A stretch of DNA of 64,000 nucleotides, from contig NC_053137.1 of the NCBI RefSeq assembly GCF_016808335.1, positions 3,742,955-3,806,954 on the forward strand. The letters are read 5' to 3'. Below the pieces are notes generated by a model. The model was given only the letters and a program-made list of their open reading frames with translations, ran no database searches and was not told the DNA's origin. The translations under genes were made by a program, and so were the position numbers. Below, piece by piece: positions 1 to 64,000 of the stretch (positions are counted from its first letter, which is position 1; each line of letters opens with the position of its first letter). This DNA is from Panicum virgatum. Lineage: Eukaryota; Streptophyta; Magnoliopsida; Poales; Poaceae.

Positions 1-150
1 GGCGGAGGCCGTCGCGCGGGATTCGAGGCCGGAGGCGGAGGCCGGACCCGGAAGCGGCCGCGTCGGACCTGGGGTCCGCCAATCCCGGAAGCGGCCGCGC
101 GCCGGACCTGGAGGCGGAGGCCGTCGCGCGGGATTTGGCGTCTGCGGCCG
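1..150. repeat. GC-rich imperfect repeats
   Basis: A very GC-rich stretch in which blocks recur: GGCGGAGGCCGTCGCGCGGG appears at position 1 and again near 113, and CCCGGAAGCGGCCGCG appears near 47 and 86. The left edge of the array is cut by the window. No coding frame is convincing. Confidence 0.6.
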
Positions 151-240
151 CGGCGTTTTTTTTTGGTAGGTTTCGACGTTTCGTCGTTTCGAACCCGGTG
201 CGCAGCAGAGGGCGGGCAGGCGGGCGCGCGCGCGGTCGGC

Positions 241-511
241 GCTTCAACGCGTTGATGCAGAGGATTGACGTCCGTTGGATTGAATTGTAGCGTAGTTTGA
301 GCCGTTGATTTTGACAGTGTGGAGATTTGAGGTACACATTGGTTGGTGCACACTGCTAAGCCATCTCAGCGGGGGGCGCAAACGTGGGTGGACGTTGGAA
401 AATTTAATCGGTCCCTTATAGGATGGAAGTATGGAACCAACCATGGAGTGAGTGACGGTGCAGATCAACCAGTGGCCAAACTGCTGCTGCCTCAACCGTA
501 AGTACTAGTAC
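241..511. other. Non-coding stretch, nothing recognised
   Basis: Unique-looking sequence between the GC-rich repeats and the first MITE. An 83-codon minus-strand open frame overlaps it but resembles no family I know. I see no RNA gene or repeat. Confidence 0.4.
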
Positions 512-514
512 AAT

Positions 515-800
515 GGCTGTGTTTAGATGAGGTGAAAAGGGGGAGAAAAAGTCACATCAGTCACTGTAGCACACAGTAGCACTTTTCGTTTGTTTGTGAT
601 AAATATTGTCCTACCATGACCTAACTAGGCTCAAAAGATTCGTCTCGCAACGTACATCAAAACTATGCAATTAGTTTTTTTATTTAAATACATTTAGTAC
701 TCCATGCATGGGTTATTTGCTATATTTAATGTATCGATGTGATAGGAGATGTGATGGATGTGATGGAAAATTTGGAAATTTGGTGGAACTAAACACACCC
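515..800. mobile_element. MITE with GGSTGTGTTTAG termini
   Basis: The left end reads GGCTGTGTTTAGAT and the right end is the complement of GGGTGTGTTTAGTT. A 3-bp AAT flanks both ends (512-514 and 801-803), consistent with a target-site duplication. Inside is GATTCGTCTCG at 637-647 followed about 53 nt later by CCATGCATG, a pair also seen in the MITEs at 13952 and 58727. There is no coding capacity. The 3-bp duplication suggests a PIF/Harbinger-type element but does not prove it. Confidence 0.75.
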
Positions 801-915
801 AATGGAGGAGGGGCAGTGGCAGCGGCAGCAAATGTGATCTCACGTGACGAGGGGCAGAAAGAGCAGGCGCCATCTGCGGCCACCACGAGTCGACGACCAC
901 CGTGTCTGTCTGGAC

Positions 916-1857
916 CAGTGTTTTCCTTACCGATCGGTAACCGCCGGTTATCGCCGATTTTTACCGATACTGCTACTAGGCGGCAACCCATACCGGCGGT
1001 AAATTTCGAAAAATTTCGCCCGAATTTAAAATTTTCAAAAATATTTGAAATAAAAAAGAAAAATATGGTAAGAAAGTAGAGATGACATACATCATTCTAA
1101 TATAGAACATGTTCAAATATTTGACTATTTGGGCACTCAAAAAAATAAAAAAACTTTCGGACCGGTAATCCCGAGCGGTATCCTCTAATCCCGAGCGGTA
1201 TTCGGCGTTTTCCGAGCGGAAATCGGCGCGTTTGGACCGGAAACCACTGCATTGTGAGTATTTCTTGATTTTACATTGATTTTTAGATGTTTGTTGTGTA
1301 GCTATATTCAAAAACATGTGTTCATATTAGCTATATGGATCCATTTGTTCATGGTAGTTGGATGTTAATTTGTTCATTTTAGCTATATGTATATATGTGT
1401 GTTCATATTTCAAATATGTACATATATTTTCATTTGTTCATTTGTTCATTTGGACCGGAAACCACTACTATGTATTATATATATTGACAATGATGGTTTG
1501 TGAGGACTATGGTTGTGATGATTTGCATGGACTATTGTTGTGATGATCTATATGGACTTTGGATGTGAATTTCTATTTTTATGGATATGAACTTCTATTC
1601 TATGTATGTGTAAATGTTATATAATTGTTTGATATATACCATCAGTAATGATATTTACAAAATTACGGTGAAATACTGCCAAAATTTTTAATTTTCCAAA
1701 GTCATACGGTGTTTACCGGTTAAAAACGACGGTTACCGGTTTTTTGAATTTGAATTGTCATTTCGAGCGGTTTCTAGCGGTTTTCGGCGATTTACTGCCG
1801 GTTTACCGATACCGCTAGTTAACAAAAATCGCTTTACCGTCAGTAAGGTGAACCCTG
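916..1857. mobile_element. Non-autonomous hAT element (942 bp)
   Basis: A perfect 8-bp duplication GTCTGGAC flanks the element at 908-915 and 1858-1865. The element begins CAGTGTTTTCC and ends ...GTGAACCCTG, whose complement is CAGGGTTCAC. The 8-bp duplication and CAGGGTT-type terminus are hAT hallmarks. Subterminal regions are packed with ACCG/CGGT motifs and the centre is AT-rich with repeats of TTGTTCAT-like words. No transposase is present. It belongs to the same broad family as the elements at 3590 and 4224. Confidence 0.85.
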
Positions 1858-1865
1858 GTCTGGAC

Positions 1866-2371
1866 CCGGCCGCCGGGCCTGCTTTGACCCTCCCCTTCCC
1901 CGGCGACTCGACTCATCGGTCGCCGGCTCCAAGGACGACGAAGGCGTGATCGGTGGCTGCCTACTCTATTGCAACCAGACGTTGCCATGGCCCATCACGC
2001 GCCGCACCAGAGCCATCCGGCCACACTTGCACACTTGCACTGGGAAGATACTAGTAGTAGATCACGAACGCCACAAAAAATATCGGAAGTAGTCAGAATC
2101 GGGTATTAGGTTACAAATTCTCCATCACATCGAATCTTTTAATTCATACATAAAATATTAAATATAGCTAAACAAAATAACTAATTATACAATTTATCTA
2201 TAATTTGCGAAATGAATTTTTTGAGTCTAGTTAATTTATGAGGAGATAATAATTACCAAATACAAATAAAAATACTACAGTACTTTACACCCAAAACTTT
2301 ATGTATTTAAACAAGCCCCTAATTCAGAAATTCTTTTTGAAAAGTTTGATCCAAAAATTCACAAGAAAGAA
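1866..2371. other. Intergenic; probable degenerate MITE at about 2096-2321
   Basis: GC-rich to 2040, then AT-rich. The AT-rich part ends with a terminus resembling the complement of GGGGCTTGTTTAAATAC, which is MITE-like, but a matching left terminus is not clear. No gene is seen. Confidence 0.35.
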
Positions 2372-2379
2372 AGAAAAAG

Positions 2380-3529
2380 GGAAATTTATATGCAGCACAC
2401 TTTTCAAAGAGTGGTTTTGTGTAGAGCACATCATGAAAGATGATTTTGTTTCCAATACATCATGAAATTGCAATTTTGTCTCCAACACACCACACCGAGT
2501 ATAATAATTGTTTCTAGCTGAGCAAAGATGTAAAAGACAATTTTACCCTCGGACCCACTTGTCATCTTCTACCTTCCCCCTCCGGTAGGCCACCGCTCCC
2601 TCTCGCCCGCGCCTGCTCCCGCGCGCCGACCGCTCCCCCGCGCCGGCTCCCTCGCGGTCGCTGCCACCGCTTCCCCGCGTCTGCTCTCTCGCGACTGTTG
2701 CGTCCGCAACGCAACGCCTATGCTGCCTCCGGCCGCCCGCCGCTCGGCCACCTCTGTCCATCGCCGATTCGCCGCGCAGCACGTCCTGAGGCCTAGGCTA
2801 CCTCCGCCCTCACTGCCTGCGCTGCCTCCTGCACTGCCGGGTTGCCGTCGCCTACAACGAGGTGCTTGAGTCAACAACAGCTTATTTCCCGTATGCGTGC
2901 TTTGCCCCCAACGAATCAAACTAATTAATTAGTAGTAGCTAAATTGCAGGCCATCAATCTTGCTCCATTAATTTGATGCCTCTCCTCCAAATCAAGCTGT
3001 ACCATGCCGTTGCTGATGTCAAGTGCAGCAGCGGGCCGTGCGAGGATGTCCCCGCAGAGAACGGGGATGCCGACCACCGACCCATGCTCAACGCTGGGGC
3101 GAGCTACCTCTCCACAAGCGCTGACCCCAATCTCTGTCACCTGCTCCTCTCTTCTCACCTTTCGCACCATAATGTCCTCGCGCGAGCCGTAGCCGGCGCA
3201 GGGGAGCGGTGCCAGCCGCCGCAAGGGAGCCGGCGTGGGGGAGCGGTCGAGGAAGCCGGTGCGGGGAGCGACGGCGGTCGGCACGCAGGAGTAGGCGCGG
3301 GCGAGAGGCAGCAGTGGCATGCCGGAGGATGAAAAAAGAAGATGACAAGTGGGTCCATGGGCAAAATGGTCTTTTTACATTTTTGCTCAGCCAAAAATAA
3401 TTATTATACTCAGCGTGGTGTGTTGGAGATAAAATCACACTTTCACAGTGTGTCGAAGACAAAATTAACTTTCACAATATGCTCTATACAAAATCACTCT
3501 TTGAGAGTGTGCTGCATACAAATTTCCCC
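2380..3529. mobile_element. Mutator-like element with long terminal inverted repeats
   Basis: The left end (GGGAAATTTATATGCAGCAC) and the complement of the right end (GGGGAAATTTGTATGCAGCA) match, and the similarity continues inward for roughly 300 bp, from about 2380-2690 against about 3200-3529. The 8-bp AAGAAAAA flanks both ends (2372-2379 and 3530-3537). Long inverted repeats with an 8-9-bp duplication fit Mutator-like elements. The interior is GC-rich and shows only overlapping low-complexity frames, so it is a non-autonomous copy. A foldback-type element is the alternative. Confidence 0.75.
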
Positions 3530-3996
3530 AAGAAAAACATTTGCTCTTGTAGCAATTGGAGACTGACCGGTCTCTCCGCTGCGCAGGACCAAGGTTTTTT
3601 TTCCGACCGATTTCACCGAACCGCCGGCCACCGGTTCCGGTTAACCGGACCGGTTGGACCGGTTACCGGTTCATACCGGTCAAACTCAAAATTAAATTCA
3701 ATCGGTGCCGTGGAAACGGCCAGTAACGGTTAGCCGGCCGGTTTGATGGTAAAACCGGACCGGTTTCACCGGTTACCGGTCTTTGAACAAAATAAACCGC
3801 CAGTTTTAAATTGGTTCCGTGGTGTGAAATAAAAGGAAATTTTGGTATGAACTATGCACATATTAATGTAAAATACCACACCAAAGTAACAATTTATAAT
3901 TATGCAGAGATATACAATATTAATGTGCGTGCATACAAATACCAGTCATAATCGTGCCTACAAATACAGTAGTCACTGATACACATTAATAATAGT

Positions 3997-4223
3997 TCAA
4001 CGTAAGAATGGGAAGACCCCCATTCTGGACGCCATTTGGTATTCGGCGATGGACATCACATTCAAACCTCGCACTCTAAGCAGTTCAGCCTTGTAGTCTT
4101 GCCAAGATTGCCCTGTCCACGCCGATGTTGTCTCCCATTCCTGAACTAACATAGTATAAAAATGGGGTCTTCCCACTCGTACACCCATCTTGTCTGTGGC
4201 TGCATGCTGATGTCAGGTATGGG
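3997..4223 (-). pseudogene. hAT transposase C-terminal tail, cut off by insertion
   Basis: Reading the minus strand below the nested element, the sequence resumes with the tryptophan- and acid-rich tail typical of grass hAT transposases (WVYEWED, then LVQEWETTSAW, then a conserved DYKAELLRVRG block). The first words lie in the same frame as the exon on the far side of the insertion. The frame then shifts by one base near 4140-4160, so the tail is also broken independently of the insertion. Confidence 0.7.
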
Positions 4224-4857
4224 CATGGTTAACCTTACCGGTGGGAACCGGTCCGGTTTGACCGGTAACCGGTCAAACCGGTCCGGACCGGTTCCGGTTC
4301 CGACCGGTTCCCAACCGGTCCAAATTCAAATTTTGAATTTGAATTCAAAAAAATGAAAAATTCTCAAAAAATTCCTAAAAATATTTCAAGGTGTGATGAA
4401 TCTAATGGTGTCAAATTTTCTCAAAAATTCGTTCATTTAGTATGGTTTGCGGAATTTATAAGTTAAATAAAAAAAACGTGCATACGAAAGTATACAAATA
4501 CAATGTAAAAGTAGTATAAAAAAGAGTTGGAGGGTTCATTTAGACTAAAATATGTTGTACAAACATTTATTTAGTATACTTTGTGGGCATTTGAATTTAA
4601 AAAAAAAAGAAAAAAATTTGAATTTGACCTGTACCAGTCAAACCGGCCGGTTACCATCCAAACCGGCCGGTATACCGGCCAAACCGGCCGGTATACCGGT
4701 CTAACCGACCGGCATACCGATCGGAACCGGTTGAACGGGGAAGTTTGAATTCAAATTTGAATTCCACCGGTTCCGACCGGTAACCGGCCAAACCGGACCG
4801 GTATACCGGAACCGGAGGCCGGCGGTTACCGGTCACCGGTCGGATACGTGAACCCTG
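4224..4857. mobile_element. Nested non-autonomous hAT (634 bp)
   Basis: A perfect 8-bp duplication GGTATGGG flanks it (4216-4223 and 4858-4865). It starts CATGGTTAACCTTACCGG and ends ...CGTGAACCCTG. Both sides are saturated with ACCGGT/GGTCCGG words around an AT-rich core that includes AATTCAAATTTTGAATT-type palindromes. It sits in the last transposase exon of the larger hAT copy, so it inserted after that copy was in place. Confidence 0.88.
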
Positions 4858-4865
4858 GGTATGGG

Positions 4866-6085
4866 ATAGTGAAAAGACTGCGAGGTATCGCTGTAGGACG
4901 AAGAAGAATACTGTGGATTATCGTAGTCCGTCGGTCCAACCGTTCTCCTCGGCGATTCCGGTGCTCCATGATCGGGGTCCTGAGTAGCATGTGTGAACTG
5001 AGTCTCCCCTACAATTAACCATATATAATAATTAGTACTCATAATCAGAAACATGTGTGCATATATAGGTGCAATGTATACCTGTGAAATGAATGGGAAT
5101 ACCACCACCACCACCAGCAGCAGCAGCATCAACACCGTCACTACCGTCACCATCACCAGCGGAGCTGCTATCCCCAGTCTCCTGATACGGTGGACTACGC
5201 TCACCATCGCCATCATCAGTGGACGTGTCGCTGTTCACTGATTTTGCTGTTGCTTTTCCTTTTTGTTTTTGACGCTTCGAGTCACCCTTCGTATGCCCCC
5301 TCTGGAATTTCCTCTTCCCTAGGTGAGTGTCACCCACATGTCTATGTGCCCAATCGCTGATGCAAGCATCCCCCATAGTGTCACGTAGATCTGAGAGGTT
5401 TATTTGATCGCTGACAATATGAGACGGGAGAGGGACGTCTCCATCATCATCATCCTCGTTCAGAACTGGAGCCCGGTTAGATTGACCAAATTCCATCCAT
5501 TCCCGCACCGGATTATTCTCATCATAAAATGAAAGATGGGCCAGCTGGTCAATAAAATCACCTTCTTCACGTATCGGTGGGCCGGAGACCTCCTCTAGTC
5601 GCAGACGAAGGTTGTAGTTGACATAGACCAACTTGTTAAGTTTCTTGTGCGACAATCGATTGCGAACTTTTGTATGCAGCAAGGCAAAAGTACTCCAGTT
5701 GCACTCGCATCCACTGGACGAACAACATTGCGAAACAAGCCGCATGGCAAGGTACTGCAGCTTTGGAGTGCTTGATCCGAACATCATCCACCACGACGCT
5801 GTATGTGCAACCGAGTATGTAAGCAATATATTCAAATAGAGAAAACAACAATATTTTACGGACTAGCTCTTACATGGGGATGTCTTTGGATCCATCGCCA
5901 TTCTCATTGCCATTTCACTGCCAAACTCGTCAACCTTCTGCCGAAACACCTCAAGCTCCTGCAATGCCTGCACGGCGCTCTGGACATCCGTCATGCGCTC
6001 AAATGTATCCTTGAGTCCACGGAACATTTCTTGAGTTGGATCCATCGTGTATGAATACCTCGGATTTAGGACAGCAGCTGGAAAA
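4866..6085 (-). pseudogene. hAT transposase dimerisation-domain exons
   Basis: The minus strand encodes a hAT C-terminal dimerisation block: a CECNWSTFALLHTK word followed by RLSHKKLNKLVYVNYNLRLR, which matches the conserved hATC region of grass transposases. An upstream exon (about 6080-5870) has a helical, glutamate-rich sequence. Downstream an acidic, Ser/Gly-rich segment runs into poly-Gly, then an intron, then a Ser/Tyr-rich exon ending at the nested insertion. Not enough sequence lies between this part and the zinc-finger exon to hold the usual DUF659 and catalytic core. Confidence 0.75.
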
Positions 6086-6151
6086 TTTAAATCACTTCAA
6101 ATAAGCATAAGTTTAATAGAGTTCCAAAATAGATGACTCGTATAGTCTTAC

Positions 6152-6878
6152 CTGGACCCACATACGTGCCTATGAACACGTCACGCATCCTATCCTCCAA
6201 AACCTTAAGATACTCCGCCCGAGTGGAAACATTGTTTCCAAAGAAAGACTTTGACCAAGCTTTACCAATAACTTCCTTTGCATTCCTACCCTTCTGCGTC
6301 CAGGAGCCTGTATCAATAATTTGTTGGGTCATTCCTCTTCTCCCACCGGATGCCACGTTATAGTCCTCCACCGCAGGACTCTTCCTCTGCGAAGTTGCCC
6401 TACGCAACATCCTCTGCAAAGGATTCCCCCTCGTCGAACCACTACCCCCTCCATGCTCGTATGCACCTCCTCTCTGTTCCACCCCCCGTTGGTACTCTGC
6501 TTGCGCTCTCGATAGGTCCAAGGCACACTGCAGCTGAGTCTTCTCATCTTCTTCACCGGGATTGTTTCCCTCCGCTGCAGCCTTCTCCCGTCTCAACCTC
6601 TCTCGAGCCTGTTCAGCAGTTGCCTTCCTAGCCTTCTCAATGTCACGCTGAAAATAATCCCGCACATATGGTGGCACATTCCTGCAATGGACCACCTCCG
6701 CCCCGCGGTGAGCCAAATGTTGTTTTAATCTAGTCGCACCACCTCCTGCTTTCTGCATATTACAATACTTGCATCGCCATCCGGGATAAAAAAATTTCAC
6801 CATGTTCCCATACAACATTTTTATCTCTACCTGACATTGTCTATCTGCACAAATGGACAACAACGACATATCAATCAC
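6152..6878 (-). pseudogene. hAT transposase BED zinc-finger exon
   Basis: The exon encodes a BED-type zinc finger with CKYC and HLAH ligand pairs, a WRCKYC start and the TRLKQHL word typical of hAT transposases, followed by a long Arg/Glu/Gln-rich helical region. A donor site is likely near 6151. BED fingers bind the subterminal repeats of their own element. The protein cannot be complete because the catalytic middle is absent. Confidence 0.75.
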
Positions 6879-7632
6879 ATAAATCCTAAAAACATATATG
6901 CACCTTAATATTCAATTCTACCTAAATCCTAAATAAACCTAAATCAAATCAACCTAAATCCTTACATCATACACTTAAATCTTACCTAAATCCTAACTAC
7001 ACCTAAATCATACATCTAAATCCTAAAACAAATCATCTAATATTGTAAATCAACTCAAAGGAAAAAAAAACTTCAGAAGGCTTACCGGCGCGCCGGTCCG
7101 GCTTACCGCCTATAGGGGTCGGTTTACCGTCGTTACCGGCCGGTTAACCGGTGCGGCCGGTTAGATCCGGGCGCCGGCCGGCTAACCGGTGCTACCGGCC
7201 GGCTAGCCGCGATATCCGAGCGGCTAACCGGCGTTGAGCGCCGGTCTGGCGTCCTGGCGGCGGCTGGAGGGAGGAGGGGGAAATGGGGAGGGGGGGGGGG
7301 GGCACCGGTCTGAGGCTTCTGGGGGGGGGGGCTTAAGTGTCGGTTACGGGCCATTGGGCCTTAATGGGCCGGCCGTTTTTTTATTTTTTATTTAAATTCA
7401 AATGCCCGCAAAATATGCTAAATCAACGAATATTTCAAAAATTTTGATACCATTACATTCGTCGCAACTTGAATTATTTTTAGAATTTTTTCCATTTTTT
7501 GGAATTCAAATTTAAAATTTGAATTTGGGGCGGTTTCCAACCGCCCGAAACCGAAACCGGTCCGGGCCGGTAAGACCTGTAACCGCGGAAACCGGTCCGG
7601 TTCCGGGCGGTTTTTTTAACCCTGCGCAGGAC

Positions 7633-8148
7633 TAGCAGCCTAGCGGGAGTAGGCTGGGTGAAATCTTTCTTTTCCTTCCCCATCCAAGTTGCCGATTCCG
7701 AGGGGAGCTGACAGGGACGCGTCCCGGCCCAAAGATCTCCGACAGCGATGTCAACTCCTCCCCTCCATACAAATGCCGGCGGACGCCTCTCTCTCTCTCT
7801 CTCTCTCTCAAACCGATGCCGCCCCCCACGGGTTGTTCTTGCGTTCTCTGAACCTGGGGGGAAGGACAGAGAGAGAGCGTGCCCGGATTCAGCCTCTGGT
7901 CGGCCGGAGCATCGCTGGTGGTATACTGGTATTGCCGCGCAGCTACGCACAAGTTGCGGAGCTCTTCTACAAGAAGAGCTCGGCGGTCGGAGGTCAGAGC
8001 TCAGCTCGTCGTCGATCACTTGTTCTCTCTTCTCTTGCTGTTTCTGCTCTAGCTGCCTGCTCGTAGCTAGCATCATCTTGGGGGGCTGAAATCGGGCATG
8101 GGCGTTAGGTACCTCGGCGCGCCCGGGTCCAAGAAGTGGATACTCGCC
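7633..8148 (+). promoter_or_regulatory. Upstream region and leader of the bHLH gene
   Basis: About 516 bp between the hAT boundary and the bHLH start codon. It includes a CT microsatellite, a CT-rich leader-like stretch at 8010-8070 and several short upstream ATGs, including ATGGGCG about 50 nt before the chosen start. I do not see a convincing TATA box, so the transcription start is unknown. Confidence 0.4.
7787..7809. repeat. (CT)n microsatellite
   Basis: An uninterrupted CT run of about 23 nt upstream of the bHLH gene. CT-rich leaders are common in grass genes and the length may vary between accessions. Confidence 0.9.
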
Positions 8149-9897
8149 ATGGACGGCGGCGAGAGGCCGGCGGCGACCCAGAAGAGACCCTTCCCGTAAC
8201 CAAAGCTTTCTTCTCCCCCTGCTCCATTGCTTTCTTGCTGCGCGTTTGGTGTTCTTGATCCGTTCAAGCTTTGCTCCTTTCCACTCGGCGCGGCGCAGTC
8301 CGGATGGAGAGCTCGTGGAGCTGCTGTGGCAGGACGGCGCCGTCGTGGCGCACTCGCAGGCGGCGCAGCGGGCCTTCGCCGGCGCCGGCAACACGGGCGC
8401 GAGCGGCGTCACCGGAGAGGCGGCGGCGTGGCTCCCGGGAGGCGGCGCGCTGGGCGGGGACGTGTACTCGCAGCTCTGGCAGAGCATCGCGCAGGCCGAC
8501 GGCCGCGTGGGCGCCCGCCCGCCTGCCAGGAGCGGGAACAGCGCCGCCGGGTCGAGCCGGACGGCCGGCGAGGTCGGGTCCAGCTTCTGCGGCAGCAACC
8601 TCGTGGCGGCGGCGCGGCACCTGGACGACGACATCGACGACGTCGCGGCGTTGCCGCCACCGCCACCGCCGGGGGACGAGCCGGGCGCGTGCGGGGGCGC
8701 GTCCACGTCCAGCGGCTGGAACAGCAATGCGCTGCTCAAGAGGAGCAGGGACGAGCTCGATTTCCGCAGCGAGGTTGCCTTCTTGATTCTATGCTGGTGG
8801 CAGTGCGTTCAGATTGCGTAAATTCAGTTCAAATTGGTGAGAGAAAAAGAAATTGCATTTGCAGGATGCCGACTTGGACACCGTCGACGAGACACCGGCG
8901 TCGAGGCGGCCGGCGTCCAAGCGCAGGACGCGCGCCGCCGAGGTCCACAACATGTCGGAGAGGGTAAGTCTCTCTGGAGAGCTTTAGCTGGTGGTGCCAT
9001 TTGCGGCTACCATGGTGTGTGCTTGATTTGGTTTCATGTCCCCTGTTGCAGAGGAGAAGGGACCGGATCAACGAGAAGATGCGAGCTTTGCAAGAACTGG
9101 TGCCCCACTGCAACAAGGTGCGCAAACAATCTCTAGTACTTATTTATCATCAGACTTGGACTTCTTGTCCAATTTGATATCCGTTCTGACAGTAGTGTTG
9201 ATTCCAACAATTGCTCAGACCGACAAAGCATCAATACTAGATGAGGCAATTGAGTACTTGAAGTCACTCCAAATGCAAGTTCAGGTCTGCAATGGCTTCC
9301 CAATTGATCTGCATATGTGCAGCATTGTATCCTTTGACCATCGCTTCAGTAGTTTCGCCGTCTCGGCATGTAACTGATCCGTTTCCTGTTGCTCAGATCA
9401 TGTGGATGAGTACTGGGATGGCGCCCATGATGCTCCCAGGTGCTCACCAACTCATGCCTCCAATGAGCATGGGCTTGAATTCTGCCTATATGCCACCGGC
9501 GGCGCAATTCCTCAGTCAGATTCAGACAGTACCACCCTTCCTCAGTAACCCGCTGCCGAATCAGATTCCTCAGATCTCACCTGCATCTACCAGTGCACCC
9601 AATGTAACAAACCAAGTTCAAAGCAACCGCATGGCCCAGCCGAGAAATCCATTTCTTCATCCTAATGATGCATTGACATCAACACCTCAGGTTACTGTCA
9701 GGATTTCACCCCTCGTTTATATGCAGAACTTCACAACAAGCTTACCTCAGGGTCCCAATTCATTGCAGTTACCGAGTTTATTTGGCTATGGACCACAGAT
9801 GGCACAAGAGAACGCGATTCAAGAGTTACTGGCTTGCACTGCTGCTCCAGCTTTGGACGCGGAGCAGCTGTCTTCCTCTGACGGAACAGGAACCTAA
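8149..9897 (+). CDS. Phytochrome-interacting-factor-like bHLH transcription factor
   Basis: Six exons with GT-AG introns: 8149-8195, 8299-8773, 8865-8963, 9052-9117, 9219-9284, 9397-9897, giving about 417 aa. Near the N terminus (residues 20-36) is an APB-like segment, [13 protein letters not shown], the phyB-binding motif of PIF/PIL proteins. The bHLH domain covers about residues 199-251: a basic region with the His-Glu-Arg pattern of G-box binders (VHNMSERRRRDRI) and two helices split over exons 4 and 5 ([27 protein letters not shown]). The C-terminal exon has the [12 protein letters not shown] block and the [14 protein letters not shown] tail of grass PIL proteins. PIFs are nuclear repressors or activators that link light, temperature and growth. 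The start codon is chosen because the 47-nt first exon splices in frame and begins MDGG. The usual Gln after Gly in the APB core is Ala here. The exact PIL orthologue is not assigned. Confidence 0.9.
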
Positions 9898-12000
9898 CAC
9901 CACCACAATCCAGTAATATGTTTTACAGGTCAGTGCTAAGTTTTCGCTATGGTTAAAATTGAAATGCAAATGGATGTGTACAGAAGTGTTAATTGCGGTA
10001 TCATTCTTGTTAGCAGTTTAGCTTAGCTTATTATCGCATCCTAAGTTTGAGCATATCAAATTGTCGGCACTTGGTCTTTTAGAGGAAACATTGTCGTTAA
10101 TGATCTGATACCAGCATCGGATAGATCAGTTTTGACATTTTAGTTCTTCTTTGGCAATTTGCAGTCCTATTGTCTCACTAGATGCCTAGATGAACTAGGC
10201 TGCGCCGCTGTGGCAGTTGTACATCGATTTCACTCGGTCGCTGTTACATTCAATGGACTGTTCTGTCAAATTAGCAGAAACAAGTGGACTAGTTTACAAA
10301 CAAATGGGTTCAGCATTTACTTTCTTGACACCGACAGGATAAGGAGTGCAACAATGACTTGCATCAGGGCAGCACATACTAGCATAATGAGTTAGAACCT
10401 TTATTCCGCTCTGTATGTATCAACAACCAACATCTGCTTAGTATTATCTCTGAAAGAATTCATAAAAGTAGATTTGCGCATTTAGCTGATACCAAATAAG
10501 GCTTGATCATATGATATTTGAGATCTGATAACGTTCCATGTTCTATATATTCTTTTTCCAGATTGACCCTGCAAACATAATATCAGATGTCAGGGGAAAA
10601 CTAACACGTCTGCCACATCCTAGCACGGCTGGAAATAGAATATCTCTCAGCATATAAAATGGCTCGCATTCCCTAGAACTATATGCAATGTATAGAATAT
10701 TAGTGACAAAACAATGTTTTGTTGTTTCCTTTTCTGATCATCTTTGACACGTTTGCTATGCATGCGTTGATCAACAGGCAAGCAGCTAGGGGGTATGAAC
10801 AGAAGAAGTCAGAACAAGTGGTCCTACAGGAATCAATTGGATACTAACATGCAGTGTGCAGTAAGGCCATGGGCAGATCATGCAACCATGAGATTTTTGG
10901 GAAGCTCTGAGGAGCCAACACGTTTGTGGCAGCACTGTGCCGACACGATACGATTCTTATCTGAAGAATAGTCTTGGAAACTTGAACATCACCTTTCTGT
11001 TTCTGGAACGATTTTGTCTACAGGAGACGAACTTGGCAAGGCCATCAGGAGATGTGATCCTGCTGATGCTTTGGACACGGAGGTGACATGCTGGATTAGG
11101 ATCATCACAGAAGCACAAGGATATAAAGAGTCCTGGTTTCCCTCCTCTTTTTGCTGATGTTACACCACTGTTACATTATCCCAGATGAGACTCTGCATCT
11201 GGTGAGTTGAGTTCTTGTGGGTCTCTTCCAGCTTTACTTCAGCTAATGATTCTTCAAGTGGGCGGCCGCAAGGAACATGATAATGTTTGCACGGGTAAGA
11301 ATTATCCTTTGCTGTTAGGGCACATGGCTGCAGGGTTTCAGTTCAATTACTGTTTGATTCTTTGACCAAGGGGGCGGGTAAACTCGGTTACTGGCTGTAA
11401 TTAGTAACAAGTTACTAGATTTTTATGCTCATCCTTATGAAATCAATATATGAATCTGAGTAGAATTTTCTGGAATCGGATAAATTTTATTCAGGGTGAC
11501 GCTTATTGAGATTGAAACAAAACAGCATCATGTCGGATTCGTACATGAAGCACATCATCAACATTATTGGCATTTGGACATGCGCAAATATCGCGCGAAT
11601 TGTGCGCATGAACGGATGTCTGCCACATCTATATGGATCTCACGGCACTACTTGTTGAGAAATTTGTCGGTCCATATCGCAGTTGCTTACATGTAATGAT
11701 ACACGCTTCATTGTCCTAAGTTAATAGGACAGTGACGGGTCAGTCCATCTGGTTTGCATATCATCTGTGGTAATGTGCGTCCATCACAGTCCCTGTCGGT
11801 TGGGATTGGAACTTGGTTTTTTCACTTTGGGTTGGGGTTTGGTTCTCATGCTCAATCAGGTTGAGTATTATTTTCTTTATATTGGAGGACGTTTTCTTAC
11901 CAAACGATTGAAAGCGCATCTCATCAAAAGAAAAGAAAAAGGTTGGAGGCAAGATGCCAAGAAAGGAAAGAAAAACAGAAAAGGAGAGAATAAAAATAAT
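9898..12000. other. 3' flank of bHLH gene, then intergenic
   Basis: The 3' untranslated region probably begins at 9898. A GTCAGT at 9929 and a TTTGCAG near 10163 could bound a 3'-UTR intron, but this is not proven. From about 10440 to 12000 I see no gene, repeat or RNA that I can name; the open frames are short and dissimilar to known proteins. Confidence 0.4.
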
Positions 12001-12073
12001 GGCTTCGCCCGGGTTCGAACCGGAGACCTTCAGTGTGTTAGACTGACGTGATAACCAACTACACCACGAAACC
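12001..12073 (-). tRNA. tRNA-Val (AAC)
   Basis: Read on the minus strand, the 73-nt sequence folds as a cloverleaf: acceptor GGTTTCG paired with CGAAGCC (one G-T), a D arm GTGTAGTTGGTTATCAC, an anticodon stem TCAGT/ACTGA with loop CTAACAC (anticodon AAC), and T arm CCGG-TTCGAAC-CCGG. All conserved bases of boxes A and B are present, there is no intron, and it looks functional. Confidence 0.95.
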
Positions 12074-12186
12074 TCGCTGGTATGATAGACCACAAATAGC
12101 TTATAGCAGAAACCACAGTGTGGCCTTGCCTAACTGGCGCTGCACTATGGAGTATATTGTATTGTGTCCTAGTATAGCAGTATGTA

Positions 12187-13751
12187 GGGGAAATAACCTG
12201 GGGGATCCTCTCTCCCGCTTGTGTCGCTCCCCGCGCGGGCGACCGAGCGGCTCCCAACCCTAGCCGCCGCCGCGCCCCTCTCCCGGCCTCCTCCAGCCGT
12301 GCCGCCGCCCCAGCGGTCCGCCGGCAACCCGTGCGGCTGCGGTGAAGGCGGTGGCGGGCTCCTCCTCCCTTTCCTCTGGCGGCTATGGGCGGGCGCGGAC
12401 GTCCGGAGCTCCTCTCGTCGGTGGCTATGGCGGCGGCGGAGGCTCGGGCCTCCAGATCCGGCGGCGCCCCGGCCGGATCTGGAGGCCGCGCGGCGGGGGC
12501 GCGCGCCGTTGGGTGGCGGGAGCGGCGGCTGTGGCTGGCGCGGGTGGGCTCCGGCGGCAGCGGCCGGTGTGGGAGTGCGTAGGGAGGTGGTGGCTCTGGC
12601 CGGTGCAGTGGCGCCGACGATGGCTGCGGCCGGGACTCGCTGGGTCTGCCTGTTCCGGGCCTTGGCGGCTAGGAGCTAGTGGGGCTGGAGGTGTCCTACG
12701 TGTGGGCAACGGGTGCTTCGGCAAGATGGTGGTGCTCCTCTTCTCATCCTCGACGGCGATGCTGGTCCGGCGCCGCCTCGGTGGTGGAGTCAAGGTCTAA
12801 CATGTGCTTGCTGGCGGTGCCGTAGTGGCGCCTCGCGCTGTGCCGGGCTTCTCCTGGTTGAGGTGTCGTGGTTGCGGTGGGGTGCGGGCTTCTGTCATTC
12901 GTCGAGAGCATGCGGCAGGAAGGGTGTTGTTCCGGGTGAAAACCTCCACTGTCGGTGGCAATGGTGGCGGCGCCCTCGGGACGTCGCTTTCCCCGCTGAG
13001 CGCACCATTGAGGATTACCATGTCCTTGCTGCACAGGGATCCCAGGGTGAAAACCCAGTCCTCGGTGGACGTGCGGCGACGGCGCCATTGGCGTCGTGCC
13101 CTTCTTGGAGACGCCGCATCTGGAGACCCGTCTCGGACTATGGAGTGGTGGTGGTCGGCTGGTGGTGTTGCCTTGTGCGTTGCGGCTGTGGTGGTGCGCT
13201 TGGTCCGTGTTGGCAGGGTGATGCAGAGGGGCCATGGGTGTGTAGCCTCGAGTTGGCGCGCTTGGTGCAGTGGTGATCTCGATGACGGCTAGACAGAGGT
13301 GTTGCTCTCAGAGCAGTTTCAGGTATCCGAGTCCTTGGCAGAGGAGTGTGAGGCGGTGGGTGAGGCGAGGCCCCCACGTAAAGTGGTCAGGATAGGTGGT
13401 TTCACTGGTGCTGCGTCGGGAGTGTTCTGCCGAAGCAACGCCGGAGCAGAGGGATCGACGATCGTGTGTGTGCGACTTGATGGTGATACCCAAGGTGGAG
13501 GAGTTCATGTGGCCACTTGAGCTTGCAGCGGGTTGCGGCTTTTGGCGTGGCACAGTGTTGATGACGACGGCACGGGTTACGGTGGCTTACTTGTGGCTCT
13601 TCTCCCAGGTTGTGGTGGTGTAGTGTCTTGTTGTGTGCGTTGTTCGCGTGCGTTGTTTGTGTGTGGTGGAGTTCGCTTCGGCGCGTGATGTACATTTGCT
13701 CCTTCTTTTAAATGATATGGCAGTGCTCACTGTCTTTAATTTCAAAAAAAA
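12187..13751 (+). mobile_element. L1-like retroposon without reverse transcriptase
   Basis: A perfect 16-bp duplication AGTATAGCAGTATGTA flanks the insert (12171-12186 and 13752-13767) and the right end is a poly(A) tail preceded by TTTAAATGATATGGCAG, a 3' end typical of grass L1-type LINEs. The body is very GC-rich and contains several overlapping long frames, none of which resembles a known protein. It looks like a non-autonomous L1-derived element mobilised in trans. It lies 114 bp upstream of the 5' end of tRNA-Val. Confidence 0.85.
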
Positions 13752-13877
13752 AGTATAGCAGTATGTACACATTATTCCATCACTTCAAATAATTTCGTTG
13801 TGCTAGCTATGATTCCTGCTGAGAAGAGAAGTGTTTGTGTGGCATACATGAGAGGAAGGCCAGCGAGGGATGCAGCT

Positions 13878-15075
13878 TTTTTTTTTGCGAGAAAGAGATG
13901 CGATTTATATTAAAACACCACAGGGAGCACAGTACATCTCAATCTTACAGTGGCCGTGTTTGGTTTACCCTGAAAAAGTGTTCATGAAAACTTTTTGATG
14001 CTTTATCACTAATTAGAGGTATTAAATAAAGTCTAATTACAAAATCATCTCCACAACTATGGTACTGTAGCAGTTACCCAAGCTAATGAGGCCTTTGACC
14101 GTACGATTCGAAGATAATTAGGTGTGGTTACTGTAGCATCACTGTAGCCAATCCTGATGGAACTTGGCTCATTAGATTCATCTCGAAAAGTTACACTCAT
14201 ATGTGAAAAGGTTTCTCAAATAAACTTCGTTTAGTACTCCATGCATGCATTCGTCTTTTTGTGAAATTTTTTTGATGGTGTAAACCAAACATGGCCAGTA
14301 AAGATCCTGATGAAACCAGAAATTACATCGAAGTCCCTACTGTTTATCTTCTTGATCCGGTCGAGGAAATGCAGCGCCTTCTGAGCTCGCTCGCCAGCGC
14401 CCGGGAACTTCAAACCACCCATCTCACCGATACAAATCGACCGGACGCCAAACATTGGTAAACCGCAAGAAATACTCGTGAAGAGAGCATCGGCCGTCGG
14501 CCTCAACGATTTGTCCCCGCATCCTCCATCTTCCACCATGGATATGAAGCATCCAGATCCAGAAGCCTCGAAGCAAAGCACAAGCAAGCACAGGAAGCCA
14601 CCACGACCAGCAACAACAGAGGAGACGCAGCACAAGAGATCCATTCGAGAACCCAGAGGACCCCAACCAACCTCACAGGCCAAACCAAAGAACTGAAGCT
14701 CACCTGGATCGACCCGGAGGACAAAAATCCACTCCGCCTCGACGCTGGCAGCGACAACAAGCGGAAGGAACAGCAGCCGCAGAAGGAGGGCGATGTCAGC
14801 TCCTCCCGGGCACAACACAGCTACACCACCGGAGCCCGACGGCAAGCAAACCCTAACCCTAGGTAAGCCCCTACCTAAGATATATACATCCGCGCGTCGA
14901 TTCCGCAGCTCCCCATCCTCTCCACCGTCGGAGCGGTCGCCGGAGAAGGAAGGGAGCGGCGTAATCGCCACCGGAACCGGCGTTCGCCTCGCGGTCGCCC
15001 TCTCCTCTGCTTCGTACTGTAGAAGGGGAAAAGAGACGTGAGCAAGCAACAGAAGCAATCAATCTTTTGAATATA
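13878..15075 (-). mobile_element. Second L1-like retroposon, minus strand
   Basis: A 12-bp duplication AGGGATGCAGCT flanks it (13866-13877 and 15076-15087). The poly(T) at 13876-13886 on the plus strand is its poly(A) tail, preceded by ATATAAATCGCATCTCTTTC, another common grass LINE 3' end. A 275-codon minus-strand frame spans much of the body but continues into the nested MITE and matches no reverse transcriptase. A MITE is inserted at 13952-14296, leaving about 850 bp of retroposon sequence. Confidence 0.82.
13952..14296. mobile_element. MITE with GGCCRTGTTTGG termini, nested in LINE
   Basis: The termini GGCCGTGTTTGGTTTAC and the complement of GGCCATGTTTGGTTTAC match. AGT flanks both sides (13949-13951 and 14297-14299). 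Internally it has GATTCATCTCG at 14175-14185 and CCATGCATG about 53 nt further on, as in two other MITEs of the window. There is no coding capacity. Confidence 0.82.
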
Positions 15076-15170
15076 AGGGATGCAGCTATTTGATATGGTG
15101 CAGTAGCGTTGCTTTCTCTTGGGAGCTATTTTGTATACTAACTTATATTGTGCCTTGCGGCGGATGTGCA

Positions 15171-15468
15171 GTGGATCATATAAATATTTTTCCAAATGTA
15201 TTGCAAAAGTACTTTTAATTTGAAAGTTTTGTCAATTAAAAAATTTCATATTTAGAAGTGTTGAGCAACTTAAGTTTGTAATTTTTTAAAATCTGAAGAC
15301 GGTCCGGTGTTCATATCGTACGTTTAGTGGATCTTATATGAAAGAATTTTCGAAACGTATTGCAAAAGTACTTTCAATTTGAAAGTTTTCTCAATTAAAA
15401 AATTTGATATTTAGAAATGTTGAGCAACTTAAATCTGAAGACAATTTGGTGTTCGTATCGTACGTTTA
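15171..15468. repeat. Diverged tandem duplication, about 150-bp unit
   Basis: Two copies of an AT-rich unit that starts GTGGATC and ends ATCGTACGTTTA lie head to tail at about 15171-15326 and 15327-15468, with the start of a third copy after it. Copy 2 lacks about 14 bp present in copy 1. There is no coding potential. The remainder of 15088-15770 is plain non-coding sequence. Confidence 0.75.
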
Positions 15469-15775
15469 ATGAATCTTATATGGAAAAATTGATATAACAC
15501 GCTGGGGTTATATTTTAGGAAACTACGAGGTTTGCTTTGAAAAAGTACCTGCGAGAGAGGGATGTAGCGCTAGTTATTTTTGATAAAGATTGGGGGGCTT
15601 TCCAAAAATTACCTGAGATGAGGATTGTACTGCAGATTGATTTCTTTGAAGTTCGAGGGGTTTTGTCGGGTTAATTTCGCTAAAGTTTAAGTGTTTTAAC
15701 GGAAAATGACTGGAGTTTGCACTATCTCGTCCATCCGCTCAGGCAATCCAACGGCTGTGAACTGGAGGCGACATG

Positions 15776-17140
15776 TGAAAGGATCTTAAGATGCCTAGAG
15801 GGGGGGTGAATAGGCAATCTGCAATTTAAAACACTTAACAAAAATGTCAGACGCAGACTATCCCGGATACTCCGGGTATATGCCCGGATACTCCGGGTTT
15901 GGTGGTCCGGAGTATCCGGAGCTATATCCGGAGTCTCCGGGTTTGAATGACCTGAAACGAAACTGCAAGAATCTCTGTAAGAAAAGTAGATCGAGTTAGA
16001 GACTGAGTACCAGGGGTTCCTTAAGGCTGATATCCAAGAAACAAAGTTAACTAGAAACTCGTGAGTGAGTAGATCGAGCTCAAACCCTAGAAATGAAGTC
16101 TCACAAGCAAATGACAATGAAACCAAGTAAACTAACACAAAGGAGACAAGGATTTGTTTCCCGAAGTTCACACCCGAAGGTTCTACGTCTCCATTGAGGA
16201 AGGATTCGAGAGACGGTGCTCAAGAACCCCTATGCTCCTCTTCCAAGGGCGAGATCACCTCTCAAGCCCAAGATTACTTACTATGGATTCCTCGGCGAGG
16301 AATGGAGATTACAAACTTCTTGTGCAGCTCACAATCTTGGTTGAGCAACCACAAGCACGCCTAGCCGTCTAGGAGCACAAGGCTCCAAGAGTAACAAACT
16401 TGAATCCGCGAGCTTGATCAAAACCAAGTGCTCAAGAGATGGAAATGAGGCTCACTAGCACTAATCCTTGCTCTTGCTTGCTTCTCACTCAAATCCCTCA
16501 AGGGAATCACTCAAGAATGGAGAAGGGAGAGTGAGAGAGCTCCTTTTGGCTTAAGTTTGAGTTCTGTTCGTCAAAGTGGCAAGAGAGGGGGCTGAAGGGG
16601 TATGGAGGGGGTATTTATAGTCTTCAGCCCAAAAATAGCCATTGGGCGAAAGGGTACCCGGAGACTCCGGGTATATGCCCGGAGACTCCAGGCAACCCTG
16701 ACTTTTCAGCCCGGAAACAGCACCCGGACACTCCGGGCAATGGGGTCCGGAGTATCCGGCCCTATACCCGGAGTATCCGGGCCTATACCCGGAGTATCCG
16801 GGTAAGACAGGGAGAAACTTCGGTTTATGGCTCTTTTGAGTTGTTTTGTGGCTCACAATCGTTTGTATAGGTTCTCTTGAGCACAAGATCTAAGTCGAAA
16901 CCCTTGAACCAAGTCCCTCTTGATAGTACGGCGTTCCTATACTCAAATTTCAAATTCAAAATCTAATTTCTTGAGTAAACTTGAACTCCGCTTTTTCATT
17001 TCCTTTTTGAGGGTCGTATATCGTCACTTGATTCACCTATACATGTTCACCACCTGCACACATGCTCAATTACACGATTAAATGCACATGTGTTTTGTCA
17101 TTAACCACCAAAACCCACTTAGGGGCCTAGATCACTTTCA
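15776..17140 (-). repeat. Copia 3' LTR (left)
   Basis: 1365 bp, beginning TGAAAGGATCTTAAG and ending GATCACTTTCA. It contains CCGGA-N3-TCCGG dyads at about 15863-15942 and 16656-16802. It carries one more copy of a roughly 22-bp dyad unit near 16760-16800 than the other LTR. Confidence 0.93.
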
Positions 17141-17157
17141 ATCTCCCCTTTTTGGTG
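17141..17157 (-). other. Polypurine tract
   Basis: Just inside the 3' LTR the minus strand reads AAAAAGGGGAGAT, a purine run where plus-strand DNA synthesis of the element would be primed. Confidence 0.8.
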
Positions 17158-17796
17158 ATTGATGACAACTCACATGTAACTCATTTGATAATCATAAAGC
17201 AATAAACATCTAGCATATAAGAGCTCCCCCTAAAAGTATGCCATGAATTTTGAATTTCAATTTTTACTTGACATGTCAACAATTGGCATATATGTTGAGA
17301 GAAACACACAAGCTCTTATAAGTTTGACAGTGGGGTGAACAGGTGAGTGCCAAGAATATGTGTGATGCATATGACAAGTTATCCACTCAATAAAATGTGT
17401 ATCTGTCAGCTGGACCCGGAGACTCCGGGTATAGGTCCGGAGATTCCGGATAAGGAGTCCGGAGAATCCGGCCTGTAGCCCGGAGTATCCGGCCCTTCTG
17501 AGCCAGAACACAGAAAGACAGAAAACAGATAATCCACAGCTCAAATATGTCACACACTAGCAGAAATTTCTTAGAAATAACTCAAGTTCGACAGCTAAGC
17601 ACAGAGTAGCACGCATTACAAGGATTCTCACACCACATAGTCCTTACAAATGATCAAGAGAGTTTAAAAATGGAATGGAAACGACATAAGTTCGATACAA
17701 AGGCGACACATGCCCAAATGAGTACATAAATGACATTTTCACTCCCCCTTTGTCATCAAGTGCCAAAAAGGGAATGAAAAGAAGCATGAATTCCAT

Positions 17797-19512
17797 CTAC
17801 TCATCATCTTCATCTTGGGCGGCATCCTCGGAGGTATCCTCATCTTCATCGGAGTCGGGGTGCTCACGATAGCCTAAGGGCTCATCTTCTTCGGTCTCCT
17901 CTTCCTCATCAAAGATCTCTTGGCCACTTGGAGGAGCACGGCGGGAGGAAGAAGAAGTATGGCGACGAGGAGAACGGGGCTGACGACGAGCACGTGGAAG
18001 TGGAGCATGAGTTGCGGCAATAGAAGCCTCATCGGCGGCATCCCACTCAGCAAATGGATCATCAAAGTCCGGGAGCTCACGATGAGGATCCAAAGGAAGT
18101 CCCAAATGACCCCGAATCTCATTGATGGACCTTGTGTTCTCATGCACATCATTTGCAATATTCCTACACATCCCAAATAAGCTACGGAGGGCCCTCTTTA
18201 CAAAGGAGTCATGATGACGGTGACGAGATGATGAAGAGGCACCCACAGAAGATGGAGCAGGATCATGTCTTGGGTTCCTTGTTGCAACGGCATGAGCTGG
18301 AGGAGGAGGTGGTGCATCACCTGAGCGGGCACGCAAGTGAAGAGGCTCATGCTTAACTGTCTTTGGAAATGTGACCTTGGTCACCCTCTCTATCATATAC
18401 ATGATGTAAGGTGCAGCAGGAAGGGACTTCTTGGCCTCAATCATAGTCCTTCTTAGCTCATTCCAAATGAAGTCCATAATGCAAAACGGTCTACCACTTG
18501 GCAAAGTCCGGGCTAGAAGATTCACTGCATAGTATCTAAGTGCCACGGGATCACCATCCTTTGCATCAATGGTTGCTCTAAAGAATTGATTCATTGCATA
18601 ATAAATCGGCAAGAGATGATTTGCCTTTCCTTCTTGAGCACAATAAGGATTGTAGAACAAGGTGGGTACTTGATATGTCTTGAGTTGCTCCTCAACATGA
18701 ATGGGATCTCTCTTCTCATCCTTAGTGCCAAGTCCAAGAATCCTAGAGAAGGTCATGTAATCCACTCCATATTTTGCTCCTTCAGTGGTCCAATAAAATG
18801 CAATCTCATTTTCATCATAATATAAAGAAGAATGAAATTGAGCAAGGATCTCTTCATTCCAATCATAGCGAAAACCCATAATATCATAGAGACCCATGTC
18901 CTTGCACTTTGCCATAGCCTCATTAAAGAATGGATCCTTCATATTCTCATAGTATTTTCAATCCACGTACTTGCAATGAACAATGGGAGCACGAGACTTA
19001 CGCATCACAACTGAAGAATAGAAGTCTTCGTGAAGCTTGCACCAAAAGCGCCGCTCAAAACCTTCACTCTTGTCATATCTATAATATTTTTCTTTGCGTG
19101 CCTCCCTAAGTGCCACATCTTGCTTGTAATAGTTTCTTTCCATCTCTACTGTGAAACCAGGCACTATCCCAGGACGATGAAGTCTTGGAATGTTAGGATA
19201 AGTGCGCTGCCCGAGAGGGTACTCAACTACCAAGCGAGGGGGTGTCTTAGGACATATGTCACGAGCAATACCCTTGCTTGTCGGTGTCGGACGGGATGGA
19301 GGAGCCGCGGATTGGCTTTGCAAAATGTAAGGAGCTTTCCTTGGCTCCTTAGAACTGCTCCCAGCGGGTTCCTTCCCGGCATGATGACGTGGACGCAACT
19401 CCCTTGGAGGATTTCGAGGGGCATCTTCCCTTTGAGTGTGAGGATCATGACGCCTCTTTTGTCTTCTTTGTTCCGCGTCCTCCAAGGACTCACCAGCGCG
19501 TGGCCTCACCAT
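17797..19512 (-). pseudogene. Extra 3' ORF of the Sirevirus-type element
   Basis: A frame in two pieces: from a Met at 19512 to a TGA at 18958-18960, then onward in the same frame to 17797. It lies downstream of RNase H, where Sireviruses carry their envelope-like ORF. The first part is basic and proline-rich, the middle resembles a domain seen in many plant transposon-encoded proteins (aromatic-rich, around 18942-18400), and the C terminus is strongly acidic. I see no convincing transmembrane helix, so an envelope role is not supported by sequence alone. The single in-frame stop breaks it. Confidence 0.7.
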
Positions 19513-20415
19513 GCCTAAGTAGATAACAAGGATCAAGACCAAGCTGGATAGAATTTGGAAGAAAAAAGATGTGCTGGTGGTGATCAAGTCCGGAGACTCC
19601 GGGTATATCCCCGGAGACTCCGGCCCAGAGGGTCCGGAGTATCCGGGTGTATATCCGGAGTATCCGGACAAGAGCGCCTGAAACCCTAAGTTTCAAGTAT
19701 CTAAGAATTTGACCATGGGATTTGAATGAAACTTGAGGAAAAGGTTCCTACACATGCTAGGAAGGGATGCCTTAAAGATTTTTCAGAGAAACCTACGACA
19801 TTGGGAGATTGGGCGATCCGAAGTTCAAAAGTACCTTTGAGACCGTTGAGAGCGTGGGAACTTCAAATCCGAGACTTCCCGGAGTTTCCGGAGGGGAGGA
19901 GAGTCTTCCTTCAAAGATTTACGAGTTCTTGATGCTTGGAAGAGTGAAATCGCCCCTAGGGCGTGAGTGGGAGAGTAGAGAGGAGAGGGGGCGGCGGCTG
20001 TGGTAAAAGGAGTGAAGGTAACCGTTTACCCCGACCCCCCCCCCCCCGCGGTATATATAGTAAAAACCAGATATCCGGAGTATCCGGCCCCAGGGCTGGA
20101 GTATCCGGATAGTCCGGAGTTTCCGGGCCCTGGGCCGGAGACTCCGGCTCCCCCTGAGACTGAGCAGAAAGAGGTTCAAAAGAACTTGATCTAGATGGAT
20201 TTGGCTAAGATAGATTTTGTAGATCTAATGGTGTGAGAGAAATTACTCAACTTGAGATCAGCCAACAATCAATCAATGGAAACAATGATCTCAAGTGAGT
20301 AAAGTGAAGAACCAAGCTTTTTATAAACACAAAAACACCCATTTTTTGAAAGTTTTCAAGATCTTTTCATTTTGATAATCACTTAATCTATGATCACTCA
20401 AGTGTATGCAGTAAT

Positions 20416-21585
20416 TCAAGCTAGGTTACGAGAATCCAAGATGTTTAGTTCACTTCTCAAAGCACAAAACCTTGACTCATCTAGAGGTTTAGTAAAGATA
20501 TCGGCAAGTTGCACGTCGGTGATTACATGTTGTAAAGCAATATCTCCCTTAGCCTCATGATCCCTTAAGAAGTGATGACGAATGTCTATGTGTTTTGTTC
20601 GGGAGTGTTGTACCGGGTTGTTTGCTAATTTGATTGCACTCTCATTGTCACAAAATAGAGGAATTGCATCAAAATGACAACCAAAGTCACTCAACGTTTG
20701 TCTCATCCACAAAAGTTGTGCACAACACGCACCGGCGGTGACATATTCGGCCTCCGCCGTGGACAAGGCAACCGAATTTTGCTTCTTAGAGCTCCAAGCT
20801 ACTAAGGACCGGCCAAGGAATTGACAAGTCCCCGTAGTGCTCTTTCGATCCACTTTGCAACCGGCATAATCCGAATCGGAATAGCCAAGTAAATCGAAAG
20901 ATGAGCCCTTGGGATACCATAAACCAAGGTTAGGAGTGAAGACCAAATATCTTAGGATTCTCTTAACCGCCATCAAATGACATTCTTTCGGATTAGCTTG
21001 AAATCTTGCACACATGCACACACTAAGCATAATATCGGGCCTAGATGCACAAAGGTAAAGAAGTGATCCAATCATGGAGCGATATACCTTTTGATCCACG
21101 GCCTTGCCATCTTCATTGAGATCAAGATGCCCATTGGTTGGCATGGGAGTTGTGATGGGCTTGGCATTTTCCATGTCAAACTTCTTGAGCATATCCTTGA
21201 TGTATTTGGTTTGACTAATGAAAGTGCCATCCTTGAGTTGCTTGATTTGAAATCCGAGGAAGAAGGTCAACTCACCCATCATGGACATCTCAAATCTCTT
21301 TGTCATAATCCTACTAAAATCATCGCACCAAGTTTTGTTAGTAGAGCCAAATATAATGTCATCGACATATATTTGGCACACAAAGATATCTTTATCAACT
21401 TTGCGAGTGAAAAGAGTAGGATCGGCTTTGCCTATTTCAAAGACTTTTCTTAAGAGAAAGTCCTTAAGGCATTCATACCATGCTCTAGGGGCTTGCTTGA
21501 GCCCATAGAGCGCCTTATGGAGCAAGTAGACGTGGTTTGGGAATTTTGGATCTTCAAAGCCCGGTGGTTGCTCAACATATACCAA
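20416..21585 (-). pseudogene. Copia reverse transcriptase (C part) and RNase H
   Basis: The frame contains the reverse transcriptase catalytic block YVDDIIFG, the upstream [15 protein letters not shown] block, and an RNase H with the DSDYAG and STAEAEYV motifs and the terminal KHIDIRHHFLRD and DIFTKPL words of Copia elements. It overlaps the preceding reverse transcriptase frame in a different phase, so a 1-bp deletion near 21610 splits the gene. Confidence 0.9.
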
Positions 21586-22409
21586 TTCGGAGATTGGTCC
21601 ATTAAGGAAGCACTCTTCACGTCTATTTGATAGAGCTTGAAATCATGGTGAGTAGCATAGGCAAGCAAAATACGAATTGATTCAAGCCTAGCAACGGGAG
21701 CATAAGTCTCACCAAAATCCAAACCTTCGATTTGTGTGTAGCCTTGAGCAACCAACCTTGCTTTGTTTCTTGTCACCATGCCATGTTCATCTTGTTTATT
21801 TCGAAAGACCCATTTGGTTCCAATGATATTTTGCTTGGGTCTTTCTACTAAGTACCAGACTTCATTCCGAGTGAAGTTGTTTAATTCCTTTTGCATAGCC
21901 ATCACCCAATCCGGATCATCCAATGCTTCTTCCACCTTAAGAGGTTCCAACGAAGAAACAAACGAGTAATGTTCACAAAAAGTAGCCAAACGAGATCGAG
22001 TGGTTACCCCTTTACTTATACTTCCAAGGATATTATCCACGGGATGATCCTTTTGAATTATGTGATGAACTCTTGGATGTGGAAAGGAGGATTGATGTTG
22101 GATTGGTTCAGCTTCTCTATCATCTTGAGACTGATCTTGATGTTGGATTGATGCCTCAGTTTGAGTAGCCCGGATACTCCGGTCAAGATGTCCGGAGTCT
22201 CCGGCTTCATATCTGGAGTTTTCGGATTTTGCAGCGGATGTAGAGGTAGATGACCCTTGAAACATCAACTCATCATCATTGTCCACTTGTTCTTGAGGCT
22301 TTATTTCACCAATCGCCAACTTCTTGATAGCTTGACTTGATGATTCTTCCATTCCTACAACATTATTAACTTGCTCCCTTTGAGAGCCATTAGATTCATC
22401 AAATGTCAC
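21450..22409 (-). pseudogene. Copia integrase-RT linker and RT N part
   Basis: The frame starts in the linker after integrase and includes the [11 protein letters not shown] and [11 protein letters not shown] blocks and the [13 protein letters not shown] word of Copia reverse transcriptase. It goes out of frame just after the DVKSA block. Between 22165 and 22225 the linker contains CCGGA-N3-TCCGG dyads identical in type to those in the LTRs. Confidence 0.88.
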
Positions 22410-22711
22410 GTCACATGCTATTTCAACACAACCGGAGGTTTTGTTGAAACACGATAGCCATGAGCATTTGAGGCATAACCAAGAAGAAAACCTTCATCAA
22501 CTTTAGGTGCAAACTTAGAGTTCTTGGGCTTCTTGTTAAGAATGAAGCACTTACTTCCAAAAACTCTAAAGTAAGACACATTAGGCTTTTTACCAAGTAG
22601 GAGCTCGTATGCCTGTCTTGTTCAAGATCTTGTGAAGATATAGGCGGTTGATTGCATGACATGCCGTGTTGATTGCTTCCGCTCCAAAATTGATCCGAGA
22701 TCTTGTACTCA

Positions 22712-23410
22712 TCAAGCATTGTTCTTGCAGGCCTCGATGAGAGTTCTATTTTTCCTCTCAACAATTCCATTTTGTTGAGGAGTGTATGGAACCGAAAATT
22801 CATGACCAATGCCCTCATCATCTAGAAACTCTTCTACATTAGTGTTCTTGAATTCGGTGCCGTTGTCACTTCTCACTTTCTTGATCTTAGTCTCAAATTC
22901 ATTTTGAGCTCTTTTTGCAAACTTCTCGAAAGTCTCTTGCACTACACTTTTGTCATGCAAAAAGAATACCCAAGTGAAACGAGAATAATCATCAACAATA
23001 ACAAGACCATATTTGTTACCACCAATGCTAATGTACGCCACCGGGCCAAAGAGATCCATATGTAGAAGTTCAAATGGCTTGACGGTGATGACGATGCTCT
23101 TTGATGGATGTGGAACACCAACTTGCTTCCCGGCTTGGCATGCACTACATACACGATCTTTCTCAAAAGAAACATTTGTTAGTCCTAGGATGTGATCCCC
23201 CTTTAGAAGCTTGTTGAGATTTCTCATCCCAACATGAGCTAGTCGGCGATGCCATAACCAACCCAAGCTAGACTTTGCTATCAAGCAAGCATCAAGTTGA
23301 GCCCTCTCTTGAGAAAAATCCACAAGATAGAGCTTTCCCTTGAGCACCCCCTTGAAAGCAATGGAGTCATCGCTTCTTCTAATGACGGTTACACCCTCGT
23401 TAGTGAACAA
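22712..23410 (-). pseudogene. Copia integrase
   Basis: It contains the HHCC zinc-binding region (WHRRLAHVG, then CSACQAGK), and the catalytic core with LLHMDLFGP, DDYSRFTWVFFL, SDNGTEF and the YTPQQNGIVERKNRT block that includes the third acidic residue. The frame shifts near 22710-22740. The last 100 codons of integrase continue in other phases down to about 22423. Confidence 0.9.
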
Positions 23411-23422
23411 ACAATTGAAGCC

Positions 23423-23647
23423 CTAATCACAAAGTTGTGAGATGGACAACAAATTGTAACCAAGTGACTCAACTAAAAGAACTTTTGAGAGAGTGAACTT
23501 TGAGTTTAGATTAATGTTACCGGTACCGAGCACTCTTCCCTTTTGATTTCCCACAAAGGTAATGAAATAATCTCCACTTGATGCGGTTATTGTTTCAAAC
23601 ATACTCCTTTCTCCGGTCATATGATTTGTGCAACCACTATCAATCAC
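23423..23647 (-). pseudogene. Copia protease
   Basis: An aspartic protease segment with the IDSGCTNHMTG active-site block (DSG) and the NLLSISQLCD end that precedes integrase in Copia polyproteins. An in-frame TAG at 23423-23425 separates it from integrase, and a frameshift lies between it and the preceding gag frame near 23650-23690. Confidence 0.85.
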
Positions 23648-23687
23648 CCAAGTTGATCCACCGGAGGAGTATCCCTACAAAACAAAG

Positions 23688-25268
23688 TTACTCTTTTCTT
23701 TTAGGTACCCAACAATACTTGGGTCCTTTAATGTTAGTCACAAGAACTTTGGGCACCCATACATGGTTTTTCACTTTTGTGTTCCATATACGGTGTCCTA
23801 CAAATTTGGCAACCACTTTACCATGGTGGTTCCTTATCATTACATAATCGGCATAGAAGGATACATGAGATGATTCTTGTGCCTTGATCTTAGTTGGGTT
23901 ATAGGCCTTGAACTTATCTTCCTTGAATGAGGATGCAACAATCTTAGCACCCTCATCACATGTTGTGCCTCTCTTGATGAAATTGACATGATCACTTTCT
24001 TGAATTGCATCATTTGTCTTGTGAATGAGAGTGGTCATGTTCACTAGACCTCCTTGAGCACCCAAGGCGGTCTTGTTCTTGTTCTTGGTAAATGGAATGG
24101 CATGTGGGGTACCTTGCCCATTCCTACCAAGTCCCTTACCCACTTCAAACCCAAACTTGCTCATGTATCTTGACCCAAACCCCTTGGTGTGTTTCTCAAA
24201 TTCACCTACCCTTGTAAAGGGAATTTTCTTTGGGACTTGAGTATGTGATGGAGCCTCTTCTTGCAACAAGTGAGTGAGTCTAGAGATTTCTTTCTTCATT
24301 GCATTCATCTCAACATGGTTAGTAGCACGAGTTTGAATATCAATATTAAAGCACCGTGCACATCCATTACTTGTAGAAGGACTAAATGAATTAGATGTCT
24401 CTTTATTCTTAGAAGTACTTTCCCAAAGAGTATTAAATTGAACCTCAAGTGCCGTGTGATTAGCTTGTAAGCTTGTCATGCTCTCTTGAAGTTTCTCATT
24501 ATCCTTCCTTAGGAAAGTGTTAGTGTCATTGACAAAAGAAAATTTTCTAGTCAAATCATCCACTTTTTCTTTTTCACTAGAGAGTGACTCTTTCAACTCA
24601 AGAAGAGTGACATCCTTGACTTTGATTGAGTTCACAAGCATCTTGTTTTCCTCCCTTTCATAGGCGAGGTCCTTTTCAAGAGCCTTGAATTTTTCTCTCT
24701 CAAGTCTAAGCAATTCTTCTTGTGTTTCAAGAGTCTCATCCGCTTCATATAGTTTCATAACTAATTTCATCATTTTAGTTGCGGCACCTTTACCATATTT
24801 CTTGACTAGTTTAGCAACTTCTACTTCATTATCCAATTCATCATCCGATGTGTTTGGAGATGTTACCTTGGAGTTTTTAGCCATGAGGCACATGATAGGA
24901 GCTTCATCTTCATCGTCGGTGAGATCTTCAAACAAGCTTGGAGGATGTGGAGATGATGCCTTGAAAGCCATGGTTGCAACATCTTCTTTCTCGGACTCAC
25001 TTTCTTGTTGTGAATCCCATTCTTGACCAAGATGAGCTTCTCCGGCTTGCTTCTTGTATCTTGATCTATCTCTCTTGGATGTGTTTTCTTTGGTGTCTTT
25101 GTTCTTCTTCTTTTCTTCCGGGCAATCGGCAATGAAATGCCCAACTTTGTTACACCCAAAACACGGCCTATTAGACCTTCTTCTTGGCTCATACTTCTTG
25201 TTCTTTCTAAAGTTTCTAAAGTTGCCTCTCTTCAATACTCTTGTGAAGTTCTTGATAAAGAAAGCCAT
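23688..25268 (-). pseudogene. Copia gag C part with zinc knuckle and coiled coil
   Basis: A CCHC zinc knuckle (CFGCNKVGHFIADC) lies near the start, at about 25175-25130, followed by a Lys/Glu-rich stretch and then a long predicted coiled coil (residues about 165-270). The region after the knuckle is unusually long, as in Sireviruses. It is in the same frame as the preceding gag ORF, from which it is separated only by a TAA at 25326-25328. Confidence 0.82.
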
Positions 25269-25325
25269 TTGCTCATCATTAAGCTCTTCATCATCATCAC
25301 TACTAGTGCCTTCAATTTTTGAGGA

Positions 25326-26420
25326 TTAGTTTGCCTTTTCTTTGCCTTTTGACTTAGCTTGAAGTGCCAACCCACTATTCTTGGCCGCTTGTTCTTGAAG
25401 CTCGGCTAGATCTTGATTAATCTTGACTCTCTTTAATTGATCATGGTGAGCCTCAATTCTTCCAAGGACATTCTTGGCGGTGAAGTGCTTGAATCCTCTT
25501 TCGGCTCTAATCAAGCTAGGTAGAGTAACATCCCTAGCCATATACACGGTCAAGAGCTTGTCCACAATCTCACGGTCACCCCACTTGTCACCACCAAGAG
25601 ATTTGATTTGATTTGTGATTTTCTTCATGCGGTTGTACATCTCTTTCACACCTTCATCCTTCTTCATGGAGAACAAGCTCAATTCATCTTCTAAAGTTTT
25701 GATTCTTGATTCTCGTACTTTCCTTGATCCTTGATGGTTCACTAGGAGAGTGTCCCAAGCATCTTTGGCGGTTGGTGCATCCTCTATCTTGTCAAACTCT
25801 TCGGGACTCACGGTTGTGTGTAGGATGTTCAATGCTTGAAAATTCCGTTGTAGCACATATGCTTGAACCGGGGTTGGAGTTTCATCTTCATCCGGAATTT
25901 CACATCCAACTTCCACAACTTTCCAAAGATCCTTGTGAATTGCATTCATGTAACCGAACATCTTAGTCTTCCATTGATTATATCCGGTACCATCAAAGAA
26001 AGGTGGCTTGCCCATATGAATTGATGCATTGTGCTCACTAGGTAGAGAAAAAGTGTAATCATGAGCAACTCTTCGATAATCACCTTTACCTTTTAACTTT
26101 GATGAGCTGCCCTTGTTTGAAGAGCGTGAGGCTCTTCTCTTGGAATCGGTGTCGGAGTCATCACTAGAGTCAATGATAACTCGGGAACTAGTCTTTTTCT
26201 TCCTTTGCTCCTTCTTCTTTTTCCTCCATGCCTTCCACTCCTCATAAGACATCTCATCATCGGACGTCTCTTCTTCACTTTCTACTCCGCCATTCTTATT
26301 CTTTCCCTTCTTGTTGTTGTTGGATGGCTCTACATTCTTGTCTTTGTCTCTTTTGTCACTAGGATAACCTTTTTCACCTTCATTAACCGGAATCTCTTGA
26401 TTCTTTTCATCATCCGACAT
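25326..26420 (-). pseudogene. Copia gag N part
   Basis: A 364-codon frame starting 57 nt inside the PBS. It begins with an acidic/basic low-complexity region and then contains the UBN2-type gag domain (FFDGTGYNQWKTKMFGYM, then the DAPTAKDAWDTL and MYNRMKKITNQIKSLG blocks). It stops at a single in-frame TAA before the zinc-knuckle part. Confidence 0.88.
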
Positions 26421-26463
26421 CTTGACCTCTCCGGACGGTTAAGCCCTTTGAGTGGAGAGCCAA

Positions 26464-26475
26464 GCTCTGATACCA
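26464..26475 (-). other. Primer binding site (initiator tRNA-Met)
   Basis: Two bases inside the 5' LTR the minus strand reads TGGTATCAGAGC, the standard complement to the 3' end of initiator tRNA-Met used by Copia elements. Confidence 0.95.
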
Positions 26476-26477
26476 AT

Positions 26478-27820
26478 TGAAAGGATCTTAAGATGCCTAG
26501 AGGGGGGGTGAATAGTCAATCTGCAATTTAAAACACTTAACAAAAATGTCAGACGCAGATTATCCCGGATACTCCGGGTATATGCCCGGATACTCCAGGT
26601 TTGGTGGTCCGGAGTATCCGGAGCTATATCCGGAGTCTCCGGGTTTGAATGACCTGAAACGAAACTGCAAGAATCTCTGTAAGAAAAGTAGATTGAGTTA
26701 GAGACTGAGTACCAGGGGTTCCTTAAGGTTGATATCCAACAAACAAAGTTCACTAGAAACTCGTGAGTGAGTAGATCGAGCTCAAACCCTAGAAATGAAG
26801 TCTCACAAGCAAATGACAATGAAACCAAGTAAACTAACACAAAGGAGACAAGGATTTGTTTCCCGAAGTTCACACCCGAAGGTGCTACGTCTCCGTTGAG
26901 GAAGGATTCGAGAGACGGTGCTCAAGAACCCCTATGCTCCTCTTCCAAGGGCGAGATCACCTCTCAAGCCCAAGGTCACTTACTATGGATTCTTCGGCGA
27001 GGAATGGAGATTACAAACTTCTTGTGCAGCTCACAATCTTGGTTGAGCAATCACAAGCACGCCTAGCCGTCTAGGAGCACAAGGCTCCAAGAGTAACAAA
27101 CTTGAATCCGCGAGCTTGACCAAAACCAAGTGCTCAAGAGATGGAAATGAGGCTCACTAGCACTAATCCTTGCTCTTGCTTGCTTCTCACTCAAATTCCT
27201 CAAGGGAATCACTCAAGAATGGAGAAGGGAGAGTGAGAGAGCTCTTTTTGGCTTAGGTTTGAGTTTTGTTCGTCAAAGTGGCAAGAGGGGGGCTGAAGGG
27301 GTACGGAGGGGGTATTTATAGTCTTCAGCCCAAAAATAGCCGTTGAACGAAAGGGTACCCGGAGACTCCGGGTATATGCCCGGAGACTCCGGGCAACCCT
27401 GACTTTTCAGCCCGGAAACAGCACCCGGACACTCCGGGCAATGGGGTCCGGAGTATCCGGCCCTATACCCAGAGTATTCGGGTAAGGCAGGGAGAAACTT
27501 CGGTTTATGGCTCTTTTGAGTTGTTTTGTGGCTCACAATCGTTTGTATAGGTTCTCTTGAGCACAAGATCTAAGTCGAAACCCTTGAACCAAGTCCCTTT
27601 TGATAGTACGGCGTTTCTATACTCAAATTTCAAATTCAAAATCTAATTTCTTGAGTAAACTTGAACTCCGCTTTTTCATTTCCTTTTTGAGGGTCGTATA
27701 TCGTCACTTGATTCACCTATACATGTTCACCACCTGCACACATGCTCAATTACACGATTAAATGCACATGTGTTTTGTCATTAACCACCAAAACCCACTT
27801 AGGGGCCTAGATCACTTTCA
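26478..27820 (-). repeat. Copia 5' LTR (right)
   Basis: 1343 bp, same termini as the left LTR. Dyad clusters lie at about 26566-26642 and 27357-27481. Relative to the other LTR I count roughly 28 substitutions by eye and one repeat-unit deletion. Confidence 0.93.
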
Positions 27821-27825
27821 ACGTG

Positions 27826-28750
27826 GCCACCCTGTCGTGCGTGGGAATGCACCCGGCCAGGCAAGGTGAGGCGGAGGCGGGACGTGCGGCGGCCCGGCCG
27901 GTCGGCGAGCGCTGCCCGTCCTATGGCCAGGAGAGGAGTGGGGGGGGGGGGGAGTGGAGCACGGACCTGTTATACTTTATATCCTACCTTCTATCCCAAA
28001 TACCACTGGTGGGGGCCACGTGTTAGTTTCTTTTTTGATTTTTTTACCCCCCGCGGCCTCCCCCTCCCCCCTCTCTCTCGCCGCGCGAGCCGCCCCTCCC
28101 CTGGTTGCTCTGCCAGCAGCGCCAGCCCTCCCCTCCTCCCTCCCCTACTGCGCCGCCCCGGCCACGACGTCCCTCCCCTCCTCCCTCCCCGGAGCCGCGG
28201 AGCTGTGCGGTGCGGACGGGCATCACTGTGGCCAGCTCACGGTGGAGGTGAGGCGGGCGGAGCAAAGGCGGACGGCGGCACGGCGGAGGCCCTCGCGCAG
28301 CGAGTGAGGGCCGGCGAGCGCACTACGTCCGGCGCGTGGCAGGCGCGGCAGCTCAGCCCCCTTCCCCCCTCTCTGTCTAGCGACGGGCGGCGGGGCGGCG
28401 AGCTGCAGCTCCATCCGGCAGCCTCGACGGCACGGCGGCGGCAATGGCAGAGGCTCGGCGACTCGCGAGGGAAACACTGCCGCCTGGCCCGAAGCTTCGG
28501 GAAGATGGCCGAGGAACGCAGACCCGTGCGCCCTGGTTTTCACCATAGATGCAAGATCCAACGATCGAGCTTTGGAGGTGACGTGACCCAATCAGGGCTC
28601 AAAAAGTTCACCTTTAGAGATAAGAAAAAACACCTGATCACGTTCGGGCAAAGACCAGAGGTCCAGAGCCTGAGCTGTTTGTCACTATTATTCTTACGAA
28701 GAAAGATACGAGCTTGGACATGCAATTAAGAAGAGAGAAGTCCAAGGTAC
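27826..28750. other. GC-rich region, no recognised gene
   Basis: Very GC-rich, with an (G)n run near 27940 and pyrimidine-rich blocks at 28050-28190. A 287-codon plus-strand frame (27866-28729) is Arg/Ala/Pro-rich and overlaps long frames in other phases, as expected from composition alone. It may be the first exon or promoter of an unseen gene, but I cannot support that. Confidence 0.3.
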
Positions 28751-28778
28751 AAGACATTAACAAGGATGATTACTAGTT

Positions 28779-28836
28779 TATTCCAAACAAAATAGAGGCT
28801 CTAACGGATGATTATTCCAAACAAAATAGAGGCTCT
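28779..28836. repeat. Short tandem duplication
   Basis: TTCCAAACAAAATAGAGGCT occurs twice, 34 bp apart, each preceded by GGATGATTA-like sequence. A simple local duplication. Confidence 0.8.
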
Positions 28837-29106
28837 CCTATAGCATAAGAATGATCGAGCGCTTGGTCACTATCACCATGAAAAAGTACATCGTCTTTGC
28901 TCGATATCCTCCTGGAGTCCCAGTGCACGCTGTGCAAGATGGTTTCGAGTTCTTCTGTGTAAGTGTTACCACTTGTCAAGCTCTAAATATAAAGTGGCAA
29001 TCACGCCGGTTTGCAATCTCCACGAGCCCTGACAATGCTGCTTGGTTGTCTTTCTCCTATTGTTGTTTAGTGTCAGATAGTTTACAGAGACGAAGATGCC
29101 ACCAAC

Positions 29107-29193
29107 GGGGTGGTGGCGCAGTTGGCTAGCGCGTAGGTCTCATAGCTAAAGCGAGTGATCCTGAGGTCGAGAGTTCGAGCCTCTCTCACCCCA
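29107..29193 (+). tRNA. tRNA-Met (elongator, CAT) with intron
   Basis: 87 nt. The acceptor GGGGTGG pairs with TCACCCC, the D arm is GCGCAGTTGGCTAGCGC, the anticodon loop CTCATA is followed by an intron of about 13 nt and then ATCCTGA, and the T arm is GAGAG-TTCGAGC-CTCTC. Plant elongator tRNA-Met genes normally carry such an intron. All conserved positions are intact. Confidence 0.95.
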
Positions 29194-29455
29194 ATTATTT
29201 TAGGTTTTTTATGAAACATTTTTTTTGGTTCGCCATGTTCTCTGTCTTTTCCACCCTTTTTTCGACTTTCACGTTTTTTTACCAAAAAGGGGGGGTTTGT
29301 TTTGCCTTTTTCAGAGCAAACAACGAGCACATAGGAGTAGGTCTCAGGATCCACATGTACCTCTACCACCTCTGTCTCGGTGGAGCACGCTCACATCCAT
29401 CAACGCATGACAGATCTCTTTGGGGCTCCAGAAACATCTGATTAAGGTGGATCAA

Positions 29456-31927
29456 TGTAAGACCTGCCTCGCGGACAGTCCGCGCGGGATCGGCGGACAG
29501 TCCGCCAGGCATCGACCAGATATTTATCTGAATGGATGTGAGACCCACTTGCCATTCCTCTCTTCCTCCTCACTTCGTCCAGAGCCGAGCGGAGCGCGAG
29601 CGCGAGCGCCGTCGTCGCCCCTTCCGTCGATCTCCCTCCTCCGGCCACCAAACTTCGATCCCTCGCGCAAGAACCTTCCTCGGCACCTTCTCCACCTTCT
29701 CAAACCCCCAGTCCGGCTTCTCCCCGGCCGGAATTGCCCCCGCCACCGCCGGACACCATTAGAGGTGCTTGAAGCCTTGCCCCCACCGTCGATTCGCCTC
29801 TCCGGTCGTCCTCCGCTCGAACCGACCGCGGGAATGGATTCGTGGTGAGTTCCTCGTGCTTCCCGGTCTTTTTCCCTTCCGTGGTGTGTCGCCGGCGCCG
29901 GTGAGCGGCCGCCGCCGTCGCCGCCGCACTTGCTGCCGCCTGTGGCGCGGGTCAAAATTTAGGTATCGCGGACGGTCCGCCTGTGAGGTGCGGACAGTCC
30001 GCCGGTCAGATTAAGGTTGTCCAGAGACGATGTCTCTGGTGGGGGTTCGCAGGATTGAACTGCGGACGGTCCGCCACTTGGGCGCGGACAGTCCGCAGTA
30101 GAGTCTAGGATTTTGTCCAGAGACGTTGACGTCTCTGGTGGATTGAATACGTGAACTGCGGATGGTCCGCCAAGGGTGGCCGGATAGTCCGCAGATAGAA
30201 TTGGAAATTGTTCCGGAGATGTTGTTGTCTCTGGTGGGTCGGTAGAATAGTACGGCGGACGGTCCGCCACTTGGGCGCGGACAGTCCGCAGGGCATTCCA
30301 GTTAAAGTAAAATAGTTACATCATTGAGTTGCACTCATTTATTTCATATGCATACGTGTAGCATCCGCAGCTGAGGGCGCCGTATTCGAGGTGATTGCGG
30401 CATCGCAGGAGCAGCCGGCGCAAGCACAGGAGGAGAGGTATGAGCACCCTCCACAAGGCCCGTCTGACCCCAGTTCTGTGCAGCAGCCCGAAGGCAAGCC
30501 CCGGTGCACATCCTATTAATTTAAATTATGACACCTATATATATGTATTTATTACTTATGCATTACGTGTAGGAGTTGTTTGAAACCCTAGTTGCATGAA
30601 CCCTAGGTGTCCTTGAGTTGTACTAGTATGTATAGGACGTTAGCAATGCTATGCTAGATAGGGTTCGGTAGAAGACGAGTAATTCTTGGTTACTCACGAG
30701 ATATAGGATAGTTTTATATTTCCAGATTTGAGTTACTAATTTTTTGGTGGAAGTCTTGAAATGAAAGAAAGATTAGGACTCGAGACCGGGCGGGAGAAGT
30801 GTAGTTCCGCCTGTGTCGGTTAAGGACTGAGCCGTTGTTGGCCCTGCTGATCATGTTTGAACTATACTAACCGCATACCGGGAGTAAGAGGTAGTCGAAA
30901 CCGGTAAGCCGAGTACTGCCTTGCTTCGAAAGTACAGGAACCCTCACCCAACTCCTGGGGTAGTCGAGTAGTCGCGGAGAAATGGAGATGCATTGTTTAC
31001 TTTTGGTGGTCTCACGTTGAGCTCGGCTGACCATATGTCGTTGGGCTGGTTCCTGTAGTTCAAGGCGGGGAGGGGAATGGTTGGCATGTATAGTCCGACG
31101 GGGCAAATACGTGCCGTGTTGGTTAGGTCCACCTTGCAAGGTTAAATCGAATCGATTCGCCGTCAGTCGCTCTCGGATATGAGCACCTTGGTCACTGCGT
31201 CGCAGCGTAGTTTTGTGTTGGAGAAAAATGGTTATACCCATATTGATGAACATATGAAATATTATTTATTGTTACATTATGTTTGCTCTAGATTTGGTTA
31301 TGCAAATATTAGACTATGTTAATTTATATAGAACTTGGGCTAAAATAAGGAAAGTGAGGAATAATTTTAGTCGCTGTTTTCTGCAAAATAACTACTAGCC
31401 AAAAGTCTTGCATGTCTAGATATGTGAGCTAAGTTATACTCACTGGTCGGGTAAGCCTTGCTGAGTATTAGTATACTTAGGGTTTGTTGCCACAATTATT
31501 TCAGGTCACGCAGACGTAGACTTCTGTCCCTGCTGCGCCAAGTTCATCCGCCGGGATGCAGAGGAATGGGAGATTGTGGAGCCGGACGTTTAGTTAAGGA
31601 TCTTCTTAGGGCACACTTTTGGTAGTTGTAGCCCCTTTCCTCTAGTTGACCCGGAATTCCAGTAATGCAAAGTTTGTAAATTATGTATTTATTCAAGCTT
31701 GGTTTGTAAAACTTAAGGTAAAGCCTTATGTATATTCATTGTATTTTCAAATTGTGCCGTTCTTATACCATCTGCGCCCACCTTCGCGTGGGACTATCGG
31801 TGATGTTTCGATCGGGACGTGGGTTGAGAAAGGATCGTCAAATTAAGCCGTTAAGCTAATGAGCCCGATGTGTTCAAATGACGGTCATTACGTTTAATTA
31901 GAGTTTTAATTTGGCGATTCTGTCACA
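29456..31927. mobile_element. Solo LTR (2.47 kb)
   Basis: It starts TGTAAGACC and ends TTCTGTCACA (TG...CA) and is flanked by a perfect 5-bp duplication ATCAA (29451-29455 and 31928-31932). No PBS, PPT or coding domain lies inside, which fits a solo LTR left by recombination. Between 29474 and 30291 it has about ten copies of GCGGA-N3-TCCGC dyads. The length and composition suggest a large Gypsy-type LTR, but the superfamily cannot be proven without an internal region. Confidence 0.8.
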
Positions 31928-31932
31928 ATCAA

Positions 31933-33451
31933 GCAAGGATCTGTTGCTACATTACATCCATCCCAGTACCTCCTGCCCTTTTCTGTATGCTACTGCAGCT
32001 AATCTGTCCAAGCCGCCCCTCTTGCGTAATGGCTCCTACATCAGGCTACTCCCTGTACTGTAGTACTTGAGGAGCCGCGCGGTAGAAGGAAATTAAAGAC
32101 GTGATATGAACAAATTAGCCACTGTTAGCAGATTCTGCAAATTTTGGCATTCCGCTTCTGGGCCCAACACCAACGGAGCTAAAACTATAAGGCACACGGT
32201 TTGAGCCGGACGGTCAGAGCATCAGATCAATAGGGTCGATCGATGCCTCTAGTTGGTGGCATTCCGTTGGTGATCATAGTAGACATTCGACGCTCTTGCC
32301 GCGTAATTTGGGGACGGATGGACGGTGATCTGTGCGTTTTGTAGTGGCATTGTAATACAGTGCATACACCTACTTGGTCAGTTTTAGCTCTGCCGTGTCT
32401 AGACTTCAGACAGTTTTCTGACATAAATTAATAATTAAAAAATAATTGCTTAGTTAATATCAAAGGGGTGGAGGCGCAGTTGGCTAGCACGTAGGTCTCA
32501 TAGCTAAATTGAGTAATCCTGAGGTAGAGAATTCGAACCTCTCTCACCCCATAATTTTTTTTCCTTTTCCGTCTGTTTGATTTGATAGTTTGGTTAGCTT
32601 AATTAATAGCTTGTGTTTTTAACCAAACTCTGACAAAATGGTTGCTTCAGAAGACATACCAAATAAATTTTCCTTTCTTTGGGAAAGGAAACATGAACGA
32701 ATCAATTTTTTTAGTAGAAGCAAATGTTTAATTTCATCCTTGCTTTAGACCAAGAATAGACGATAACTCTCCCACCCCGAATTTCAGGCCCTTCATCCAT
32801 CGGCATTTTAGCTTCATGTTTTTGCAAAACAACGAGGGCGCTTCTTCGCAATGCAAGAACCCTGGGGTGGAGCACAAGTGCAGAACCACGTCCCCTTAAA
32901 GGAACACGATCAGTACTAGACTCCAAAAATATACCACTGCAGAGGTCGATCATGCAAGGATTTTTCTATCGCAGCCTGTTCACTACCAATATCCCAGTAA
33001 CATGTATCCCCCCGTTTGCTTAGCTGAAACCACTGGGATTCACTGTCCTAAAATGGATACCACATCTGCAACAACAAAAGTACAGAAATACTCAGATATT
33101 CCTTCATTACAAACAGACATTTGGAATGCACATTAGCTATTATAGATAGGTAATGGGAATTGCTTTCACATTAGTTTCACCATCTACGAGTACTTTGAGC
33201 AGCACAGCAAAGTCCACCTCCAGACTAACTCATCCACACGATATAGCCAACACACCACAAAAGGCAAGGGACCCCGTTAAAGGCTTAAAGCCATCGGCAC
33301 AGCCTGCTACGGCATTCCAAACTATAGAGTTCAGTTTACTGCTTTGCATCTGCATCTCTTCACTACATTCAGTTGCCACCAGTACCCGAGTCATAGCAAA
33401 ATATTTATGACAAGGACTTGTCCATGACATTCTTGTCTGTAATCGTGCAAG
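31933..33451. other. Intergenic and 3' flank of F-box gene
   Basis: Apart from the tRNA-Met pseudogene I see no gene. The part from about 33100 to 33451 is likely the 3' untranslated region of the minus-strand F-box gene. Confidence 0.4.
32465..32551 (+). pseudogene. Decayed tRNA-Met copy
   Basis: 87 nt, colinear with the tRNA-Met at 29107 including the intron position. Changes in the T arm give GAGAA-TTCGAAC-CTCTC, so the conserved 53-61 G-C pair becomes A-C. The D stem also changes (GCGC to GCAC side). Box B is weakened. Flanks are unrelated to the first copy. It is probably a pseudogene; a functional variant is less likely. Confidence 0.75.
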
Positions 33452-36400
33452 TCATATAACTCTAAACTTCACGGTAGATGGAATCTCATGGGGCAAGTGT
33501 GTCAAAGCCACCCCCCTCGCATAATTGCACCTCGTGGCATCTTCAGACTTCTCCCTCTTCCATTTGCTGAAGCCTTTGTACTTGTGTGGATGTGTGTCAA
33601 TAACCAGTTTCTTCAGCATTGGTGACCTCTTTAGCAGAAAGGACTTGAGACCCATCAATTCCGGTTCCCCGCTAAACCCTCCGATATAGATACTGCGGAG
33701 CCTTCTAAAGGTACATTTCTTGGGCCATATAACTTTCTGCTTCCTCGGTGGCTGCAGATTCCCATAAACCTGCAAATAAATAAACCAGCATAAGAGAGTA
33801 AAACGCTGACAAAAAAATGACCAGACAGGTAGCTTGAAAAAGATTCAGAAACTATGATGTGTTGTTTACAAGCTATGGCATACTTACGATGAAACTAGCA
33901 GAATACGAACATTTTCAGGGCCTGGATCTGCTCTTTCCCCATACTCTTAGAGACCACCAAATTTTGTACGAAAGATATGCTGTTTAAAGGTGGAATTATA
34001 TTTGCCCCCCCCCCCCCCCCCAAAAAAAAAACCAGATAATATAAACCATCATGGGACTCAGAATTTTTCTCTCTCCAAATCTGGCAGTTTTGACCCAGTC
34101 AATTAGCAAGCGCAACTTATATACCTGAAGAACAAGTATTTCAACTAGGGGGGCAGCTTTAAGGAGATAAGCCACCGAACAGATGCTCGTTTTCCAAGAT
34201 GTCAAGAGACACAGCACGATCTTCTTCAAACCAGCAAATATTTTACTGTGTTGCAGTACACGAGATACCTGAAGGTAGCACCAAAAAAAGAGAAAAATAG
34301 AAAGGAAATGACGAATTCAGCAACAATACAAATTCTAGAGATGTCACAAACAGAACTCTTACATACCTGTAAACATGTGGGAAACTGTAAGGTCAGTGAT
34401 CTGAGCTTATGGAGAGCACCCAAGAAGTCTAAAGGGCATTCATTATTCTTCACAAAAAAAACATGAAGTCTGTGAAGAATTGGTGCACATTCATACTCAA
34501 TATCTACCTTATGACCCTTGTATGAGAAACACTCCAGCCTTTCAGCATGAATGCTAATACTAATTAAGCTCTTACAATTACGAACTTCCAGATACACCAA
34601 TTCTGCATGAGAGGTTCTCATAGTAATCAACTGATGGCATCTTTGCAGGCTAAAGTGGTGGAGAGCACGACAACTGGACATAATATTCAGAACAACTGAA
34701 TCAACCACTGATACACGGTGAAGTGAAAGGCAATGTAGATAAGAAAAGCCACTGAGTTTTGCAGACACTGATTCTAAACTGCACATGGATAGAAGCAATA
34801 TGCGCAATTGGCAACCTCTCAAATCAACAAAATGCTTCAAAGGGAAGCTGTATCGCTCTGCATCTGGTGTGGCAATAATGCCATGATGGCCAGAAAGGAT
34901 AAGGTTAAGTGTTCTTGAACCAGATGCAGCTGTGAATGCAACCCAGCGATCAAGGTCCGAAGCATGGGACGAGGATAATGGGAAGTTGACTTCGACTTTC
35001 TTGATTCCATTACCATTATGATGGCGCAAAACTTCATTTACTTTAGTCACAAACTTTGTAGCTTCTTGATTCCAGAAATCAGGATTTTCGTTATTATTTG
35101 TATTTTCTGGCATTTGCATTCCAAAAGTATGCACGTCAAGGATGAGACGGTCAACGTTTTTCCAGAGGTGTCTCCATCTGGTGGACAGACAAGCAGTAAC
35201 TGCAGCCTCCTTTACTGTCATTAGCGAAAGAATTTTGATCAAAATGTCATCTGGTAGTGTGCTGATCCTGTCATGATTCTGCAGAAGAAACAGCAATTAA
35301 AATAAGTAAAGCATTTCAGAAACTGCATATTCCATTTCTTTTTAAAAAAGGAGGCACTTAACTTTTAAAATAAGTACAATGCCTAGATGAATAACAAAAG
35401 AAAATCTTCCTTGAACAAATACACATGGGGGATTGGTAAACTTTTCTTCAGTTTGCATAATACTTCAAGATTGATCTTAAAACCAATCAGCAAGTGAAAG
35501 CAAAACGTCAGGAAAATCTTTTCATCTCCAACTACCATTAGATTGCTGTTATTTAGATCAGGGTTTTTTGGTTCATGCCTAATTACAAACCCGGACACTG
35601 TATAATAAAATTTGGCATCCATGAGCTTTGAACCAAACCTCTAATGCCATTGGAAACCTTTATATATTGAAATTACTATAACCTTTCTGGTACTATGCTT
35701 CTATGCCAGCGAATCTGTCAAGATTAATATCAATGCACAGTTCTTGTGAGAAGGAAAATGATGCATTGAAACAATTAAATTCATATTTATGGCAACAAAA
35801 TGCCTACATCGCTTAAATAATCTGATTAACCCAATGGTTGAACCTTCCAACCCTCTCCATATCTCATCAAAACCATTAACTCCTAGGATTCTCTCTACAT
35901 AAAGCGTGAAGTGAAACTTTATTGCTTATCTATAAATATCCTGTCACCCAGCATTACTTTGAAGTATTGAATGAGCATAATTGTTCCTTCTATGAAACAT
36001 CTAACAAAATAACTACAAAGGAATTTCTTGTCGAAATATATAAAAAAATAATGTACTATAGGAAAAAGAAACACACTGCATTAGAATGATAGAAATGCAC
36101 TTATTAAAGCTATAATAAAATATAAGAAAATCTACCTGCACAGGTTGCTGGACACTGCACCAAGTCTTCCTCTTCTTTGGTGGGATGCAGTCATCTAAAC
36201 AGAAATAAAAAAAAATGCTGAGTTGCACAGCTAGGTGAATCAATTATTTTCTGAAACACAGGTGACTCAATTGTGTTCTAGCTGTTCCATGTTAAGGTCA
36301 ATGCAATTAAAGGGGAAATGTTGATTTGAGGCATTATGCCCTTCAAATGCTAAGGCAAGGAACAAGAAGACTTTTGACTTCATTTTCTCCCATCTACTTG

Positions 36401-36950
36401 CTATCTCGCTTGCTCGCCATATTACATTGAACAGGTTGTATGTTTCTGCTTTGAAAGGAGCAGGAGTTAAACTTGGGGAGTCCTAACTCCAATAAATTTG
36501 GGGATGGGATGGAAATCATAATTCGCTGATTTTTAATCCACACCTCCCCAAGTGTTAAATTGGTGAAATTTCCTTCATATAAGTGTTTGACACCGCCCAA
36601 AAAGGGCATTACAGGAGACTAGGTTATCAATCCCCGCCAACAAATTGAAACGTAGTCCCATCCTCACATCAACGAGCAAGCAGAATTCAATGCATGTGGA
36701 CTAGGTTGCAGACCCGAGATCTGATTTCTGGAAAATCAAACTCTTGGTTAGGATCAAAATACTCGACGAAAATCGAGAAAGCCTGTCCATTTATGTGTCT
36801 CATCTCTACTCATATCCCCAGCAACCTCAAATGCCAAAGGATATCTTTTTGCGACACTAGATATCCCCAGCAACGGTGCTTCGATACAAGTACAATCACC
36901 ACCCCCTCTATCCCCTCCATCCGCACACCGAATCACACGCGGATGCTCAT

Positions 36951-36988
<38 letters not shown>

Positions 36989-37126
36989 CTGAACCTCCAG
37001 CTATTCTGCAGAGCCAGATGGCTACTTTGTACTCCTAGATGCTCATCGGCAACAGCGGTGAGGGTCTAGAAGATCACCTGCGGTTGCCGGCGGCCAACCC
37101 AGCGCCGTCGACGAAGTGGAGCCCAT
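33452..37126 (-). CDS. F-box/LRR/FBD protein
   Basis: Five exons on the minus strand: 37126-37078, 36194-36136, 35278-34367, 34268-34125, 33769-33452, all with GT-AG borders and compatible phases, giving about 493 aa. The F-box is at residues about 37-80 (HDRISTLPDDILIKILSLM, then TRWRHLW). Irregular leucine-rich repeats follow, and the C terminus is an FBD domain (SPMLKKLVI..., ending in the PSTVKFRVI strand). F-box proteins of this class are substrate adaptors of SCF ubiquitin ligases; the target is unknown. The first exon is chosen because it splices in phase to exon 2 and because the second copy at 45441-49315 has a first exon of exactly the same length. Intron 4 contains a C/A homopolymer run near 34005-34030. 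Confidence 0.88.
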
Positions 37127-37348
37127 AGCGGCCGGCCAGGCGGCCAGTTCGCGGGTACGGCTGAGCGAGCAGCTTGGCGCTTGGTGTTGGACAGTGGTAG
37201 CCGCACCAAGCCAGGGGTGGGCCATCAGCAACTTAACAGTGGGCGGGAGCTCGATGGTCATTTCACAATCTCTTCTCTCTGCTCGCATTGTTTGTGTGAA
37301 ATACAGAAACACCAACCTGGGGAAAGAACTTCGTAAGTTATATTTTTA

Positions 37349-37670
37349 GGATGGTGTTTGGATTCAGGTATTAAATTTTAGTCTTTGTGACATAAAAAAA
37401 TATTTAAAAATATTAAATAAAATTTTATTATAAAACTAATTGCAGAACTCTAAGGTTAAACTGCGAAATGAATCTAACGAGGTATAGTAATCCATAATTA
37501 GCGAATTGTTATAAATTATAGATTAATTAAACTCATTAGAATCATCTCGTAAATTAACACTCATCTGTCAAAAAATATTTATAAATATATTTTATTTAAT
37601 ACTCTTAAATAGCAATATTCTCTTTGGTGTGATAGAGGCTAAACTTTAGTTCTGGAAAACAAACAACCCC
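37349..37670. mobile_element. MITE with GGATGGTGTTTGG terminus
   Basis: The left end reads GGATGGTGTTTGGATTC and the right end is the complement of GGGGTTGTTTGTTTTCC. The interior is AT-rich and includes GAATCATCTCGTAAATTA (37539 onward), the internal word shared by three other MITEs here. The target duplication is not clear. It lies about 220 bp upstream of the F-box start codon. Confidence 0.65.
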
Positions 37671-37683
37671 TAGGTCGGTCTCT

Positions 37684-38106
37684 CTTAAGTTCTTTTTGAT
37701 ATCCTTTTCAAAGAAGCACCTCAGATTCTAATGTTCTTTGAAAAGGATATAGAAAAGGGGATTATAGCACAATGTTCTTTGAAAAGGATATAAAAAAGTG
37801 ACCTGCATGTTCTTCGAAAAGGATATAAAAAAAAGTGATTATAGCACAATGTTCTTCAAAGAACTCCTGCAGTCGCGAAAAGGATATAAAAAAAGTGATT
37901 ATAGCACATGCAGATCACTTAATATTCCAGCCGTTGTTAAAGAAGCACCTCAGCACCTCAGATTCCACCGAAGTCGAATCCAGAATCTAAGGTGCTTCTT
38001 TAACAACTACTGGAACATTACTTGTCCTTTCGCATGTGCTAATCAATTTTTTATAGATTATCATATGCTATAAATCACTTTTTTTAGGGTATGTGCTATA
38101 ATCACT
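37684..38106. repeat. Repeat cluster with long hairpin
   Basis: Four degenerate units of the type TTCTTTGAAAAGGATATAAA...AGTGATTATAGCACAATG lie between about 37731 and 37910. They are followed by an inverted pair, GTTGTTAAAGAAGCACCT at 37933 and AGGTGCTTCTTTAACAAC near 37991, able to form an 18-bp stem. The cluster closes at 38106 with the complement of AAGTGATTATAGCACAT. It occupies the divergent promoter between the F-box gene and MIP3. Confidence 0.7.
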
Positions 38107-38576
38107 TACTAGCGCAATTAAAGTAATAGGCTGGGTTTAAGTTTTGGGCTATTTTTCTCCGATTAAAACGCAACGCCGATTGAAAAATAAATTGAGCCCT
38201 GCGCTGCCTTCCGGCCCAGGACGGCCCCGAGCGCGCGTTCCCTTTTTCTTTTTTCCTCCGCTTCTTTCCTTTTTTTTTCCGCTCCACCTCCACTCGGCCT
38301 TTCTTCCCCAGCGGCGACGACAGGGCGAGCCGCCACCCTTCTTCGCCGGCGACGAGCATCCGATAGGTATGACCGCCTATTCCCTTCCCTTCCCTTCCTG
38401 CTGTGCGAAATCGAACACCCAAAACCCTGATGTTTGCTATTTGTATCTGCCTGCTAAACCTCGTTTTCTTTTTTGCCAGTTCTATACTGGGTCCGCCCCT
38501 GCCTTCTCGCCCTCCCATCCTCGTTCCGATCCGGCTTAGGGCGCCGCTTACTCATCCCCTCTCCTAGGAGGGCGCG

Positions 38577-41500
38577 ATGGGGTCCGTGGATCTGATTGCC
38601 TCCTGCCGCGACTCCATATGCCAGGTCAGATCCCTTCGCCACTTCGTCCTAATTCCGGGTCTATGCTTGTTCGCCCCAATTTCTTTCGTACGACACAGCA
38701 CCAAGTTCCAGCTACTGTCGCGTGGAATCCGTGCGGTTTCCACGACTTTGCTTTGGCACCTAGTCATGCGAATTTGCGCTGTGCAGCGATTATCTGATAA
38801 ATGTGCCTGATTGGAGCAATTATAACCTGTTAAAAAAACCATCTTTTTTTTACATCCTGGACTGGAACATGTATTATTTTTGTTGGCAAAGTTTCTGTTA
38901 CCATGCCTGGTACATTTCACCTGTCCAGCTTATTACCATCCTTTTGAGCTTCTGGACCCAACATTAGTCTTCCCTAATAACCAACTCAATTTGTGGATAA
39001 TTTGCCAATAATAGCTTGTGATGAGTTCTGAATGTGAAACTATCATCTTTTCGGCTTTGAAGAAATAAATGTATTTATTTGCTGTGGCTGCAGATTGGAG
39101 ATGAGATTGCGGATGCAATAGTGTATGTTGATGCGGGCACTCTGGAGGCCTTTCAGTTCATAGGAGCGTTTCCTCTGCTTCTTGAGCTTGGTGCTCGTGC
39201 TGTGTGCAGCTTGGAGAACGCGTCACCTCTTGATGCTGTGAGATTCCTTTACTATCTTGCTACCAGTCATAACTTGCAGTAAGTGAAGTATGCTTAAATG
39301 CGAGTGCCGAACTGAATGAAACATGTTGGGTCCATCCAAGCTCAAACAAGTAAATGCATGTCTACAATACAAATGAAATGATAAAGATCAGGACACATTC
39401 ATAATTAGATTACAGGTTCTTCTAATCATGACAAACTTGATCCTGAGTAGGGATGCAGTATCACGTTGATTTCTGTCATCAGGAGCTGTGACTTGCACAC
39501 TTTAAGGATTATAGAGAGAGGGGGGTGAGTATGACAGTGATGCAATACTCTCTGCTGGTAGCGTGACAGGAATGGTTTTATGATGATTTTGTGTATTCTA
39601 TTGCTCTGTGCCTATTTTCTCGATGTTATTTATGCAGAGCAGATTTTTTTTTAGAAGAACATGTTTTTTAACTACACTGTTATTGAAATACTTTCTCAAT
39701 ATCGAGTTGGTTGACAGTGATGCACAATAAGTAAATGGTGTTTCGTTCTAGCTTGATGGACTTCGAGTTTCTCCTTTCATAATGTATATTCTTGTTAAAC
39801 ACTGCCTATTGCTATTGGTTTTACAGCACCTTGAGTTTTTGTATAATTAATATATCTGTTTTGTTCAGTACTTATGATAGATTGGAAGTGCCAGGCCTAT
39901 TGACCTTCATGAATGTTCTGTTCTTCTACTCTTTACCTGATTGTGTGGTGTATCTTGTGCTTTGAAGGTTGCTGACTGGCACTCAACATTTTCTCATCCA
40001 GTAAGGAAGATTTTAGTGCTTACATCCCGTCTTCTTAGTGATGCACATCGATATATTCTGCGATGCCTGGGCAACCATGGGACTGTTTCACATTGTACAG
40101 TGCTGACAGCTATTTCCGAGGTGCTTCCCCACTGCAAGACTATGTTCCTTGTGATTTATGATTTCGTTTAAGCGCTTCAGAATCCTGCTTGCTAATGTTT
40201 TTCCTTCGACTAAAACTCTCTTGATAGAAAATTACCTAAAATACCTTTGGTTGGCATTGAACTTCCTACTTATTTTTTTTAAATACAACAAATCCATAGT
40301 AAAACCATTTACAATGTTTGATTTCCCCCCCTAATATACGTAATCTGTAGCAATTTGCATGTATGCTACTGTAGTATATATCTTATTATTTAATTATATT
40401 GTAATTAGTTAGCCTGAGGTCCTCGTGTTTTTGTATAGCTGATGAGTACTGAAGGAGCATCTTTAGCTGATGATGTTACATCTGAATTCCACAGTAACTT
40501 ATGCATTACTTAGAAAAATTTGTGTAAATTTATTTGTTGCTACTGTTATTCATATTGCTTTCTTAGAGCACTTCGAAGCAATATCAATAGTATCCTAAAT
40601 TTATCCAAGCGGACCTTTTGAATCTTTTTTGCGAAAACTTATGGCAGATTGGTCATTCAGCATATGTTGATTCTCCACTTGGGCCAGATGCTTTCCAGGA
40701 GTACGAGACATTACTCGTTCAGGACCATGAGGAGCTTTTTAAAAAGTGTGTGAAATCAAATAAACATAACTATAGTATTAGTTACACCGGGAGTGATTTC
40801 ACCGCAGATGTTGATAAGGATTCTGAATGGGCTTCCAGGGTCCGTTATGGATCGAATTCTGAATCCAGCCCAACGAAAAGGAATTTGTTTGATGGTGACT
40901 TAGGCCAGATAGAAGCTAGCAGGAAGAGGTTGTCTGTAACTGTGTCTCACTTCCCAATGATTTTCTCTCCTATTTCCTCAAGGGCCTTTGTCTTGCCTTC
41001 TGAGGGCATAATTGCTGACTCATGCTTGTCGAATGAGCATGAAGATTCCCTTGGTCCTGGTCTACCTTCCATATCTACTGGTAAACCTTTTGACAGTGAT
41101 GAGGTGCCTCCAGGAGTGACATTGACTGCTCAGTTCCTGTATCATTTGGCCAATAAGGTACAATATATCTCATAGCACATGCCACTTGCTAGTGACATTT
41201 TTCTATTTTTTTAAGGATTTGAGCCTTTGTTGATTGCCACTCTTCATTACAAAATGTCTGCAGATGGATCTAAAGCTCGATATATTTTCACTCGGTGATA
41301 CATCAAAGATCATTGGGAAGCTGATGATGGATATGTCAAGTTTATATGATGTTGGTCGTAATAAGAGATCTGCCGGTCTATTAATCGTAGATCGTACACT
41401 TGATCTCCTAACTCCTTGCTTTCATGGTGACTCATTTCTTGATAGGATGCTGTCCTCGTTGCCACGCAAGGAAAGGATGTCATCATCATATTCTGTGGCG

Positions 41501-43909
41501 AAAAATCCACAGACTCCAAGCAAGCATTCTCACGCTGCTGTTAGACGTGTCCCACTGGATATAAAGGTTCCTTTTGAGACAGTTTTTAAGAAGGAAGAAC
41601 CTAATAATAGGACCAGTATGGTGTCTGAAGGTATCATGTCATTTATGTCTGGATGGAACTCTGCTGAAGTTAACTCTGAAGTTACCTGGCTACCTGATTA
41701 TTCTGACAAAGCACATGATGACAGACTTGGCAGTGAACTTGGCACTCTAAATGGTTCACTCCTATCGAATTATGCTGGAGTACGCTACTTAGAAGCATTA
41801 TTAGACAGAGGAGCAAAAGATGGGTTAATGCTGATTAAGAAATGGCTCATCGAAGCTCTTCAACATGAGAAACTATCCTCTGCATTTATAGGTCGACAAG
41901 GAGCTTCTTCTGTTTCAGAGATTCATTCTATGGTGCAAATACTCTCACGAGAGCAGATGTCACTGTTAAGAAACCAAGGAGTTATCCAGTTAGCTCTGGC
42001 TGCTGAAATGACTCTCCTGGAGCCTCAAAGTTCTCACTGGGATGCTTTTACTAGTGCTGAGAGAATATTAAGTGTAACATCTGCAGAGACGACTCAAAGT
42101 CTTGCCGGTGAGCTTCGTGATTTCATCAACACTAGCACTTCAGTGGACTCTCACAAACAAGCTACTACATTGGAGTCTTCACAGGGATTACTTAGTTTTC
42201 AGGACGTATTACTTCTAACAATTATTGGGTATATCTTGGCTGGTGAGAATTTTCCTACATCCATAGCTGGTGGCCCCTTTTCTTGGGAAGATGAACGGTC
42301 TCTTAAAGATGTCGTGGTAGACTCCATCCTTGAGCGACCATCATCAGTGAAGCTACGATTCCTTCATGGCCTGGATAATGAACTTGAAGCTAAAGCAAGA
42401 TCCAAAGATGTTGAGAGAAATAATAAGGATTCTACTGAGCTAGCATCCAATACTGATGATTTCGATGATGAATGGGGTAACTGGGATGACAATGATAATG
42501 CCGATGACCAAAAAGAGGAAGCTTATGGGGACATGCAACTTAAGTTGGAAGTCCGAGATAGGGTTGATCAACTTTTCAAATTCTTTCACAAATTGTCCAG
42601 TATGAGGATAAGAAACTATGCTCTTGGAGAAGGCCTAGCAGCATTAAGTAGATTCGAAACTGATAGCTACTCAAGGAAAGGCTTGCTTTATAAATTGCTA
42701 TTAGCTCTGTTGTCAAGGTACGATATACCTGGCCTCGAATACCATTCATCAGCTGTTGGTCGTTTATTCAAGAGTGGATTAGGGAGATTTGGGCTTGGAC
42801 AGGTGAGTTTTTTAGTTACTTTTTACTTGCTTGTGGCTGTGTCTTTGTTTATCTCTTTATTTTCCTTTTTTCTAACTAGTGTTCCGTTTGCAGTCAAAAC
42901 CAAGTTTTGGTGATCAAAGCGTGCTTATCATTTTTGTTGTGGGGGGTATTAATACTCTGGAGGTATGGATCCATTTTCTTTGGTTTCCATTATTTGATCC
43001 TGTCATGATCATGATTTAAGATTTTAAGTCCTATGTTTTCTCCCAGGCTGTTTGGTGTTTACATGAATATTTGCTCTCTCTTGCAAACTGTATGAACCCA
43101 TCACTAGCTTTTAAATTAAATATGGAATCAGATATCTTTATCATTGTCATTTGTGATTCTATGAAGAATCATACTTTAGTTAATTCATCAGATGTGATAG
43201 CATAATGTACTTTTTCTTGGTATAGTGAGATTATCTTAGTATGAAGGAAGCACACCTTAATTACCATCTGATCCAAAATACATATTTCATTTCAGGAATC
43301 TTTTCGTTCAAACTTTCTAACTTTGATTTGAGTGTTTGGACATCAATATATAAAAATTACATAGATTGACAACAAGATGCTTCTTGATTCTCCGTGAAAA
43401 GTACTTTCACAACTTTAACTTCCTTTCTTTGAAATTACATTTTTATAGAAATTGCTATTCAAAGTTTTGACCTTGTAGACCGTGTCAATATCCTAAATGA
43501 CATATATTTTGAATCTGAGCAAGTATTATTTATTGCCATTCTTTTTTACCTTGAATATATTTTCTGCTTTTCCACTGTACAAAATCTGGTTCTATAATAG
43601 TAATAATTACTGCAGTTTGAAAAACACATGCTAGGTTAGTTTTTCATTTTTCAACATACAATCTCCAAAACTCCAAGACTTGTAGTTCTATCTTCTGAAA
43701 TGTAGAACATGGTATGTCATACAGTAATAACATTATATCAAACAAGATGGTAATCAGTGCCTTACCAAATCAAATGGCCTCTTTTATGCAAGGTGCGGGA
43801 AGTTATGAAGGCAATTTCAGAGAGCAGCAGACCAGATGTGGAGCTTGTTCTTGGCGGTACCACCCTTCTCACTCCAGATGACATGTTTGAGTTGATGTTG
43901 GGCTCATAA
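38577..43909 (+). CDS. MIP3: MIP3-like Sec1-family protein
   Basis: Seven exons: 38577-38624, 39094-39237, 39968-40120, 40648-41157, 41264-42802, 42894-42962, 43793-43909. All are GT-AG and in phase, giving about 859 aa. The protein follows Arabidopsis MIP3 (SCFD2-like) from end to end: the start MGSVDLIASCRDSI, the FPLLLELGARAVCSLEN block, SPLGPDAFQEYETLLVQD, the RSAGLLIVDRTLDLLTPC block and a C-terminal GGINTLE/VREVMKAI segment. An acidic patch (DDFDDEWGNWDD) lies at about residue 680. MIP3 works with MAG2, MIP1 and MIP2 in an ER tethering complex for Golgi-to-ER transport vesicles. The gene shares a divergent intergenic region with the upstream F-box gene. Confidence 0.93.
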
Positions 43910-45440
43910 GTTCACCTTCATGCTTGAGGCTTAATGCTATTGGGTTCTAACATCACGGGGTGGTGTACAAGGCATCTGAAGAAGAGTCCCAAATAACCCA
44001 GATTATTGACTCAGTGCATTTTTCAGAAATTTTAATGTCTGGTGGAGCAGAATGTTCAGACTATGAAGTGTGTGGTGTTAATACTACCAGAAGCAATGCA
44101 AGCAGTCGGCAATTCATAAACAGTCCTTGCGGACCCTTGGTCATAAGCTGCAAGATGTACTGTTCTTCATAGGTTTGCAGCACCGGCAATAATGGCCTTT
44201 GCAGTAATCTTCTGAAAATGCACGCATTGCTGGTAGCTACACAAAAGTATATACATCTTATGGAGTCAGTGGCCAGCTTGCTTCTATCTTAGAACGTCAA
44301 GAGATGGCAAACAAAAGATAAGTCCGAATTAACCCACTAATTATACACCCAAAATTAGCATGGACATCAGGACGTGCTAATGCTTATGAGAAGTTGTTTT
44401 GCTCCCAAAGATATGCATTCTAGTACAGTAACCAGCATGTAAAATCAGTGTACATTGTATGGTGATAAGGAAATTTTGGAGGTTTACTGCACTGGAGAAC
44501 ATTCCTATATTGAAAATTCATCTTTTTTTTACACCTCTTGTATGGTTTTTTTTTACACCTCGTGTATGGGTAGAGCTACAGTTTGTATTCATATACATAC
44601 ATACACCATCGCTACACACGCATCCACTCACACCTAATGCACTCAATTAGATCTTAAGTTCACCGGAACCATCATGATTCTGTAGGCAGCTGGTGCATTG
44701 CATTCCTGTTATGGCTTGACATGAGAAGCAGCTTACATTATTTGAGGGTTCGGTCTGTCCACCCAAGCCACTGGCTCGTTCTCAACATCCTTTTGATTCA
44801 CTGGATTTTATTCTGAATCTTTTGGTCCTTCAAGTCATCTAAGGCCTTGGAAAGAAGTCTGAATTGTCATATCCAAGTGGTACTATCAGCCACGTCAGTG
44901 TACTAATATGTATGACGTATTAATGGGCACATCTTAAAATTAGTCAAGAATTTAGAACTAGAACATGACAGATTGAATACGTGAAATATGTATCCTACCA
45001 CAGACCACACAAAAGCATCAGTGTGCATTGCATTTCACCAGCTCAGTGCCTTGATACACCATTACCACAAAAGAGCACTGGGTGCCCATTCGCGTATGAA
45101 CAGTCCCAACTGGTACGCAGAAGAAAGAGGCACATTTTATCGCGTATGCATAATTTTTTTTTCAAAGCTATTACGTATGCATAATAGCTGTACACAGGGA
45201 GGCATTTTCCACATTAGTGTCACTAATAAACACTTCAGCACAACAGTAATCCATCCACGAAGAGATGTCCGCATCACAAATTAAAGCAAACTACCAGCTA
45301 CAGGATATTTCTTCACTAATTGCGGCTAGTACCAAAGTCATTGCAAACTGGTTTCTCACAACATGTCATAACATGCTCAAAATGCCCTACTTCATAGATA
45401 ATTGGTAACGACCGTGACATTCTTATCAACAGCACGACAG
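43910..45440. other. 3' flanks of MIP3 and the second F-box copy
   Basis: The part to about 44450 is probably MIP3 3' UTR. A small tandem duplication (two copies of a T-run plus ACACCTCTTGTATGG-like sequence) lies at 44521-44570. No other gene is seen. Confidence 0.4.
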
Positions 45441-48400
45441 TCACATAACGATGAGCTTCACGGTAGATGGAACATTAGGGGCCAAGTGAGTTGACACCAC
45501 CTCCCTTGCATATTCACATCTTGCATCATCTTCAGACTCCTCCCTCATCCATTTGCTGTAGCGTCGATGCGTGTAAATTGTTATTGTCTTCAACATAGGT
45601 GACCAACTTAACAGAAAGAACACAAGTTGCACCATTTCAGATTCCCCACTAAACCCTCCAATCCTAAAAGTGTGGAGCCTTGTAGGTGTAAAATTCTTGG
45701 GCCATCTAATCTTCAGCTTTTTTGGTGGACGCAGGTTGCCATGGACCTGTAAATAAGTAAAGAAATATGAAATAGTACAAGGCTAACAAATAATGACTAC
45801 ACTGCGTGCTTGAAAACACATCCACTGTAGAATATGATATATTGTTTACTAGTTGCGATAAAAGGTGTGTAGCACCTAGCAGGGTTCTTCCCCCTACTGC
45901 ACCTTTTATATTTGTTGTTTCACTATGATTTGAGGAAGACCAGATATTCTGTAAAGCTTAGACAATAATCCAAAGTAAACTTGGATTAAAAAAATTAAAT
46001 ATAAACAGTAACCATTCAGTTAGTGGGAGGAACTGTCAGGAACAAGGAAAATCCCTAAATCTGGTTCTTTTGACCCTGAAGACTAGCAAGCACAAATTAT
46101 ATACCTCAAGCTCCAGTCTTTTTACTAAACAGGCAGCTTTAAGGAGATAAGGGACAAAACGGATGCTCTTTTTCCAAGATGTCAAGAGACACAACATAAT
46201 TTCCTTCAAACCGGTGAATCTTCCACTGAGCTGTAGTATAGGAGATACCTAAATATAGCCCAAAAAGGAAACATATAAGAAGTGGGGATAAGTTTAGCAA
46301 CAACTTCTAAAAACGTTACATGCCTAAGTGATGGCTTGTTACATACCTGTGAACGAGAGGTGAACTGCAACCTCAGCTTTTTTAGTTTAGGGAATACACC
46401 TATGCAGTCTAAAGGGAACTCACAACCACGCTGAGAAAGAGCGTTAAGTTCACGAAGAACTGGTGCACATTCATACTCAATATTGACGAGCTTACCACCC
46501 ATGTATGAGAAACGCTTGAGCTTTTCAGCATGAATACTGATACTTAGTAATCTCCAGCAGTTATAAACTCCTAAGCCCACCAATTCTGCATGAGAAGTTC
46601 TCAGATTGATCAACTTATCACAAGCTCCCAGATGTAACCAACGGAGAGCACGACAGCTGGATATAATACTCTGAAGAACCTCATCAACCACTTGCACAAA
46701 GTCGAGTCTCAGGGTAAGGAGATAAGAGAATCCAATGAGGTTTGCAGGCACTGTTTCTAAACTGCATGTGGATAGAAACATATAGCGCAGTTGGCAGCCT
46801 CTCAAATCAACATAATGCTCCAAAGGGAACAAGTATCGCTCCGCATGCTGTGTGGCTACCCGCACCATGCCAATATAGTCAGAACTCAGAAAGGATAAAG
46901 TTAACCATTTCTGAACCGGATTTAACTGCAAATGAAACCCAGCGATCTAGCTCGGAAGCATGGACTGAGGATAATGGGAACTTAACTTCGAATTTCTTGA
47001 TTCTATTACATTTATGGTGTCTCAAAACTCCATTTACTTTATTCACAAACTTTGTAGCCTCTGAATTCCAGAAATCAGGGTTTCCACGATAATCTGAATT
47101 TGCTGGCACTTGCATCCCAAAAGTATCCATGTCAAGGATGAGATGGTCGATATTTTCCCAGAGGTGTCTCCATCTGGGGGAAAGAACATCAGTCATTGCA
47201 GCCTCCCTTACTGTCATTAGCGAAAGTATTTGGATCAAAATATCATCTGGGAGTGCGCTGATCCTATCAGAATTCTGTAGAAATAAATAGAATCAGAGGT
47301 ATTAAGTGATTTTAGCAAATGAATGTTTCTCTTTTTTTCCCTTTGCAGAAGAAAGCACATGTTTCTTAACATGTACATTAACTAGAATGTCTATTGGACA
47401 CAAAATAATTTTCTTCTTTCTTGGCAAATGTCTAGCTCTGGTCTGTAAGCTTATATGGAGAAGAATAAAATTCCTGAAGATATAGACTAAGTATACTTTC
47501 CTACAACCAGCATAGTTCTTCAAGATTTACCGTTCAATCAATTCAGCAAGCAAATGCAATAATGCAAGCAAGAAAAAGAGTCCGAACAGTTGATTGCATC
47601 TCCTACAAGAAATTACCATTAGGTTGCTGTTATCTACATCATGGTTGTTTGGTTCAACTGCTTGAAAAGTTCAAGCCACATTCAAACCCGACCTCAGTAA
47701 ACAAAATTTGGCATCCGTGGGTGTCAAACCAAACAGCCTAATGCCACTGGTAACCTTTGTATGTTGAAAATACCATCACTATTGTTCTACTATGCTTCAA
47801 TTGCATCAAATTTATTGCAGTTATACCAATGCACAGTTTTATTCAGGAAATTACACTGCATTCAAGTACTAAATTTTCCCATAGAGCAATAAGTTTTTTT
47901 TACCTATTTGCAATATCCTTTGAAGAATCTGATTTACCTAATGGTTGAATTTTCCGACCTCACCATATCCTACTAACATCCTTGACTCTAGGATTATTTC
48001 TACATAAAGCCTGAGATGAAACTGAACAACAAATATGATTTAAAGCAACACTTTCAACCAAAAATTAGCATGATTGTTGAATTTTCTAATCCTCACCATA
48101 TCCTACTAAGATCCTAAACTCGAGGATTGTTCCTACATAAAGCCTGAGTTGAAACTGAACTACAAATATGATTTAAAGCATCACTTTCAACCACAAATTA
48201 GCACAATTGTTCTTTCCATGGTAGCAAAGGACCGCGATGGAATTCCTTCTTCAAGATATAAATACTGCAGTCTATCAATCCAAAAGATATAATTGTTTCT
48301 ATTCAATAATAGTAAAAAGAAATGTGCTTTTCGTTGGAATGACCAAAATGCACTTATTTAAGCTATGCTTAAAATTTTTTTTTAAAAAAGAATTACCTGT

Positions 48401-49315
48401 GCATGTTTCTCGACATTACGCCATGTCCTCTTCTCTAGTGGAATGCAGTCATCTGGAGTAAAGTAAAAAAATACAAATGCTGAGCTGCACAGTTAGGTCA
48501 CTCAGTTGTGTTGTAGGCTTGTAGTTGTTCAGGTTAAGGTTAAAAAAACTGCAATTAAGATGTTCCCCCACTACTTTTCTACCCACAAAATATAATCAAG
48601 AGCTCACTGTTTTCATGTTGAACCACTGACGCAAAGTACTAGGAATGCATGCTGCTGCTATCTGAGTAGGAGCTGCCGTACTTCACTAAATTTGGGAATT
48701 GATATGGAAATCGATCCTTCACAGATTCTTATACGCACCTATCTTGAGTTTCCTTCTGTTTAGTTCGATCCCCACAAAAATGTGATTATGATTTCATTTT
48801 TTGAACGAAATGGCATTATGATTTATGAGGAAACATTCTATCAGCAGCTCATTGAATAAGTTCCATCCCCATATAAATGTTATCTCAAAGCTCAACTGGA
48901 ACCCACTATAGTTCCTGAACAAGAAATTTTTAATGCAAATGATATGTTGCGATTCGAAATATGGTTTCTTGTTACTCAAAACGGACCTTTTTTTAAAAAA
49001 AAAGAACTTGTCTACTGTACGTCCTGTCTCTACCCCCAAAATGTTGCTTCAATAGAAGTAAAATCAACCCCCCCCCCCCCCCCCGCCCTCTCCCTGCATC
49101 CCTCTTCCAATACCGAGCATTGCCCTGTTTAGATTAGACCAATCTTCTGGGTCGCTTAAACTCTTGGCGGAAACCCTAAGCCCCAAGAGCACCTCTCCTT
49201 ACATTTCGTTAAACCGTACTCCTATGATGCACATCTGCAAACAATGGAGGATGCGGGAAAGATCACCTGCGGATTCCGGATGCGACTGGTGCCCGGGCGG
49301 CGAACTGGAGCCCAT
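45441..49315 (-). pseudogene. F-box/FBD paralogue with one frameshift
   Basis: It has the same five-exon plan as the gene at 33452-37126: 49315-49267, 48452-48397, 47274-46347, 46248-46105, 45746-45441. Exons 1 and 4 have identical lengths in both copies and all splice sites are intact. Exon 3 holds one extra base near 46890 (just after the FILS word), so the F-box half (about 47274-46890) runs into a stop while the LRR/FBD half continues in another phase. The product as read would be a short F-box protein of about 155 aa. It could be a recent pseudogene, or a working truncated form; a sequencing error at one base is the third option. Confidence 0.85.
47941..48206. repeat. Tandem duplication within intron 2 of F-box copy 2
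   Basis: A 133-bp unit (TTGAATTTTC, then CTCACCATATCCTACTAA, then ACATAAAGCCTGAG) occurs twice in a row with about 85-90 percent identity by eye. The homologous intron of the other F-box gene has one copy (about 35830-35960). Confidence 0.8.
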
Positions 49316-49510
49316 CTCCGGCGGCCTGTCCGCCGGCGCGGCCGAGAGAGAGAGCAGTCAGGTTTTTTGTTCTTATCGGCTTGGGGCTCGATGGTCATTT
49401 CAGAGAAACGGTCTGGCTGGCTTCGTCTCCGTCTGAAATTCATTTTTTTTCGAAGCAGGAGCTTTGCCTTTCCATTACAGTAGAAACTAGGAAGCAAGTG
49501 CCTGTACAAG

Positions 49511-49711
49511 GGGCATGCTTGGATTGCTACTAAAATTTTGGCATATCAAAATTTTGCCAAGCTAAAATTTTGGCCACTATTTAGTTGGGTACTAAAATTT
49601 ATTCACCTCTCATATTTACCCTACCAAAATATGGGCAAGTTTTTTTTGCCCAATATTTGGCTAGCCAAAACTTTGGCCTGTCAAAATTTTAGTAGCAATC
49701 CAAGCACACCC
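49511..49711. mobile_element. MITE with GGGYRTGCTTGGATTGC termini (201 bp)
   Basis: The termini GGGCATGCTTGGATTGCTAC and the complement of GGGTGTGCTTGGATTGCTAC match over about 30 bp. AAG flanks both ends (49508-49510 and 49712-49714). The interior repeats the word AAAATTTTGGC in both orientations. There is no coding capacity. Confidence 0.85.
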
Positions 49712-50654
49712 AAGATGCGGCAGTTGCGGCCACGTTCGAAGAACCGGAAAACTAATTAATAAATTTTTTTTACAGTAATCCGTACTGTTCCCATCCTGAC
49801 AGACGAATTGGGTTTATTTGCCTGCTGGCCGTCCCGTTTGATGATCTGATCGTTTTTCAGATGAGTTTTTGTAGCTTCGTCCCTTTGTTTTTTTTCCTAG
49901 TATGGAAAACAGAAGTAGGCAACCTTGTACAGCCCTGACGACGCTAGAGAAGAGCGTCTTGAAGATTTGAAAGGGAGATCCGGGTTCAAGCTCTGCTTCC
50001 TTCTTAATTGAAAACACGGAAGCTTTCAACAATTTTTTTTAAAAAAATCGTAATAATTTGTTTTTGGGTCTTGTTAAAAACCGTCATGACAAAAATAACG
50101 CTTCTTAAGTATCTCCAACAGTCTCCTGAACCGGTTTAAAAGATTTAAATTAAACTGGGGCCGCGTGTGCACCATTAGTAGGTTCAGAATGTACTGGGTA
50201 TGTATGTATGTATTTTGGCAACTGCTCAATTTCGGTACCAAAACGACAAGAATTGATGTGTGCAGTACGGTAAGCGGAGGTGAAATGCATGGCATGATTT
50301 TTTTACAGCATTATATTGGGTACACTCGCTACTCGTACAAATTAAAGTGCCTGCGCAACGAACGCCGCCAGCATGCACGCACATCTGCCTCTCGACAACC
50401 TAGGCAGGCAGGCAGGTAGCAGCTAGCAGATGAGATCGATCGACGATACCAAAGATACAGTCACATCTGAGCGAGGAGATCATGCATGCATTGCAAAACA
50501 AAAATACACACAGCTCGATTATTACTCGGCAAATGAAATCAGCCCTAGCTAGCTAGCTATAAGCACGCGCCTCAACCGTACCCACATTATTATACAGTAT
50601 ACACGTACTACTGGCCCACTCTCACGCACCCCTCAAGACAACAAGCGCGCGCGT

Positions 50655-50702
<48 letters not shown>

Positions 50703-52099
50703 TGTATCAGTAATAAGACATGCTAGGAATTAGCATGCAATAAGACACACACACACGTACGTAGAAGGCCTCACATGATCCGATCCGAGTATGCTCGTTC
50801 TCATTGAATCACATTTTTATGTATCAATGGCGAGTTTATGGCTCAAACTTGGTTGAACTAGCTAGCTAGGCCACAACACAGTAGATCAGCTTCCTACAGT
50901 ACAACACTACATGCATGCATGTGTGTGATTGATTAACAAAGATCGATGTTCTCAGCTATAAGAGAAGGTACATTTGAAGAAAACTAGCAGCATTGTTATA
51001 TATAGTGATACGGGTCCAAAAACACCTGATTAATATATAGGGAAAAGAGAGCTAAATTTATTACTTAGACACAACTACATTACATCCCTATGAGCAAACT
51101 AAAAAGAGTTATTGCTCAGTACACAGTTGACCATGCAAACGCTACGCCGCTGTTTATCTTGCTTGCTTTTGCGACATGATTGAGATTTTGATAAAAGAAT
51201 AAGGCCACTGAATAATACATTCTTTTTTTATTGTGGAAGGCTCAAACTCAGGGCTAGCTGCATACTCATGTACATCGGTAGATATTTAGACATAGCTAGC
51301 TAGCTATGACAGCTTTACAATACAGCAAATACTACAGGCCTGCTGTATACGTCACTATAGCAAATGTCTTGCACGCCACTTCAAGAAAATATACGCTTAT
51401 AAAAGGAGAAAAAGGTCTATGATTACTTGGATATATATGAGTACAAACACACATGAACCATGAATTTTATAGAAAAAAGAACACCACATATAGGCTAATA
51501 CTAAATAGTTTTGGTATTTCTGAATACATAGTTTTTGCTATATATGTATATCTAGATATAAGGTATACCTAGATGAATAGCAAAAATGATATATCTAAAA
51601 AAATAAAAAACGACCTATAATTTGAAATGGAGGAAATGCAATCTTTTTTTATGAAATGCACAAATTAAATATATATGTACAAGACAACGACTATTCGAAC
51701 TTCAGGGCTCAAAGCACTTGAATCATAGCTGATATAGGAGTACATAAGAAATTGGATAAATGAAAGTAAGTTGCTTGGTAATAGTATATGTAGCAGGTCA
51801 AAATTGAATATAATCAGTATCAAATTCAAATAATTTTGTATATACCATGAATGCTTCATACGATGATAAAAGAGAGTCATGTCAATATAATACCCACAAA
51901 ATTAAAGATGGTCCGCTATGTTAGAGAAACCTATGAAACCCCAATGGCTTTGAGCCCACCATGAACGGAATACAATTCTGTGAACTAATAAAATAGTACA
52001 AAAAAGGAGTGGTTAAATTGAGCTTGAATGTATTGTGCTAAAAAAGCATGTGAGACTGTGCGAATGCACGGAAAGACGAAGAGAAATGTTAGAGAGAGA
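49712..52099. other. Intergenic, gene-poor
   Basis: AT-rich with many AGCTAGCTAG runs. I see no protein gene. The part nearest 52090 is probably the 3' portion of the MIR160 primary transcript. Confidence 0.4.
50655..50702. repeat. (GA)n microsatellite
   Basis: About 48 nt of AG repeats with one AGG interruption. GAGA-type runs are frequent near plant genes, but no start site is evident here. Confidence 0.9.
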
Positions 52100-52227
52100 G
52101 AGATGAGGGCCATGCTTGGCACCTCGCACGCCAGCCGCAGCGGCCACCGATCGATCGATCAACAAAATCTCCGATCCAGGTGGTAGCCGTGCGAGTGGCA
52201 TACAGGGAGCCAGGCATATTCCCTAGA
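52100..52227 (-). ncRNA. MIR160: MIR160 precursor hairpin
   Basis: On the minus strand the 5' arm at 52216-52196 is identical over 21 nt to plant miR160 (starts TGCCTGGCTCCC, ends TATGCCA). The 3' arm at 52129-52109 reads GCGTGCGAGG...AAGCATG, a miR160 star. The arms pair with three mismatches and three G-U pairs and leave 2-nt 3' overhangs at each side, the standard Dicer-like geometry. The loop between them is about 66 nt. miR160 cleaves transcripts of ARF10/16/17-type auxin response factors. The star differs from the common GCGTGCAAGGAG form at two sites. Confidence 0.95.
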
Positions 52228-52573
52228 ACTTTTCACCTCCTTTCGTTCTCTCCTGCCTGCCGCCGCCATTACATACTAATGGCTCATCATCAGCTCCATC
52301 GATCGGCACATGCATGCCCCTGCTGCTGCCAAGACACAAGCTCATCATCATCTCCGCCATTCACGCCGCCTGCAAGATAGAAGATCTCCATTACCCTACT
52401 AGCTAGGCTAGCTAGCTGCATGGTTCTCATCAACAGCTAGCTCACATCCCCCCTCTCTCGCGCACATGTATGTACTCACATATGAATGATGAACAATGAT
52501 AGGGAATGAATGAACGATCGAGAGAGGAAGAAGATGGAGTGAGCGAGTGAGGTTGAAGGTGCTTGGCAAGAAC

Positions 52574-52583
52574 AAATATATAG
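52574..52583 (-). promoter_or_regulatory. Probable TATA box of pri-MIR160
   Basis: The minus strand reads CTATATATTT here, about 360 nt upstream of the mature miR160. A start near 52545 is inferred from normal TATA spacing; no transcript data are available to me. Confidence 0.5.
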
Positions 52584-52589
52584 ACCCTC

Positions 52590-54082
52590 CGGACCCCATG
52601 GTGATATATAGATGACGAATGTAATGTGCCCTAGCTAGCTAATCCCTCACGCACTCGCTTTTGCGGCTGATGCACAGAGCAAGCACGGCCACACATACTA
52701 GCGGGTGTGTAGCGGCCACCTCAGCACGCAGCAGCTCGCACCACCAAACCCTAGCTGCTGGATCGACCGAGCTGCTCCCTTCATTCTCCCACGCACCCCC
52801 GGCCGCGCGCATTATTACATGAGATATGCCGCGGGCAGCGACAAGCGCATAGCTGCGCGCAGATGCGGAAACCCTAGAGGCTGCCGGGGCGCTACTCGCC
52901 GCCCGGCGACATGACACTCTGTCAGGAGCTGAGGCCTTTCCCTTCGTCCTTGCTAGCTGCTGCTGCTGCCTGCTGCCTGCTGCTTGTAGCATCAGCTAGC
53001 TAGCTGCTCCGATCCATGCGGCCGCTGTGGGGGATGCGAAATCTTTGTGCTTGGTCGCATCTGCGGCGTGATGGCCGGCCTGCGTGCATCCACGATCGAC
53101 GCATCATCATATCATATATTCAATTAAATGCAACAAAGTATTATACAGTTAGTACTACGCACCTACCAATGCAAATGCAAGAACAACTACTCCTCCTCCT
53201 CGAGCTTTTTGTGTGGACGCTTGCGTGCAATCTCTCTCTCTTTTTCCCGGCCGGTCCCTTGCGATCGATGCAGTGCTGTCCTCCCTGGACTGGGCTTTGT
53301 CTCCCAGTGCTTGGCTTTGGCAGCAAGTAGGATTCCCCTGTGGATGGGGTGTGAGTGTGGGTCAAGGCACCACCGATCGATATGCATATTCATCACTACC
53401 GGCCTGTGTCTTTTTTACTGACATGCATGTGGTTAGGGAATCATGCCAAAGCAGTCCTAAACCATGGTTAGTTATATCCTAGCTGCATCCGTAGGGAGGG
53501 TCACAATGCAAGTTATGACAACGATAAGCAATGCAAGCACTGCTGTGTGGCAACCCTTTTCTCTTGGAGACTAATGGTTGTAAACCCGGCTGGCCCCAAT
53601 GTTACTGTAATGGTGAGAGAGATCGTGCATGCCACACAGGGCATGGCCTTTTGTAGCTACAGTTTCCTCGTCTGTTTAAAAATGATAGGTAAAGCGATTG
53701 ATGAGAATCTTGTCTTTTTCCTTACCATTTTGCACTTGGCACGTAGTAGCTAGCTAGGAAACTCGATCGGTTTCAACATGCGCGATTTTCCACAGCAATG
53801 TAATAGTGAAGTACAAAGATAGGCGACAATTGGTATTTGTACAGTCATTTTTCAAAGTATAATTAATTAACACCTGGTATATCTACACATATATAATATA
53901 TATGTTGCACCTATATGTTTAAACTTTAAAGCAAGGCCGCTACCTATAACGGGCTAAGTGTTGGATCATATAGATAATATATACCTACTGATTATTAGTC
54001 ATTAGTGCCTGTGTGTTGTGAAAGAGTGGAACTCCCGGCCCTATGAAAGGGTGAAGCACAGAAGCAATAGGGATGTGTAAAC

Positions 54083-54113
<31 letters not shown>

Positions 54114-55785
54114 ATGTTTCCCACCAAATTAAAAGAACAAAAGTTCTCTTGTTATTTTACGGCAATGTAAATGTAATTTACTATGATTCAGAAATTATCG
54201 CTATGAATATGAACATGTGCGTCTCTCGCAGCTGATGGTTTAAGGATTTTTCTTGTTTTGTTACCAAAAACACCTTTTTTTGTTATGTATGGGAGGAAAT
54301 GAAATATGAACCCCGGTCTCATGGTGAATAATGTTTCTTACTCCTGTAGAGTTGATTGCCCTATCCTAAATCTAGTTATCCCAAAGCCGTGTCCCTCATC
54401 CCCACCCGTGCGCACCGTCTTGTCGATCCATAGCGTTGCATGTTTGTTTGTCCCCCCAATATATATTACCACTTTTTTCAAGCCACTGGTGGAGCGACAC
54501 TATTGGATTCGTGGCAATAATCTGCCTCCTGAAACCTAACATTATACACACCAGAGCAACTAAGTGGCTCCGTTCGTGAGGTCTGCCCCCCCCCCCCCCC
54601 CCCCCCAATGTCCTTATTTGAGCTCACGTAGCATACTCACCATATATATGTCGCTAGGTCCTATTAACGTTGCAGCAATTTTTTGGTGAATCTTCAAATA
54701 GTACGTAGGTAACCACTGCAAAAGGCCTCTCATTGACATGTATTGACAGATATAGCCAGCCACATCTACAACTACAATAGAAGAGCAAATCAATTTTTTT
54801 TGGATGCTGATCGAAAAAATAACCATTCCATGTCGAATGGAAGGTTAGTTTAGAAATTTTGATTTTTTTATTATCGATATTTCAAGCCAAAGTGTAATCT
54901 TGAAGACTGAGTCGATATCCTAGCGGATTTATATCTCCGATTAGACAAAGTGCCCACCAAAATGCCTTTATTCATGAGCTCCTATTAAATGTTAGGGTTT
55001 TCTAGAATTTAGATACTCCCTATCCAGATATAACCTTGAATGGCACCAAATTGGCCATTGTGGTGATCTGCCTCTCAAAACCCAGCCTTATGATACTTAT
55101 TTCATCCAGGGTTGTCCTAATAAGTCAAACATTAATTCTCAGGTTTGACCATAAATATATAGATGTTATATAGACGGATCGGATAGCAAACAACATTAGC
55201 ATTACTAGGTTTATTATTATAATATAATAATATATACTCTCCTAATATATAACTATTTCTATCTTATACATTATATTTTTGTAGATAAATATTGCTAGTA
55301 AAAATGTTATTATGGAGACCTATCACGATGTCCTAACAACGCTAACGAACTTGTATATCTGATCTGACCATGTAGCCACCAAAACTAGTTCATTCATCGG
55401 CTTTGTTGTTCGTATTAAAGTTTGGACAAGCCGGGTGAATCCTTTAATACTTATTAACCAACAACATTTGGATTCTTAGCTGCCTACAACTATATGGCAC
55501 CTCTTATCTGATATTTTTGATAAAAATCTGGGTTCTGACTTTGAATCAGTTGCGCACCAAGACTACACCAATCTCTACGCTTAACATGGGGACTGCAATG
55601 CAAGCAACGATATCCTCAAGCTCTCAGACAGAGATGCAATCAGATTTGGCAACGTCGACTGGGTAGGCGGCCTGGGGCAATGCCAGCTCAAAGAAGGAAC
55701 TGAGAGACCCATCTGAAGACAACCTGGCGGTTGTCGTCCAACCAAGCTCAATCAATCGTTGCCAAGGTAGTGGATATTTTTAGGC
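52590..55785. other. Intergenic, no recognised gene
   Basis: Upstream of MIR160, with several short GC-rich frames (52639-52992, 53016-53480) that overlap in multiple phases. A (CT)n run lies at 54086-54115 and a poly(C) run near 54586-54606. The short frames resemble no protein I know, and they may be part of the MIR160 promoter. Confidence 0.35.
54086..54115. repeat. (CT)n microsatellite
   Basis: Thirty bases of TC/CT repeat, uninterrupted. Confidence 0.92.
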
Positions 55786-56090
55786 TTAAAAGTATCTCCA
55801 ACAGATTACTCATACCTCACACCCAAAAAACACTTTATCTCCATTACCGATAATTACTTTTATCTATTTGGTAATGGTTGCTGCAGCAAACTACCAAAAT
55901 TCAATCGCCAAGGATAGGGTAGAGGGATGAACCCCCTTCGTTCAGGTGAGAGAGAGGTATATTTTGGTGATTACCAAAATTTTTTAGGTGATGGATATAT
56001 TGGATTGGTAATTTGCTGGAGCACTCTAATAACCAAAACATCAATTTTTAGTATTGAGGAGAGGGATGAGTAATCTTTCTGAATATAAAG
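55786..56090. mobile_element. Diverged Tourist-like MITE
   Basis: The left part AGTATCTCCAACAGATTACTCAT and the right part (complement GATTACTCATCCCTCTCC) match the termini of the element at 57424-57739. The middle also shares GGTAGAGG and GGTGATTACCAAAATTTTTTAGG-like words. The exact ends are uncertain. Confidence 0.6.
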
Positions 56091-57420
56091 AGCTTTACAA
56101 CTCTTTCTGAACTGCTGTATGGAACCAAATAGACCCTGAACCGTATGCTTTGTTTCACAGAAATAAAGCGGGGGAGTGCCCTTTTTCTCTAGAAAAAATA
56201 GCAAAAATGTTTCGGAGGCTATATAATTATAAGAGAGCTACCGTAAACGGCGAAATGGAAAAGGTTTTGGTTTAGGGTTTTGTCTCCATGATATGATCGA
56301 ATTCAAAACTAGATCCGATCCTCAACAACCCAAGTCGATCCATCGACGACCGGGCCGGCCGGCTGCTGGTGATCGGCAGCCAGCTAGCTGGCCAGCCGCG
56401 AGAAGATTCGCCATGGCCGCCGCTACCGAACAAGGCGGGCAACAAAGCAAATGCTGCGGCCGCTGGAGCTGCCGCTGGACGCCAATTAACTGCGGCCACG
56501 CGGAGTGGGTGATCGATCTCAGCTGACGAGCACGTACGCCGCGGCGGCTTGCGTTTGTCTTGCTCCGCTCGCCGTCTTCTTCTGCTGCTGCTGCTGCGCG
56601 CCCTGCCTGCCGCCGCCTGCAGCGCTGCCGGTGGGCGGGGGCCGGCGGGCCGGCGGGCCGGCCGGCCTGATCCACGTTCCTGGCCGGCGCCGCCCGGCTG
56701 CATGCATGGCCGGCGCTGCCTCGCCAGGCTGCTGGGTGGACGGTGGAGCGAGCATCATGCTCTTAAATAGTTCACGCTGCCACGGCCGCGATCCGGCCGG
56801 CGGGCAGGAAGGTCCCGCCGCCTCCCTCCTCCTGGCACTGTTCACTCGCATTGCATGCATGCACGTTCAGCGGTTCAGGTCTCTGCGGCCGCGCCGGCCC
56901 GTCCATTTTATTGTTGAATTTATTCTCTCTCACACAGATATTGTGGAAACATCTCTTGAAGAGCTTGATGGAGTGCATTGACCATCTGAATATATCTGTC
57001 GTCCTTCAGCGCATTGCTAATACAAAATTTCCTGACCATCTGAATATATCTGTCTATATTCTTGTATGCTATATAGGGTTTAGAGTTTAGGAAATTTCAA
57101 TATATACTTTGCCAATTAACTTTATTTTCCTATATCACAAGCAACAAAATCGTAATGGTAGAAAGACAGTCTTTCAGATATGGATCTATCGATACTATTT
57201 TTGTTACAAAATATACACATATTTTTATATTAGATAATAGTTAAAAGATCTATTTGGATCCAAATAGCTAATTTTAGCTAGGATGGATCCAAACGGGACC
57301 AACTAATGTGCAGCAAAAGCCCTTCTAACTAGTAGTTAAATAACAGTTATCCAATTAGTTGGTTCAACCCAGCTAATCAGCTAATGGATTAGCTAGAAAG
57401 ATCCAAAAGGGAATAAAGGC
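56091..57420. other. Intergenic with a GC-rich island
   Basis: 56280-56980 is GC-rich with overlapping Cys/Ala/Arg-rich frames on both strands; none is recognisable. 57000-57060 has a short duplication of GACCATCTGAATATATCTGTC. At about 57247-57412 inverted GGATCCAAATAGCTAA and TTAGCTAGAAAGATCC words suggest another degenerate MITE. Confidence 0.35.
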
Positions 57421-57423
57421 TTA

Positions 57424-57739
57424 GAGCATTTTCAGCAGATTACTCATCTCTCGTACCCTATATATATTTTTTCTCTCTGCTTCACTAATAATATTTTTAC
57501 ATTTTGGGTAGACAGTGTTGTAGCAGATTACTCAAAGACTAGGGTAGAGGAAAAAATTCCCTTACATTTGAATAAGAGAAAGGTGTATTCTGGTTATCAC
57601 CAAAAATATTTTGGTATTTGGAGATGTAATTGGTAATATACTGGTGGAGCACCTTCTTACCAAAAAGGACATTTTTTGGTATTGGAGATAGTTTTTTTTT
57701 GGTATTGGGAGAGAGATGAGTGATCTATTGGATATGCTC
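57424..57739. mobile_element. Tourist-like MITE (316 bp)
   Basis: TTA flanks both ends (57421-57423 and 57740-57742). The termini are GAGCATTTTCAGCAGATTAC and the complement of GAGCATATCCAATAGATCAC, then ACTCATCTCTC on both sides. A TTA duplication and GAGCATNTCCA termini fit Tourist/PIF elements. Confidence 0.8.
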
Positions 57740-57939
57740 TTAATGTTGAACTATGAGTACCTTGACTCTTCTTCTTTGGTTAAGCCGAGATAGTGGGATG
57801 ATAGACTAGATCACTAGGTGATGGGTGGCGCCACAGGCTTCTATATATCTCTGGGGTTTTGTCTGGTTGTCTTTAAGCCGGCCAACCATTCTAATGCTGT
57901 TGAGTTTGGATATTTAAAATGGTATGAGTAGCTAGGTTT

Positions 57940-58207
57940 TTTTTGAAAGCGCCCAGAAGCACTGGGGAGTCATGTAAGATTTTTAGACACCTATGTTGAT
58001 CGAACTTAACACAGATATTTTTGGACACCTATGTTGACCGGACTCAACACAGACGAGACTGCCAAGTAGTCTCGAACGCGCGCCATACTGAGACTTACGC
58101 ACACCACACACACGCGCACAACCTCAGCACAGGTGCGGGACGGGGGTTCGAACCCCGCCGGCAGCCTCCATCCTCGGGAGTTGCCACTAGGCCAAAGGCC
58201 CGTCCGC
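57940..58207 (-). mobile_element. tRNA-derived SINE
   Basis: Flanked by the duplication AGTAGCTAGGTTT (57927-57939 and 58208-58220). On the minus strand the 5' end carries RNA polymerase III boxes: box A TGGCCTAGTGGCAACTCC and box B GGGTTCGAACCCC region, followed by a non-tRNA body and a short A-rich tail at the plus-strand T run (57937-57944). It has the layout of grass SINEs of the Au/p-SINE type. Confidence 0.85.
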
Positions 58208-59644
58208 AGTAGCTAGGTTTATCACATGAATGATGTAGCTTCATCAATTTGTTTTCCTTCCAAGACAGGAGGGCATAATCATTAATTACCGAAAGCTGAG
58301 ATCAATAATGGTATTGTTGCCTATCAGAGAAAAACATCTCTGTAAGAGGAAATTATTAGGACAGTGGGCTGCACAGCCAGCACCCAGCAGGCAGGGGCGA
58401 GCCTGAGATGGGCACTGGGGGCCCTCTGCTGCCGGCAGGCTGCGGAGATGGGCCAGAGCACAGGCACACCATGCTGATTTGCTGGGCCTGGGTTGCACGC
58501 CCCCCCCCCCCCCCCCCCCCCCCAACGACTCTCACGAAACGGCTCGCAGTCGCATGTGCACTCATATACAGGCTGACATGCATGCCCGGTACACCGTGCA
58601 TCGCATAACAATCCTGTGATCGGTCTTAACCACCGGCCGCGTTTTTTTTTAGGCCCACTGACAATACACCTACACAACCGTCGTCTACTATACTCAGAAG
58701 ACTTGAAGATAGTGTTCCTATAAATAGGCTGTGTTTAGTTCGCCAAAAAATTTGAGTTTTTGTCCTGCAGCATATTTTGTTGTTATTTGACAATTAATAT
58801 TCAATTATGGATTAATTATGTTTAAAAGATTCATCTCGTATGAAATAATTATACTGTGTAATTAGTTATTTTTTCAATTGCATTTAATGCTCCATGCATG
58901 TGTCTGAAGATTCGATGTAACAAGTACTGTAGAAATTTTTTTGAGAACTAAATATGGCCTAAAGTCATCCAACGACTCCGTAGACACGCCGGTTGTGTCC
59001 TAGTCACTCAGATAGTGCTCACAAGGTGTTTTCAGCAAGCGATATGATCGAGCATTCATGAGGAGCAGGACTTGTCCAAGAATCTAAAAGGTTCAGGAAA
59101 GAAACGAGTGCATATCTGTGACTGTGAGCGAAAACAATCAGATCTAAGTACAAACCATGGTTACTGTGGTTTTCAAGCATCTCATAGTGTCAGTCGGTCT
59201 GGTGTAGCATTGTATTTGAATCACTAGCTACTAGTAGCCATTCACATGATCCAGCTCGGCGGCCATGTCTTCAGAATATTTCAGACAGCTACAGCTTAGG
59301 CATCTAGTGCAAAAGCGTACAGGTTCCTTCAGATAAACACCTACCAACCTCATGGCTCGCCCGAGGTTCAAGCTGTTAATAGGTCCCAGATGTAACCTAA
59401 ATTCATGCTTCAACAATACGCTTTCAGACGGTATCCATAAACCTGCCTTGTGTTCAGAAGGAATTACCCGATTTGACATTACACTATCACAAATGTTGGC
59501 TACAGTTGTGGGTATACAATATAAGTGGAAATTTAATTCACATTACATCACTGTTGCACAATGCACAGTGCAGCAAAAGAGCGTCATCATATTTACAGAT
59601 GCATCTACATAATCAATAGCTAGATTGAATACTAGATTTTCATT
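58208..59644. other. Intergenic and 3' flank of AS8-like gene
   Basis: It contains a (C)24 run at about 58500-58523, a MITE at 58727-58959 and the probable 3' UTR of the gene starting at 60845. No further gene is seen. Confidence 0.4.
58727..58959. mobile_element. MITE with GGCTGTGTTTAGTTC terminus
   Basis: The left end GGCTGTGTTTAGTTC matches the complement of the right end, GGCCATATTTAGTTC. GATTCATCTCG at 58828 and CCATGCATG about 53 nt on are shared with the MITEs at 515 and 13952. The target duplication is unclear. Confidence 0.7.
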
Positions 59645-60845
59645 TTAAGAAGGCCAATGCTCATCTTTGAAGGCCCTGATGCATTCCACGGTGGACTGGA
59701 TGCTGCTTGGCATGCCTTTCCCCAGCTTGGGCAGACCAACTCCTCCTGAGACAGGAGGGTTGTCCTGGAACTTCAGAAGCTTCTGCCGAGATTCTTTCCT
59801 CACTGCCGCTACATAGTTGATGGCATCCCAGACCAAGCCTCTGATGGCAGTTACAGCGTAGTACCTTGCTGAATCAAATGGCATATTGCTTGCAAAACCT
59901 ACAGATCAAATTCGGAAGGCAAATCTGTCATTTGTGTGCTGTATATTAATGCTGGCAATAGCACCCGAAAATTGGGTATACAAGGCCACAAATCAATCAT
60001 GTATTAGTATAAAGCTTACTGTCAGCTTGCTAAATCATGTGCACCACCAACCACGTTTACTGCAAGATTGCGGGGTATCCTACATATATAATAAGGTCCA
60101 CTACAGGGCATGGCAAGCACCAAGCATGATGCTGAAACATTATTGCAAAAACATTTCACGCCAATTACTTGCTAATTGACCCTATTTTTCATTGTGTTCT
60201 CCACTGGAAGAAATTATAGTAGTACACTAACTGAGGCTTCAAGTGGTCAAAGAAATAATCCAATCCACCAATACTGATGGCAGTTTGTTGAAGTGAACAC
60301 AAGAAAAAGAGCATCGCAATCGCTGCACACAGCAGCTTACCGCTGTCCTCGTTGTTCCTGATGAGGACGTGCTGCGGCAGGCCAATGCCGACGCCGGCGA
60401 GCGTGAAGCCGACGCTGAACCCCACGCCGCACCCGGCGCCGACGTACCCAATCACCTCGGGCCCGAATCCCGGGCCCCAGCCAACGCCGCAGCCGAGGCC
60501 GAGCCCGACGCCCCAGAAGGTGCCGGCTGTCGGGTGCACGGGGTTCCAGCGCTCGTACCGCCCGAGCACGCCCTTGATGATCATCCTCGGCTTCACCGGA
60601 ATCTCAACAAGACAACGGAACAGCAAGGTCAGTAACCTCAGAAAAATTCTATTTTCCCGTACAAAAAGGAGACGGAAAGAAGGGGAAAATGGTGGGCTGC
60701 AGTGAAGTACCAGGTTGAGCTGGGGCTGGGCATTTGCTGCCGCTGACTCGGCTTGTGTTGGGCTGGCCTCCGGCGGCGGCGGCGGCGGCGGTGGCGGCGG
60801 GGCGGGAGGGGGAGGCGAGTGCTGGAGCTGTGGGGAGTCGGACAT
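59645..60845 (-). CDS. Cadmium-induced protein AS8-like
   Basis: Three exons on the minus strand: 60845-60711, 60602-60341, 59898-59645; splice sites are GT-AG and phases agree, giving about 216 aa. The N terminus has a run of about 18 prolines in 22 residues (about residues 11-28). Exon 2 encodes the conserved family core: MIIKGVLGRYERWNPVHP followed by a Gly-rich hydrophobic stretch (GWGPGFGPEVIGYVGAGCGV). Exon 3 is basic with a short helical start. This family is known as cadmium-induced AS8-like; its biochemical role is not established. The Gly-rich segment suggests membrane insertion, which is inference. It lies 776 bp downstream of the helicase gene on the same strand. Confidence 0.82.
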
Positions 60846-61620
60846 CCGCTGCCGCTGCTGTGAAGCCTCTGGGTTGGTCGTGACGCCGCCTGTTGAAGGC
60901 TTGAAGCCGTGGTGGGCCGCCTTGCTGGAGCCTCGTCCTCTTGGCTCTTGCCGCCGTCCGTGCGGTCTCCCAGCTGAGCTTTTGGCAAAATCTTATCGCC
61001 GTCTCGTCGTCGCTCGTTCAGTCGTTTCTGCTGACCTGTCCCAACCCAATCCAAAGCATCGCCGTGGATTGGGCCGGAAAACGGAAGTCCCTGCACTTTT
61101 GCCTTTTAGGCCCTCTAGTCAGGTTGGTAAGATTCAACCTGAAACAGAGGAATTCCGTGTTAGCTTGAGAACAAAATAATTCTTAGAGTTATCATTCAAT
61201 TCCTGACCTGTAGTCATAGTTCCATAATAAAGTTTAGATCAAGCAACACAGTACATAGGTACATTAACAGAAAAAAATGTTTACTTTCATCAGATTACTA
61301 AAGAAACAGAATCAAAACATACAGCAGGCAGCAGGCACATACACAGATTACAAATACAACATTTGTTCTGGAGAAAACCCTACACAACCAAACTACTCAT
61401 GATTAGGCGAAAAGCGCAACAAGGCGGTGTCTTGTTCTCTCAGGCATGGAAGGAACAACAGGAGTTAGAAAAGGTTCAGAACTGTACAAGAAAACCACTG
61501 TTCCACTCATCGCTTGGAATCCTTGAAGCTGCTGAAATCTGAAGTGTCAAAGCCAGCGGATTGTCTCCCATAACGTGAGGAGCCTGAATCATCAGGGCTC
61601 CAGGAACGGCCAAAGTCAGG

Positions 61621-63590
61621 TCAGCCACGCCTGCTGAAATCCCCTTGTCCAAAGTCGCCAAATCTATCAGAACGACTGAAACTAGACCTGCCAAACTCAT
61701 TGGAAGGTCGTCTGAAACCTCCAGAACCACCGCGATATCTCAAACCAGAGTCGCGGAACCCACCACAGCGATCAAAGGAACCACCATTGCTGCCAAAATC
61801 ACCAAAGCCGCTGGAGCGGCGATCTCCGAAGCCACCAAAACTTTCACGGCCAAAAGACCCACCCGTTCTTCTGCCTCCAACTGATCTAGAGCGAGTATCT
61901 CTCATGACATTAAACATGTCTGCAGCCTCATCTGCAACTGGCATCTTTGGAAGCTGCACGCAGTAAATGCAAATAGGTGAATTGAGTTTCCATATCTCAT
62001 CTCAGATACCAAAATAACTTCATCAGGAATCAAGATGTATGGTTCCTGAAGCACTTTACCTCTGTGAACCTGCATCCTATATCTTGCTCAATGACCCTTA
62101 CAGCTCTAGTTTGCTCATACGTGTATATCAAAATTGCACTGCCTTTCTTCCCTGCTCGTGCAGTTCTCCCAGATCTGTGAACAAACAACTCTGAGGTATT
62201 TGGAATCTCATAATGTACCACCTGAATGGATAAGGGTGGATAACAGTTCTTAGCCAAAAACACAAAACTATGCAAATAAAAAGAGAAAGCAGACATATTT
62301 TCTGGGAAATTGAAAAAGTATGTGTACTAAACATCTGCATATAATATGCCCCAGGTTACTTACTAGATCGACATTGGGAATGTCTAATCCACGAGCTGCA
62401 ACATCAGTTGCCACAAGGATATTGAAGCGGCCATCGCGAAATCCTGAGAGTGTCCTCTCTCTTTGATTCTGTGAAATATCCCCATGTAGCACCTGACATG
62501 GATAACTCCTGCCCATAACATATGCCAATCTATCCGCTTCTCGTTTAGTTTGAGTAAACACAATGCATTTTCCACCTTTAGCATGCTCCTGATGATGTGA
62601 TTATTTTTTTTTCAACAGGCATTCAGGCAAACCATGAAACACATACTATGCACACAGGAGAATACTCACTTTAATCAATGGACCAAGAATTGATGGCTTC
62701 CCAAAGTTGTCAGAGGCAATGGAATAGAGAGAGATTCCTTCTGGCAATTTCTGGTCTGAGTCACCAACCTGAGGAAGAAGAGAAGTAAATGTCTGGAAAA
62801 GAATGTATCATTGTGCTGAGAAGAAATCCAGATAACAATGTCTCTAGTCCCAGGAAGATCTATCCAAGACAGGACTTCATATGTACTTGTTTTCATGAGG
62901 AGCTAGGAAAAGTAAGATTAAAGTAACAAGCAAATAAGACAAGAAGTCACTCACAAGGTCGATTATAACTGGATCCTTTAAGTACTTGTTTGAAATTTTT
63001 CTTATCCAACTAGGCATTGTTGCAGAGAACAGCATACTCTGACGGTTCTGTGGCAACTGTTCCATGATCACCTCAACATCTTCATCGAAACCCACAGCCA
63101 GCATCTGATCAGCTTCATCTAGAACCACAAACTGGATCTCTGAAAGGTTTAAAACACCTCTTCTCAAAAGATCAATAATTCGACCGGGAGTTCCAACCAC
63201 TATGTCAACACCATAGTTAAGAACTCTCATTTGTTGATTGATAGGAACACCTCCATAGACACAGAGAGTGTCCAATGGAGCAGATTCTCTAAATTCCTTC
63301 TCAACCTGCCGAGCAAGTTCTCTTGTTGGTGCCAAGACTATGGCTAAAGGATTCCTACTGCTTCTGCACACGTCACACTATGCAATTATTACAATAAATT
63401 CTATCTCTCTGGTATAGTGGTATGTAAATTGAAAGAATTCCAAATGTGAAAGAGAAACTAACCCAATCTTCTCATTGTAGCTAATAATCCTGTCCATAAT
63501 AGGAATACCAAAAGCCAAGGTCTTCCCAGTTCCTGTTCGAGCACGGCCAATCATGTCTTTTCCTTGCATTGCTGGCTCAAGAACAGCCCT
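61621..63590 (-). CDS. DEAD-box RNA helicase, RH9/RH53 type (5' part outside window)
   Basis: Six exons are visible: 63590-63463, 63363-62955, 62768-62670, 62588-62364, 62221-62060, 61953-61621, giving about 451 aa to the stop codon. Motifs in order: I (ARTGTGKT), Ia (PTRELA), Ib (TPGR), II (DEAD), III (SAT), IV (IVFTQT), V ([10 protein letters not shown]) and VI ([10 protein letters not shown]). The C terminus is Gly/Arg/Phe-rich with repeated GGF and FGDF words. The sequence is closest to plant RH9/RH53, mitochondrial helicases needed for group II intron splicing. The first visible exon begins [12 protein letters not shown] just after the Q motif, so the Q motif, the targeting peptide and start codon lie beyond 64000. 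Motif VI has Ala where RTGRAG is usual. Confidence 0.9.
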
Positions 63591-64000
63591 CTGGAAAACA
63601 AAGTAGCATGAATCAGATCAGATTATAAACCTAACATATTTACATATATAGCATCTTTTCAATTAAGATGGCAGCTGGCAACAGGTGCAGATGCACAGCA
63701 CTTGTTCTGATCTTGCGAGTTTCTTGGTAACTGCAAGGGTGGTCTTTATTGCACAAAGAAATTAGTTACGCAACAAAAATAGGACACACAAACAGAGCAA
63801 TCGTATTGACTTACGTAGCATTTTAGCAAAAAGGAAGGTTATGCCGAGTCTAGGTTCACAGGCCGAATACAGCAGGATGCCAAAGGGCTCTGTTATATGT
63901 ACAGATTCCAACTATTGGTTGCAACATATCTTACAGGTTCGAACCAAAATCATGCTGACATCAAACTTTCAAATTTGCAAACGCATCAGCACTCAGCAGG
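63591..64000 (-). other. Intron of the helicase gene (partial)
   Basis: The sequence above the first visible exon shows no open frame resembling the expected Q-motif exon, so it is probably an intron that runs off the window edge. Confidence 0.6.

What the first reader, a model, noticed from the sequence alone, without database searches (positions are those of the whole stretch)
29474..30291. The unrelated solo LTR carries the same dyad plan, GCGGA-N3-TCCGC
About ten dyads, mostly GCGGACAGTCCGC or GCGGACGGTCCGC, are spread over 800 bp in pairs. The core CGGA-N3-TCCG is identical in form to the core of the Copia dyads, although LTR ends, length and remaining sequence show no similarity. Two LTR families sharing a half-site and spacer length suggests convergence on one host factor, exchange of a repeat module, or a shared need such as methylation-dependent recognition.
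Basis: partly seen in the sequence, partly recalled or inferred. Interest (0 to 1): 0.8.

Follow-up and report, generated by a model that had tools for sequence, protein, structure and literature searches.

The report
Palindrome module shared by unrelated retrotransposons
A repeated DNA module, two copies of a short mirror-symmetric box plus a hairpin-forming stretch, sits in the control regions of two otherwise unrelated groups of plant jumping genes, which suggests that one group took over the other's probable switch.

Summary
Ten CGGA-N3-TCCG dyads (nine exact GCGGA-N3-TCCGC) lie at 29471-30289, against 0.06 expected. They sit in a 2,472-bp solo LTR, 29456-31927, flanked by ATCAA. A two-LTR relative in the same genome encodes Ty3/Gypsy proteins. 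The window's Copia element is a Sirevirus, and CGG-CCG palindromes are a published Sirevirus LTR feature (PMC2829016), so that half is known.

New here: two Sirevirus-type LTR families of this genome carry the Gypsy family's whole unit: two GCGGAC-N-GTCCGC dyads 22 bp apart, usually 19-20 bp, a CCAGAGA/TCTCTGG inverted repeat, period about 97 bp. With dyads and repeat arms masked, arrays still align beyond shuffles in 8 of 12 comparisons, controls in 0 of 12. That favours an exchanged module over convergence on a half-site. GCGGACNGTCCGC occurs 25,091 times genome-wide, its reversed control 54 times.

Most likely function (inferred): sites for a dimeric host factor that activates the LTR promoter; hairpin/small-RNA targeting is the main rival. 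Limits: the Sirevirus-type families were identified by LTR signatures only, and the genome search answered once, so family proportions are local.

The parts
29456..31927 (+). Solo LTR, Ty3/Gypsy family A, 2,472 bp, TG...CA
   Evidence: TG/CA ends with a 5-bp duplication; matches the LTRs of a two-LTR Gypsy copy (L034/L035) from LTR base 15 to its last base, 77-83% in pieces (ends; proteins)
29451..29455 (.). Target-site duplication ATCAA, left
31928..31932 (.). Target-site duplication ATCAA, right
29471..29505 (+). Head dyad pair GCGGACAGTCCGC-N9-GCGGACAGTCCGC, LTR +16 to +50
   Evidence: a pair at the same place in the heads of L034, L035 and L026
29517..29530 (+). TATA-like CAGATATTTATCTG, 11 bp after the head dyad pair
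   Evidence: sequence; CAGATATTTA kept in three other LTR heads; promoter function inferred
29968..30002 (+). Dyad pair 2 (N3 = CGG, CAG)
30021..30039 (+). CCAGAGA...TCTCTGG inverted repeat 1 (loop 5)
30062..30096 (+). Dyad pair 3 (CGG, CAG)
30117..30138 (+). CCAGAGA...TCTCTGG inverted repeat 2 (loop 8)
30158..30192 (+). Dyad pair 4 (TGG, TAG; second dyad CCGGATAGTCCGC)
30213..30234 (+). Degenerate CCAGAGA-type inverted repeat 3
   Evidence: sequence
30255..30289 (+). Dyad pair 5 (CGG, CAG)
30016..30305 (+). Three tandem units of about 97 bp
   Evidence: dyad columns 72 of 78 identical in pairwise comparison, other columns 121 of 208
15776..27820 (-). Copia element of Sirevirus type (comparison): LTRs about 15776-17140 and 26478-27820, 31 CGGA-N3-TCCG dyads

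Best explanation
The dyads belong to a composite cis-regulatory module of about 97 bp: dyad, 9-bp linker, dyad, usually 19-20 bp, CCAGAGA/TCTCTGG inverted repeat, about 24 bp. It is tandemly repeated in LTRs of a Ty3/Gypsy family and of two Sirevirus-type families of one plant genome. The module is shared by descent, most simply because LTR arrays were exchanged between the superfamilies (template switching in a shared particle, or recombination between copies). Shown: sequence, architecture, Gypsy identity of family A, LTR signatures of B and C, and spacer similarity with dyads and repeat arms masked. Inferred: the dyads are fixed half-sites bound by a dimeric host protein, two dyads about two helical turns apart, activating the LTR promoter. 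In families B and C and in the window Sirevirus dyads end 38-54 bp before a TATA box; in the Gypsy LTR one pair ends 11 bp before a TATA-like box. Direction of transfer is not settled.
For: Gypsy identity: the C1:4090708-4101234 element (L034/L035) has LTRs 94-95% alike, duplication GTTGG and PBS TGGTATCAGAGC, and RVP_2, RVT_1, RNase H, Integrase_H2C2 and SH3_Tf2-1 in Gypsy order. Families B and C: an arm matching the window Sirevirus's PPT-side inverted repeat starts at LTR +23 to +32 in 5 of 5 heads (0 to 5 of 500 shuffles reach it) but in 0 of 3 Gypsy heads; CTATA(A/T)ATA follows the last dyad by 45-54 bp in 5 of 5 copies and a poly-C signal lies 20 bp from the LTR end in 5 of 5, as published for Sireviruses (PMC2829016: passages of sections 8 and 11, section 13). 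Shared unit: dyads 22 bp apart; the repeat starts 18-20 bp after dyad 2 in 23 of the 26 units where its start was recognised. Spacer columns, A vs B+C, permutations reaching the observed value: upstream 12 nt 0/5000, linker 2/5000, 12 nt before the repeat 20/5000. Masked arrays: 8 of 12 A-B/C comparisons are reached by 3 or fewer of 300 shuffles; 0 of 12 controls stand out (lowest 45 of 200). Dyads as fixed sites: spacer 3 in 92 sites, at most 7 for any other spacer 0-12 in the fetched set; 0 of 23 two-change sites compensated; dyads 92% identical between tandem units, the rest 58%.
Against: No full-length B or C copy was seen, so their Copia identity rests on LTR signatures, and the inverted repeat is also known from some non-Sirevirus Copia elements (PMC2829016 section 8 heading). 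Spacer similarity could be an extended binding site under constraint rather than descent. Four of 12 masked comparisons do not reach the mark: 12, 27, 135 and 262 of 300. The 8 nt after dyad 2 show no similarity (681/5000 for A vs B+C), and the 12 nt before the repeat fail for A vs B alone (466/5000). In 18 of 44 units no repeat start was recognised or the piece ended, and 3 of 26 lie at 6-7 bp. There are no binding, expression or methylation data. In the Gypsy LTR eight of ten dyads lie about 440-760 bp downstream of the TATA-like box. The unit tree was midpoint-rooted and drawn without support values.
Confidence: 0.55

Rival explanations
1. The dyads and CCAGAGA repeats act as RNA: transcribed arrays fold into long hairpins, are processed into small RNAs and guide silencing. 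The array would be a host target or an element-made decoy.
For: The array folds at -176 kcal/mol, z -9.3; a window Sirevirus cluster has z -8.6. PMC10760457 recounts, citing Bousios et al. 2016, an excess of small RNAs over Sirevirus palindromes (passages). The CCAGAGA repeat keeps its arms while its loop varies from 5 to 10. In the window Sirevirus clusters central purines tend to precede pyrimidines, a foldback order (permutation p 0.013).
Against: All ten dyad centres in the solo LTR are purines on the + strand, so no two dyads pair fully. No compensated changes among 23 two-change dyads. With dyads and repeat arms held fixed, shuffling the rest folds at least as well in 112 of 150. PMC10760457 finds no obvious peak of structure in maize Ty3 elements (section 10). 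Arrays may be silencing targets and still not exist for that purpose.
Confidence: 0.2
2. Convergence: unrelated LTRs independently evolved the same dyad because one abundant host factor recognises it; the rest of the unit looks alike by constraint.
For: Half-site and spacer also recur in the window Sirevirus, whose dyads have other centres and cluster order. Published Sirevirus motifs vary around a CGG-CCG core across plants with little other similarity (PMC2829016 section 9 and Table 3).
Against: Families A, B and C share linker and flank letters and period, not just the dyad.
Confidence: 0.2
3. Selfish minisatellite: a unit that expands by slippage and recombination and spread between LTRs without function.
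For: A 21-bp length difference between the two Copia LTRs equals one dyad step; arrays differ in unit number.
Against: Tandem units of the solo LTR keep dyads at 92% while other columns fall to 58%. Between the two Copia LTRs, after insertion, dyads change no less than the rest (4 of 117 against 24 of 1,227), so I infer that the constraint acts while elements are active.
Confidence: 0.05

Closest known systems
Sirevirus LTR repeated motif (RM), CGG-CCG palindromes (Bousios et al. 2010, PMC2829016; sections 9, 10, 12, 13 and passages read)
   Same: Same core and dyad form: HOPIE CGGACCGTCCG and OPIE-2/PREM-2 CACCGGACTGTCCGGTG contain CGGAC-N-GTCCG; high copy number; CpG-rich; close to a TATA box.
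   Different: Here also in a Ty3/Gypsy LTR, in a 97-bp unit with a CCAGAGA inverted repeat. The 2010 survey compared Ty1/Copia elements and called the motif Sirevirus-specific among them.
[quoted passage not shown] section 10 and passages read)
   Same: Related palindrome shared across TE superfamilies, linked to small RNAs.
   Different: Maize Ty3 elements had no obvious structure peak there; no shared composite unit is described in the passages read.
LTR swapping between retrotransposon families (recalled; only a search listing with abstract starts was seen)
   Same: Exchange of LTR sequence between families.
   Different: Here an array inside the LTR, not the LTR, is shared, and between superfamilies.

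Membership tests
Ty3/Gypsy (family A, the solo LTR) | RT - RNase H - integrase order and Gypsy-type RT (RVT_1) in an element with these LTRs | tested here: met
   L035 ORFs between 2661 and 7082; LTR match to the window. One two-LTR copy examined
Ty3/Gypsy chromovirus (Tekay/Del) | Chromodomain at the integrase C-terminus | tested here: not met
   Only SH3_Tf2-1 found in L035 6348-7082; no chromodomain hit at E 0.01. One copy, with broken frames, examined
Sirevirus (window Copia 15776-27820) | CA/ATTGG + TATCAGAGC junction; PPT + AT/TG; poly-C integrase signal; Copia RT | tested here: met
   against
Sirevirus (window Copia) | Multiple PPT copies upstream of the 3' LTR | tested here: inconclusive
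   Two PPT-like runs in the last 759 bp before the 3' LTR
Sirevirus (families B and C) | Inverted-repeat arm about 28 bp inside the LTR; TATA after the RM cluster; poly-C signal near the LTR end | tested here: met
   3 B and 2 C copies
Sirevirus (families B and C) | Copia-type gag-pol between two such LTRs | not tested
   All five copies are solo LTRs with 5-bp duplications; the genome search did not answer again
Sirevirus (family A) | Same LTR signatures | tested here: not met
   No inverted-repeat arm in 3 of 3 heads; no run of 6 or more C in 2 of 2 LTRs
CGG-CCG repeated motif (motif class, not lineage) | At least eight palindromic CGG-CCG copies per element, clustered in the LTR | tested here: met
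   10 in the solo LTR, 31 in the Copia element

The most novel reading that the evidence does not exclude
A Ty3/Gypsy lineage took over a complete Sirevirus enhancer array (or the reverse), so that two superfamilies now answer to the same host activator and the same silencing. Exchange of cis-regulatory modules across superfamilies would then be a route by which retrotransposons acquire expression niches.
Probability: 0.5. Interest if true: 0.75.

Novelty: new variant of a known kind. Interest (0 to 1): 0.6.

Why it matters
The 2010 paper that described the Sirevirus palindromes could not name a common binding factor (PMC2829016 section 19, passage), and I found none named in what I read. A second, unrelated LTR backbone with the same unit gives a natural comparison: letters kept in both backbones mark the candidate functional site. 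It also suggests that control arrays, not only coding domains or whole LTRs, can pass between Copia and Gypsy elements.

Tried and rejected
Exact-pattern scans for the dyad pair in prokaryote and viral contigs gave 14 and 3 stretches. Compared with the window at E 0.001, only L001 and L015 of these 17 matched, over 36-41 bp at the dyads; treated as chance and not followed. Two LTR strings found nothing in viral contigs. Paper searches for N-spaced letters, LTR-end letters and LBD/LOB-domain factors gave nothing usable; an LBD/LOB-domain factor remains a recalled idea without support here. Promoter: a second TATA-like site at 30535 is a possible alternative start in the solo LTR. A tree of 43 units placed most Gypsy array units together among Sirevirus-type ones, but it was midpoint-rooted and no support values were shown. 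RNA folding as sole purpose was weakened.

Dropped from counts: the five head pairs and all pairs not exactly 22 bp apart were left out of the spacer test. Family D (L030/L031) was left unclassified and out. L041 (family A, no array) has no unit. Some family A units are from the two LTRs of one element and are not independent.

Full report
What is there. The stated region holds ten CGGA-N3-TCCG dyads in five pairs, 22 bp start to start, against 0.057 expected from first-order Markov resampling. Nine are exact GCGGA-N3-TCCGC. They lie in an LTR whose best ends are 29456 and 31927, flanked by ATCAA. The same scan listed 14 other TG/CA pairs with a duplication, so the ends were checked against a relative. 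On contig C1 (L034/L035) an element with two LTRs starts TGTAACAC, ends in GTCACA (5' LTR) or CGGCACA (3' LTR) and has a duplication GTTGG; its LTRs match the window LTR to the last base, at 82-83% over the last 1,960 bases.

Which element. Between those LTRs lie gag, protease, RT of RVT_1 type, RNase H, integrase H2C2 and SH3_Tf2-1 in Gypsy order, in several open frames that were searched apart. No chromodomain was found, so I do not file it as Tekay/Del. The Copia element of the window (15776-27820, minus strand) has Copia domains, the Sirevirus junction ATTGG-TATCAGAGC and a terminal PPT followed by AT/TG. Its TATA box lies 38 bp after a dyad cluster. Its palindromes are therefore the published Sirevirus repeated motif (PMC2829016; sections 9, 10, 12, 13 and passages read).

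How common. One genome search answered: 25,091 GCGGACNGTCCGC in 1.13 Gb, against 54 for the reversed pattern. The 50 forward places it listed, all within the first 4.72 Mb of C1, fall in nine insertions as I group them: three of Gypsy family A, three of family B, two of family C and one unclassified (D). This is a local sample selected by the motif; wider counts (CGGANNNTCCG and a four-base spacer control) were asked for and not answered.

Families B and C. Their ends (TGAAAG... and ...CACCCCCC(C)TCTAG-N18-CA) are shared between copies and flanked by 5-bp duplications in 5 of 5. They carry an arm matching the window Sirevirus's inverted repeat at LTR +23 to +32 (5 of 5 heads; 0 of 3 for Gypsy family A), a CTATA(A/T)ATA box 45-54 bp after the last dyad, and the poly-C integrase signal (5 of 5 each). 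Proteins were not seen.

A shared module. The unit in A, B and C is the same: dyad, 9 bp, dyad, 18-20 bp in 23 of 26 measured units (6-7 bp in the other three; in 18 of 44 units the repeat start was not recognised or the piece ended), CCAGAGA/TCTCTGG repeat, about 97 bp in all. Spacer columns are more alike between A and B+C than under column permutation for the 12 nt upstream (0 of 5,000), the linker (2 of 5,000) and the 12 nt before the repeat (20 of 5,000), but not for the 8 nt after dyad 2 (681 of 5,000); the 12 nt before the repeat hold for A vs C (7 of 5,000) and not for A vs B (466 of 5,000). With dyads and repeat arms masked, 8 of 12 array comparisons are reached by 3 or fewer of 300 shuffles; the other four by 12, 27, 135 and 262. 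Of 12 controls none stands out, the lowest being 45 of 200. Outside the arrays, BLAST at E 1e-5 shows no similarity of A to the B or C LTRs; the one other hit, L025 2060-2736, lies beyond the B LTR and resembles an A tail (68%).

How it may work. In the fetched set, which was chosen by the motif, spacer 3 has 92 sites and any other spacer of 0-12 at most 7. Changes within dyads are mostly C-to-T and G-to-A (50 of 92), and none of 23 two-change sites is compensated; only 3 of the 23 hit partner positions, so this test is weak. Between tandem units of the solo LTR dyads are 92% identical and other columns 58%; between the two Copia LTRs after insertion dyads change no less than other positions (4 of 117 against 24 of 1,227). 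I infer that constraint acts on active elements and on the letters, which fits a protein site. Two dyads 22 bp apart would face the same side of the helix. The CCAGAGA repeat behaves otherwise: arms kept, loop 5-10 (arms were required by the search). The array folds strongly as RNA (z -9.3), a stability fully reproduced by dyads and repeat arms alone. The first 1,000 bases of the LTR are CpG-rich (observed/expected 1.0-1.2), as in Sirevirus motif clusters (PMC2829016 section 10).

What is known and new. Known: the motif class in Sireviruses, its CpG islands and nearness to TATA (PMC2829016), and small RNAs over maize Sirevirus palindromes (PMC10760457, passages and section 10, citing a 2016 paper not held). 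New as far as the held library shows (searches; most listed papers were not opened): the array in a Ty3/Gypsy LTR and a composite unit shared with Sirevirus-type LTRs.

Noticed in passing
window 29107-29193 and 32461-32558: A tRNA gene (ARAGORN: type not settled, anticodon read as 'ca'; perhaps elongator tRNA-Met with an intron, from memory) lies left of the solo LTR, and an 89% copy of the stretch lies right of it.
   Followed up: no
window 15864-22193: In the Copia dyad clusters central purines tend to precede central pyrimidines (AATT, AATTT, AAAT, AATT, AT; exception TATA), a foldback order; permutation p 0.013, noticed after the fact.
   Followed up: partly
window 16761-16781: A 21-bp stretch present in one Copia LTR and absent in the other equals one dyad step.
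   Followed up: no
window 23688-25268 (-): Copia ORF with a G-patch domain and a weak zinc-knuckle match.
   Followed up: no
window 33450-36245 and 45439-48507: Diverged duplicate stretches at 68-75% identity; the first holds an F-box/LRR ORF at 34226-35296.
   Followed up: no
L030:9110-9923 and L031:20: A further dyad-bearing region (D) with no match to families A, B or C.
   Followed up: no
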